A stretch of 64,000 bases of DNA, taken from contig OX485808.1 of the NCBI GenBank assembly GCA_950295325.1, positions 34,679,180-34,743,179 on the forward strand. The letters run 5' to 3'. The position numbers and the translations under genes were made by a program. The notes under the pieces are model-generated. The model had not been told where the DNA came from. It was given only the letters and a program-made list of their open reading frames with translations, and made no database searches. The DNA comes from Polytrichum commune. Taxonomy: Eukaryota > Streptophyta > Polytrichopsida > Polytrichales > Polytrichaceae. Positions 1 to 64,000 of this stretch are shown here, piece by piece (within the stretch, counting starts at the first letter, position 1; each line of letters starts with the position of its first letter).

Positions 1-114
1 AGCCTCTCGACATTCAGCCATAGTGTGAAGCGGCCCTTATTCCCCACAATGCCCCCCCCCTCATGCATTACCTATTACCAATTTTATGATTGTGAAACTG
101 GAGTTGACATGATT

Positions 115-320
115 TAGGGTGAGCTCCGTGTAGGCCGCTAGCCCACTAGATTCTAGAAAATAATGAGTTAGAGGTGTTCACATGTAGTTAAGGACACGCC
201 ATCATCCAACCACATTCTAGTGGTCCACTAGAATGTAAAGGGCCATGGGTTAGTTTCCACGTGGAATCTACATTTCCACTAGAATCCAGTGGACAAACGG
301 CCTACATGGAACCTTACCCC
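115..320. mobile_element. MITE with imperfect terminal inverted repeats
   Basis: The left end (TTAGGGTGAGCTCCGTGTAG, continuing to GATTCTAG) is matched in inverted orientation by the right end (CTAGAATCC to CTTACCCC) over roughly 40 bp with several mismatches. The interior has no coding potential and contains a second small inverted repeat around the CTAGTGG motif. A diverged relative lies at about 2430-2662. The superfamily was not determined because no clean target-site duplication is visible. Confidence 0.55.
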
Positions 321-1951
321 ATGGACACAGGCCCCTAGACTTCCATGCACCCAACTAAAGAATCTTCAACCTACAAGTTCCAATCATTGAAAATTTCAAG
401 ATCCGGTTTTAAAAGGAGGAAGAGGTTTTAACCTAAAGGAAGAGGTGAGTCAGTGGACTCATATTTGAGAAGATGGGAGTAGCTAGTTGGCACATACGAA
501 CCCTACCCCACCAAACCCCCTCTATATTTGGATGGGTTTGCGCTTATTCACACTAGAATTTGGCGGGCAAGCGGCTTATAAAGAAACTCACCCTTGTGAC
601 TATAATCAAGAGTTGTCAACCATATTCTGCACCAGAAAGATCCTAAACAACTACGTGGCAAGAGGATTGATAGCCCGGCCACACTAGGGAGACCAGCGGC
701 CCCCCAAGCCAGTCAACCCGGTTTCGGGGCCCCTGCAACTGGAGGCAGCCAGCCAAGGCACTTTGGACCAACTACATGAGAGCCCCGAACCAGACATGCT
801 GGTTGGGGGCTACTTGTCTCCCCCCCCCCCCCCCCCAATGTGAGTGACCGCATGCAAGGTTCACATGTACTAGTGGAGAAAAAAGATGTGGACAACTTAT
901 GGCATGAGCTTCCTCTAGGACACTTGCAACTTCAAGTAAGTCCAAGTGCAAACTCCTCCAGCGTCCATGGAGATTTTTGGGCATAATTGGTCAAGATCCT
1001 ACTGTTTCCAAGTCCAAGCAATTACATGTTGACATCTTCAAGTTTTTCTTCAATAATTTGAGGTATATTCTTTAAATTCCTCTAAAATGATGGGTAATTT
1101 TCTTGAAGTCTTGAACTTCAACTGGTTATTCCACAAACCCAACCGGTTCATTGGTAACTAGCGGTTAGTTCCCCCCGTTCACTGGACTCCTCATCAATAT
1201 ATTTATGGTCATACGTGGTGGGCCCTCCCTATTTCTGACATACACATTCAGCTTGTTTAAATTTTGTTTTACTACAATCAAATTAATAAAGCATAATCAA
1301 TTGAGTACACAATTTCTGATTAATTTTTCTGGTTATTAGTTTTATAGAATCTAATTTAGTTAGGCTTGATTAATGTAAAAGTGTATGAATACTTGTAGAA
1401 ACTTAGTGATTGAACTTAATTATGTTTAGTCGTGCTTAATAAGTTTGAATTTGCATGAATACTTGTGAAAGGAGAAGGCATTAATTATATTATTGTATTA
1501 TTGTTATTGTTATTAATTTATTAATTATCTAAAAGTATAAACTAATTCTTAATTCAAATTCAAAATGACAAGGGCCATTTCAAATGGTAAGTCAAAAAAT
1601 TTAGCCTCAATGCTAATGAGGATTTTTTTAATATTTTGATTTTTGAATTTAAACATGCTTTATTGATGGTTTCACTTTAGGATGGAATCCAAATCAATTG
1701 CTTATTTACTAAGTGGAAGTGAACATATATATATATATATATTGATTGGATCTCAAACCTTGAAGGTGAGGTGCACTCAATGTGGATTTATGGACAAGTG
1801 GCCTTCAAGAATGCAAGGGCAACTTATTTTTTAAGTTGGACAAGGCGAGCAACAAAACCGGGCAGGGCAAGAGAGGCACGACCCCTCTATAAGGCATGTT
1901 AGTGCCAAGGATTGGCTTCCCAACTTCTTGTTAATGAAATGATTTTGAGGA
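321..1951. other. Intergenic, no gene recognised
   Basis: AT-rich, non-coding-looking sequence. It includes a short C-run near 825-840 and a TA microsatellite near 1725-1741. Short ORFs here have no family resemblance. Confidence 0.6.
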
Positions 1952-2224
1952 TCAAATTACAACTACACTATTTTGTCTAACTAGTGTGGGCCACACTAAT
2001 ACCCAACTATCCATAATATTTTTAGTTATGATTTGAAGTGGCCCACTATAATTTCCTACGTGAGAAATTAATGTGTGTTATTATGATTGCATATTTGGTT
2101 CAAATTTAAGACAAGACGAGTACTATAAATTCACTAATGCTAACCAAGGCAAATACTATGAAATTAATGTGGGCCACACTAAACTCCAACCCACACTAAT
2201 TATACAAAATAGTGTAGCATTTGA
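1952..2224. mobile_element. Foldback MITE, TACACTATTTTGT type
   Basis: Left end 1952-1990 and right end 2190-2224 are inverted copies sharing CTACACTATTTTGT and an AGTGTGG block. An AGTGTGGGCCACACT palindrome also lies inside the left arm, and a similar one near 2168. At about 273 bp with no coding capacity, this fits a non-autonomous DNA transposon. No target-site duplication is clear. Confidence 0.55.
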
Positions 2225-2429
2225 ATTGTTGCATTGCAACTTGGATGTAGAGACACTTGATAATTTAGTGAACATTGAAGTATGTAGGTAGAAAGTATGT
2301 ATTTAATTGTATGCAGTAACCCATCCCCATTAGCTTGCCTCGGTCACGTGAAGCATCTTCATTAAGAGATGATACCGATGGAAGTGTTTGTAGCTACTTA
2401 TTTACAGAATGGGCATGCCTTGGGGAACT

Positions 2430-2662
2430 TTAGGGTGCATTTCCATGTAGGCCGCTCACCCACCAGATTTTGGTGGGATTAAGGACAAATGTAAATGGGA
2501 TATGGTGGGGTAATGTTCATATGTGCCAATCAAATATTGCTATTTCAAGTGTTTAGTTGGAGCATGGAAGTCTAGTGGCCCATGGCCATAGCCCTCCACA
2601 TTCTAGCAGGCAACCAAAATGTGGTTGGTTGCTTTCTTTTGTTTATCTACATGGGAACACTT
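2430..2662. mobile_element. Degraded MITE related to 115-320
   Basis: The left end (TTAGGGTGCATTTCCATGTAG) resembles the left end of the element at 115-320, including the shared CATGTAGGCCGCT block. The right end (CTACATGGGAACACTT) is a weaker inverted match. Divergence is high, so the limits are approximate. Confidence 0.4.
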
Positions 2663-5449
2663 CCAACTTATTAAGACACCACCGTTGATGGCAACTGGGT
2701 ACCATTAGACCCAACTTCATCATTATAGGATGTTATCTTTACTAACAAGGCATGCTACCTCACAAGTATCAATTTTCTATATATGTACATGAGTAGAAGG
2801 TCAATAAAGAAGAAATGACCCGTCACTCTCATGCTTTCTTGCTTATAGAGTTTTACCCATCATTACTCTCTCATTTTTTTGTAGCATGTTATCAACACAA
2901 AGCTCTAACCAATGTAATTGTTATTGTGGTGGTGGACTTTTGTTTAAATGATGCGAGGTGGAGGAGAATAAGGTGTGATAATTTTGAAAATCATGATCCA
3001 AGAAAACAACAATATACAAATGAATTATTAGGTTGCACCAACCTATTTTGTGACTCGCAAAGATAACTTTTTTACACACTCTCTTTGATGATGTCCATAA
3101 ATGCATTGGTATCAAGTTGTGTATAGTCAAATTTCTTTTATTTATCCACAATTAAAAATAAACAATGTGAATAAAGGTCACTTAAAATGAGACATTCAAT
3201 TAGCATATGATAAACGAGGCCATAGACTAGGAGATATGAAGAAGATAAGATTGTAGAAGCTCATGGTCTCATAAGAGTTGTCACCAACATACAAAATCAA
3301 CATATGCCTTGTTGTTGCTATATATAGGAAATGATTTTCTAAAGAAAGGGTCTTAGACCATAATTTTACCTACAATACACCTTTGCCAGAATGACAATTG
3401 ACTTATCAAGCAAATTGAGATTGTACTAGGATTGGGGTTTGATCCTTGTTTGTTTTCCATCTACACTAGTTGTGAGAATTTGTGGCTATGTGTCTTGGTG
3501 ATAAGAAATAGTTCCTTAGATCACCATTTGCATAATAAATTGCGTATCCTTCTATGAAACTAAATGGAAGCAATTTGATTTTGGATACTTTATATGATTA
3601 GATTTATGATGTAAGGCTCAATTAATTGTTTGTGAGTGTACGTGGATACTTAGCAACCATAAGGGTTGTACCACCGACACAATTGTCTTAAGATTATTGT
3701 GAACGAGTCACAAAATATTGTTTGTTCGATTTAATGGCTCCAAGATTGAAACAACTTCATAAGAATTAAGTGAGTGCATCAATTGAATTACCATTGCATG
3801 TTTTTGTCATGGTCTGTACTAAGAAAAAGTCTCAGAGATTGGTGAGGCTTGGGAACAAAGCTAGGATAACCGAGTGCCTAATGTAAGTGTATATTTTATC
3901 AAACAACGAATCCTTGTATCTGGAGTCTTAATATTTTCATATCTTGGAAACAATCATAATACAAATAAGGTTATGATGTTATTGGGTTGTAAAGTGTTAT
4001 TGAAAACCGCTACATGTCTATATTATTGTTTGAAGTTTGATGAAGCAACGATCGATTGTCCTTTGAAGAGGTTATCAGAGAGTATGTGTTGATTCCCTTC
4101 ATGAAATCATGAGGAAGAAAGGGGGGGTCCTAACATCTAAAGCAAACTATTGCTTGGATATGGAGATGAAATTGATAGACAACAACTCTAAGTAATTAAA
4201 CACAAGTTGCGCATTGTATTGAAAGGTTATGAGTGAAAGTGAATTTCTTGTCCAAATTGGAGAAGCGAGAGAGAAAATTTGAATGAACCATACTTGGAAA
4301 ACTTGAACTTGTATGAGGTCGAATGTGCAACAATTTGCACTAAACAATTAATTTCACTGTAGTAATTGAAGAGATTGTGAGCCTTGAAAGACTTGGTCAT
4401 ATCAAAGAAAGTTTAATTAGTCCATATTCTAAGTGAGAGCCATCAAATTTGAAATTGAATATTCATTCATATATTGAGGAAAAGGTATATTGTTGTTCTA
4501 ATATGATTTAATGAATTCAAAATTAAGTAGAAAAATAAATGATAATGATATTAAGAAGAGGAAGTGGCTATGGTCTCATAGTTACAAACCGTACAAGTTC
4601 CACCTTTCCTTCCCTTTGCAAAAACAAAAGGACAATTTCCCAAGACCATTGGCGGTGAAGAGACTGAGAAGGCAGAAGGATTTGTTGGTTGGAATTCTAG
4701 TAAGTATTGTGCTCACATGGAATGTACTAAAGTGATTTCACTCTAATATGCTAGAATTGGTAATCTTGAATTAGTCAATATATTATGATTGAATATGCTA
4801 GCCAATAGTCTTGGGACATAATATATGAAATGACCATCCAACATACTATGAACCAAAAAAGCAAGATCATAAATTGAATTCCAAATTAAAAGATAATAAA
4901 TCAATGAATCATGTCATGATCTAATAACCCGCATATGTGGTTTGGCCTATTATCGCAATTCATGAACATCATGGTTACTTTGGCCAAGACTAAGTAAAAG
5001 ACCATTGTTAGACAATGTAATTAAACAATAATCAGTAAAGAATAAAATGGAAATCCTAAAAGGATGATTGCATTGTCTTTTCAAGAGGGCTTAACTAACA
5101 CGAGATCATTAACTATACCAATATGCCCTTGGCTTTGGTAAAAATAACTAAAATGGGAAACTTTATGAAGGATTATCGACGATGGTTGTGCCTATGGTTG
5201 AGCACCGCACTTGGTCCAATTAAAATGAAATCATTATTACCAAACTATTGCACGGGTAAATAGTGTGAGTTGAGAGATAGCCATAATTGCATATACGATT
5301 GTGAGAGTTTGTAAGACTCTATCCTATAATTCATCATCCAATTGCCAGTTCAAAACCAAAATAACTTGAAATAATCAAGAGTTTGTCTTAATAAAACTTA
5401 TATGAGACACTTAGATGAGATAAAAATCATCTTTTAAGTCTTCCTGAAG
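2663..5449. other. Intergenic, no gene recognised
   Basis: AT-rich sequence with scattered short ORFs lacking recognisable domains. It may contain further decayed copia DNA, since coding relics begin immediately after it, but nothing is readable. Confidence 0.5.
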
Positions 5450-6110
5450 TGTTTACGTGGTTTTTGTCATATCCAAAATCCAAACTATATGTAGAGCTTG
5501 TATGTCTTTGATAAAGGCCATGGTGAGGTGGTTGCAATAACACTCAAATTTGTCCCATGACAATGCATTGATCATAATATCTGCAAGTTGGTTATCTATA
5601 GAAATGTAGGAAATGTCATTTGTTCCATCCTCAAACGTTTCTCCATGAAATGATACAATATAGTCATGAATTAAATGCACGGGGAGGTCACTCCATTGTC
5701 AAGTTGAAAACCACGTGCGAACAAAGTTTGCTACCCCTATATTATATGCCATAGATAATTTTAAAAAGTATGATATTTTTTCTATATATACATATCCATT
5801 GATAATATATATTTTTAGTCATCTCCATTTTTCTAGTAATTTTTTTAGTTCAATTCTGCGTCATTCTAGTTAGAAACGGTATGTTTTCTAGAAAAAACAA
5901 ATTATCAAATTTGGTTATCAATTTTTACTATGTAATAGATACCATGTATATGTACTCATAAAAAATTTTGATAAAATTTTGACCCATTTTGTTGATGCAA
6001 CTTAGAAAAAGTAGATTTTTTTTGTTCGCACGTGGTTTTCAACTTGACAATGGAGTGACCTCCCCGTGGTTAAATAGTCTATCGGAATGTATTATAAAGT
6101 GATTGCAATT
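5450..6110 (-). pseudogene. Ty1-copia Pol C-terminus (RNase H end), split by a MITE
   Basis: On the minus strand, 5677 down to 5450 encodes a sequence ending in DNQLADIMINALSWDKFE. This matches the conserved C-terminal motif of copia polyproteins (D-x-x-A-D-x-x-T-K-x-L), where the host reads the end of RNase H. If the MITE at 5678-6068 and one copy of its flanking TTAAAT are removed, the frame continues into 6110-6076 with an I-x-I-D-Y motif that fits the preceding RNase H strand. It is oriented opposite to the copia relic at 6115-7790. The fragment is too short and broken to be functional. Confidence 0.65.
5678..6068. mobile_element. MITE with 48-bp perfect TIRs inside a copia relic
   Basis: 5678-5725 and 6021-6068 are exact inverted copies over about 48 bp, starting CACGGGGAGGTCACTCCATT. 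The interior is AT-rich and non-coding. TTAAAT occurs one base outside each end (5671-5676 and 6070-6075) and is a likely target-site duplication. The near-identical arms indicate a young insertion. The superfamily is not certain. Confidence 0.8.
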
Positions 6111-6114
6111 AATC

Positions 6115-7790
6115 ACTAAACAACTACTTATGAGATCCAACCTTCCTACTTTAGCATTGGGTTACATTCTCCTTCAAGATCCTCCATGCTAAAATCCATT
6201 ACACCTTCGGAAGCAATGTTTGGTCAAGTGCCTAGTTTAAGACACCTAAGGATTTTGGGTTGTAAGATACTAATACCCATTTTTCCTTACAAAGTACCAA
6301 GATGGGCCCTCAAAGGAGAGAGGGGGATACATGTTGGGTCTGAATCACCTAGCATTATTGGATACATAGATCCTCCAACTATAAATCTAGCGCGAGGAAG
6401 ATTTGTTGATTTTTTTCTTTGATGAGGGATGTTTTCAAGTTTGGTCAGACAATCAAATTCGTCTAAAGATTTGATCTTCAATACTTCATGTACTCCAAAC
6501 ATGTTTCTAGATCTTTGTATCCAATAATGAGAAAGATAGATTGAACACATTTTGCATTTGAATCAATTAGCATATAAACTATTTGATCCATCCAATAATG
6601 CAACAAACGTGACTAAGTCTTACATCGTGTAGCTAATGCTCATGCTCATTCAAAGAAACATATTGATTAAACCACATCCATGAAAGAGGTTGTGGTAAAG
6701 GTTTGCAACCATGTAAATGACATGTCCAAAAAGAGGTACGTATGGCATGCAAGGGTGTGCTTCCATGCATTGAGCATGATGACTTTGAAAAAATAGCACT
6801 AATTGATTCAACATAGATTGCAATCAACCTTGTGAAAAAGTTTATGGGACTATATGTAGGTATAGCTAGACGATACCTTTAATTTCCATGTAGAACAACA
6901 CTTGGACAATGATTGTGAGTATTGTAGTTGAGGTTCGTAGTCTAATTGATTGACCCATGTGGGAAGAAACCATGAGAACTAAACTAAAGTCTTAAGATCA
7001 CAAATGGTTTTTAGTCTAGTTGATACTACACCAAAAGGCGTTAATTAAGTAGGTTTTATATGGATGTTTGTGAGGAAACGAGACAAGTTTGGAAACGATT
7101 CCCAGTACAAAGCACAACTAGTTACCCAAGGCTTCACCCAATTTCCAAATATTGCTTATGAAGAGACATATGCCTATGTGATGGACTCAGTTATGCTCAT
7201 GTATCTTCCAAGTCTTGCACTTGACAAGAAACAAAACCAAATTAAAAAAAATGGATGTAAGTTGCCGTGTGCTTATAAGGCAAATTGGATACTAACATAT
7301 AGATGGAAGTCCTTGCAAAGTTGGTAGGATTTCAAAACTCTCAAGGACAACCACAATGCCTTTGACTTGAGAGGGCTTTATATGGTCTTAAACAAGTTGG
7401 CATGATGTGGTACAAGCGTTTGAGAGATCTTTTGATAGATCGACTTTAAGATTGATGAGGTTTGTCCATTTTTCTTTTTATTAGGTGGACCCATACATGG
7501 TTAGTTATTGTAGCCATACATATTGACGACCTCAACCTCATCGGCACAACCAATACCATCTCCCATATCAATATTTAACTCAAAGATAAATTTAAAACAA
7601 AAGATCTTGGAGAAATCACATTTTGTCTCGGTCTACCAAGTTGAATGTCTTGCAAGAGGCATACTGCTACATCAAATTTTGTACCATCGAAAGATACCCA
7701 TGCATTTCTCCATGGATCCAACTCACTTACTAAGGTCTTTGATGAGAGAAGCTAAGACATGAGCAATGAGCAATGAGGGGTAAGTGGTAA
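6115..7790 (+). pseudogene. Decayed Ty1-copia Pol (integrase end, linker, reverse transcriptase)
   Basis: Colinear plus-strand fragments in shifting frames. 6120-6425 gives the integrase C-terminal region, with TPSEAMFGQVPSLRHLRILG and the downstream I-x-V-G pattern. About 6600-6830 gives linker sequence with a WHARV-like block. 7064-7330 gives the start of the reverse transcriptase (YKAQLVTQGFTQ...YEETYA). 7330-7440 continues with the ALYGLKQ-like block (seen as RALYGLKQVGMMWYKRL). 7520-7650 carries the HIDDLNLIG active-site strand, a degenerate Y-x-D-D region, and KDLGEITFCLG. Many stops and frameshifts are present and no LTRs were found, so this is a dead fragment. Confidence 0.75.
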
Positions 7791-9610
7791 CACATAAGCA
7801 GTGAGTGGTAAACTTGTGAAACTTCCTAAGGACATAGATCCACCAATCACCCATTGCAAATCTTGATGGCATGTTGTTGTCAAGGAAGTTACATACTTAG
7901 TGCTAGATTTGCGTGTTTAGAACCTATATACCAGATTTGAGAAACAACTCCATGATGTATTGAATAGACAATTTCAATTTCATCCCCTAAACCAATGATA
8001 AAATAGAGAAGTACATTCTAGGCACGTACAAAAGCAAGAGATGCCTTTGGAAGGCATATTGGATCAAGTTTGGGGATGATAACAAACATCCCAACCATCT
8101 AGACGAGGCATGGGTCAACCTCATGAAATGAATGTCCAACCAAGCCACAATCGATGAAGCCACACATATGGTTGGTAGACAAGCGAAGTTGTTCACGAAT
8201 ACCATTTTCTTGTATATGATATGTGTGTGTGAAATGCTTATAGTGCCATGACCCCAATTGAATTGATTGGTTGATGTGCAAGTCACCATAAGTTGAATGA
8301 GGAGGGTGTGCTTATTCTTCATAACCATCGATAGAGATGGCAGTAACAAAATTTCAAATGATTTGGGTGGCGAATTCGTTTGATCAATTCTTCATTCTTG
8401 TACTTCATGGCTTTGACTTTGCAAACCATTCTATGGCCATTTTAGAGTAGCTCCCACATCTTAGTTTTTGATTGACGATTGCATGATCCGTCTAGAGGGA
8501 GGCAAGGATATGATGCTTGCAATGTGGAACTCCATCAAAACTCTCATTGCATTTATCATGTCACTTGAGCAAAAAGTGTCAATGATAAACTTTGATATGA
8601 TGCATGTGAGTTTAGAAACATTTATAAATTGGTGGATTTGTTCAACTTATTGGACCCTCCACTCTCCATGTCATTGGCAACAACTGCAAACACTCCCACA
8701 ATGCCTTGGCTCCAATCCATGTGTGTGGGCGAGCTTATATTCAAGCATGACTCCTTTGAACACAAGCAACCTAGGACTCTAGAGTTCACTGCCTCAATCG
8801 GTAGCCGCAAGTAGTCCACATTCTACACTCCACACTCCCGTCCACTTGGAAACAACAATCATGTACAACCTCGTAGATGCAATGCAACTAAGTGACGATC
8901 TTAGACTTGATGAAGAATATCCTAGCTCATCACAAAGACCACATAATAGAACAAAACAAAATGACATTAATTGTAGGCCATCTCCTTAGCCAATTTGATA
9001 CACATGACTATATATGGATGTTTGTGCATCCCAATTTATTCTTGACCAAGAGGCAAACATCCGCGGTTGAAGATAAAATCAATGAACTCTCATGTATATG
9101 AAGATCCCTCCCATCATGATGATTCACAAAACACTTTAACCATATGCCCAATATGGATGCAAATGTGAACCTTTCACATATGGCCTCCTATGCGAGGATC
9201 GAAATCAAAAACCTTTTAAAACAATTCAAATCAAGTCATAACTTTAAGTAGCAATGCCAACAGGGTACCCTTTGAGTACTCGCAATATTATCTCAACAAG
9301 AAGGGGAAAACTTGCAAAGCAAGGGTGAATGAATGGATAATCAATCAAATAGCTTCGAAAAGGTATCAAAGAGGTTTCCAATGGGGTTGTCGGGAGACTT
9401 TTCCAAAACTGCAACTACCATTTTGACCTCACCAACTCTCCCGTTGCTTTAAAGCTATTTAGACTTGTTTAGATCATTATTTAGCCTAGATTATAACATT
9501 TATTCCTAATATTAGTTTTGTCCTAGAAATCGACATAATTAATTCCAAGCATTGAAAGTAACTACTCAAATAGATTAAAAATAACCTAAGTAAAACTCAA
9601 AGGTAGGGCT
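7791..9610. other. Intergenic, possible further retrotransposon debris
   Basis: Continues downstream of the copia relic. I could not align any reading frame to RNase H, gag or another named domain. Short ORFs on both strands (for example 8468-8782 plus and 7987-8349 minus) look like chance frames. Confidence 0.45.
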
Positions 9611-9625
9611 ACCTTTGCTCTTGTA

Positions 9626-9661
9626 AGAGCATCAAACCGGGACGTGCGGGTTTGATGCTCT
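9626..9661. repeat. Perfect 14-bp-stem hairpin
   Basis: AGAGCATCAAACC at 9626-9638 is inverted at 9648-9661 around a loop of about 8-9 nt. The sequence beside it (TTGCTCTTGTAAGAGC) forms a second overlapping small dyad. This may be the end of a decayed inverted-repeat element or a chance hairpin. No transcript evidence is available. Confidence 0.5.
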
Positions 9662-11522
9662 TTTGAGAAGGTTATTCCGGGCTTGATACTTCATGTTATG
9701 GTTGCTCCAAAGAGAGCCACAAAGAGCATTTGATTGCTCAACTCCATCACCTAGTTGCTTGAATTTGAACATGCCGCCTAATCCAATTGTTGTGCCAGCA
9801 CAATTCAACCCAAAGGTGACGACAAATAAGATAGCGATGGTGGGAAGGAGAGCGTGGACTCCTCTCATGGCACATCCGGGAGCGAGAAGCTACCACAAAT
9901 CAATCCAAGATATAACACATAAATATAACTCTTTCACCCCTTGCCTAAGAGGTTATTCAATTATGAGCCAATCGACCAATACTTGCACAACTATGAGAGG
10001 TTTGAATTTGATGTGATGGCAAAAAACTATTGAGCATGGCAAGAAGGCATACATTGCATTAAAATCACAAAATACCACAAAAGGCACACCAATGATGTTT
10101 CTTTCACAATGTATGCACCAAGTTCAAAGTTGCCTAGAATCCTAGTCCGTCCCCTTGTGGTGGACATTTTGTTATATAGTAGAGATGCCACAATGAGGTG
10201 AGTTTGTAATAATTTCCTTTTGTCATTCGTGCATTGAGTTAATTAAGATATGAATATGTGTTCACCGCTTTTCTACAACCATTGGTAGTCTAATTGTTCT
10301 TATTTTGTTTCATCTCTCTTTGAAGTGTATCAGCTAAATATTGTTCGTGTATTGTGAAGCAAGTGACATTGTTGCAAGGAATGTTTACTCAATAGCTCAC
10401 CAAACCACCCCAAATGGAGACAATGAAAACACTTACAAATTCACACCATGTCATGCTATTTAGAAGGAATGTTTTGACGAATAGCTTGAACATTGTGATT
10501 TTCCACGTATGTATTGGATACTACGTAATAAATATGCCACGTGCATTATCTATATCCCCTCTAGTGTGAGCAATATGTCTTCTTTTAATGTAATGGTTGG
10601 TGGTTTATATATGATGCCTTCTTTGTATGTCTTCATTCACAACCATATGCATTTTGTCCACACTAAGGCATTGAAGCATAAAACCACTTGCACCCAATTG
10701 CAAAAATACATTATTCTAGACCAACATAATATTACATTATCATATAGAATTGGCACAATATAAATGCAATGGACATTTCTCCATGCATTCACCAATTCAA
10801 AGCATGTTAGAAGAGGGTAACATGCAATGACCTTCAAAAAACAAACACAGTTAATACAATCGTCGGCATTGTGATTAGAATAGTTATCAATTGGATTCAT
10901 TTAACGCTACATTGACCACGTTAATATGAGAATAGGAAGTCAACAAATATACATAGTAAAGTAAATAGTCATTAGACTATGGCATGGGGAATTAGCCTAG
11001 CCACCATGGCTACTGACATAATATCTTGAATCCAACTCTAACACTTGCTTTAATGTCCAAACCGCCATATAAGATCATTTTGAAGGCCCACAAGGGTAAA
11101 CTCCAACATTAAACATGAACCCTATTCTTGGTGTAGATGGTGTCAAGAAAAACACCCTTTTGACATCCTAACCCTATCCCCCCCCCCAAGTATGGATGAT
11201 ACATGTGCGATGCAAAAAATTGCAGTCATCCAACAATCATTTCACAGTCATGTGCCCCTGACTTTCCTACTTGTGTTCAAACATACGCCTTGTTGGGTTC
11301 TTAGATCGAACATAACCACACACCACTCCATTATAAGCATCCCTTTAAGAAAATTAACTGAATAAGGCCAACGTACCATAAGTGATTGAGGGGCTGATCA
11401 CACCGGCTAGTTATGACACCATCCGTCGGCATCTCCAACTGTAATAGTGTGAAAAGTGATAGGCCGACAATCTAATTCTGAACATAGACCCAACAATTTC
11501 ACGGCAGGAACTGGACATAAAG
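9662..11522. other. Intergenic with one dispersed repeat
   Basis: No gene recognised. 11287-11375 belongs to a dispersed family also seen at 19349-19441 and, more weakly, 40840-40912. Shared blocks are AACCACACACCACTC, ATTAAGA and AATGAGGCC/AATAAGGCC. Confidence 0.5.
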
Positions 11523-12448
11523 CAGTGTATATGTTTGACAAAGTTTTCGCAAGTTTTTCTCTTTTGACACGCAAAAACTTGCACAAAAAAAAATGCACGT
11601 CAATTGACACGCACAATCTATAAATTGACATGTACTGTGACATTTGAAGAAAAAACCCACACGTCAATTGACACACTAGAAATTGAAATGACACGTATTA
11701 CTTGAGTACTATAAAGTGCAGCTCAAGTATCCGGAAAACAAAACCCATAACAGTAGAAGAACTTCCTACACTCACTCACATACTTAAGTTCAACTTTGCT
11801 CTTGCAATTTCCTTTGTAACCGGGAGCTAAGACGGTGATTGGAGAGCGAGACTAGGAACATGGCGAGGCAAATGTTTGTATCACCGTGGTGCTTGCACAT
11901 CCTCCACTCCATATGAGTTTTTTCTTGCTTTCAACCAAAGTTGTTTCGAGCAATTCCCTTTGAATCGCAAAGCTCCCTTGTTGAAAGCATCTGAATCCTT
12001 TTGAGCTTTCTTGGAGCTGGAGAGGCTTCTTATTGCAAAAATGACACAGAAGTGGCACGAAGATCAACGCATGCTTTCGGTTAGGATTGATTGTAGCGCA
12101 CTTTGTTCCATAGTGAATTGTTCTGTTGGGATAATTAACTTGTAATTATGAAGTTGTGATTGTGTGGTTGCTTTCCACTTCCCTTGCCTCTTTGGAAACA
12201 TTTGGAGAAACATGCGAGACCAAAGGATACTTACGCTCGATTGATAGTTTTTTTTGTTACAAATCAAGTTTGTTTTTTATTATTCAAAATATTAGTTTTC
12301 TTAAATATTGTGTAAGCCAAAAATTGAGGTGACATTTTGGAATAAAATGTAGATGTCAATTGACATCCATTTTTGTTTTTGAAAACGTCACGTGACACTT
12401 TGGATTTGAGGTTGAACGTCACATGAAATTTGTCAAACATACACACTG
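11523..12448. mobile_element. Non-autonomous hAT-type element, 926 bp
   Basis: The ends are CAGTGTATATGTTTGACAAA at 11523 and its inverted copy at 12448, with one mismatch in 20 bases. hAT elements commonly begin with CA(G/T)NG and duplicate 8 bp of target. The flanks ACATAAAG (11515-11522) and ACGGAAAG (12449-12456) match at 6 of 8 positions. Subterminal copies of the TGTCAATTGACA palindrome lie near 11601, 11663 and 12354. The interior has no transposase. Confidence 0.7.
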
Positions 12449-13180
12449 ACGGAAAGTTTGGCGTGATTGGCGCTTGGCACCGCCGTCCTTTTATTATGAT
12501 TAGTATGTAGTATTACTATAGTATTATTATCACAGATTTCCTTATGCCCATGTACAGACTGAAACTTGTGCAGACAATTGGGTGCAGGTACATGCGGAGC
12601 CCACTCTCTGGAGCAATTTCAGGGGCTGGTGGTAACCCAAACTATATATAATAGCGGACATAATAATGCACATCTGGACTAGAAGACCTGGACTTGGGGA
12701 ACTGGACCCAAGGTACTAAAGGTTGGAGGGACCAGAGCAGAGTCCGGGGAGTTCTGTAGAGAAAACGGCTTATTGCTGAGCTTTTTGGAGGTGGCTCGGA
12801 TTTTTCAATTTTTACCCGGAAGTGGGTCTAGAGAGTGCAAAATTTATCGGTTGATAGCCCCCATTTCCTAATGTATTTAGGCAATTAGCCGACATTTTTT
12901 TTCATTTATGCATTTCCGAAAGGTCTAAAGTGGGGCCGGTTTTATATTTTGGTGGTGGATGTGTCATTGTCACTTATTATTATTATTATTTTTCTTCAAG
13001 TGTTTAGGATTAAATAATGTGGGCATTCACTCTCCATTTTTTTTCGTCTAAATAATATCCTTAGCAGGAGTTGAACGTGGCAAAGCCCCTACCATATTAG
13101 GGCTAAGGATTTAGCCTTCGGAAAACACAAGCACCACAAAAGGGTCCAAGTATTATCCGGAGGCTAGTTAGTATTGAAAA
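12449..13180. other. Intergenic, no gene recognised
   Basis: Contains a short segment (12681-12720) resembling 22372-22395 (ACCTGGACTTGG and CTGGACCCA blocks), possibly another dispersed repeat. Nothing else is identifiable. Confidence 0.45.
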
Positions 13181-13182
13181 AA

Positions 13183-15060
13183 TCATGAAATTTGCGTACC
13201 ATTGCCGTTAGTATCAATTGCCCCAAACGAACAAAACACATCACTCACACTCACTGTATTAGGGGAATTCAAATAAGAAGAGGGATTAACATACAAAAAA
13301 CGGTACTTACTGCCATTCTTCCAAAGTGGGATAGCGTCACCAAATATGTCATCTACCTCCTCATTTGGCCCTTCCAAGGCAATTCGCAGCATTGTATTGA
13401 GATTCTTACCACCCAACCTATTTCTAACTTTGGTCTTGATCAAATTCTACACACTGAAAGCATGCTCATATGTCGTTGTAGAAACACATTGTACATGAGT
13501 TAACTTTGCAAAAATAAAGAGGTTGGGGTACCGTGCTTGCAAAGTATGATTCCAATTTATCATACCCCACAAATCCCTGAAATTCTTATTCCCCCAATCC
13601 ATAGTGCATTGAAGCTTGAAGGCTAAAAATTCACACTTACATGTTGTTTGGTCCACAAGAGAAGGAAATTTAAAGCTTCCATATGTGTGGTCTACTCCAT
13701 AATGACATAACAAAATATCCAATTCAGAATTATACCAATTTTGTAAGCCCACTTGCCCTAAAGGCATATTAGTCGGATTCAAAATCTTAAAACAAGAAAT
13801 CAAATCATTGTCACAAAAACGTGCATCAAGGGCGGAACAAACATTTTGTGCAAAATTATTTTAAAACATCAATGTCTTTTCCAAGTCAATGCCAAGTCTA
13901 GACTGTGTCATCTGGAAGTTGTAAAATATGGAACTCCTCACCTCAGACTGTAATCAAGTAAAACATGATAATCAGTGGATTCATTAAAAACACCAGCATT
14001 CAAATTACAAGAATCGACAATGAACATCATACGAATTAAAGCCACCTTAGTACGCACAATATTTTCCACAGTGGTGACATTCACAAACTTCAATTGAAAT
14101 ACCTTTGATAGCATAGCCAACAAATGAAGAATGTCAACCAAAACATATAAAATATAAATATACTTAAATTGACATATTTTTTCCAAAATAAACTTTGCAA
14201 CAAATGTTTTATTTTCATCAACCTCTTGAAAACAAATAAAAACAGATTCAAGTGAATCACAAAGGGCACTGATTGTCTGCCACCTACTTAACCAATGAAT
14301 TTTGTAATAGCGCTTTATATTTTTTTTTAACCAAATAATTATTCATATAAGGTCGTTAACGCATGTTTGCACTTACTCGATTTGTGAAAAAACCTTGAAA
14401 TCAAATTTATCAAAACATCTATTTTAGTGGACAAAACCTTACAATCCGGTGTTTTGGCAGCATCCAAAGCAACAAAGTTGGTGCGATGAGCTACACAAAA
14501 ACATGCTAAGAGGAACGGATTTACCTCTTTGCGGAGTCGCGTTGAAACACCAGTTTAAACACCCACTATGTTGTTTGTTCCATCACTACCAAAGGCCATT
14601 AACTTGCACAAATCAAAATCCCACAACCGCAACTGAGATATCATGCAATAAAGAATTGAAGCAAAACTTTTTCACCGCCATCCAATTGTAGCAGACCTAA
14701 ATAAACAATTTTGGGCAAATATTCCTCTACAATTGTTGCAAACATGACAAGATGTCAAGTGACATTGATATATGTAGATTCATCAACCATAATGTCAAAG
14801 AATGGAGAATTTTGAATCTTACAAATTAATTTCTTTTGGATTACTACGGAAATGCACCTTACTAAATCACTGCAAGTTTTTTCGTCTTGATACACGTTAG
14901 ATGTAATAGGAGCATTCACAGACATCAATAATTTACACAATGCAGGGAATTTTGAATATAAAAGAGACTGCTTCCATGTAAAGTAGGTTGCTTTGAAGAG
15001 GATTTACAAAGCCTTATCACAACCACGCTAAAGACATGATATTCTCTCCGCTGGTGCAGG
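13183..15060 (-). pseudogene. Decayed hAT-family transposase
   Basis: Minus-strand fragments are colinear with a hAT/TTF-type zinc-finger-domain transposase. 15060-14755 holds the region ending in PFFDIMVDEST, the first catalytic Asp strand of the RNase-H-like core. 14186-13938 holds the middle (MLSKVFQLKFVNVTTVENIV, then VDSCNLNAGVFNES). 13803-13447 holds the late catalytic region, ending in the E-x-A-F-S block (seen as YEHAFS). 13443-13183 holds the hAT dimerisation helix (IKTKVRNRLGGKNLNTMLRI). An in-frame TAG at 13447-13449 sits where related proteins would have a sense codon, consistent with CAG to TAG. Several further gaps and shifts make this non-functional. The intact family is about 600-800 residues. 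Confidence 0.75.
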
Positions 15061-15351
15061 CCCAAGCAAACATGTGGTGTTCATTTGAATGAGAATGCAC
15101 TACAAGAGTTTATATGACCTATTTGACAAAAATGTAACGAAATTCTGTTAATTTGGGTGTCATATAGGACACCTTGATTCGGTCATACAATTAACAGAGT
15201 TCTGTCAATTTCTTTGTCATCTGGCAATTATACACGTAGGATTCCATTTACTCCGGCCCCCTTGCCATGTTGGATTCTCTTTACCTCGTCATTTACCCAT
15301 GGTGATGTGGTTTAATGTCCAAGTTATACTAGTAAAAAAATCCTAAATTAG

Positions 15352-15540
15352 TAATCCACCCTCGCATTCGGGGCCTACTCACATAGGTCTAAGGGCGAAG
15401 GGCCACCTCACCTAACCTAGGCTAATGGACAAAGCCGCCTACCTACCCTAGGCGAAGCCAAGGGTGAGGGGTCAAGGGGATCGAACCTTGAACCTCTTGG
15501 CTATAGTGTGAAGGCCTTAGCCACTAAGCCACCGCTCATT
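15352..15540 (-). mobile_element. tRNA-derived SINE
   Basis: On the minus strand an A-box-like TGGCTTAGTGG (15531-15521) is followed about 35 nt later by a B-box-like GGTTCGATCC (15487-15478). The B-box lies in a CAAGG/CCTTG stem like a tRNA T-arm. These are internal RNA polymerase III promoter elements. The remainder (15477 to about 15352) is a GC-richer body in an AT-rich setting, as in SINEs. No anticodon arm or complete cloverleaf can be folded, so it is not a tRNA gene. Target-site duplications were not located. Confidence 0.6.
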
Positions 15541-15770
15541 ACATGATATAGGCCAAGTATGTAAGAGTTTTGTATGAAGAAGCCATAAGACTTATAAACT
15601 TATGTATATATATTTTTTAATTAGTGAAAGTAAAAACAAGCATAGAATTAATGTATTTACTGTTTTTAATTAGTATGTATTGTATTTGTATTAAAAACAA
15701 TTTACAAAAATACTCCTAAACATTATTACAGTAATTATTGTAATTATTTTAACTACATTAATTACAATAA
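15541..15770. other. AT-rich spacer
   Basis: No feature seen between the SINE and the tandem repeat. Confidence 0.5.
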
Positions 15771-16115
15771 TTTCAGTATTTTACTGAAAATAGCAAATTT
15801 CAGTATTTACCTAAATTAGAAAATGTCAATATTTACTTAAATTAGCAAATTTCAGTATTTACCTAAATTAGAAAATTTCAATATTTACTTAAATTAGCAA
15901 ATTTCAGTATTTACCTAAATTAGCAAATTTCAATATTTACTTAAATTAGAAAATTTCAATATTTACTTAAATTAGAAAATTTCAGTATTTACTTAAATTA
16001 ACAAATTTCAGTATTTAGTTAAATTGGTAATTTCCCCATTTATTTAAATTGGTAATTTCAGTATTTACTCAAAAGGGTAATTTCAGTATTTACTTAAATT
16101 GGTAATTTCAGTATT
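15771..16115. repeat. 26-bp tandem repeat, about 13 copies
   Basis: Unit approximately CAGTATTTACTTAAATTAG followed by (C/A)AAATTT. Variants alternate between CAGTATTTACC and CAATATTTACT, and the distal copies change TTAGCAAATTT to TTGGTAATTT. Divergence increases toward 16100. The array is very AT-rich and non-coding. Confidence 0.8.
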
Positions 16116-18240
16116 TACATTAATTAATTAAATTAGTTATTACATTAATTATAGTAAATACATTATTTATATTAATTACTTATACTAGTAATTACAATAA
16201 TTAAAAACCTTTTGTAACACCTTTTGTTGTTAATAAATATGAGACACATGCTCAGGTGAAGGGAATAAGTTAAACGTGAAATATATAAATCTGATGACAG
16301 AAAATTGACACAAATTTTGAATAATGTCCGAATTGACAAAAACTCATAGCTTTGAGCTGATTTTGTCACTTCGAACATTTTAGTGTCACATTTTTGTCAA
16401 TTATACACCCATTTCCTTGTAGTGATGGTCTGTAATTGCACTATTCTTGAAAAAAATTGACCCATCCTTGGCGTATACTGAGCGGCCTCTTTTCTCCCTA
16501 CAGATTTTACAAAAGATTTTACCTTCAGACGCAGAATAATCTAGCCACTAGAATTGACTTGCCCATTGCTCCTTCTACAAAGTTCGCGCCAATTCCACTT
16601 GCGAAGGGGTTGCTTGTTTTGTACCCGGGATTTGAACTGATATGATGTTATCACTTGTAGAAGAATTCGTGTCACACGATATTCCAAAATAGGAATCTTG
16701 GATCAATTTCTGCCTTTTAACCATTGGAAGGACCTGAAAGCAAAAATGAACATTGTAATTAGTGTAATTAACAAGTGCTATGTTTCTCAGATTACAGGCG
16801 GAGTACAGATTAAACATCTTGACAACAAGATTGAACAAGGTGAACTAGCATGGAGGAGTTTTGTGAGGGCTTCCGACATAGTTGGTACAGGGTTAACTTG
16901 CGTTAGTTCCGAGACTAGAAGAAACCATCTCCGCTTCAAGAAAGATCACCCGAAGGTTCAACACAAGGTTCTTGCCGTCGCAGCTAACTATGCAGAATGA
17001 AAACATAGCAAAAATGAAAGAGCGTACCTGAGCACCAACACCAACACCAACTCCAAGACGCATCTTCTCCTTCTCTTTCTCCGTTTTTTTTCTTCCTATA
17101 AGGGTACATAAAATGGAATGAACAATGGTTATGGGAATTGTGTGCACTTAATCCTTCCTCCTCCTAGCTTGTAACTGCCGGCTCTACCCGGCACTCCCTC
17201 AAACAAGTGATCTCACAAGATGTCCACACGAGTGATAACACTGCAAAATGGCAAGTTACTTGAAGCTTGGGAGATGCGACGAAGTGGACGTGTGTGATAA
17301 CACGAGATGCGATGAAGTGGACGAGTGTTGTGCACTGCCGACACTCCCTCAAACAATATTTTTGTCTCACTGTAAGTACAGTACCTCACAGTTTCGCAGA
17401 TCTCCTCATAGTTTCGCATAGCAACAACAACGAAAACCTTTTGAAGCTATTGTCATTCAACAATCCAGCAATTCTAGAATTAAAAAATTCATAATGCAAA
17501 CGAAAATGCAAGCTCCACCGCTGCGGAATGGAAGCTGTGACAGGAAGCAAGTAACCCTAAACCACAAGCCAACAAGGCATAGCCTCCAACTATGCATAGT
17601 ATTGAAAAAATTACCTAAAATATATATATTTGGTCGGTTGCCCGCCGTGAAAATATTTTTTCAATCGGTAATTTGCCGTGGATAATCTAGGGCAACTTGC
17701 CTTAATGCCGACATTTTTTTTCTTCTAATCAGCCCATTTCCGTAAACCTTGATTTTCTTCCGGAACCCCTTCCTAAACTTTCCAATTGCATTCGGAAATT
17801 CTCAAAATCAACCAGCTAGCTTGTAACTAAATGCCGGCACTACCCGTTCATTGGGAGGGACTACACCATCTATTGTAGTTTATGTTGCCATTTCTATTTG
17901 TCTTTCTCAATACTAATTGTAACCGCTTGTGTAGTGCCACTAACACTAAATGTAAACCTAACATTACTTGTCATCCCTTGTAAATTTTTTGTAAGTATTC
18001 TAGATTTGCAATGTTGCAATTACTGTCACTTACAAAGTGATCCTTCATCCAAATTTCAATCATTCATGACAATGCTTCATCACATAAAGGTTAGAATGCA
18101 GAAATATATCCAACTTTGTTTCAACAATTGGCCTGTGGATGAACTAAAATTAAGGTGGGATGGCTGTACTAGTATCTTTATTCATAAGAGGTGTTATTAT
18201 AAACGTTACCACATTGACATAAAATACAACGTGACACTTA
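16116..18240. other. Intergenic with possible exon relics on the minus strand
   Basis: Two minus-strand stretches look faintly exon-like. One is 16785-16600, after a TTTCAG acceptor-like site, encoding LPMVKRQKLIQDSYFGISCD. The other is 17100-17033, ending at a CAG/GTACGC donor-like site. No family is recognised. 17215-17345 contains three imperfect direct repeats of about 33 bp sharing GTGATAACAC and GAGATGCGA(C/T)GAAGTGGAC. Confidence 0.4.
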
Positions 18241-18634
18241 GGGCCGGTTTACACTACGGTGGAGAAGGCCTCCGGTCGGTCAAGAATGCTTGCCCAAGAC
18301 ATGGCTATATGAGGCAAATGGTGGATGTGCCGGACAAGAATTAAAGGCAATAAAATATTGTTATTGAGTTGGGCTTCTCCGGAGGAGGAGTTTCTTGTCC
18401 GGCCTCTTGAGGCCGGACAAGAAACTCCTCCTCCGGAGAAGCCCAACTCCAAAAAGTGCCGCCATGTAGGCGGCCATGTCATTTTATCATCCATGAGAAA
18501 AGTTCACCACCATTGTTTTCTTCACCTAGTGTAAACACCCACCGGTCAAGAGTTGCATTTTCGACCAATCACAATTGAGAAACGCCCTTTTTTTCATGAC
18601 CGGTGGACTTCTCCACCGTAGTGTAAACCGGCCC
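18241..18634. mobile_element. PIF/Harbinger-like MITE, 394 bp, with central hairpin
   Basis: The termini GGGCCGGTTTACACTACGGT and its exact inverse continue through GGAGAA for about 26 bp. Both are flanked by TTA (18238-18240 and 18635-18637). GG(G/C)CC-type ends plus a TTA/TWA target duplication are the hallmark of PIF/Harbinger-derived MITEs. The middle of the element is a near-perfect palindrome annotated separately. Intact ends suggest recent movement. A frame crossing the left boundary (17898-18344) is fortuitous. Confidence 0.85.
18366..18449. repeat. Perfect 84-bp palindrome (41-bp arms, 2-nt loop)
   Basis: GAGTTGGGCTTCTCCGGAGG at 18366 continues through CTTGTCCGGCC to the centre near 18407-18408, and is exactly mirrored to 18449. 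The GC-rich arms contain their own nested short dyads (CTCCGGAG, GGCCTCTTGAGGCC). If transcribed this would form a long unbroken RNA stem. As DNA it could extrude as a cruciform. Confidence 0.9.
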
Positions 18635-18637
18635 TTA

Positions 18638-19577
18638 ATACAATATGCAGTGTACCATATACAGATAATCTCCATTTACAAGAGCCTCTTTTGATTACAT
18701 GGCCTTGCCTTCAATTTTAATGCCTTTAGTCCTTTCAAAGGAGAACTGAGGGATGTCATGAGTGCAATACCATCTTTATTTATTTTTTTGGTAATTTATT
18801 ACGTGGAAGAGTTGTGATTTATTCTTACTAGCAGGAACATATTTTGTGCCTTGTGAGGTTCACCACTTACACCCAATACCATGGGGTGAAAGTTAGCATG
18901 GGTAGGAATATTATGGCATGGTGTTGTATTTTATGTGTGGGTTGAAAACCAAGATGGTTCATACATCAATATATCACTTATTTTCAAATGTGAAACGGTA
19001 ACATGCTAATCTCAACATTGGAGTTTCTTTGGTCTTGGACCCTAGTGTACAAGTACCCTAAAGTATGTGGGTGTTATTTGGTTAGTTTTCATGTTCTCCA
19101 ACTTTTGCTAATAAGATCTACGCAACTAAACATGTCTTGCATTAGTAGAATCCATGACAAAGCATGTGCAAAACTTGGATTGAAAATGAAACCCTCCTTG
19201 ACTTATTTCTGATTATTGAAAGGACATGCGTGTTGATTCTTCAAATGAATATCCATGTCCCCCCCCCCTCCTCCTCCAAAATTGTGTTGACTTATCAAGA
19301 AAGGTTGATAAATGTTGTGCATATAGTCTAGTCACTTTGAAACACATGCCTCGTTGGATTATGTTCTCAAATCTAACCTAACCACACACCACTCAAATAT
19401 AGGTGTCCCATTAAGATAATTGACCGAATGAGGCCCACATATAGTCCTATCTCTTTAATACAACATTTGATAATATGACAACCTCGTATGAGGACACAAA
19501 TATTGTAAACCAAATATTGTAGTTAAAATCTACCTCTATAATATGACTGTGACATTGGTAATATGACTCTCTTATAG
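18638..19577. other. Intergenic with one dispersed repeat
   Basis: 19349-19441 belongs to the dispersed family also at 11287-11375. Nothing else is identified. Confidence 0.5.
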
Positions 19578-19603
19578 CTCCATAACGTCAGTTCATTTAA
19601 AAA

Positions 19604-21038
19604 ACCCAAACTAATTGCCCCTGGAGTATGGAGAAGAGAAGCAACAGGATATGGCATTTATAGTCCTAAAGGGCTTAACATAGCCAAACGGCTACATGGC
19701 CACCAGAATATCCTACGGGCAGAAATGATTGCCATCCACAAAACACTACGAATTATCAACGATCAATATCCGAATGAACCCGCATACATATTCACCGATA
19801 GCCTAAATGTACTATATCTACTAAACACACAAATTAAACATCCCACACTACACAATAGTCACCCCGACCAAGTCACACTTGCCTCCATGGTACAATTGCT
19901 CCAAAACCGTTCCCAACCAATCACATTATACAAAGTAAGAGCACACGTCAATATCGACGGCAACGAACAAGCAGATAAATTAGCAAAAGAAGGACTGGAG
20001 CTTACACATAGAAGAGCCACACATCCATACGAACACGCCCATGCCACACCGTATTATTACCAAAAAGACGAATGGCCCTCCATGATAGACACGCCAGACA
20101 AAGGCCCAGTTAGATTTCTAGAAAAACAAATTAAAAAATATGATAGAATAAACAACTTAGAAAATCTGGCCATACAAACTCCCAATATATATAAATGGAT
20201 AAGTAATGAAAACATTGACAAAGAACTTTCCAATGAATTTTGGGATAACCCTACCATTACGGACAAGCAAAAATCATGCCTTATCAAATTTCGCACCGGA
20301 ACCTACATGGGCCAAGCCAGAAAACAAACTTTCTTTGGTAGACAAAGATTCCCTACCATTACCTGTCCTATTTGTAATTCATACGAACCTGATACATGGC
20401 TACATGTACTACTAACATGTAGGCAACAACATATACATTCACTACACGTCAAAAGACATAACAAAGCAGTCTGGGAAATCAGAAAATTATTAATCTCCTC
20501 TGAAAAATCCCGATGTTACACTCTTATGAATGCAGGTACCTTTAATGACAACCCCCAAGAAAACACCGTCCCTAACTGGCTATTACCGTGCACATGTGGA
20601 ACCCAAAGATGCCATTGTAACTCCCGCTTTAGACCCGACATTCTCTGCGTTAAAGGCTTACCATATCAAAACGAACCCCCCACAAATATAGACGAAACAC
20701 TTACCATACAATTCATTGAATTCACATACTGTAATGATAGATTTTCACCAGTAACACTAGAAGCCAAAGCTAACAAATACAAGCCACTCATAGAAAACAT
20801 TGCTGCCCTAGGGTGGAAAATTGATCTGCTCATTGTTATTACAGCAGGAGCCAGAGCCGCAACACACATTCCATCAATGAAGTTGCTTGAAGACAAACTT
20901 AAAATACCTATGCCATCCATCCGAAATACCTTCAAAAATATTAATACCATTGCCATACAATACGCCATGTCCATCCTCCTTCACAAACGACGACTAGAAA
21001 ACCACCAACCCCTACCTCAACTACAAGACCCCCCTTAG
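19604..21038 (+). pseudogene. LINE ORF2 C-terminus: RNase H, CCHC finger, restriction-like endonuclease
   Basis: The frame is open from at least 19604 (PGVW...GYGIY) although the first ATG is at 19725. Counting from that ATG, the RNase H domain has RAE just upstream, then FTDSLN near residue 24, and RAH-x3-DGNEQADKLAKEG near 68-85. A CCHC finger follows at C214-x2-C217-x9-H227-x4-C232. Next come RHNKAVW, then R303-P-D305, E332 (FIEFTY) and E346-x-K348-x2-KY, the layout of the PD-(D/E)XK restriction-like endonuclease of R2-type LINEs. In that family this endonuclease nicks target DNA to prime reverse transcription. The reverse transcriptase itself is missing. The combination with RNase H resembles the Dualen/RandI clade of green algae, but assignment needs a phylogeny. 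Confidence 0.8.
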
Positions 21039-21309
21039 CTAAACCAAAGTCATATATGAAAAACGCCCTCTCTCTACAACAATAAGCTCATGACCAGGCA
21101 CCCCAACTGTGCACAAACACACCTCCTCATTAATTAACCCTATTTATACCTCATGAATGGTACTGGCCTCTTTGATGCTGGTTTCTTTTGTTACTGGTTA
21201 CTTGTGACCATAGTGTCTACTCTCGAAAGGGGGAAGTAGTTCTTTACTCCTATTCCTATGTCCCGTGGACATAGGTCTAGGGGTGGAACGAACAGACACT
21301 TCATTCACG

Positions 21310-21330
21310 TCGATCCCCTTAGGGGATCGA
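21310..21330 (+). promoter_or_regulatory. 3'-terminal stem-loop of the LINE
   Basis: TCGATCCCC and GGGGATCGA pair perfectly around a TTA loop, ending 8 nt before the 3' target duplication. In LINEs lacking poly(A) tails such terminal structures are recognised by the reverse transcriptase. The role here is inferred from position only. Confidence 0.55.
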
Positions 21331-21350
21331 AGTTTCTTCTCCATAACGTC

Positions 21351-22500
21351 CCATATTATAGAGGTAAAAAAATGTATACATGACATGTCCCAAACATGTG
21401 TAAGTACATAGTTAATATTCAATTTATGCAACTTTCACTTATGAAATGTGGATAAAAGATTTATTAATGTAAAATGATGTTAAAATATGGGAAATAAGGG
21501 AGCTAGGTTCTATATCTCAAAACATAATCAAAAGACTCATCAAATTTTGTCTCTTTCGCATTAGTTTCTCACCTAAACCCTAAGCCAAGGTGCACAATAT
21601 GTTTTCGAGCATTTTGAACTCCATATTTATTAGAATGCTTTGATATCCATATTGTCAGCATTGGATGATATCACCTTGGGATAGGGAATAGAGCCACTAG
21701 TTTTGACGTCAATGCAAAGCCCTTGGACTTTTTAGATGTTGATGAGAGACCTCCACCTATTGTGAAATTAACTACATTTTGGATGGACAATCCAGTAGAG
21801 TTTACTGCTACATACATAATGAAACTGCGCTAACAAGTCCTTCGCCCATGTCTAGTGGGGATGCTCTAAGGTAGAAAAACTGAAAACAATGAATGAATGA
21901 CCACTACTAGTGCACTAGACTAGGGGTAGAACGATTCTTGTGTGAACCCAAAATGGCTAATTGTAAAAGTGGTAGCCCAAAAGTAATTGGCCGGCTAGAT
22001 ATTGTTTCACACCACTTGAGATCACTTTTGGGTGCCATTGAGTTACGTGTTTTGTGTGCGTTCGTATGCAAATTAGGATACTTTAATTCTCAAATTAAAG
22101 AGACTCTAGAATACAAATAAGAAGTTTGACTTACTTGCCTCTTTAGGACAATGAAATTAATTATTTACATAGAATAACATTATGAAACAACTTGCATTTC
22201 CCATCATTTCCTCTACTCCATCTTTGAAGAATATTGCACAACTTTCAACCACTCTTTCTGGCCGAGTCGGCTATTTTTCACCGTTTTCCATATATCTACC
22301 TTATTACTCCGAAACAGATGCAAACTCTTTTATTTTATCGGTTATAGATGCCTCAACCTCAGACAAGGAGACCTGGACTTGGGACCTGGACCCACGGAAG
22401 TTGCGCAGTTGCTAACTGTTGAGCTTCATCGATCCAGGTCCCAATCACCGACCCATTTGGCATCTGGAGACTGGAATCCAGTTTTGTCGATGGCGTGCAG
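21351..22500. other. Intergenic, no gene recognised
   Basis: Ordinary AT-rich sequence. Short ORFs show no domain. 22372-22395 resembles part of 12681-12720. Confidence 0.5.
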
Positions 22501-22945
22501 TTTACTCGCCATAGCCAAAGTATTCTGTCGGCATTGCTTAGTTCCCAGTGTGTTCTCTGTCCGTCGCCGAAGTACTGTGTGGGCATAATCTAGTAGCCAT
22601 TGTTTTGCTCTCGCCATAGCCAAAGTACTTTGTCGGCATTACTTAGTAGTGAGTGTGTTCTCTCGCCATAGCCAAAGTATTCTGTCAGCATTGCTTAGTT
22701 GCCAGTGTGTTTTCTGTCCGTCGCCAAAGTAGTTTGTGGGCATAATCTAGTAGCCATTGTTTTTCTCTCGCCATAGCCAAAGTACTTTGTCGGCATTGCT
22801 TATTAGTGAGTGTGTTCTCTCGCCATAGCCGAAGTGCTTTGTCGGCATTACTTAGTAACCAGCGTGTTCTCTCGCCATAGTCAAAGTGCTTTTGTTGGCA
22901 TAACTTCCTAGTAGTCAGTGTGTTCTCTGCCATAGCCAAAGTTTC
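22501..22945. repeat. 52-bp tandem repeat with a 157-bp higher-order period
   Basis: The motif TCGCCATAGCCAAAGTA starts at 22506, 22611, 22663, 22768, 22820 and 22872. A variant TCGCCGAAGTA/TCGCCAAAGTAG occurs at 22564 and 22721. Spacings 58, 47, 52 then 58, 47, 52 give a three-unit higher-order block of 157 bp, followed by simple 52-bp units. Each unit also carries TGTCGGCATT(G/A)CTTAGTA and a GTGTGTT block. About nine units are present. Confidence 0.8.
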
Positions 22946-25900
22946 CACTCATCATTTCCAATTCATACACATAGTTACTTAGGCAGTTCTAGATTGATCT
23001 CGAGGTTTGTGTCGTGGCTTACCACGGCTGCACTCCCCTGGAATCCAAGTGTTGTACGATTATTAGAGAAGGGACCGCAATTGTGTGAATTAATTACCAC
23101 CCTCTGCGATGGGGGCTTGTGGCGCTAAAGAAGATGGCGCTCGACTGCGAGGTGGGCATTCTTAGAACTTCATGCTTTCGTCCAGTGTGTTCTTTCTGAA
23201 TCATTTGAAGATGTGTGTCATATTTTTGGTTCAAACGTCTACCCATTTGGTTTATCTAGATGAGGGTTTGAGATTCTTATTTAAGTTCCCTTGTTGTGAT
23301 GGTCGCTCTTTTTCATCTCGGTATCTTTTGTTGCCGAGTTTGTAGAAGGTATGGATTTTCCTTATCGGTGTGAAAGAGATGAGGAAGTTGGAATTTTTGT
23401 CCGTCTGTTTATTGCTCCACATGTTGGTGAATGGACCATTTGCATGTCGGTGTTCTCTCTCACTCAATTGTGTTGGAGTGTGTTGAAGGGAAACCATTTT
23501 GGTCTGATATTCTATTTGTTCATATTAAACAATGTTGAAAGCTCCAACGCCAAGTTTAAGAAATTAGAGATCTGTGAATTTATTTAGGATGTTTCTGAAG
23601 AGTCGGGATCTGTGTTGGTTGTAAAATTAAGTTTGTTGTTGGTTGCAGACACTTGTACAGAGGATGTGTGCTCTTCACATATTGAGCATGTAGTTGCTTA
23701 GAAGCGTGCCCGAGTCCATCGACCTTGGCCCAACGTGGAACCTCTGAATAATTTGCTTTCGTTCCTTCACGCAGTTTTGCTAGAATTCCCTGGGGCAAAT
23801 GATTGTAGTACCTTTAATACCTCACAGTCTGCAGCCTCCTCTTGCGCCCTGAACTCTAGTTATTACGTTCATACAAGTCATGGATCTTGTGGGCTAAGGA
23901 TCTTATTGGCGGTGTTGCGGTCATCCTGCAGAATCTTATTCTTATGCTTGTCACCTAGTTGCGCAACAACCTAAAACTGTGCTATCACTTGCACAACATA
24001 GTCTGTGTTGGTCGGTCGACGAGATAGAATAGAAGAACACTCTTGAGGCACCGCAAACCTCGAAATCTCCACCACCGAGACTCCTTTGATTCAACATACG
24101 CGATTCTAGGCGATTGGGTATTGAGATCCTCAGTTCTCTGATTTCGACCTTCTCCCTTCGCCTGCCTTCATTTCTTGTCTGGGGATAAGACTGAACATAT
24201 ATACAAGGGACCATAGCACTCGGGTGAAAATCGACAATCACTTGGGTTTTCTAACTTTGTGGATGAACCGAGTCAGAGTAGCGTTCTTGATACATGCTGT
24301 TTTGAGAGATAATCTAGTACTGCAAGCCAGACACTTGGATTATCTTCACCTAGCAGCAACAGTTGTGGACGACCTTGGCAAGCTGAGAGGCGTGTTTACA
24401 GAATCATAGCTCCTCGCCCACCTGCGGCGAAGCCCACCTTCCGAACAACTTGCTTGCAACTCGGGGAAGCCAGCCGCCGTGGATGGGAGCGATCTGAACG
24501 GATCTGCAAGGAGACAAGTGAGATAGACTGCCATTATACCATGTTTGTCACACTCAGCCCTACCGTGTTCTTTTTGCACACTGCTTACCTGTGAGCTAAT
24601 AGAATCAATGAACGAGGTGATCCGATCGCTAGTTACAGATTGAACCAGTTGAGTTCGAGAAATGACTGGTTCAAATTATCGATCCATTTAAAAGTATTTT
24701 ACAAAATATCACCCAATATTTCTTGTAGAGTAATTTCTAAAAAACAAAACCCCGAAAGATGGCAACATCTAACCTGTTGGTCTTGGAAACAGTGGGAGGT
24801 CAACCAATTATGTCCAAAAACCTCCCGGGACACTGAATAGAATCAACAGGGAGGGCATGCACATGGCAATCTCAAGTGCCGGGTGACTATTCCAAATCTA
24901 AGTTCGTGGTTGTCTGTGTGATTGAATAAACCTGCCCCAACATCCAAAACCTTGGTTTGAGAACTCAATTGGAACTACCGAGGTCAAGTTAATTGTGTGT
25001 TTTTCACAGGGGAACCTGTAGAGTAGTGCACCAGCTGTGAGGTCTATGGGTAATTTGACAGTACCCACGGTGTTAGCATGTGGGTCAATGGACTTAGAAA
25101 TTCAACAGTTTCAACCCCACTATGGAGTTTTTGTGACAGTGTATGTGTCTAAACTCACAGGTGTTCTTAAGAATTCCCTTTGTTGACGATAGGTCAGACT
25201 TTTCAATATATACTGTGCCACTAAGTCAGAATTGTCGTGGCTGGGATTGTTCGACTTCAATTACAGAACTCTGATATCTTGAAGACACCTTGGGCCCAGT
25301 GCTGCTTGCGGAGAGTCCACTGTTGCCGGGGTTCAGTCCAATTTTTTCTTGCAGTACCAAGATTATTCTGTAGCCAGCTTGCTAGATCCCAGAAAACTTC
25401 TTGTTCTTTTGCGGGTTCTGTGATTTGAGAGACTTGGAGTAACTTGGAGAGAGGGTTATTGTACACAAGCGTATCTCTCATCCATCCAATATAAAAACTT
25501 GAACCCCTATAGGTTTGTTGCTGATTCATTTCAAATGACCTTGAGTAGACTAATTAAGGCCTTAAAAGCTAAATTCGGTGTCAAATAACTTTTAAAAAGT
25601 AAGCTCGGGGTTGCATACTATTTTGGCACGTTTATGTTGGATGAATGATAGGTACGCTTATTATACACAATAATCCCTTCTCTACGAGTAACTCGAATTT
25701 ACCTAAAAGGTTGCGATGCGTGGTAACTTTACTTTTTGTGTAGAACTCACCCACTCAGTGGTTTACAATTTCATTTATCTCTAAAGGTAGCTAACCTAGT
25801 CCTGACCACCACCTCATTTCCACAGCTTAAATATGCACTTCGGACATTATTCGGCAAGAACTTAAATTTAAAGTTTGAAGTTTTGGCGATGCGTGACTTG

Positions 25901-28900
25901 AATTTTTTGATTATAAATACCTTGAACAGTGTAGTCCAACCTCTTATGTGGTCCATGTGTACATCAAGTGATGATGCAAGTTAGGGTCTACTAGGGTTTA
26001 GGTAACTCTGCTTCTATGATTGGTGACCGTTTATGTAACTATGACATATTTTTAACTGGTGGTATTCGTGGTAGTTCAAGTTGTGCATACTTGCTTGTTG
26101 CCCTCGTCTTCAATTTTAGGATTCAAGCTTTAAATTTTTCTATAGCTCATTGCGGTGATTTTGGTCGATTAGGTTCTAAAGTGTTACCTTCGTACTTTTG
26201 CAATCACTTAAGAATTCCCATGGCATTTAAGTTTTTCTTCAAGGGTTTGGCTGATTGGATATTAAAGGTTCTTGTCCCTTACGTGGCACATTTCTTCACT
26301 CTTGCTACGTTTTATTTTGTGATGTGAAGCCTGTGCAACAACTTGTGCACCTTAGGTGTCCTGAGATCGTATGCATAGTGTAGTGTAGCAATTAATCAAT
26401 CAGGTAACCCACCTTGTCTCAACTCTTGTTGTCGATCCGTTGACGACTTCGAGGCGGCAATGGGGTTGTATGTTGTTATGCTTGGAGTAGGGTCGAGGTT
26501 TCATCATCACTCTCAATCTATTGATTGAGGTTGTCTATATAATGCCAAAGAAACTCCTCCTGTGCTATTGACATGAATATTCTTCCTCTTGATATGTTCC
26601 ATGTCCGTCTTCTTAGTCTGCAACACTCTTGAAGTCCAAGTACAATTACATAATTTCACAATATATTTGATCAATTATTGTTGAGCCAAACTCGGCTGTA
26701 CTGTTCTGTATTGTGGTGTTTGATTTCTGGTCATTTTGAAGATCTGCTTTTGTATGTTGAAAGAATACATCACACTGCAAGGAGATCTTTAAGTAGTTGA
26801 GCTAAAGACGATAAGTAGCAAAAACTAACAACACACCGTGAAGTGAGGCATGAGGGATTTCTATTCATGGATACCCAGGATATTCTTTGCCCTTTAGCTA
26901 ATTGCAGCTTCATTTTTTTTCTATTTGATATGAGTTATGAAAATGAAGAATCCTCAAACAACAGGTGAAGTGAATACTTTAAAAGTAATAAGTAGGTTAG
27001 TTATTTACATTGTTGTGCCAACATTAGCCCTTTCATCCATTATACTACTGTTATGTTAGCCCTTTTGGGATTCCTTAGTCTTTTATAGTTGTGACAATTG
27101 TAGGGAGGCCAAAAACTCAGGTATCGCCCAAAAATGTGGACCTGCACTTTGGGAGATTCTGAGTTTCTTCCTTGCCAACAACAATCTTCTCTTAACCATT
27201 GTTGCTCATTTTGTGCACATATTGTAGAGAATTTGTTGATGGATAAGATAAACTTCTCAATTTTAGGTTTTGAGCATAGAATTATACTTTTACAATATAT
27301 TACTTGAATGTTTCTCCGAAAGCACATTCTTTGGGGTTTTGCATTGGCGATACTATGACATAAACATGAGCAACACTCATTTGCACATCAATTGATGATG
27401 GATAGGGAATATTTAGTGAAGAAACTTGAGAGTTTGAAGAAGAGCTCCCACAACTTGAACATGTATGAGATTACAAGATCTCTTAGATACAAATTCAGTC
27501 ATTTTTGCATTACTGGTGCACAGAAACAACCCTTGATTTGTGTAGTTACATCTAATGAAGAGGTAAAGTAAGTGTGACCGTCATCCATGATTGTGAACTT
27601 CGATGTTTTCGGGCCTTTGCCTTTTTGCAGTTTCTTTTACATGTCTCAAAAATAGTAATTGATAGTCAAGGAACTTCAAACAAGTAATGGCTACCTTTAG
27701 AGTTGCAAAAGTGGGACAAAAGTGCAGGTTTGTTTTGTAACTCTGGTAATAAAGTTGATTGGGATTGTTCTAGTGCAAATGATTCACAACTCTCTATAAG
27801 GAGAAACTAAATTATGTTAGTTCTTTTTCATGCCAGAATATCTTGTAGTCTCCAACAACAAAGAAGGGAAGAGCCAACAATCAAGACATCCCACTTGGAA
27901 AATGAGTAAGACATATTGTGTGTGTCTCACACTTGTGTCAGTTTTCAAGGATTGAGTAAGGATTGCAACCCCCAAAAAAATGCACCACAAATAGTTTTTT
28001 AGATAACCAAGGAAAACATCTCTCTAAAGAACTCGATTGTTCTATGTGGAAATGCTCATGGTGGCTCCGTACATCTTGGTAGGCGATCCACCATGTCACA
28101 ATTAAGATTTAAAATCCTTGCTAGGATTTGGTTAATGTGGATCATATGATTGTGGACTTTTGACAATCTTGTAATCCTTACCATCCATAATGGAGCCATC
28201 ACATTTCGGCTTCAACAAAGCCATCTCCATCTCCCATATGAAACCGGAGGACTCAAAAGAGACCAAAAGAGAGAAAGAGAAGCAAAGGTGCCTCGAAGAT
28301 GATACTATGCAAGAAATTGAGGGCACGTGCCCCTCAACTAAGGTATGTCTCACCCCATCACCCATCTCATATGCTTAATGTAATCATAAGATTGGTGAAT
28401 TGTTTTTGCAATGACAATTTCTCATCCTTTCTTTGATGTTGTAGATATCACATGCTTCATCACACATCCAGAATGTTAGTTTTGCAACTTTTGTTGATAT
28501 TTTATTAGTTTGTTGTGAATGAGACGCAACTTCCATTGTGCTCTTTGCAATTGCTGAGGTAGTTTTGGAACACTTGACGATGTTTGTTGAATTCGCAATG
28601 AGATTCTTGATGTGTTAAGAAGGATATATTTGTATTTTGGTTGTCAAAGATTGTGTCTCGGTTGAAATTTCACTCCAATGTCATCATTTGTTGTCAAATA
28701 TTGTTCCAATTTGGAATTGATGCATTTGACCCATTAAATTTTAGATCACAACATTTTAGTGGCACTAAAATCATTGAGGTCATAGGTGGATTTAAGGTGG
28801 GTATAGTAATCTTGGAATATGGATATTTTAAAGTGTATCACTATATCTTATAACATATATAATATAGAATCACACTTGCATTGGATATTGGAATCTATAT

Positions 28901-29890
28901 TTCATATACATGATATGAATGATGAAGTATTTATTGTTCAGGTATAATTCTTAGAGGGTTATGTACTTTCTTACATATATTAGATCATCTTTATGTGACA
29001 ACTACACCTTACAAAATTCTACAAAATGTGGCTCAATGATTTTGATTGGTGAGAAATTATTACATGATATGCCCATTTAATAATGAGTGATATGGGCCTC
29101 ATTTCTTAGTGCTATTCAATTGACATATGGGGTTGCACTATAAGTTGATGAACTTGTCTCATATTTGACCTCAATATTAGTTTATAATTGTTTCAAAATA
29201 TGTGATACAGAGTTGCAAATGTGTCACAGATCTTATTCTTCAAGGATTAGGAATGAAAGTTTGATTATCAACAATGTAGAATGTGATGCAAAGAAAAAAA
29301 TGTATACGTGTAGTAACAATAATTCTATTGTCATACCAAGTTGAATTATTGATATGATTATTATAAGCAAAATATGTGTCAATTAATGGTGGTGTAATGT
29401 TGCATATTATGTAAAATCATTCGCTAAGCATTGGAAGAAACGTAATTAAAAATAGTTAGAAATGATGGCATGCAATCAAAATATGGTGGCAAGCCTTGGA
29501 GGAAACCTCATTGGAAGAACCTTGATTTGGAGGCAAATAAAGCTTTGAAGGCCCAACATACCAACCAAGTTTATGCAAACTTGGTTACAATTCAAATTTA
29601 CGTTGAATGATTTTGAGAATACGCTACACTTAGTTTTATTACGCATGAGTCCCAAAATAAAGTAAATATGTTTCAACATATTTGTTGTGTAGGAAGACTA
29701 GAGTACAATCCAAAATTATCTCCAAATACAATTTTTTTTGACAATTTGATAGAATTCTATCAAATCTTGGGAAGACCACTTTCTTTTGTATTCATATTTA
29801 GATTTGTTTCAAGAAAATTTCTAAGAATTGTTTTCCTTATTATAGGTTCCTGGATCATGGCCGCGGATAAACCAAATACTTCCATCAAAA
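22946..29890. other. Long intergenic region, no gene recognised
   Basis: No ORF longer than about 100 codons, and none of the short translations resembles a known domain. Base composition is patchier, with a GC-richer island at about 24000-24600. I see no tRNA, rRNA or inverted-repeat element. It could hold old, unreadable transposon DNA and the undetected 5' exons of the LRR gene. Confidence 0.45.
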
Positions 29891-29936
29891 GTGCGGTCAA
29901 TACAATTGTCACCATTATTCTTGACGCATTTTGTAG

Positions 29937-32900
29937 ATATTGATGAAAGAGTGCCAAAGGTCTTACTTCAACTAGAGTCCAATGAATTTGAAAACTTGGG
30001 AGAAGTATCAAAGACATTGGACAAGTGGACTTCATTAAACTTGAGTGGTCGATTGTATGTGACGAAATTACGGGAGACATTGGGCAACTTGATTTCATTG
30101 GTTACATTGAACTTGAGAGAATGCAAAAATTTGGAGGAATTACCAAGGACATTGGGCAACTTAACTTCATTGGTGACATTGGACTTGAGTGCTTGCTCGA
30201 GCTTGAAGGAAGTACCGGAAACATTGGGCAACTTGACTTCATTGGTGACATTGGACTTGAGTGCTTGCTCGAGCTTAAAGGAAGTACCAGAGACATTGGG
30301 CAACTTGACTTCATTGGTGACATTGGACTTGAGTGAATGCAAAAATTTGGAGGAATTACCGAAGACATTGGGCAACTTGACTTCATTGGTGACATTGTAC
30401 TTGAGTGGTTGCTTGAGCTTGAAGGAAGTACCGGAGACATTGGGCAACTTGACTTCATTGGTGACATTGTACTTGAGTGCTTGCTCGAGCTTGAAGGAAG
30501 TACCGGAGACATTGGGCAACTTGACTTCATTGGTGACATTGGACTTAGGTGAATGCAATAATTTGAAGGAATTACCGGAGACATTGGGCAACTTGACTTC
30601 ATTGGTGACATTGGACTTAGGTGAATGCGAAAATTTGGAGGAATTACCGGAGACATTGGGCAACTTGACTTCATTGGTGACATTGGACTTGAGTGAATGC
30701 AAAAATTTGGAGGAATTACCGAAGACATTGGGCAACTTGACTTCATTGGTGACATTGTACTTGAGTGCTTGCTCGAGCTTGAAGGAAGTACCGGAGACAT
30801 TGGGCAACTCGACTTCATTGCTGACATTGGACTTAGGTGAATGCAATAATTTGAAGGAATTACCGAAGACATTGGGCAACTTGACTTCATTGGTTACATT
30901 GAACTTGTTTCATTGCGAGAGCTTGAAGGAAGTACCGAAGACATTGGACAACTTGACTTCATTGGTGACATTGGACTTGAGTGAATGCGAAAATTTGGAG
31001 GAATTACCGGAGACATTGGGCAACTTGACTTCATTGGTGACATTGTCCTTGAGTGCTTGCTCGAGCTTGAAGGAAGTACCGGAGACATTGGGCAACTTGA
31101 CTTCATTGGTGACATTGGACTTAGGTGAATGCAATAATTTGAAGGAATTACCGGAGACATTGGGCGACTTGACTTCATTGGTGACATTGTTCTTGAGTGG
31201 TTGCTCGAGCTTGAAGGAAGTACCGAAGACATTGGGCAACTTGACTTCATTGGTGACATTGTTCTTGAGTGGTTGCTCGAGCTTGAAGGAAGTACCGGAG
31301 ACATTGGGCAACTTGACTTCATTGGTGACATTGTACTTGAGTGCTTGCTCGAGCTTGAAGGAAGTACCGGAGACATTGGGCAACTCGACTTCATTGCTGA
31401 CATTGGACTTAGGTGAATGCAATAATTTGAAGGAATTACCGAAGACATTGGGCAACTTGACTTCATTGGTTACATTGAACTTGTTTCATTGCGAGAGCTT
31501 GAAGGAAGTACCGAAGACATTGGACAACTTGACTTCATTGGTGACATTGGACTTGAGTGAATGCGAAAATTTGGAGGAATTACCGGAGACATTGGGCAAC
31601 TTGACTTCATTGGTGACATTGTCCTTGAGTGCTTGCTCGAGCTTGAAGGAAGTACCGGAGACATTGGGCAACTTGACTTCATTGGTGACATTGGACTTAG
31701 GTGAATGCAATAATTTGAAGGAATTACCGGAGACATTGGGCGACTTGACTTCATTGGTGACATTATTCTTGAGTGGTTGCTCGAGCTTGAAGGAAGTACC
31801 GAAGACATTGGGCAACTTGACTTCATTGGTGACATTGTTCTTGAGTGGTTGCTCGAGCTTGAAGGAAGTACCGGAGACATTGGGCAACTTGACTTCATTG
31901 GTTACATTGAACTTGTTTCATTGCGATAGCTTGAAGGAAGTACCGAAGACATTGGGCAACTTGACTTCATTGGTGACATTGTTCTTGAGTGGTTGCTCGA
32001 GCTTGAAGGAAGTACCGGAGACATTGGGCAACTTGACTTCATTGGTGACATTGGACTTGAGTGGTTGCTTGAGCTTGAAGGAAGTACCGGAGACATTGGG
32101 CAACTTGACTTCATTGGTGACATTGTACTTGAGTGCTTGCTCGAGCTTGAAGGAAGTACCGGAAACATTGGGCAACTTGACTTCATTGGTGACATTGGAC
32201 TTAGGTGAATGCAATAATTTGAAGGAATTACCGGAGACATTGGGCAACTTGACTTCATTGGTGACATTGTTCTTGAATGGTTGCTCGAGCTTGAAGGAAG
32301 TACCGGAGACATTGGGCAACTTGACTTCATTGGTTACATTGAACTTGTTTCATTGCGATAGCTTGAAGGAAGTACCGAAGACATTGGGCAACTTGACTTC
32401 ATTGGTGACATTGTTCTTGAGTGGTTGCTCGAGCTTGAAGGAAGTACCGGAGACATTGGGCAACTTGACTTCATTGGTGACATTGGACTTGAGTGGTTGC
32501 TTGAGCTTGAAGGAAGTACCGGAGACATTGGGCAACTTGACTTCATTGGTGACATTGTACTTGAGTGCTTGCTCGAGCTTGAAGGAAGTACCGGAAACAT
32601 TGGGCAACTTGACTTCATTGGTGACATTGGACTTAGGTGAATGCAATAATTTGAAGGAATTACCGGAGACATTGGGCAACTTGACTTCATTGGTGACATT
32701 GTTCTTGAGTGGTTGCTCGAGCTTGAAAGAAGTACCGGAGATATTGGGCAACTTGACTTCATTGGTGACATTGGACTTAAGTGAATTGAATAATTTGAAG
32801 GAATTACCGGAGACATTGGGCAACTTGACTTCATTGGTGACATTGGACTTAGGTGAATGCAAAAATTTGGAGGAATTACCGGAGACATTGGGCAACTTGA

Positions 32901-33880
32901 CTTCATTGGTGACATTGTCCTTGAGTGGTTGCTCGAGCTTGAAGGAAGTACCGGAAACATTGGGCAACTTGACTTCATTGGTGACATTGTCCTTGAGTGG
33001 TTGCTCGAGCTTGAAGGAAGTACCGGAGACACTGGGCAACTTGACTTCATTGGTGACATTGGACTTAGGTGAATGCAATAATTTGGAGGAATTACCGGAG
33101 ACATTGGGCAACTTGACTTCATTGGTGACATTGTCCTTGAGTGGTTGCTCGAGCTTGAAGGAAGTACCGGAAACATTGGGCAACTTGACTTCATTGGTGA
33201 CATTGTCCTTGAGTGGTTGCTCGAGCTTGAAGGAAGTACCGGAGACACTGGGCAACTTGACTTCATTGGTGACATTGGACTTAGGTGAATGCAATAATTT
33301 GAAGGAATTACCGGAGACATTGGGCAACTTGACGTCATTGGTGACATTGTTCTTGAGTGGTTGCTCGAGTTTGAAGGAGGTACCGGAGACATTAGGCAAC
33401 TTGACTTCATTGGTGACATTGGACTTAAGTGAATGCAATAATTTGAAGGAATTACCGGAGACATTGGGCAACTTGACTTCATTGGTGACATTGTTTTTGA
33501 GTGGTTGCTCGAGCTTGAAGGAAGTACCGGAGACATTGGGCAACTTGACTTCATTGGTGACATTGGACTTGAGTGAATGCAATAATTTGAAGGAATTACC
33601 GGAGACATTGGGCAACTTGACTTCATTGGTGACATTGTTCTTGAGTGGTTGCTCGAGCTTGAAGGAAGTACTGGAGACATTGGGCAACTTGACTTGATTG
33701 GTGACATTGGACTTAAGTGAATGCTCGAGCTTGAAGGAAGTACCGGAGACATTGGGCAACTTGACTTCATTGGTGACATTGGACTTGAGTGGTTGCTTGA
33801 GCTTGAAGGAAGTACCGGAGACATTGGGCAACTTGACTTCATTGGTTATATCGGGTTCGAGTTATTGTGAGAATCCGAAG
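29937..33880 (+). pseudogene. Leucine-rich-repeat exon with about 52 near-identical repeats and one stop
   Basis: One frame encodes about 52 tandem 24-residue LRRs of the form L-G-N-L-T-S-L-V-T-L-x-L-S-x-C-x-x-L-K-E-V-P-E-T. This is the plant-type LxxLxLxxCxxLxxLP class seen in immune-receptor-like proteins and in large moss/liverwort LRR families. The period is 72 bp throughout with very little drift. The frame has no ATG, so the exon probably starts at an acceptor (TTTTGTAG, ending 29936) and needs an upstream exon that I could not find. TGA at 33695-33697 replaces a TCA serine found in nearly every other unit. Beyond it two more LRRs and a CENPK tail lead to a GT donor at 33881. No TIR, NB-ARC, kinase or membrane segment is visible, so the role is unknown. 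It would bind a partner through the solenoid if made. Confidence 0.75.
30060..33850. repeat. 72-bp tandem array with nested block duplications
   Basis: Above the 72-bp unit, larger blocks repeat. One block of 8 units (576 bp) is marked by the rare GGGCAACTCGACTTCATTGC variant at 30802 and 31378. One of 6 units (432 bp) is marked by GTTACATTGAACTTGTTTCA at 31901 and 32333. One of 3 units (216 bp) is marked by GAGACACTGGGCAAC near 33027 and 33243. These are multiples of 72 and imply successive unequal exchanges. Confidence 0.85.
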
Positions 33881-34087
33881 GTAATACTGGAATCCTTGTC
33901 ACCTTGGTTTTATTGGCATTTATGAAATTTCATTTGTGATTGACATAATTTAGTTTATTAACATTTAAACTATTCCAAAGTTGAGAGTGTTTTAATTATA
34001 TTATTTATATATCATTTTTGCATACTTCATATCTTCTATCTTCAAATTCTTAAATTTGCATATTAATCCTTTTTGTTGGTTTTTCAG

Positions 34088-34195
34088 GGTAATTTTTGTG
34101 AAAGATTGGTGGTAGTTCAAAGTGACTTGATTGTAGGTCAAGAATCACAAAGTGGAACAAATTATGAGGAATCATCGTCTTCTGTAACATTTGAG
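34088..34195 (+). CDS. Candidate small exon downstream of the LRR exon
   Basis: 108 bp (36 codons) open in phase 0, between a good acceptor (polypyrimidine tract then TTTTTCAG at 34080-34087) and a GT donor at 34196. It joins the LRR frame (donor at 33881, phase 0) without a shift. It encodes NFCERLVVVQSDLIVGQ followed by a serine-rich acidic stretch. No domain is recognised. The call rests on splice sites and the open frame only. Confidence 0.45.
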
Positions 34196-36930
34196 GTATT
34201 CTAAACATTACCTTTCAATGCTTCAACAAGGTTTCCATAATGTATGCAATATGGAGGCTAAAAGTATAAGTTCTTAATTTTCCATAATAAGTTGGGAACA
34301 TAAAAAACAATGACATTGGCCATGTGATTGTCTTTCACTTGCATGCATAACATTACTAAACTAAGTCTCAAACCTCCCTCGCAAAAGAGAAACAAATGTT
34401 GGCAGTGGATAAGTGGATGAATTTTGTTGGGCATACATTGAATCTCAACAATTGGACTCCTCATACAACGTATGAATTAACATGAATGTAAGAAGGGGTA
34501 TTATTGGAGGCATTAATGTGCATAATAGAAATAAAAGAGAGGTATTATTTTTCCTAGTTTGTACATTTAGAAAGGCTATTTAGAATTTTGAAGTAAAGGT
34601 ATGTATACAAAAGACAATCCCCAGTTTAAGGATTTTTTTTTATTATAAATGTGTTATTTTCATCCAATTCATGTTTCCATCCATTGTTGTCATATGTTTG
34701 GGTGGAAGCATGGTAAAGTAGACCAAAAAAATGCTTTTGTATCTTAAAACCATTTTTTTTTGGGTCAAACACCTAAAAGTAGTAGCAAATTCTTGTTTAA
34801 ATTTAACAATTTTTAATGTTGACATCTAATGTTGCGTTAAGTACTCAAATGTAAAATACCAAGATGAGATCATAAAAACTTATGATCAAAAGTAATGCTA
34901 AGAACCAAATGGCTAGATCTGGTTTTGGACGTAAATTTCATGAGTTTAATCATTTTTTCAAATTCCTTGAATATATTTTACAAATGAGGTCATTACAATA
35001 TATCTATATCTATATTTATATATATATAGAAAGTCATCAATTCAATGTAATTCTATCATATTTGAGTTACAATTTGGCAATTACTTATTTAGTATTACGA
35101 TTTGCATACCCACTTGCACTGTCTTCTAAATTTTGTAGATTGTTTTTGAGATTGTTTTTGTTAACATCAATTGTTTGGCTTTGTAGATCAATATGTTTAA
35201 AAATACTTTATGGTAGTTTTTTAATAAATTCAAAGTTAATATATTACTTTTAATCAATTTCGCTTAAACTTGTGCAAGGATGAAGAATTGTTCATCATAC
35301 TGTGCTTGGATTCGGTAATAATCCTCAATGACTACCTTGTCCATTCTTCTTAAGAATATATTTAGCTTGTGGGTCTTACAACCTGGAGGCTCTTGTAGCA
35401 CTCCAAGGCTTCCTTGAGTTTGCTCTTTAGATTGTGGCTAAGTTATTGTGCTCGCCTTTGTTTATTTGATGCCATCATTGAGTTATATGCTATGGATGAA
35501 AAAAAAGTTCAACAACTTTCTCATTGGAAAGTGAAAGTGGATTTAATAAATTATAAATGCTTATGTAGTTCATAACTGTATATGTAGTAGAGGCATTTAT
35601 CACATTAAATTGAAAATATTAACATAAATGCATGAGTCCATTTTTAGCATGTCATTAATATGTATAAATTTATTTTCTCAATAAACTTCTTGTATGTAAG
35701 GGGTGTAATTTCATAGTGACCCACATACATCATTTAGGTTTCCATTAAGAGTGCACCCCTTGGGTATTGAATCTAATTGCTAAAAGGTGCTATTACTCAA
35801 CAGAGTGAGTGGCTTTTAGGTCTTAGTGTCCAACATCAAAATGTAAAGGAAGAGTTCTTGTTGGCAAGGAAACAAATGCTACTACTTGTGCAGAAAACAA
35901 CCTATTGCAAATGAAACATGTAGGTGTACCTCTCCAAGCTCTCCTACATGCACTAAGTAGCTTTGTTTGGTCATTTCTTGATTCAAAGCTCTAATAAAAG
36001 TGCAATGTGCTAGTAAGAGTCTTAAATAAATCATAGCATCCAACATAGAATTTTTTTATTCTATATTGGAGCGTGTATTTTAGGGAGCATCATAGAGTTA
36101 TGCATAAAGTGTTGGGATTAACTGATATTTAAGTAAAATTGGACCAAGTCCAAGTCCAAAATTTCAACATGTTGAAGTCTATCATAGGATCCTACAATAA
36201 GATTGCATGCTAAGGTCTTCCAACAAGTTGGTATGGTAAGATCCTCCAATAAGATGTGCAAAGTTGATTATGATAGTTGATTTGATTGTATTTTCACTAT
36301 TCAACATCTATTGGCTTAGAAGTTGAAACGACCAAAAAGTCCAAAACTTGAAAATATGTCTAGATTTACTTAAATACGTGATGGGTCACACTCCTGGCGA
36401 GCTGTCTAAAATGTGGGTTTGAGAGCATATCCATAAAGTCACACAAGTTTTCTTAAGGTTTAAATTAATATGCTCAAAGAGTGGTATATGGCGATTAAAA
36501 CTTTTCTAGCTTGTCATACTAGGATGAGTGGGCTAGCTAGCCTTGCATAAGTCAATCTGGGACTTAGGGTCAAGGGTCCCATGGGCAAATCCTTATTTAG
36601 AATTTAAAGTTCTCTCGAAGTTCTTGAGATGACAAGAGGAGGTCCAAGGAGTATCACTCAATTTTTCAAAATGATCTTGTACACATGACAAGCTAACGAG
36701 CTCTTAATTGAAAATTTTCTCAAAGATGGATCAAACCCATTGTGTCATCCTGCTTTGAGGGACTTTACGCATAACTCTATTAAGTCATATAATTATTGAA
36801 AATGATATCACGATGAAAAGGAGCACACACCAATGTGGTCATTGCAACTAATCATCTGAAGTGGGCACATACAAGACTTGAGCAACTACATGAAAATGCA
36901 ATTCAAACTAGTGGGACATGATATTTGCAG
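34196..36930. other. Probable intron or intergenic sequence
   Basis: AT-rich, with a TA-rich microsatellite at 35000-35030. No recognisable coding. If the LRR exons and the exon at 36931 belong together, this is a 2.7-kb intron. An ORF at 34882-35253 is AT-driven and has no family match. Confidence 0.4.
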
Positions 36931-39042
36931 AGAATAGATGGGGACCAGAAGATATTTTCTCACATTCTTGGTCAAGTTGAAGATGCAATTGATCAATCTC
37001 AATCTCAAGCTCAAGCTCAAGCTCAAAGCAATAGCCCATCTATCCCTTTTGATCGAAAAGAAGAAACAAGTGCAGCTGAGGGTCCAAATTCACAAGAGCC
37101 ACTCAATCTTCAGCGAATCATGTGTTCCAAAGGTGATGGAGTCGCCGTTAACATGCACAATTTGAAATCAAACCTTGAACATCCTGATTCTATTGAAATT
37201 ACTGTAGCGGGTGGAATGGTGGATGACTCCCTGAGGCTTTGTTTTGAAAATGGAGAAATTATGTCCCGAATGGTGGGAGTGGGTTTAGACTATGCAGTTG
37301 TCATGGTCAGTTGTGATTATGAGATTGTTGTGGAAGAAAAATCAGAGGACGTGTGGAGGAGCATTGTTCGTGGCGATGAAACAACAATGATCGAGAGACT
37401 TGTTGTAAGAATCTCAAATCATGTAGATTGTCTTGAAGGAAATTCAAGTCAATCACTGGATCCTATTGGAATGGCAAAACTTATAGGCGTGGGGATTGAA
37501 GGACGAGGAAACTATGCAAATCGTGAAAAAAAACCTTCTATTCCCTGGAACGCTATCATTGAGTTAGTGAAAATCATGTTCTGGACTAGATTCCAAAGCC
37601 ATACGATGTCTGCCATCAATGCAAAATCAAATGATGCCAAGGTTCAAAGCAGAGTTCACGGTGCCAAGATCTAGGATTTGGAAGGAGAAAAGGAAGACGA
37701 TCTGAAGGACTTCAAAGTACCTCCAAGTTGGTGGAGCACAAAGTGGTGGCAAAACATTGGAGTTGACGATATTCAACTCAATGCTCCTTTCAATTTCAAT
37801 AAGGAATCCTCTAGTGGCAAGATTGGTCGTCAACAATCAGGTGATGACAATGTCCAACGTGGCCAGAATCCTAGCTCTTCAAATGAGGATTCAAAACTTC
37901 ATCATCAAACCTTTGACAAGATCAACAGTCATGGTAAACGGAAAGATAAGGATGGAGGTGACAACAATGATGAAGATGATGACCATAACAACGCCAAAAG
38001 AACATGTCAAGATGGTAGTGAGGTGGCATTACATATGGAAGAAGACGTATGTGTGTCAGTGAAGCCTAAATATGGATGTTGGAAACCTCCAAATGCGGAT
38101 CATGATCAAGCTCCAGCACACATAACTCCTGATTTGACGTTTTGGTTCCGCAAGAACACATCATCAAGAGAAATCAAGGTCAACGTAAGTGTAAGGTTCG
38201 ACCTTGGAGACCATGGTCCAACTCGCAGATCGGGGTGTACATTCTTTGGATGGTTCCACGATGATATTGACATATCTTTAAGAAGCATGGAAGATGATTC
38301 GTCACATTTGAAGCATGACAACAAGATTTTGGAGCCATCAACGTTTGGCAAGACCTCATGGAGAGAAAGATCTGGGTCTACTTCAAACCCTGCTCGTGTA
38401 TCTGCTCACCTTCCTGTGTTAAATAGACCTTTCGACATGAGGGGATTGCTTAGTTGGGAACAAGGTCGGTCTGCTACCACTACAAGTGAATCTGAGCAGA
38501 TTTGGGAGACGATGAATCAACAATCTTGGAATGGATTTATATTCAAGGAAAATTGTTCTGGAGGTGGAACGCCCCGCCTAGCCTACAACTTGAAGCATCC
38601 CATTCAAATACCAAATCAGGTTTGGGAGAAATCTTGTTATGACGTGTTGGTTCAAAGCGGCATATGTTCGACCATCACTCCCGCCATAGAAGGTACTTGG
38701 GAGCCTTTGAATGAGTCAGAGGCATCCCCATATCTGCTGGAGGCACGTAGAGTGTTTCAAAAGAGGTGTAAAAATAATATGCTCTCCACTCGCGGCCGTG
38801 TATCCAGCGAGACACAAGATGACATCATGGTAGAAGTGCAAAAGTACAATGTGACACTATATGTGAATCATGCCATGACCCACATGAACCGATATCAGAA
38901 GGGTACAATCACACAAACCCAAACAATGAGAGGTGGTTTGATCAATTTACAAAATGGTTTCTATGGCATGGTAAGTTCTGCCAAGAGCACGTACCGTAGG
39001 TTCATAGCTGGTTCGACACATGTTAGCCCAATAATTAATTAA
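36931..39042 (+). pseudogene. Large exon of unknown family with one internal TAG
   Basis: A single frame of about 703 codons, interrupted only by TAG at 37672-37674 (consistent with CAG to TAG). The frame enters from an acceptor-like TATTTGCAG ending at 36930, with no ATG near the start, so this is probably a 3' exon. Visible features are a Q/A/S-rich run (SQSQAQAQAQS) and a conserved-looking globular block. A low-complexity D/N/E-rich basic-acidic linker follows around the TAG (GKRKDKDGGDNNDEDDD). A C-terminal half rich in W, F and C (WFRKNTSS, TFFGWFHDD, WEQGRS, VRAQ-like helices) ends at TAA 39040-39042. No named domain is recognised. Possible links are to the LRR exons upstream (compatible splice phase) or to an independent gene. 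The linker suggests a nuclear protein, but this is inference. Confidence 0.55.
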
Positions 39043-42000
39043 AGTTCAAAAAGTAGGTTCGGCACCTTAAAATAATATATTCATATTTTCAGCAATTTTC
39101 TCTTTTAATTTTTAAAATTCAGCTTAAATTCATCTTTAATTTACTATTTAAGCTTATATCTTGTACATCTCTCTTGCATTGAATGACAAGTAAGATGTAA
39201 GTGAAGAGTTGAGAATGCTCTGTGCTTTATGCAAGTAGAGTGGAGTTGTGTTCAACAATGCATATGGGATATGTATACTTTGAGGTGAACCACCGAGTTA
39301 GACTTCATTTTTATAACACGCATAACTTTTGCATAGAGTCTTCAAATGACATACAATTTGTTGGAGGTGAAAGATTACTTGATTTCTAAACTTTTCTTAG
39401 ACCAAAAAAATTCCAAAAAAGTTGATCTTCTATGCACAAATGAGCTCCGAAAAACTGTTATGAACGCATTTTAATTTTTTGATCTTTACACGGCTGCAAT
39501 GTTTTGTCCATATTTTTTGCATAAAGACTTATTTTGACACAAAACTTGTTGGAGGTGGAAGAAGGATTGATTTCTCAACTTTTGTTAGTTGGACAAATTT
39601 CTATAAAACTTCATCTTCTATGCTCAATTGGACTCCAAAAATTTGTGTACAACACATTTGAAAAGCCTCACCTAGACTCTTGCTACTTCTTAACTCATAT
39701 TCACCTGGACTAATGTAAGTGAGCTTGATTACAAAAGGAGCACCTTCTCTCTTTCAAAATTCACATATGCTTCCACTATAAGTAAAACTCTAGTGAGTAG
39801 TAAAAATTTCTTACTTTTCGGCAATTTTGAAAAATAATTAATTGTATATTCGACAAAAAATGCGACTAATATTCCAAAGTTTTGGCATCTATTTTTAGAA
39901 TTATTTTGTGCCGAACCTGCTATTAAACTACGGTAGCAATGAACACCTGACTTGAATATGCTAGACTCTTGTTCATTTTCAGTCCTCAAATATTCTTTTC
40001 AACATTCTGATTATTTTTTGTGAAGTATGTAAGTAGGTAATGTTTGGTTGAGCAGTCTTACACATTTCAATAGGCCTTTGTTTCTACACTAGAGGCTATT
40101 TGTAATATTTTTTACAATCAAGATTGATGATCAATATATGGACAGTGGTCCAACTATGCATGTATGAAGAAACTTGGAGATTAATTAGGATTAATATAGA
40201 CTAATTTTTCCAGTTTTGTCTTATCTTCTATTCACAATGTAAGTTTTGGTAATGCTTGTGCCCCATTTTCCATGTTGATTGCACATAGGTAAGCTCCTAG
40301 CATACAACTTTGCATATATTATCTTGATACTTTCTAAAGAAACCAGTTACACCTTAATAAATACTCTACTTTCAAATTCTCCATCACAAAGATTAGGTTG
40401 AAGTACAATGTGTGAGCCAACATCCAGATTCAAATAAGATGAGATTTGTGCATAACCATTCTAATAGGTACTTATCAACTCCTCACCACTCTATCCACTA
40501 CCAAAGACATTGGTTTTGACCTTGTTTATCATAAGGTACGTGGCCCTATCATGGACGCTTCTAACACTAAAGACAATTTTGGCCAAGAAATTGGATCAAG
40601 AATTGTCTCAAACGGTTAGTACTTATTTGAATCACAACTATTAATATCAAAATTATTGAGTTTGACAATTGGAATTGAGATGCAAAAGTTATTAAGAGGT
40701 CAAAGTGAAGATTTTCTCCTCTTTTTGAAGTGATCACATAGACCTTCCCAATTGTCTTCACAATTAGACCTAGAATGTTGTCTATATTCTAAGACGTAGT
40801 CCAATCTCGTCGTAACATGTGTGTTTGGTGTGTCCATTCTTGACAACAAGCCTTGCCATGTGCAACTCAAATGTAGGAGTCGGATTAAGAAGAGCAACCA
40901 CATAAGGCCCACATACCTAATTCGTTAGTGCAAACTTCACTCTCGATTATATTTCCCAGAGAATTAGTGCTCAATGCTTCTCTCAAGGTATCAAAGTATT
41001 ACGGAATGTGCAACAATCTTGACAACATGAAATATAGCCATGGGATCGGATGCCCCAACCTAGTGCAAGGAGACTCATATTAAGTTTGAATCTGCACCAA
41101 TATACAATTTTGAACATAGCCATCACGTGATGTATCCATTTTGAATGTTACATGAGCAGATAGGTTGAACTCTAAACCTTCACAATTAGAAAAATCAAAA
41201 GAAATCCAAAACATTATGAAACATTTAGAGGATGTTTGAATAAGAAGAGTGTCCTACCATTAAATTTCCAACCTAGGTATTGCAGCTAAGGGCATGTTCT
41301 CATTGCATTGGTAAATCAAAATAATTTATTTTATTGCCTTTGAGTTGCATAAATGTTTGTTTGAATATCATTATTATTGCAAAGTTGCACAAAACTTGAA
41401 AGCACATCAATGTAACATATAACTACTACCTAACAAACACATGATAGGTTATTACTCAAAGAACCCCACCTTCAAAAATGAAGGAAATAACCCGTCCTTG
41501 AACCTTGGTAAAACATGATCAAGGTAAGGAAGATTGGGTTCCCATTCAAGTCTTGTGCTAAAAACCACTAATGTTTTTTTTATGAATATATTTTTATTGG
41601 GATGAGTAATATTATTCTAGGCACTTATAGCATCGCCAATAATGTTGGGCATTTGTTCCTTATCAGTGGCCCTTTGAATATTATATGGTATTTTGTGGTT
41701 TATCATTGGGTCATTCAAAGACCTTCAAGCGCATATGACCAAACCAAGACATATTTAAGTACATTGCATTTATGACTTATGATCATGCTACCAACATCCA
41801 TACAACACCCATAGTCATCATTAAGGACTATTACCATATATATGACAACACTGGTGAATGTGAATTGGATGAAACTAACACATCTACTATTAACTTTTTC
41901 ACCAAACCTTAGGGTTTTTTTTGTACATTTATGTTTACTGCAAAATTCTTATTAGTGTTTTAATATGTCCACACTAGAGAAAATTAATACCTCTCCCTTA

Positions 42001-42560
42001 TGTATATTATGTACACTAGTGCCTCAAATTATACCCCTTCTTACACTCATGTTAGTTTGTACGTGGTATGAAGAGTCCACCCCCATGAAATTATCATGCT
42101 AATGCAACAATAAACATGCACAAAATGAAATTAAAAGCCACTACAACAATTGCACATGGAGGGGAGAGTAGACAAAGAGTGCGAGGGAAGAAATTGGATT
42201 GAATTGCAATGTAGGAGAGACTACATGACGTTTGAGAGCATCTCAATACTTATGCATGGTAGTTTTTGCCTTATGAATCTTAGCATAGATTGGGGGCATT
42301 GTGCATAGAGGGATCAAATTACACTTCGCTTGGTCGTATTAAAGCATGCTAGTTCAAAGGAAGTAACTCAAAGCGCAATAAGATGAGAGGGAGGTTGGAA
42401 GGTGTGGGACCTTGTCCAAACCATGAGAAAGACAACCGAGTGGCATACTTTGAATCAAGCCTAGGGGCGTGCCTAGGGGTCCGAAAATTGGCATGCATAG
42501 CCGCAATTGCTTTGCATTCAAAGCTAAAGCACATTCACTATAGAGATGGCTAACTAAACA
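39043..42560. other. Intergenic, one dispersed-repeat relic
   Basis: AT-rich. 39300-39660 contains two diverged copies (about 170 bp apart) of a segment including TTGTTGGAGGTG(A/G)AAGA, so an old tandem duplication is likely. 40840-40912 is a weak copy of the dispersed family at 11287 and 19349. No gene recognised. Confidence 0.45.
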
Positions 42561-43031
42561 CATCTATAAACTATTCGCTCATGGTACATGTTCTTGGTTT
42601 GGTTGGACTGAATCTTGAAGACAATGCCGTGGTTGTCCTCATAACGATCCTGTACATGAAATCGTCGCCATAGTTTGTGTACTCCTCTCGTTGACACTAC
42701 TCTTCCGTGTCTACAACTTCGAGGTCTTCGTTGCCTACTTGAGCATATGCAATGAGGGGATCTCGATCGCCATTGAGATCGTTATTCAAGTCCGCATCTA
42801 ACCTTGTTGCCTAGTTGGGTGGGAGATCGCACGTGGGGGCGATGGAAGTAACAATAACGGACGAGGCACAACACCAACAATGGGAGGAGGAGGAAGTGAG
42901 GCAACATTCACCAGAACTGCCTCGTTGTCTATGTTCTGCTTTGGGAGTCTCATAAGCTCCTTGGTTCTTGTAGCTTGCAACCATTTTTTTGCATTGCAAC
43001 AAGTGATATGTTTGTCTTTGAGCATAAACAA
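42560..43031 (-). pseudogene. Decayed coding relic of unknown origin
   Basis: Minus strand 43031-42798 reads LKDKHITCCNAKKWLQATRT followed by a proline-rich stretch. After a frame change, 42795-42600 reads DADLNNDLNGDRDPLIAYAQ followed by an acidic stretch with one stop. Amino-acid composition and GC content exceed the surroundings, suggesting former coding DNA, perhaps of a transposon. No family is recognised. Confidence 0.3.
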
Positions 43032-44375
43032 GGAGAAAGAATTTTGTTGAGCATTCTACTCAGCTTTACACATGGACTACTTAGCACCCAAAGGTCAAAC
43101 ACTATATTAAACATTTTGGGACTTTAGCACAATTCTGGGACTAATATGAAGATAGTGGGGAACTCATTGGGAACATATAGGGAACACATAGGGAACACAC
43201 CAGTGGGGGAAAGGTCGTATGCGAGCAAAGAGCGGAGAGCGGAGAGCAGAAAGTAGAGGATGAAGAGCATAAATTAGACATTTGGAATGCCATTTTAAGG
43301 TGAATCAACTCCTATAACCGTGGAATTTTTTGACAACTTTATTACTAATTTAAACTTTTGATATGTATAACTGTGGATTTTCAATCTAAAAATATAGTCT
43401 TTGTACATGTTTCCACCGCTTTGGTTTAGGGTGTAGGGTTCATCACAATTTCCATGCATCAATTAGGGCTGACGTCATGATGAGGTCAAAGTTCAAGAGC
43501 CGCGCATCGGCCTTCACTTATCTATCTCAATATCTTTTATCCATTTTCCTTTTAAGAATCGAAATTTATGTGATTGTTCATTTGTCACTAATCTCTTTTA
43601 TTTATTCACTAAATGGTTAACATCCATACCCAATCAATCTTAAATTATTTTTTATTAACATTAAAGACTTCTCAAAGACTTATTATCTTCTATGTTCAAT
43701 TTTTTTTTATTAACATTTTTTTAAATTTATCCCTTATAGAATCCTAATTCTTTTGGTTGTTCAATTGTGAATCATCCCTTCTATTCATCAACAATTTTGT
43801 TAACATTTATGCCCTACCATCTTTAATTTTAGTTTTCCTCACTTCTCAGTCTTAAAGACTTGTTACCTTCAATTTTTTTTTCTTATCGTTTTTTTCCATT
43901 TTCCATTTCTAATTTTAAATTTTTTTAATCCATTGTCCATTGTTTATTTTTATTTTTACATTCTTGATTTTTGTTCAAATTTTTTTCCTTTTGAGAAAAC
44001 TCATTTTTGGGTTGTTTATTTGCCAATGATCTCTTCTAATGATTAACTCTTTGGATAACATCAATGCCCTATCTATCTTAATTTTCATTTTTCTCTCTTA
44101 TGATTTCTCAAAGACTTCTACTCTTCAATTTTTTGTAGCTTATTTTCATTTTTATAGCCATACTAACTTTTTCTAATTTCTCTCAAAAACATATAACTCA
44201 TGCATGTTTCATGCGAGGGTTTAGGGTATGTATGTACCATAGGCAAAGATTGATTATAGTTGTAATTCAGTGGTAAAAATGAGATTACCACAGTTTGAAA
44301 ACATAAAAGTAGCCATTACAATGGCTCTCCAAATTGGAGATATGATTGACTGGTTGAGAAAAACAAAACTGAGGT
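43032..44375. other. AT-rich spacer with degenerate tandem repeat
   Basis: 43545-44160 holds three diverged copies of a 200-240-bp unit. Each has a T-rich lead, a 'TTATTCACTAA / TATTCATCAAC' block, 'AACATC(C)AT(A/G)CCC', 'TCTTAA', and a 'TCTCAAAGACTT' block. No gene seen. Confidence 0.5.
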
Positions 44376-47300
44376 CTATTCACTAATAGCCTCATCATCC
44401 ATATAAATCAAACCGTTACCAACAAAGCTAGTGGATAGAGAAATAGAACCACCAACACAATCACTAGGGCTGGCTTGAATGTCAGTCAAGCCAATCTCAA
44501 AATCAACATCTGCATCAACATCTAAGAATTTCAAAACACGAGGGTTATACTTCGGAGAGGCATTTGACTGGAGAGATGAAGATGCTTGTAGTGCTTGCAG
44601 CTTAGCAATTTCTTCTGCATACGAAGGGAGTCTCCAACTCTTAGTTGGACTAGGATAGTCTCTGCAATATTGCAACATTTTAAAGAGTTTAGGCACAAGT
44701 GATATCATGGTTCTAAAAAAACTATGAATATTGACCAATGAAATAGAAAGAGTAAGCGGTACTTACTTACTCAGAGTCCTCAACACGACGCCGCTTCACT
44801 GCAGCAACCTTCTTTGGTTTCTTTGCAACTGGCACATGGGCTTGAGGAGGTGGAGGAGGTGGAGGTGGTGGAGCAATAGACATCATAGGCTGAAGAACAG
44901 CCCCAAACAACTTCTTGTCACTCTCCAGGCCCAGTACGTGCCTGCCAGTACTCTTGCAAGCACGAATAGAATTGCCTACAAAGAAATCAACAATTTGTAA
45001 TAAGTACCATATTCACAAAGTGATTAGTTTGAATTCAGATCAAGGACATCAATGAAGTGAAATTCATACCAGTGGCAGCTGCAACATCAATAACCAAGCC
45101 CCCGACTGTGGTTAGAGCCATAATGAGGCATGAAAAGAAGTACTCATCCTTCTCTCTTGGGCCTCTCCACGGTCGAGCACCATCCACGAGTGGATTGGTG
45201 CAGAAATTAATCAATGTGTCGTTGAGGCCAACGTCCACACCCTGTGCCACCAACTCAGGTACATAACGAATGGAAAATGTAGAAGTCCAAGACACGGAGT
45301 CCTCGGGCCGCGAAACCCGCTTGAGAAGAAAGATATTGAATTTGTTCGTGGTGGTATTGGGAATCCTTGCCGAGCTAATGGGCAAGAAATTGACCCCCAT
45401 CCACTCCTTACACACAGCAAAGCCAAAAGAATCATAAAACCTCTCAATGTCCTCAAGGAACTCTCCATTATCAAATGGGAAAAAAGTAACAAGACACCAT
45501 TATCGTGTAGAATCTCATCTGCAAAATCAAACAACTCTTGCAAGTAGTCTTCACTCTTCTCATTCCAAGTGGGTACTACTGATGATGGCACCGAGATAGT
45601 TGGAACTGGCAGACCTTCCGGTAAGTCTGCAATTACCAAGTCAGCTGCTCCACGCAATGAAGGCACGCCGTGGATTCTCCATGAGCGAGAAGGAGAGCAT
45701 GATACAACAAACTTGCGCACCTCACGAAAGAACCGCTGCTGCTTAAGAATGGAGTCGTTGATGACAAGGACTTGCGGTCTGCTCTCAGAAGAAGGATGCT
45801 GAGATAGAGAGGGAGGAGTTGGTACCTTCATATGGCTCTGAGTGAGTAGAAAGGGCTCACTATCAGCTTCGCCCATCAGAGTGTCTTCAACTGTGGCAGA
45901 TCCAGTGGCAACCACTGAAGCAACAATTGCTCTCCTCTTCTTGGACACTCCAGTTGTTGAAGACTTCGCAGCAAGCTTCTTCTTACCAGAAGATTTCTCT
46001 CCATCCAAGGTAGGTGAAACTTCAAGAACAACAATCTCTTCAACTTCTTGTGCATCATCATCATTAGGGAGATCCTGTGTGACAGTTAAGGATTTATTGA
46101 TCTCAGACTCTGAGTTAGGCACAAAGCCCTTAGGACATTCAATGTACCAACAACATTCAATGAGATGCTCTCTACTAAAGTTCTTCTTCTGTGCCTTTGA
46201 GAAGATGAAGGTCGGTGAAGAAGAATCGCACCACCCTTGCACACAAGGAGGTAGCTTCCGAATTGCCCCAACTTTAAAAAGAACGTGCTTCATATACCTT
46301 CAAAATTCAGCAAAAGACACTAGATGAGATTGGTAAAAAATCATGAATGAGCAAGGCACACATAACATCACACTAAAGCAAAACCGCAAACAGCCATCGG
46401 CATTGAAAAAGAATAAAATGTAATGAAATAAATAAATAACTAACTCATACTTGAGGCAAAGCCGCTTCACAAGAAGATCCCCATCCTTGACTTTATCAAA
46501 ACAAGGGATTTATTGTGTGCATCAGAACCATATAAGAAGGAGTTAAATGCCTTGTCCCAAAGGCAAATCCGCCAAGTGTCAATGTAGTCCTCAAGACTCT
46601 CTACATCCTTGGACTTATCAACCCCACCCACTAGTGCTATGTAACCAACAAGCTCTTGAGTGGCACTCTCCTCTATCCCTGCCCAAAGAGCAGCACGGTC
46701 CATCCATTTCTTGAGCGTGTCCTCACCAGCAGGGTATTTTGGAAACCTGAGGTCCTTTCGAACAGTTTTTGAACTGTTCCACCACTTGAGCCAACGCACT
46801 TTGTACTTGGGCTCAACTACTGCAGTTGCCACCATCTGCAGTTTTTCTAGTGACATCTCAACTTTGGTAGCAACGTGTGCACTATAATGCGCAATAACCT
46901 GCATGTCCAAGGAAGTAATGCATCAACAGAGGCAGAGCTAAGGTCTTGAGTCGAAATCAAAATCCAATTAAAATTCACTCACCTCTTCCATGAAGCCCTC
47001 CCCTACGGCTGGATTAGCAACTGATTGGGCTTTGTTGAAGTAGGTAAATAACTCCTCCCTCTTCTTAGCAATAGCCTTGTCAACATATTCCTGGAGTCCC
47101 GAATCGTTATGCATGCTTTCATCCACCTCTTCCAAGTATAATTGCCCAGCCTCACTACCCACTTGGACTATGTCATCCTGAAGAATGAAGCAAAAAATCA
47201 ACACTAAACTCTCAAATCAAATGATTGCGGATAAGGGAAAAACCAGAAAGAATTGAGATCCTTACACTGAAGATGAAGTTGACCATCAAATCTCTAGTAA

Positions 47301-48426
47301 GTGGGTACCACGTCTTCTTTGACTTCGTGAGGCATGATTTGATTTGCTCCGGAGTAAGCAGGGCTTGAAGTACGCAATGTCATACGATCCGTATTTCCAA
47401 ATACGGTGAAGAGTATGAACTAAGCTAGTCTTCACATGTGCCGTTTGATTGGACCTGCACAATTGGCATATCAGATTGCATAAATTGTGAAGCGCCAAAT
47501 AAGAGGAATAAAAACAATATGAGATCAATAAGAAAGTACCTGTTGATATCGTGCATGGCAGTGAGGATATCTCCACGACCTCCAACGGTGTCAAGTACAA
47601 CGTATTCGGGATTACCATTCTTTGAAACCCAATGTTGATCTTCAGCATGAAGAGTTTCAATCACCTCATTCCAAGCTAAGAGCCTATGGTTACCATCATA
47701 AACAAAGAACATTGAGCCACTCAACCCCACGAGGTCAGGATCTGATTTCAAGCAGTTTTCGAATGTATCATTTTCTTGAATCCAGCAAAGGCTCCATTGT
47801 TGTACATCCTCTTGAGTGACAACCCTTATATGACCCTCGTCATCCGTCACGGACACATAAATAACACCTGAATGGGGCTTGTATCCATACTGAAACGCTC
47901 CCATCAATTTAATAACATCACATCGAAGTGTAGGTCTAACCATGGGCATGTGAACCATCCTACACAATGGAATTCGAAGGACTGCTTTTGAGACGGGTTG
48001 CCGCCTCATACTTTTGATTACCTCATACATATTGCCATGGAGCAATGTGACTTGCACATTGTTCCCAACCTTCGTCAGGCCCTTAACTTGCCTTCGAGCA
48101 CGCTCCATAGGTGACTCAAAATGACCTCCATCACCACTACTCTGGCCTTGACTAGAACTAGCAAGAGGATGGTGACTATGATCCCCTACCGAATCCATCC
48201 CAAGCAAAGGCTGCGACTCATCCCCGTCGTCGCGATCTCCACTCTCACTGGACTCAGACTGAGGAATGCGCCGTACCCTTCCATTTCCCTTCCTTGGTGC
48301 AATGCCTACATCAGGCGATCCGTGCGTAACCTCCAAGTCCATGGCTCCTCTACAAAGACTCCCCGAAACGCTTGTTGATGACCCTCCAGTTGCAACCTCC
48401 ACACCTTCACTCACAATCGACATCAT
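44376..48426 (-). pseudogene. ParB-like plus beta-class DNA amino-methyltransferase-like gene, 7 exons
   Basis: The exon model on the minus strand is 48426-47540, 47454-47266, 47177-46983, 46898-46451, 46297-45070, 44975-44771 and 44661-44376, all with GT-AG borders and matching phases, about 1147 codons. The start is ATG ATG at 48426, just inside a possible acceptor (TTTTGTGCAG), so a 5' non-coding exon is likely. Residues about 120-290 resemble ParB/Srx folds (FVYDGNHRLLAW near 241). The C-terminal half resembles N4-cytosine/N6-adenine methyltransferases in beta order. Motif IV is DLVIADLPEG near 793, where active enzymes have (D/N)PP(Y/F). The target-side region ends in RPWRGPREKDEYF. Motif I is VIDVAAATGNS near 975, then GRHVLGLESDKKLF. 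A proline run and KKPKKVAAVKRRR, a likely nuclear signal, follow. Three single-base deletions break the frame near 47370, 46500 and 45480. ParB-methylase fusions are known in bacteria and phages, so transfer is plausible. The altered motif IV suggests loss of catalysis. Confidence 0.7.
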
Positions 48427-48539
48427 ACCAATCTGCACAAAAGGAACTCTAAGTGGGCCCAGTCTAGGTAACAAGCAAACATCACCCCTCAAAACAGAAA
48501 TCAAACAAATGCAATTCAAACACTAAACTCAACCCCTCC

Positions 48540-49500
48540 AACACCCTTTAGAAACCCTCCATTAGACTAAAACTTGGTGGCCTCATGTCGCAAAAACTAA
48601 AAAAACAATGATCTTGAGGTGGTAGTCTGTCGCGCACCTCTCCCGGACTGCGAAATTTTCAACAACAATAACTTCCTCAATACTCGCCTGAATGGGGCAA
48701 ATGATGTGTCCATCCTAATCTACGTGAAACGTACATGCCAATAGAGTGGTCATATATGAGCATCAGACATCAAACCTGACAGTTATGGACGTTTGAAGCT
48801 GCTAGGGGCTTCTAGCTCTGCATCCGGATGTGGTGGTCGGACCCGACCACCACCTTTCACCACCCTCTAGAAACACTCCCCTAGACTCATATTCAGAGGC
48901 CTCACATCGCAAGAACATCAAAACAAAAGAGAATCCAAAGGTGGAGGTCTGTCACGCACCTCTCCCGGACTGCGAAGCTTTCAACAATGATAACTTCCTC
49001 AATACTTGCCTGAATGGGGCAAGTGGGGTGTCCATCCTGATCTACGTGAAATGTACATGCGGATAGAGTGGTCATATGTGAGCATCATACATCAAACCTG
49101 AAAGTTATGGACGTCTGAAACTGCTAGGGGCTTCTAGCTCTGCATCCGGTGTGGTGGTCGGACCCGACCACCTCTTTTCACCACCCTCTAGAATCACTCC
49201 CCTAGACTCATATTCAGAGGCCTCACATCGCAAGAACATCAAAACAAAAGAGAATCCAAAGGTGGAGGCCTGTCACGCACCTCTCCCGGACTGCGAAGCT
49301 TTCAACAAGGATAACTTCCTCAATACTTACATGAATGGGGCAAGTGAGGTATCCATCCTGATCTACGTGAAACGTAGATGCTGATAGAGTGGTCATATAT
49401 GCATATCAGACATCAAACCTAAAAGTTATGGATGTCTGAAGCTGCTGGGGGCTTCTAGCTCTGCATCCGGATGTGGTGGTCAGACCCGACCACTACCTTT
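48540..49500. repeat. 321-bp tandem repeat, three copies, built from satellite plus LTR pieces
   Basis: Copies start near 48540, 48860 and 49181, with a partial at 49500. Each begins with the satellite-type block (dyad GTGGTCGGACCCGACCAC then CACC...CTAGAAAC), followed by CTGTC(G/A)CGCACCTCTCCCGG and a stretch (CCTGAATGGGGCAA, ATCTACGTGAAACGTA, GGGGCTTCTAGC). That stretch is an inverted, internally deleted match to the solo-LTR-like element at 51452-52427. Confidence 0.75.
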
Positions 49501-49559
49501 CACCACCTTTCACCACCTTTCACCACCCTTAAGAAACCCTGCCCTATACTCATACTCCG

Positions 49560-50540
49560 AGGCCTCACACCGCAAAAACTTCCAAAAATATATATCAAAA
49601 GGTGGTGGTCGGACCCGACAATTAATATCCACACCCTCTACGAACAACGAAATTGATTCCAAGTTGGTGGCCTCACATTGCAAACACTTAAAAAAAAAAA
49701 AATCCAGAGGTGGTGATCGGACCCAACCACCACCATCCACACATTTTACGAACAGTGAATTTGACTTCGACTTGGTGACTCACTTCGCAAACACTTTAAA
49801 AAAAAAATCCAGAGGTAGTGGTCGGACCCGACCACCACCATCACACATTTTACAAACCGTGAACTTGACTCCGACTCGGTGGCCTGACTTTACGAACACT
49901 TCTAAAAAAAATCCAGAGATGGTGGTCGGACCCGACCACCACCATCCACACCCTTTACGAACCGTGGAATTGACTTCCATATGGTGGCCTCACATTACAA
50001 GCACTTCAAAAAAAGAAAAAAAATCCAGAGGTGGTTGTCGGACCCGACCACCACCACCACACCCTTTACGAACCGTGAAATTGATTTATGCTTGGTGGCC
50101 TCACTTCGCAAACACTTCAAAAGAAAGGATCCAGAGGTGGTGGTCGGACCCGACCACCACCATCACATCCTTTACGAACTGTGAAATTGACTCTCACTTG
50201 ATGGCCTTACATTGCAAACACTTCAAAAAAATAATGATCCAGAGGTGTTGGTCGGACCCGACCACCACTATCCACACCCTTTACAAACCGTGAAATTGAC
50301 TCAGACTCAGTGGCCTCACTTCGCAAACACTTTTACAAAGAAGATCCAGAGGTGGTGGTTGGACACGATACCACCATCACACCTTTTACGAACTGTGAAA
50401 TTGACCTTCACATGGTGGCCTGACATTGCAAACACTTTAAAAAAAAGATCCAGAGGTGGTGGTCGGACCCGACCACCACTATCATATCCTTTACTAACCG
50501 TGAAATTGATTTAGATTTGGTAGACTCTCTTCGCAAACAC
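49560..50540. repeat. 105-bp satellite with internal dyad, left block
   Basis: About nine units at 104-112-bp spacing (TCCAGAGG at 49703, 49808, 49912, 50024, 50130 and on). The order within a unit is GTGGTGGTCGG-AC-CCGACCACCAC dyad, CACCCTTTACGAACCGTGAA, (A)TTGACT, GGTGGCCTCAC, (T)TCGCAAACACTT, and an A-run. The translated frames around it are repeats of the unit, not genes. Confidence 0.85.
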
Positions 50541-50811
50541 CAGGGTTGTCTATCGCGACGTCATGACGGTATCGTGCCGTCATGTCGTGTCGTGTCGTGA
50601 CGGACCCCTCCGTCACGACACAATAGGGTCCACGTAGGGTCAACATAGGGGGAACGGACTAGGGTGGGTAAAATACTTACCTTCTTGCCAAGGTGACGTC
50701 CTATGTGGCAGAAAACGCCGACGTGGTCGTGGGTATGCCTAGCGCCAGGTAAATCATTTTGCCATTTTGTTTACCATTTTGTTAAAATCAAAGTAGTAAA
50801 AAACGACTAAG

Positions 50812-51451
50812 GAGGGTGTGGGGCGGACGGGGGACAAGGGTTGGGCGGACGGGGGTGGGGGGGGGAACGGAGCGGACGGGGTCGGGAACGGGGGCGGACG
50901 GGGGGGAACGGAGCGGACGGGGTCGGGAACGGGGGCGGACGGGGGGGGAACGGGAGCGGACGGGGGGGGAACGGAGCGGACGAGGGGGGAACGGAGCGGA
51001 CGGGGTCGGGAACGGGGGCGGACGGGGGGGAACGGGAGCGGACGGAGGGGGGGAAATTTTTTTTTAAATGGGGCGGACGGGGAAGGGAGGGGGGTGAAAA
51101 AAAAAAAAAAAAAAAACTGGGGCGGACGGAGGGGCGTACGGGGTTGGGAACGGAGCGGACGGGGTCGGGAACGGGGTCGGGAACGGGGGCGGACGGGGGG
51201 GAACGGGAGCGGACAGAGGGGGGGGAAATTTTTTTTAAAAAAATGGGGCGGACGGGGAAGGGGAAAAAAAAAAAAAAAAAAAAAACTGGGGCGGACGGGG
51301 GAGCGGACGGGGGGGAACGGGGTCGGGAACGGGGGCGGACGGGGTCGGGAACGGAGCGGACGGGGGCGGACGGGGTCGGGAACGGAGCGGACGGGGTCGG
51401 GAACGGAGCGGACGGGGTCGGGAACGGGGGCGGACGGGGGGGAACGGGAGC
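50812..51451. repeat. G-rich low-complexity tandem repeats
   Basis: Units of about 10-12 bp alternating GGGGCGGAC and GGTCGGGAACGGA, with G-runs of 4-9 and A-runs of up to 21. The strong strand asymmetry makes G-quadruplex or R-loop formation plausible. Related tracts are at 52428-52765 (same strand) and 55190-55460 and 58395-58517 (opposite strand). ORFs reading through it in several frames (about 200-235 codons) are compositional artefacts. Confidence 0.8.
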
Positions 51452-52427
51452 TGTCGCAACCCTTGCTAGCCCCCCCTTGACCATCTTGCCAATTTTCAAT
51501 TCTAGCAAAGGTTACGAGTCGCTAACCCTTCACATTCCGCCATGCTAATGGTTAGCTCCTCTTACCCCGGACCATATAGTTCATAGGAGGGGAACCAACC
51601 CTCCTACTTTGCTTTCGGGACTCACCCCTTAATCGGTAACCCATTCCTAGATGTGGACTTCCATCCATGGAAGTCCCATCTTATGTTGATCATCGCGTTG
51701 CCGGAGCAACACTACAACAACCCGAGTCATACTAGGCAACTATGGCCTCACATTGGGCCAATGCCCATGGAGGCCATGCCGTTCGGCCTCGGGTGGGTGA
51801 GGCCACACCACCTCACCCATATAAGCCTCTAGGACTCTACGCGGGGCCCCTACCCCACCGTCAACCAACCTCTTGTCTCTCCACCAAGAGTTGGGGCCAA
51901 GTGGACACTTTCCCTTAGCCGCTGGGCCTAGAAGCCCCCATCAGCTTCAGACCATCATAACTTCCTTGTATGATGTCTGATTCCAACAATTAACCACTCC
52001 ATCCTCATCTACGCTTCACGTAGATGCCGATGGACTCCTCACTTGCCCCATTCGGGCAGGTATTGAGGACGTTATGCCTATTTGAACCTTGGCAGTCCCG
52101 GGAATCACTCCCAGGCACTGCTGTACCAGGGCGCTGTCCCGGGACAGCGCCCCACTCAAATGGCCATAACTCCTAGCTCACACCTCCGCTTGAGGTGATC
52201 TTGAGCATTCTAGAATCACCATGCCATGAGCTACGCATAGCTCATGGCTTTACCCTTGTGCCTCCTAGTCTCCGTGGGTGGGAGGCGTTCCCAACGCCCG
52301 GGGCCCTCACCCACACTAGGATCACTTGGGCCTTCTCACCAACGGCGCCACAAGTCCCGGGTGTCACTCCGGGGTCCCCCTTGTGCCCATGGTGTTTCGG
52401 GCACTCCTCATGGAGAGGTGCGCGACA
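51452..52427. mobile_element. Solo-LTR-like insertion, 976 bp, with 5-bp duplication
   Basis: It begins TGTCGC and ends GCGACA, giving TG...CA ends in a short inverted repeat. GGAGC flanks both sides (51447-51451 and 52428-52432), an exact 5-bp target duplication typical of LTR retroelement integration. It has no ORF with a known domain. Segments of it recur, inverted, in the 321-bp repeats at 48540-49500. An internal region of the element is lost or never existed, so 'solo LTR' is inference from ends and duplication. Confidence 0.75.
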
Positions 52428-53008
52428 GGAGCGGACAGAGGGGGGGGAAAATTTTTTTTTTAAAAAAATGGGGCGGACGGGGAAGGGAAAAAAAAAAAAA
52501 AAAAAAAACTGGGGCGGACGGGGGAGCGGACGGGGGGGAACGGAGCGGACGGGGTCAGGAACGGGGGCGGACGGGGGGGAACGGGAGCGGACAGAGGGGG
52601 GGGAAATTTTTTTTTAAAAAAAAATGGGGCGGACGGGGGAGCGGACGGGGGGGAACGGGGTCGGGAACGGAGCGTACGGGGTCAGGAACGGGGGCGGACG
52701 GGGTCGGGAACGGGGGGGAACGGGGCGTACGGGGTTGGGAACGGAGCGGACGGGGGGGGCGGACGGATTCTAGTAAATTTTTCCCCACTTTATCTTTACT
52801 TTGCTGACATGTCATCACACGTGGACATTGTAAATCCTACGTGTCCGAATTGGGTTAATGTAATTACACAAAAAAATCGGTAAAATTCAAGTCCGTCAGG
52901 ATAAAGACAGCATCCGGCATAATGTCGTGACGGATACGTGTCGTGACGACACGACATTATGCCGGGATTACCCTCCGTCACGACACAATAGACAACCCTG
53001 ACAAACAC

Positions 53009-54300
53009 TTCAAAAAAAAGGATCCAGAGGTGGTGGTCGGACCCGACCACCACCATCACACCCTTTACGAACTGTGAAATTGACTCCTACTTGGTGGCCT
53101 CACATTGCAAACACTTCAAAAAAATAATGATCCAGAGGTGTTGGTCGGACCCGACCACCACTATCCGCACCCTTTACAAACCGTGAAATTGACTCAGACT
53201 CAGTGGCCTCACTTCGCAAACACTTCAAAAAAAGGGATCCAGAGGTGGTGGTCGGACCCGCCCACCACCATCACACCCTTTACGAACCGTGAAATTGACT
53301 TCCACATGGTGGCCTTACATTACAAACATTTAAAAAAAATTGATCCAGAGGTGGTGGTCGGACTCGACCACCACCATCACACCTTTTACGAACCGTGAAC
53401 TTGACTCAGACTCGGTGGCCTCACTTTGCAAACACTTTAAAAAAAATCCAGAGATGGTTGTCGGACCCGACCACCTCCATTCACACCCTTTACGAACCAT
53501 GAAATTGACTCCAACTTGGTGCATCACTTCACAAACACTTCAAGAAAAAAGAGGATCCAGGTGTGGTTGTCGGACCCGACCACCACCATCCACATCCTTT
53601 ACGAACCGTGAAATTACCTCCCACTTAGTGGCCTCCCATTGCAAACACTTCAAAAAAATAATGATCCAGAGGTGGTGGTCGGACCCGACCACCACTATCC
53701 ACACCCTTTACGAACCATGAAATTGACTCAGACTCGGTGGCCTCACTTCGCAAACACTTCAAAAAAAAAACATCCAGAGGTGGTGGTCGGACCCGACCAC
53801 CACAATCCACATTCTTTACGAACCGTGAACTTCACTAAGACTCGGTGACATCACTTCGTGAACACTTTAAAAAAAAACTTTAGAGCTGGTTGTCGGACCC
53901 GACCACCACTATCCACACCTTTTACGAACCTTGAACTTGACTCCGATTCGGTGGCCTCACTTCGCAAATACCTCAAAAAAAATATCCAGAGATGGTGGTC
54001 GAATTCGAGCACCACCATCTACACCCTTTACGAACCGTGAAATTGACTCCAATTTGGTGCCTCACTTTGGAAATACTACAAAAAAAAGATCCAAAGGTGG
54101 TTGTCGGACCCGAACGCCACCATCCACATCCTTTACGGACCGTGAAATTGATTCCAACTTTGTGGCCTCACTTCGCAAACAATTCAAAAAAAAAGTCCAG
54201 AGGTGGTGGTCGGACCCGACCACCATCCAACACCCTTCACGAACTCTGAATATGACTCGGACTCGGTGGCCTCACTTCGCAAACACTTCCTAAAAAAATA
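53009..54300. repeat. 105-bp satellite with internal dyad, right block
   Basis: About twelve to thirteen units continuing the array at 49560-50540, evidently one array before the hAT-type insertion. The dyad is retained in most units. Some have point changes (GGACCCGAACGCC near 54107, GAATTCGAGC near 54001), so it decays toward the right edge. Confidence 0.85.
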
Positions 54301-54954
54301 TCAATAACAAAATCTTACACCTCACGTTCAGACAACATACCCTGGCTCGGTTTGAATTGTTTGGTTGTTGTCATTGTGAGCAACTCCTTTCTCTGCCGGT
54401 TTCCTGGGACCGTAATGGATGGACTTTAGTTGATTGGTTTGGCTAGCAATACATATGGCTCCAACCTAACCTAATTGGAAATTTATAATATCAAAAGAAA
54501 CATTAATTAATGATTGGGCAATCAAATACTTGACTCTCTTTGATAATACTGAAGTCCACCGATAGTTGGAGCTCGGTCTCACACTTTGAGTAGGAAAGTA
54601 AAGTAACTTCTTGTTTGACAACTTGATTTTGTACAATCTCGACTGGAAGCTTGGCAAATTGGCTCGTTAATGACTTGATAGTACCGTCCAAGTTTGCAAA
54701 CCGCATTCTATTAGTCTCTGCATTTTTCATCCTAGCACGCCTAATATGCTTTGAACTAGAGAATAGGGGTTTTTTCCTTCTCCTTCGCTTTGCGATCGAA
54801 GGTGTTACACCGTCCAATGGATACACGGCATGCATCTGAGATACTACCTCATTCACAAACTCAGCTCATCTTTCTGCAATCTGAGAGGATTTTTATTGTG
54901 TTTTGCAGCTTGTCTAAATCTCCACTACATTCCAATTTAATGTACCCCTTCAAT
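54301..54954. other. Spacer, possible coding relic
   Basis: On the minus strand 54856-54503 is open and encodes KRRRRKKPLF and a KFAKLPVE-like stretch, with an N-terminal hydrophobic start. It could be the relic of a basic nuclear or gag-like protein. No family is recognised. Confidence 0.3.
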
Positions 54955-55460
54955 CAAGGTTGTTTATTGTGTCGTGACGGAGGGTAATCCCGACATAATG
55001 TCGTGCCGTCACGACACGTATCCGTCACGACATTATGCCGGATGATGTCTTTATCCTGCCGGACTTGAATTTTACCGAATGTTTTGTATATTTACATTAC
55101 CCCATTGCGGACACGTAGGAGTTACGATGTCCACGTGTGATGACATGTCAGCAAAGTAGAGGTAAAGTGGGGAATAAAATTATTAGCGCCCGTCCGCCCT
55201 CCCGTCCGCCCCCGTTCCCCCCCGTTCCCCGTACCTTAACCCCGCTCCCTTAGCCCATTAACATGTTCCCTAACCCGTTCCCTACGTTCCCTCCCGTCCG
55301 ACCCCCCCGTCCGACCTTTTCCTGTCCGACCCTCCCACCCGACCCTCCCACCCGACCCTCCCCCCCTTCCGAGACCACCCTACCCGACCCTCCCTCCCCG
55401 TCCGACCCATCCCCCCCCCCCCCCCCCCCCCGTCCGACCCTTCCCCCCCCCCGTCCGTAC
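54955..55460. mobile_element. Truncated second copy of the G-rich hAT-type element, inverted
   Basis: The terminus CAAGGTTGTTTATTGTG followed by TCGTGACGGAGGGTAATCCC is the inverted equivalent of the right end of the element at 50541-53000, with a few mismatches. 55040-55180 matches its subterminal segment (TGCTGACATGTCATCACACG in reverse). It then runs into C-rich tracts of CGTCCG and GTTCCC repeats, and the distal terminus is missing. It ends about 25 bp upstream of the kinase-like gene's TATA box. Confidence 0.7.
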
Positions 55461-55484
55461 CTCATGATTGGGCTCCCCTCTCCC

Positions 55485-55493
55485 TATATAAAG
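55485..55493 (+). promoter_or_regulatory. TATA box of the kinase-like gene
   Basis: TATATAAAG lies in a CT-rich stretch (CTCCCC...) and is followed by a G-rich run. It is 210 bp upstream of the ATG at 55703. An inverted CCAAT motif (ATTGG) occurs at about 55467-55471. Transcription would start near 55515-55525. Confidence 0.65.
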
Positions 55494-55702
55494 CCGGGGG
55501 GGGCTTTACTTATAATCACTTTCCTCTCTTCCCACCACTTAGGGACCCGAGACCTTGTTGCGTCCCAAGGGACAGCGGCACTGCGCGGGTCTTAGTGGTT
55601 TGGGAGGTTAGGGCAAATTGTGGGGTAACCCTCGCAATTTTTTTTCCATATTCACGCACTCGTTTTTACACTCACTCACTCATTCACGTGATTTTTTTCT
55701 TG

Positions 55703-57595
55703 ATGGAGGGGGAGGCCATTGCTCCTTACCAAGACGAGGATTCAAGGCTGCACCGTGATTGGCTCCAAAGCAAGGCATCCGCGAATACTGGCGAGGGTAC
55801 ATGAAGCGATCCCGGAAGTGGAAGTACTGCAGCACGTAATCCACGTCTTGATCCTTTTCAGTTTGATGAGGAGTTCTTTGCTGTTGGTCATTCAGGAGGC
55901 AACCAAACACGGGGAAGCCGTGGAACACGTGGGAGTCGGGGAAATAGTGGACATAGAGGGAGAACATGAAGGGGACCAAGCTCAGGCAGTTCCACAGGTA
56001 TAAATGCACCCACTCGTTCGGAGAACGTGCCACCACAATCTCCGACACCGCGGACATCAAGACCGCATAGCCCTACTCGAGATGTACCTCAGGGTTCGGA
56101 GCATGATGAAAGACGGGGATTGAAACGCGCAGCAGATTCGGGAGGGATGGAGGAGGGGTCCACGGCATCAGGTTCTCAATCAAAGAAAAGGAGACATAGA
56201 GGCAAACGCGATAAACATATCGATGAGGCTCGAAACCATTGTAGGATATTGGTGTTGGAATGGTTTAGAAAGCACAGCCTCAATGATGGTACAAAGGGTT
56301 TAGAGTTGGTGAAGAACGAGTTGATTCTTCTTCTCACGGAAGGCATGGCTGGAGCTGAGTTTGAAGAAGCTAGGGGCATGAGCGATTGGGACACATGGAT
56401 TGAATCTCAAGCCAGGGAAGCAATCTACAATCCAACAATGACATATGATGCTGTGCATCCCGGTGAGGGAAGTAGTGGTGGCAGGAAGTCTGAGTTGTAC
56501 GAGAAGCTAGAGAATTGGAGAAGAGGCGTAATAAGCGCAAAAGGAACATCCGCCCGCACCCTTCCCGTTTTCATTGACAGACAAATGGCAGACAACATTG
56601 CCACTCAGGGCCGACATGGTGTCATATGGTTGCCTAGAGATGTGGAGATCAAAGCCTTGGATAAGGAAATCTTCCAAGGGTCCTACGGAGTGGTGCGGAG
56701 GGTCACAATTCATGGAGCATCATTCATCCCTAGCTGGATAGAGTGGGCTGGGAAGACCATGAAGGCCACGAATAGTTTGGAGAATCGAAAGGAACGTTCA
56801 CTTGAAGCATTGGCATGTCCTGTAGATCATCCTGGGGTAATCAAGATACAGTACATCCATGTGAAAACATACGAATCCTATTCATTGTGGTGGAATGGAG
56901 GCTCTTTGAAGCACATGAAGGTCTATGACTACCAAGTACCGGATGTCCACGAGAGCAGAATCCTTGAAGCGCCAGGGCTAGACTTTGATTCACGAAAACG
57001 CTTGGTTGTATATCGAAAGCATCGAGCTTATTTGGCATGGGCTCTAATGTGCATTGTGAATGTAATGCACAAGCAGGACGTGTTGCACAATGACCTTAAT
57101 CCCAACAATGTCATGTTGCATTTTCCACAAGACCGTGAGAACACGGTTTTCATTGGTGTGTGTGATTGGGGCATGGCATCATGGGGAGATGAGGACGCCC
57201 CCTCTAACTATGGAAAAGATTCAGTGGATGAGATGAACAAGCACAAAGCACAATACAATTGTGCTGGTCCTGAATTATTCCATGTACGAGGGCAGCGTGG
57301 AACATCGACCTCTCCAATGAGGATGGCTCGGAAATATAGGCACACATATCTCTCGGAGTCCTTCTCAGTGGGTGCTTTGGCAAAGAAGATTTATCACAAG
57401 GATTCGACTTCCCCCTTGTTTCAGCTAAATCGTGATCCAAATGGCTTGAAGATGCGGTTTGAGGTAGCATTGGATGCATTAACGAAGACCAATCCAGCGG
57501 AAAGGTCAACCGTCACACACGAAGTGAACATTTTGAAGTCGCCTCCATACAACATGGTTAACCCGACAATGTGCTTCCGAGACACTGCAAAATAG
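55703..57595 (+). pseudogene. Divergent protein-kinase-like gene, two in-frame TGA codons
   Basis: A single frame runs from ATG 55703 to TAG 57595 (631 codons) apart from TGA at 55802-55804 and 55967-55969. Both sit in ACA-TGA-AG and are consistent with CGA (Arg) to TGA change. The N-terminal part contains an RG-rich tract (TRGSRGTRGSRGNSGHRG) and a basic KKRRHRGKRDK, suggesting a nuclear or RNA-binding segment. The kinase core has a glycine-rich loop FQGSYGVV (about 325), candidate ATP-binding Lys351 (AGKTMKA), catalytic-loop HNDLNPNN (462-469; the usual K after HRDL is N) and DWG (488-490) in place of DFG. The catalytic Asp is kept, so activity is possible but atypical. No signal peptide or membrane helix is seen. 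Without the last ~520 codons being re-initiated downstream of the second TGA, no full protein can be made. Confidence 0.75.
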
Positions 57596-57658
57596 ATTTT
57601 TTTTGTTTTTTTTGCATCAATTTTGAATCATACCAATTTTGTAACCGTTGGAGATGTA

Positions 57659-57664
57659 AATAAA
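57659..57664 (+). terminator. Poly(A) signal of the kinase-like gene
   Basis: AATAAA lies 64 bp after the stop codon, with a T-rich stretch upstream (57597-57612) and a downstream T-rich region, as expected for a plant 3' end. Confidence 0.6.
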
Positions 57665-58055
57665 GCCATCAATTTTGCATACAAAACTTGTATATTATAT
57701 GAGATTTATGGATCTTAGTGCAATGTTTGTACTTCATGAAGTTTTTGCTTCATAATCGAGAAGAAGTCTATGGGAGGCTAACCAAGATTCTCGCCTCTCG
57801 TGAGGCCACGTGTTAATTGTCAACAAAATGGTACTCCCATCTTTGTAAATCTGACTCTATAAACGTTAACGGATGAAATTCAACCATAATATGGATGATA
57901 AAAACTACACATCCAGTTACATTGATTCATATTCACTCGTGATTTGTAAACTTGATATTGAATAAAGTTTTGATTGGGTGCACAATTTTATGAATGGTAT
58001 TCTCTCACAAGGACTATTCACAATTGCTTATATTTATAATTATATAATTCACAAT
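57665..58055. other. Intergenic, nothing seen
   Basis: AT-rich spacer after the kinase-like gene with no identifiable feature. Confidence 0.5.
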
Positions 58056-58373
58056 CACTATTTTTTGGAAGTTTGGACATAGTCTCGGTTTTTTGGCTCT
58101 CAAAAATTCATATGAAGTCCAAAAAATGAGTTCTTGGTATCCATGGATAGGTAATGAAGTCCTCTACATGAATATGCAATAATATTTCTACTGCCAAAAA
58201 GTATATGGTCGGAATTCTACGCTGTTCCCTTTGAATCTGCACTTTGTCACTATTTTTTGGAAGTTTGGACATAGTCTCGGTTTTTTGGCTCTAAAAAATT
58301 CATATGAAGTCCAAAAAATGAGTTCTTGGTATCCATGGATAGGTAATGAAGTCCTCTACATGAATATGCAATA
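58056..58373. repeat. Direct duplication of 126 bp, 192 bp apart
   Basis: 58056-58181 recurs at 58248-58373 almost unchanged (CACTATTTTTTGGAAGTTTG ... TACATGAATATGCAATAA). The two copies share an identical A/T-run pattern, so the event is recent. Confidence 0.8.
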
Positions 58374-58394
58374 ACAGTCCTCTACATAATAGTC

Positions 58395-58517
58395 CTCCCA
58401 TCCACTCACCCCCCCGGCTCCCTACCCCCCGTCCGGCCCCCCCGTCCGACCCCCCTATCCACCCCCGTTCCCTCCCCGCTCCCAACCGTTCCCTAGCGTT
58501 CCCCACCCCCCCCCATA
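58395..58517. repeat. C-rich tract related to the G-rich element
   Basis: CCCGTCCG, CCGTTCCC and CCGCTCCC units, the inverted form of the tract at 50812-51451. It has no recognisable element ends, so it may be a dispersed piece of the same family. Confidence 0.6.
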
Positions 58518-58985
58518 GTGTTCTATGAGATACTTTTAGAAGTCTCAAGTCTTTCTATATATAGATACTTTAAGAAGTCTCAATTATTTCTATATATAAA
58601 CTTAATTCTCATTTCTGTATGCTTGAATTACTTCTTTATTTCTTCACATGGATAAGAATCATCCAACCCTCGTCCTTCGACATCGCATTCATCTCATCAT
58701 AGTACATATATGATTATGAATTGTCAAAATAACTTGAGTTAACTAGATGTTTTGCAATCACATTTTATGGAAAAAAAAAACTATAGTTTAACTATATACA
58801 TATAACTATAGTTAACATCCACATAATGAAGTACACTAGAATAGCAATAATAACTAAGGGTGAACGTAAAGTCGTTAAAAAAAATTTCTCTTGGAACTGA
58901 GAAGTTGATGCATAGTTTCATTTTGCTTTGTGCTTGTTCATCTCAACAGAAACTGTTCATCTCAACAAGAGAAAATGTGGAGATC
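58518..58985. other. Intergenic, nothing certain
   Basis: AT-rich. 58923-58977 is a further copy of part of the foldback at 58986-59158. Confidence 0.5.
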
Positions 58986-59158
58986 TAATACCACACCCAA
59001 AATCTCTTTCAAATATACAACACAATTGTAATTTGCTTTGTGCTTGTTCATCTCAACATTTTCTCTTGTTGAGATGAACAGTTTCTGTTGAGATGAACAA
59101 GCACAAAGCAAAATACAACTGTGTTGTATATTTGAAAGAGATTTTGGGTGTGGTATTA
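58986..59158. repeat. Foldback sequence with about 73-bp arms
   Basis: TAATACCACACCC (58986) through TTCATCTCAACA (59058) is inverted at 59086-59158 with a few mismatches. The central loop holds TTTTCTCTTGTTGAGATGAACAG. A truncated copy of one arm (58923-58977) precedes it, so the segment appears to have formed by local duplication and inversion. Confidence 0.8.
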
Positions 59159-59542
59159 CAAAAGCATATGCCTTTAAGGGTTAAGTAGGTGAGGACTAGA
59201 CCATGTTCGCTAAGGTCCCCCTCAATACTTTCGATGGAATTTGGGGCCAAGGGGGAACTTTAAGGGTTGTTGTTGATAGGTGTTAGGATGTACTAAAGTC
59301 ATAGAAGTATGCAGTAATAATCGGTTGGTGAATTAAAAAAAATAAAAAATAAAAATCATAGAAGTGGTACAACATATTATACAAGTCATAACTTTATTAT
59401 TGCGACGACGGTACAAATGCCCTTTATTAATCATATACATAAACAAACCATGCAAACTCTAATATTCCACTTCATTCCGTCAACTTGACTTCCGTCATGC
59501 CAACCTCGTAGATGCTCATGGCTTCCGGCGAGGGTCCATTTT
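59159..59542. other. Intergenic, nothing seen
   Basis: Spacer with an A/T microsatellite near 59334-59360. No coding resemblance. Confidence 0.5.
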
Positions 59543-60046
59543 TTAAAGAGGATTCGGCCGAAGGAAATCAACATAGCTAATCGTTCGGTCTTTCATCCGT
59601 TCCTTCAACGGTAGCCGATGAGGCGATAATCCTCTCATCTTTATACGAATAGGCAAAGTCTTTGAAGATTCACCCGCTACCTTGACTATTTCAATGTCGA
59701 TTGAAGTCTCCTCCACATCCACATCCATGGGCTTCTCCAAAATATCCGCACACAAATCAATCAGATCATTTAGATCTCCACCCACGCATTGTGTGTTGTC
59801 CTTCTCCACCGCATCGATCTCAAAGTTGCCCGCATATCGTCGTTGGTCCTCCTCCGCCCTCATCCTCCAAGCTTGTGTAGATTGTGAGAAGGGAGTCATG
59901 ACATACTCATCACGAAATCGATCCCTAACACTTCTATCATCTCTCTCACGCTCGGGTGTTGGATTGAATGGAATATGGGGATCGTCTAAATTGTGTATCT
60001 CCTTATCGCATTCTAGACCCTCAAACATGACTCTCTCCTTTCCCAT
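59543..60046 (-). CDS. Hypothetical acidic protein, 167 residues
   Basis: A clean ATG-to-stop frame on the minus strand, more GC-rich than its surroundings. It is strongly charged: RERDDRSVRDRFRDE near the N-terminus, then DLNDLIDLCADILEKPMDVD and SIDIEIVKVAG. The second half ends with a basic stretch (LPLKERMKDR). No zinc finger, nuclease, signal peptide or membrane helix is seen. Possible identities include a transposon-associated accessory ORF or one exon of a host gene. An adjoining exon was not found. Confidence 0.4.
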   Translation of the reverse strand: MGKERVMFEGLECDKEIHNLDDPHIPFNPTPERERDDRSVRDRFRDEYVMTPFSQSTQAWRMRAEEDQRRYAGNFEIDAVEKDNTQCVGGDLNDLIDLCADILEKPMDVDVEETSIDIEIVKVAGESSKTLPIRIKMRGLSPHRLPLKERMKDRTISYVDFLRPNPL

Positions 60047-60319
60047 CCTATCCCTGATATTCTACCTTCGTTATGTGTATGAGTCTCAATGATCTACTTA
60101 TATATTGAGCTCTAAAGACTTGATGACGATGACCAATAATAGATGTAATCCAATATGTAGAGAATCCAATTCTCGTTGGTAAGATAAAGTCAACGCAATC
60201 GGAATAAAAATAAAGTTGGTTAGGTAAAAAACATACACTTTTGAAAAAGTCTTCCGACATCCGCATTGGAAACCTCTTGAATACCTCTTTGAACTTTCCA
60301 TATTTGATTAGTTATCCAC
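60047..60319. other. Spacer before the satellite
   Basis: No gene recognised. The chance minus-strand frames are short. Confidence 0.5.
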
Positions 60320-61536
60320 TCATTCAACAAGTCACTAATGTGTGCTTCAACCTTAGTGGTTCATATGGTTTCACACCAATGTCGCGCATCTGAATGCATT
60401 TTCATTCAACAAGTTACTAATTTGTGCTTCAACCTTAGTGGTTCATATGGTTTCACAACCAATGTCGCGCATCGGAATGCATTTTCATTCAACAAGTCAC
60501 TAATGTGTGCTTCAACCTTAGTGGTTCATATGGTTTGACAACCCATGTCGCGCATCCGAATGCATTTTCATTCAACAAGTCACTAATTTGTGTTTCAACC
60601 TTAGTGGTTCATATGGTTTCACAACCAATGTCGCGCATCCGAATGCATTTTCATTCAACAAGTCACTAATTTGTGTTTCAACCTTAGTGGTTCATATGGT
60701 TTCACAACCAATGTCGCGCATCCGAATGCACTTTCATTCAACAAATCACTAATTTGTGCTTCAACCTTAGTGGTTCATATGGTTTCACACCGATGTCGCG
60801 CATCCGAATGCACTTTCATTCAACAAATCACTAATTTGTGCTTCAACCTTAGGGGTTCATATGGTTTCACAACCAATGTTGCGCATCCGAATGCACTTTT
60901 ATTCAACAAATGACTAATTTGTGCTTCAACCTTAGAGGTTCAAATGGTTTCACAACCAATGTCGCGCATCCGAATGCACTTTCATTCAACAAATCACTAA
61001 TTTGTGTTTCAACCTTAGTGGTTCATAAGGTTTTACAACCAATGTCGCGCATCCGAATGCATTTTCATTCAACAAGTCACTAATGTGTGATTCAACCTTA
61101 GTGGTTCATATGGTTTCACAACCAATGTCGCGCATCCGAATGCACTTTCATTCAACAAGTCACTAATTTGTGCTTCAACCTTAGTGGTTCATATGGTTTC
61201 ACAACCAATGTCGCGCATCCGAATACACTTTCATTCAACAAATGACTAATTTGTGTTTCAACCTTAGTGGTTCATATGGTTTGACAACCCATGTCGCGCA
61301 TCCGAATGCATTTTCATTCAACAAGTCACTAATTTGTGCTTCAACCTTAGTAGTTCATATGGTTTCACAACCAATGTCGCGCATCCGAATGCACTTTCAT
61401 TAAACAAGTCACTAATTTGTGCTTCAACCTTTGTGGTTCATATGGTTTCACAACCAATGCGCGCATCCGAATGCACTTTCATTCAACAAGTCACTAATTT
61501 GTGCTTCAACCTTCGTGGTTCACATGGTTTTACAAC
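60320..61536. repeat. 83-bp satellite, about 14.6 copies
   Basis: Unit boundaries at 60321, 60403, 60486 and 60569 give an 82-83-bp period. The unit contains CATTCAACAAGTCACTAAT, TGTGCTTCAACCTTAGTGG, TTCATATGGTTTCACAACC and AATGTCGCGCATCCGAATGC. Copies differ by single changes. It is interrupted by the insertion at 61537 and resumes at 63794. Confidence 0.9.
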
Positions 61537-63793
61537 TGTGAGGCCAAACCCCCCACCCTTAAGCGTCCGTAGTCCGAGTAGTGGGTTTGGGCTCACATTC
61601 CTCCGCGGTATTGGATTTGGACTTGGATGAGTCCATAGTGCAATGTTCACCCTTCAAGTGGTCTTGGATTTAACTGGAATTTCACTTTTAACAACTCAAT
61701 GTACGATTTCAATACGTATGTGGAGAATGCACAAGTTAACTATGTTATTTTAATCTCCTTATGCTCGGGTGCTATTTTGTCTTTGTTTGCTTCTAACGTC
61801 CATCCGGCTGCTTTAGCTACACAAGCCCTTAAGGATATCCCTCTCCTAAATGGAGTCCGTGCCGTTGACTCTATACTACCACTTGAACTATCACTTGTGT
61901 ATTCCGTATCGCTACTATAAGAGGTCTCACTTGGTGTCTCCATACCGTACATAAGCCTTTAAGTATTAAGAAATACTTATGTGACTTATGTCAATCTCTC
62001 CCTCGCACCTTTGGTCTTTGCTTCCTTTGTCTTGCCATCGCGAGAGTGCTCCACATTCTCCATTAAGTTGTGCACGTGGTTTATTTTTAAAGAGAGGATG
62101 CAAGTGTTAAAAAAAACACTATTCTCTATAGTCAATCTCAAATACATTTACTTGTGAAAGCCACACATAACACTAACTAGCATAATGTAACTAACTACTT
62201 GTCTATGAGCTAATTAGGTAGGCTATCTACTAAGCTCCTTCATGAACCCATCTCTTTACTTTCTAATTACATAAACCTAGCTCCTTCATAAACCCAGCTC
62301 CTTCATAAACCCAGCTTCTTAGCTTCTAACTAAACAAACCCAGCTCCTTCATGAACCCAGCTCCTTAGCTTCTAACTAAACAAACCCAGGTCCTTCATAA
62401 ACCCAGCTCTTTACTTTCTAACTAAACAAACCCAGCTCCTTCATAAACCCAGCTCCTTCATGAACCCAGCTCCTTAGCTTCTAACTAAACAAACCCAGGT
62501 CCTTCATAAACCCAGCTCTTTACTTTCTAACTAAACAAACCCAGCTCCTTCATAAACCCAGCTCCTTCATGAACCCACAACTTTGTAGTTGTAATCCCCA
62601 ACTACCTCACTAATTATTCAAGCCCTTAACTAATCTTCCTACCTAATTTCCCTAATTCTACTAACAACCCCTTTCTAATCACACAATTCTTCTCTAATCC
62701 TAAAATCCTAAAATCCTAGAGAGGAGAGGGGGAGAGAGAATTTCCTAACTTCACTAAGACTAACTAATCCACACAAGTATATTTTTGCACTCATCACAAC
62801 ATCAAGTGCTCAACTCTTAAACATGGAACTTGCAACCACGTGTATTCAAAACATGAACTTTAAGTACCACAAATTGGAATCATGAATTAACTTTAAAATC
62901 CTTCACGTCAACACTAATTCTACCAAGAGGTCAAGCCCTCTTCAAGGCTAACAAGCCTTGGCTCTCAAACTAAAAACTAAGCACACACATGTGCTCCAAT
63001 ATGGCTTCCCACACCCACACTTATAACTCGTGGGGTGCCTTGGAGCACAAAGGAAAGAGAGGATGAGTGAGGGAAGAATGAGGGATTATATAGTAAGCTT
63101 GAGGGGGTGAGCACCCTCAAGGCTCACGATAAGCCCTTGAGATTTCCTCCTACTTAGTAGGCGCCAATCCTATCTTCTAAGCCTTCCTCCCTCAAATGAT
63201 CAACAAGGATCCTAATTCGAACATTTAACTAGCCTTGGCTTTCTACCTACCACACTTTACCAAACTTGGGATGCTTCAACCCAAACTTAGCCTCCTTCGC
63301 TTTCCGCCGCCATAACTTTCTCCCCTTACTTTCCCAAATCGTCGCTCACCACTTAATTCAAACCACGATGCTTAACTCGTGATTTGATTGGTGCTTTGAA
63401 AATTTGCTTATCCTCCACCTTGCATTCTTCCTTGGGCCTTCCCCATTAAGTGGCCATGATGAGGTGGTCCACTTGTGCGCTCCATGTGATCCTCCATTCA
63501 TCCCAATTCGAATGCACTTGCCTCTTGAGTCACTTTGGTTGTCTCCATCCATTTGTACTAGCCTACTCACTAACTACTCAATCCAAGTTCTCCTTACCTA
63601 TCCTCATTCACTCAAATCCTTCCGAAGGTAAAAACACAATAACAACTCACATCCTAGCCTCTTACAACATGGTACTTCTAAGACTAACATTTCACTCTTT
63701 TTATATTTTTGTGAAGTAACATGCTACTTCAAAGTGCATCAACTAACGTTTCAAGGGTCTAAGACTAAATGTGGGCACCCTTTTGGGCTCACA
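61537..63793. mobile_element. LTR-like insertion of 2257 bp in the 83-bp satellite
   Basis: The ends TGTGAGGCC... and ...GGGCTCACA are imperfect inverted terminal repeats with TG...CA edges. ACAAC flanks both sides (61532-61536 and 63794-63798), a 5-bp target duplication inside a satellite unit. The first 60 bp are themselves palindromic (TGTGAGGCCAAACCC and GGGTTTGGGCTCACA). It has no reverse-transcriptase, integrase or gag. It could be a long solo LTR or a non-autonomous retroelement. Confidence 0.7.
62265..62580. repeat. Short tandem repeat CAGCTCCTTCATAAACC
   Basis: Units of 17 bp alternate with CTTCTAACTAAACAAACC. A larger 109-bp period is seen between CCCAGGTCCTTCAT at about 62395 and 62504. 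It lies within the LTR-like insertion. Confidence 0.75.
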
Positions 63794-63798
63794 ACAAC

Positions 63799-63890
63799 CA
63801 ATGTCGCGCATCCGAATGCATTTTCATTCAACAAGTCACTAATTTGTGCTTCAACCTTAGTGGTTCATATGGTTTCACAACCAATGTATT
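63799..63890. repeat. 83-bp satellite, distal remnant
   Basis: One unit plus a few bases resume immediately after the ACAAC duplication, confirming that the satellite was continuous before the insertion. It ends at AACCAATGTATTTTCAG. Confidence 0.9.
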
Positions 63891-64000
63891 TTCAGATATA
63901 ACAACTTAATAGATACATGTTACTTATTTTCTTAGTAGTGGTACAATGCTTTTGCTTGAGTATCTCAGATCGAAGCTAGGATATGCATGCATGGTGTAAA

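Follow-up and report, generated by a model that had tools for sequence, protein, structure and literature searches.

A methyltransferase-like accessory gene with a ParB-type signature, carried by a large DNA transposon family in the moss Polytrichum commune

Proteins that join a ParB-like region to a DNA methyltransferase have been described in giant transposons of algae, an example being the protein of Sola1-1_Ec32 from Ectocarpus, and the accessible part of the same paper cites further such proteins for green and red algae (PMC12477816). The original prediction for the locus studied here rightly held that ParB-methyltransferase fusions occur in bacteria and in phages, but it missed these algal transposon proteins. 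In Arabidopsis, VANDAL elements encode the anti-silencing proteins VANC, for which the part of the source available to us gives the motif YAGTATTAY (PMC5735166). The accessible parts of two other papers describe fungal transposons carrying TET/JBP genes and retrotransposons that encode a cytosine methyltransferase (PMC12730594; PMC5890265). ParB has 0 mentions in the accessible part of PMC12695648, and none of the matches listed from the open-access literature reports a gene of this kind in a moss or another land plant.

We analyzed a stretch of 64,000 nucleotides of P. commune (the window; contig OX485808.1 of assembly GCA_950295325.1, positions 34,679,180 to 34,743,179). A gene of seven exons had been predicted on the minus strand from 48426 to 44376, and this structure was borne out, as all introns are of the GT-AG type, with AG acceptors at exons 2 to 7 (that of exon 7 at 44663-44662) and GT donors at exons 1 to 6. 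The predicted match of the exon phases holds at the splice junctions, but the frame is interrupted inside exons 2, 4, and 5, a point absent from the original prediction. A search of the whole genome with the exon-1 protein gave 134 matches, which places the gene beyond chance, and a related subfamily (group B) has an uninterrupted frame of 1,096 amino acids in 8 exons, again with GT-AG introns. The gene, which we refer to as the accessory gene, comprises the following features:

44376..48426, minus strand: accessory gene (ParB motif/methyltransferase-like), seven exons with three frame breaks, defined by exons, splice sites, and genomic relatives
47540..48426, minus strand: exon 1, variable N-terminus and ParB-signature region, with DGNHRLLAW at 47697-47671
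47266..47454, minus strand: exon 2, with the frame broken around 47364
46983..47177, minus strand: exon 3
46451..46898, minus strand: exon 4, with the frame broken around 46497-46500
45070..46297, minus strand: exon 5, carrying motif IV (ADLPEG, at 45630-45613) and the beginning of motif I (DVAAATG), with the frame broken around 45478
44771..44975, minus strand: exon 6, motif I region continued (NSIRACKSTGRHVLGLESD), followed by a proline run and a basic tail
44376..44661, minus strand: exon 7, TAG stop

The suggestion that the gene is transposon cargo was confirmed by recurring termini, exact target-site duplications, and paired ends. The degenerate right terminus was found at 100 sites in the genome and the left terminus at 52 (26 exact and 26 with one mismatch), while the reversed controls gave 0 in both cases. 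In the expected arrangement and within 60 kb, 37 left-right pairs were identified, 21 of which match both genes described below. An exact 10-bp target-site duplication was present in 12 of the 15 pairs tested, the window element included, and none of 210 mismatched control pairings exceeded 6 of 10. The element ends form an imperfect inverted repeat, which in each of the two elements tested outscored every one of 300 random pairs. The family is one of large terminal-inverted-repeat DNA transposons, present in many copies in a land plant, with the accessory gene as cargo. Since a match to the ParB exon lies inside 26 of the 37 end-paired elements, the accessory gene belongs to the element family; on the same count, a host gene captured in the manner of a Pack-MULE was set aside. 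The relevant features of the window are:

43206..43226, minus strand: right terminus GCTCGCATACGACCTTTCCCC, last base 43206; the degenerate terminus recurs genome-wide
43196..43205, plus strand: right copy of the target-site duplication CACACCAGTG, exact in 10 of 10; the partner copy lies beyond the window beside the left terminus
43206..64000, minus strand: window part of the 33.6-kb element, whose other end, at C6:34756016, lies about 12.8 kb beyond the window
54955..64000, no strand assigned: window part of a nested insertion running from 54955 to about 72025 in extended coordinates (17 kb)

The nested 17-kb insertion is not part of the transposon system described here.

From end to end, the element consists of the left end, a transposase-like gene pointing left, 6 to 7 kb with tandem arrays, the accessory gene pointing right, and the right end. 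The transposase-like gene is thus divergent from the accessory gene and lies on the other side of the element; its assignment rests on where it lies, on its copy number, and on a SWIM-like finger instead of a known transposase domain. The SWIM zinc finger profile scored 18.7 bits (E 0.0012) with copy L015 and 12.2 bits with L016 against a cut-off of 19.6, and the CxC..CxH residues are present. No match to the MULE transposase domain PF10551 was found in the transposase-like frames of these two copies, and hhalign of the transposase-like profile against four MULE frames of the same genome gave a non-significant probability of 0.1. Target duplications measure 8-11 bp in Mutator-like elements (MULE) and 4 bp in Sola1. 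The 10-bp duplication falls within the former range and sets the element apart from Sola1; a Mutator-like affiliation is our guess.

Comparison of the window copy with three relatives (L005, L006, and L007) showed that the breaks in exons 2 and 4 are single-base losses outside homopolymer runs. The break in exon 5 sits in a T run; the frame is intact there in L005 and L007 but broken in L006 too. Judged from these alignments, the breaks look more like real decay than homopolymer error and, because there are three of them, the window copy is probably defective. In group B, copies L010-L012 have no interruption and are only 3-4 bases in 3,291 apart from each other, so the family has moved recently. 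The group A and B proteins are 48% identical with a dN of 0.53 and a dS saturated above 4, which we counted for long-term constraint on the accessory protein, while dN/dS within group A is 0.45-0.90, indicating that this subfamily, whose copies carry stops or frame breaks, is weakly constrained.

These data bear on the earlier suggestion that the locus is a transferred gene of bacterial origin that was domesticated, or else a dead relic. The three breaks of the window copy, two of them outside homopolymer runs, and the weak constraint on group A speak for it, but the 134 matches, the exact target-site duplications, and the near-identity of L010-L012 show a recently mobile family. We regard this reading as very improbable, and for the family as a whole it is already refuted: the idea of a dead relic fits the window copy only, and that of a single domesticated gene is unsupported.

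According to profile comparisons, the C-terminal half of the accessory protein is homologous to the beta-class N6/N4 DNA methyltransferases of prokaryotes and phages. The group B protein matched PF01555 with an E-value of 2.2e-5 and 25.0 bits, just below the curated cut-off of 26.7, and two group D frames exceeded it with 32.4 and 35.3 bits; the window gene pieces searched alone against Pfam gave no PF01555 match. A match to phrog_3008 (E 1.3e-7) was obtained in PHROGs. In hhalign against six phage enzymes (probability 90, E 1.7e-6), DLPEN was aligned over DPPYN, and the alignment covers motif IV and then motif I, in agreement with the predicted beta-class order. In the window gene, the motif I string DVAAATG|NS straddles the junction of exons 5 and 6.

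The catalytic motif (D/N/S)PP(Y/F/W) was found in none of the seven family sequences read, and none has DPPY, so that the predicted departure from (D/N)PP(Y/F) holds for all seven. Motif IV reads DLPE in groups A, B, and C, DIPY in the group D copy L056, DIPD in L057 and L076, and EYPD in L074; its fourth residue is acidic (Asp or Glu) in six of the seven, namely A (window), B (L012), C (L014), L057, L074, and L076. Motif I is partly kept, including the acidic residue that follows it, and its FxGxG is altered in A and C. Since most sequences read have an acidic residue where motif IV should have an aromatic one, the accessory protein would be expected to lack standard methylation. Alternatively, D-[LI]-P-[DEY] may be an unusual motif IV of an active methyltransferase. 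Such an enzyme would methylate the palindromes described below (e.g., to N4-methylcytosine in CCG) and so mark the element, a role that has been proposed for the algal proteins. Palindromic sites would suit such an enzyme, as would the retained part of motif I with its acidic residue and the DIPY of one group D copy, and Leu or Ile at the second position of motif IV has a precedent in the Erm/KsgA enzymes (NLPY, NIPY). However, six of the seven sequences have Asp or Glu in place of the aromatic residue, the seventh (L056) carries an in-frame stop in its ParB region, and motif I is altered too in A and C; we therefore consider an active enzyme unlikely.

The ParB-type assignment is taken from one feature, the DGNHR signature, which is invariant in seven aligned members and reads DGNHP in L056. 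Of the predicted ParB-like domain, the signature DGNHRLLAW is present, but every profile test of the domain failed. In Pfam, PF02195 matched neither the window exon nor seven diverse family members, and its four matches genome-wide all lie in small contigs (C10, C12, and C23). Searches of PDB profiles with the ParB region gave nothing significant, and the best E-value for ParB in PHROGs was 0.25. Likewise, hhalign of 4 and of 20 plant sequences (12 kept after filtering) against six phage ParB proteins yielded nothing significant, including a 13-column match at the DGNHR box. A tblastn search in phages returned five weak matches, none annotated as ParB. A single-sequence fold of 165 residues had a mean pLDDT of 36 and was unusable as a check for a ParB/sulfiredoxin fold. 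A ParB domain in the plant protein is thus not confirmed.

Relatives were also sought with two short peptide patterns per scan. None of 119 pattern matches to the ParB region in contigs of prokaryote genomes was confirmed by its profile. In viral contigs, 0 of 130 and 0 of 53 pattern matches were confirmed in the scans for the methyltransferase and ParB-region profiles. These scans speak neither for nor against a recent transfer from a prokaryote or virus among those sampled.

Tandem arrays between the two genes contain a subfamily-specific palindrome with a CGGNNCCG core. Those of the window are:

48627..49507, no strand assigned: 321-bp tandem repeats, consensus unit with palindrome GTGGTGGTCGGACCCGACCACCAC
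49561..50540, no strand assigned: about 105-bp tandem repeats, consensus unit with palindrome GGTGGTGGTCGGACCCGACCACCACC
53002..54302, no strand assigned: about 106-bp tandem repeats, again with palindrome GGTGGTGGTCGGACCCGACCACCACC

Each of the five A/B elements read has 12-22 GTCGGRYCCGAC sites, and two forms of the palindrome occur at 762 and 1383 sites genome-wide, against 19 and 0 for the reversed controls. In elements A5, A6, and B9, all palindrome sites lie between the transposase-like and the accessory gene. Groups B and C have palindromes of their own, with the core common to group A; the outer arms differ between subfamilies. Arms measure 8-15 bp in the palindrome-bearing arrays versus at most 6 bp in the other listed arrays of the window, which speaks against palindromes as an ordinary property of local tandem arrays. 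Arrays without palindromes occur within the same elements (G-rich in the window and A5, 61-62-bp in L013, 62-bp in L014), and the 225-bp array of L014, with an arm of only 6, was counted among them. No GTCGGRYCCGAC was found in the fetched parts of the L056, L057, L074, L075, and L076 elements, nor any other recurrent palindrome in the pieces of L056 and L057, the two of these five that were scanned for one.

The arrays could also serve the transposase, or be hairpin-forming expansion products, with the methyltransferase-like protein acting elsewhere, e.g., as a transposase cofactor. Their location between both genes is silent on which protein uses them, and tandem arrays can expand neutrally. 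Against this, the group A palindrome is common to repeat units whose similarity elsewhere is close to chance: between the 106- and 322-bp units of A5, identity is 92% in the central 26 bp and 34% in the remainder of 120 bp. The palindrome also varies among subfamilies with its core kept. This pattern fits a specific binding protein, whichever of the two that may be. We find this explanation of the arrays rather doubtful.

The best explanation of the whole, to which we assign a probability of roughly 0.5, is that the accessory protein binds its own subfamily's palindromes, does not perform standard methylation, and aids transposition or counters silencing. Its observed part comprises the element (with termini and duplications), the gene and its methyltransferase homology, the change in the catalytic motif, and the palindromic arrays. 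Binding would occur through the ParB-like part, and the old methyltransferase fold may act as a DNA clamp or a scaffold. If it coats its own arrays, which resemble those of the VANC motif or parS, the protein would mark self DNA and, in the manner of VANC, counter host silencing or assist transposition. Several points weigh against this explanation: ParB homology is unsupported by any profile test and not every copy has DGNHR, the transposase or host factors might be what uses the palindromes, which are missing from several arrays of the same elements, group A is weakly constrained, and the DIPY copy could mean catalysis in some members, though that copy has a stop. A narrower version, which we put forward tentatively, is a parS-like system in which a ParB-type protein with a dead methyltransferase spreads from the subfamily palindromes and keeps the element unsilenced or joins its ends, site and protein having co-diverged among groups A, B, and C.

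To our knowledge, transposon anti-silencing with arrays that co-evolve with the protein has been worked out only for the VANDAL elements of Arabidopsis. If our explanation is true, the moss family would add a second system, unrelated to the first and assembled from prokaryotic parts, and sequence-specific self-recognition by transposons would have arisen more than once. Each subfamily represents a predicted protein-site pair, and the palindromes make the idea directly testable.

The moss protein is like VANC, as far as the available part of its description goes, in being encoded by a transposon gene beside the transposase, with short motifs in non-coding tandem repeats that differ between related elements (PMC5735166). 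There, VANC is not described as methyltransferase- or ParB-like, and YAGTATTAY is no long palindrome; the likeness, drawn from descriptions, is one of the mode of working only, and the function of the accessory protein is putative. The phage ParB-methyltransferase fusions (e.g., of Streptococcus phage Javan244) have the same order, a ParB-type region followed by a methyltransferase in which motif IV precedes motif I. Unlike the plant protein, all six aligned phage proteins keep DPPY and the Javan244 protein matches PF02195 over the cut-off; the plant protein has several hundred extra residues as well as introns. The TET/JBP-carrying fungal transposons and the retrotransposons with cytosine methyltransferases likewise carry DNA-modification genes, but of different enzyme classes, according to the accessible parts of their descriptions (PMC12730594; PMC5890265).

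The available description of Sola1-1_Ec32 is close as well: the protein is of similar size (1,104 amino acids in Ectocarpus, 1,096 here) and combines an N4/N6 methyltransferase domain with a ParB-like region, of which only the signature is present here, and its gene lies on a giant DNA transposon and is transcribed opposite to the transposase (PMC12477816). The two, which are likened by description and not by sequence, differ in that the moss family has a land-plant host, no DPPY in the seven sequences read, and palindromic arrays. ParB-methyltransferase transposon proteins as a kind are already known from algae (PMC12477816, accessible part); what is apparently new here is the plant host, the element with a 10-bp duplication, the lost catalytic motif, and the diverging palindromes.

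Copies of the accessory gene, i.e. the window gene that joins a ParB-signature first exon to a methyltransferase-like C-terminal half, were found to align with each other until one sharp end, which reads ...ACCTTTCCCC or ...AACTTTCCCC. A degenerate form of this right terminus (GCTCGCATACNANCTTTCCCC) has 100 sites genome-wide against 0 for its reversed control, and the left terminus on the transposase side (GGACGAGACTTGTATGTGAGCGG) has 26 exact sites and 26 with one mismatch, again with 0 in the control. Within 60 kb, 37 left-right pairs occur in the expected order and 5 are arranged differently; chance or nesting may account for the longest of the pairs, which reach 57 kb. The left and right ends are imperfect inverted repeats of each other over ~40 bp, and this match outscored all 300 random pairs in both elements tested. 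An exact 10-bp target-site duplication was detected in 12 of the 15 pairs tested out of these 37, including the window copy (CACTGGTGTG), and was absent from the other three (loci L005, L021 and L039), while none of 210 mismatched control pairings exceeded 6 of 10. The recurring termini, the paired ends and the exact duplications bear out the suggestion in the original prediction that the gene is transposon cargo, and it is near certain that the accessory gene belongs to a transposon.

Both genes were matched inside 21 of the 37 pairs; 5 pairs matched the ParB exon alone, 6 the transposase alone and 5 neither gene, with hit lists that are lower bounds. The window pair was scored as ParB exon only because its broken transposase is absent from the match list. 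An exact right terminus lies within 15 kb of 36 of the 131 ParB-exon places (0.99 for random places); thus, the majority of ParB-exon copies have no exact terminus nearby and were left unassigned to any element. The features of the window element are as follows.

43206 to C6:34756016 (C6 being the contig that holds the element): window element, 33.6 kb, reaching 12.8 kb beyond the window end
48426..44376, minus strand: accessory gene, seven exons, AG acceptors and GT donors at the junctions between exons (the final acceptor taken from the sequence letters)
54955 to ~72025 (extended coordinates): nested insertion of 17.07 kb with a 4-bp CAAT duplication, seen in comparison with L005

The transposase of the window element is fragmented and falls beyond the window. 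The nested insertion carries a kinase-like frame at 55970-57592 (Pkinase E 2.3e-6, APH 3e-5) and, outside the window, a frame at 65102-66820 that is hAT-like in appearance by eye. Kinase-like frames, weakly similar to that of the nested insertion (tblastn 8.8e-7), are also found upstream of the ParB-methyltransferase gene in a group D copy (L056 600-1764, C1:9657000-), and elements of this kind may carry kinase-like genes as a second accessory. Elsewhere in the window, a 1,283-aa open frame at 29846-33697 spans 52.5 copies of a 72-bp tandem repeat, which by eye resembles coding for 24-residue leucine-rich repeats, and a 486-aa frame at 19578-21038 resembles by eye the terminal RNase H part of a LINE-type element; a similar frame is present in L015 (94-1362).

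The divergent transposase-like gene of L016 has two open frames, the first of 762 aa and the second of 548 aa. Among the 59 first-frame matches scored out of 2,378 candidates, 15 were full-length at 98-100% identity, and 14 of these were stop-free. The second frame ends in a C-terminal CxC...CxH finger, which scored 18.7 bits in L015 and 12.2 bits in L016 as SWIM (cut-off 19.6). A PF10551 search of the transposase-like frames gave no match, and profile comparison failed to link the gene with MULE frames of the same genome, in which this canonical MULE domain has 142 matches. Given the SWIM-like finger and a target-site duplication of 10 bp, a Mutator-like element is our best guess for the transposon, with no claim of membership.

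The predicted seven-exon structure held in its exon coordinates and junctions, but three breaks interrupt the reading frame of the window copy. In two of them a single base has been lost outside any homopolymer, at places where L005, L006 and L007 are in frame; the third lies inside a T run and is in frame in L005 and L007 but also broken in L006. These positions strengthen the case that the window copy is defective. Its relatives are interrupted as well: L005 has one further frame break and L006 one stop, three exon-1 stops occur in both L007 and L008, and the frame of L008 is also broken in exons 4 and 5. The group B protein is uninterrupted over 1,096 aa (8 exons, GT-AG introns; 48% identity to the window protein), and of four spliced group B copies, L010, L011 and L012 contain the terminal stop alone and L009 one extra stop. 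The exon-1 protein has at least 134 matches across the 408-Mb genome, a lower bound from 133 of 1,086 first-look candidates scored, with identities to this protein of ~76-94% in group A (the window gene's kind), ~50-58% in group B and ~40-48% in group C; group D is a further subfamily reached via PF01555. The genome also has 4 LEAFY-domain matches, against none in any of 14 control genomes, which identifies the host as a plant. The dN/dS comparison proposed with the original prediction gave 0.45-0.90 for group A pairs (887-1,094 codons, stops skipped), and between groups A and B a dN of 0.53 with a saturated dS (>4). Judged from these sequences, the family has been constrained in the long run and group A is now weakly constrained.

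Several profile searches recovered the predicted beta-class methyltransferase homology. The METHYLTRANSFERASE half matched PF01555 slightly below the cut-off in group B (E 2.2e-5, 25.0 bits) and above it in group D. PHROG methyltransferases matched the protein with a best E of 1.3e-7, and DpnA and CcrMI were the PDB profile matches (E 1.3e-4 to 1.1e-3). At tblastn E <=1, 102 phage records were obtained (best E 5e-5), and of the best 20, 16 are annotated as methyltransferase or methylase and one as ParB-like nuclease. When the half was aligned by hhalign with six ParB-methyltransferases of phages, the match had a probability of 90 and an E of 1.7e-6, with the motif I regions together and DLPEN opposite DPPYN.

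Motif IV as read in seven family members (L013 and L075 left out, motif not resolved)
Group A (window): ADLPEG
Group B: ADLPEN
Group C (L014): ADLPEG
L056: VDIPYG
L057: VDIPDG
L074: AEYPDG
L076: ADIPDG

As predicted, motif IV departs from (D/N)PP(Y/F), with DPPY in 0 of these 7 sequences. The fourth residue is acidic in 6 of the 7, and this acidity therefore characterises the family instead of reflecting the decay of a single copy; the sole non-acidic case, L056, has an in-frame stop within its ParB region. The accessory protein is thus, on its motifs, probably a dead enzyme.

The proposed ParB-like domain fared less well: the DGNHR signature is unchanged across 7 diverse members, yet no profile method run linked the region to ParB, and L056 reads DGNHP. 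By analogy, a ParB reading is plausible, since an Ectocarpus protein of comparable size and setting is called ParB-like in PMC12477816. Open frames on small contigs matched PF02195 (C10, C12, C23) and PF01555 (C10, C12), both in C12 with frames of 501 aa; these contigs are probably bacterial contamination of the assembly.

Tandem arrays sit between the transposase-like and accessory genes. In five elements read end to end, GTCGGRYCCGAC occurs 17 (window), 22 (A5), 12 (A6), 15 (B9) and 19 times (B10), with 0 expected from 20 Markov shuffles each, and has no site in window bases 1-43205. The 106-bp and 322-bp units of A5 share 92% identity over their middle 26 bp; identity is 51% in the 12 bp that flank this centre on either side, and 34% across 120 bp with the centre excluded. 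In group C (L013, L014), GTGTCTCGG-NN-CCGAGACAC takes the place of the GTCGGRYCCGAC-bearing palindrome, and its GTCTCGGNNCCGAGAC core occurs 10 and 14 times, respectively, in differing repeat units. Genome-wide, GTCGGRYCCGAC has 762 sites (reversed pattern 19) and GTCTCGGNNCCGAGAC 1,383 (reversed 0). Among the first 50 sites listed of each, all on contig C1, 44 and 34, respectively, have a ParB-exon match no more than 10 kb away (random C1 places, 0.7%). Thirteen of the 50 second-form sites (C1:468610-471944, GTCTCGGTACCGAGAC) are spaced by multiples of ~138 bp with no ParB exon nearby among the matches listed, and are perhaps another subfamily. Palindrome arms measure 8-15 bp in the units that bear them, and an arm of 8 is reached in 0.75-2% of random 106-322-bp units. 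Several arrays of the same elements are without such a palindrome, and no GTCGGRYCCGAC was seen in the L056, L057, L074, L075 and L076 pieces. Groups A and B share a 177-bp stretch upstream of the gene with ~78% identity (oriented L005 1000-1174, L009 999-1174). In L005 it recurs at the spacing of the 322-bp repeats; the corresponding place in B9 showed no palindrome core.

We propose that the accessory protein would bind its own element sequence-specifically. That its targets are the palindromes is an evenly balanced proposition, and an anti-silencing role is a more tentative one. A ParB-methyltransferase transposon protein is a kind already known: according to PMC12477816, the 21.5-kb Sola1 element of Ectocarpus encodes one of 1,104 aa, and green and red algal cases are cited there. 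Among the open-access papers listed by literature searches, none was found with a plant host, a 10-bp-duplication element, a lost catalytic motif or palindromic arrays for such a protein. The ParB signature together with the palindromes recalls parS. The moss element is also VANC-like in that a transposon gene lies beside the transposase, a short motif is multiplied in non-coding tandem repeats and this motif varies between related elements, the same arrangement of gene, repeats and differing motif being reported for VANC and its targets in PMC5735166.
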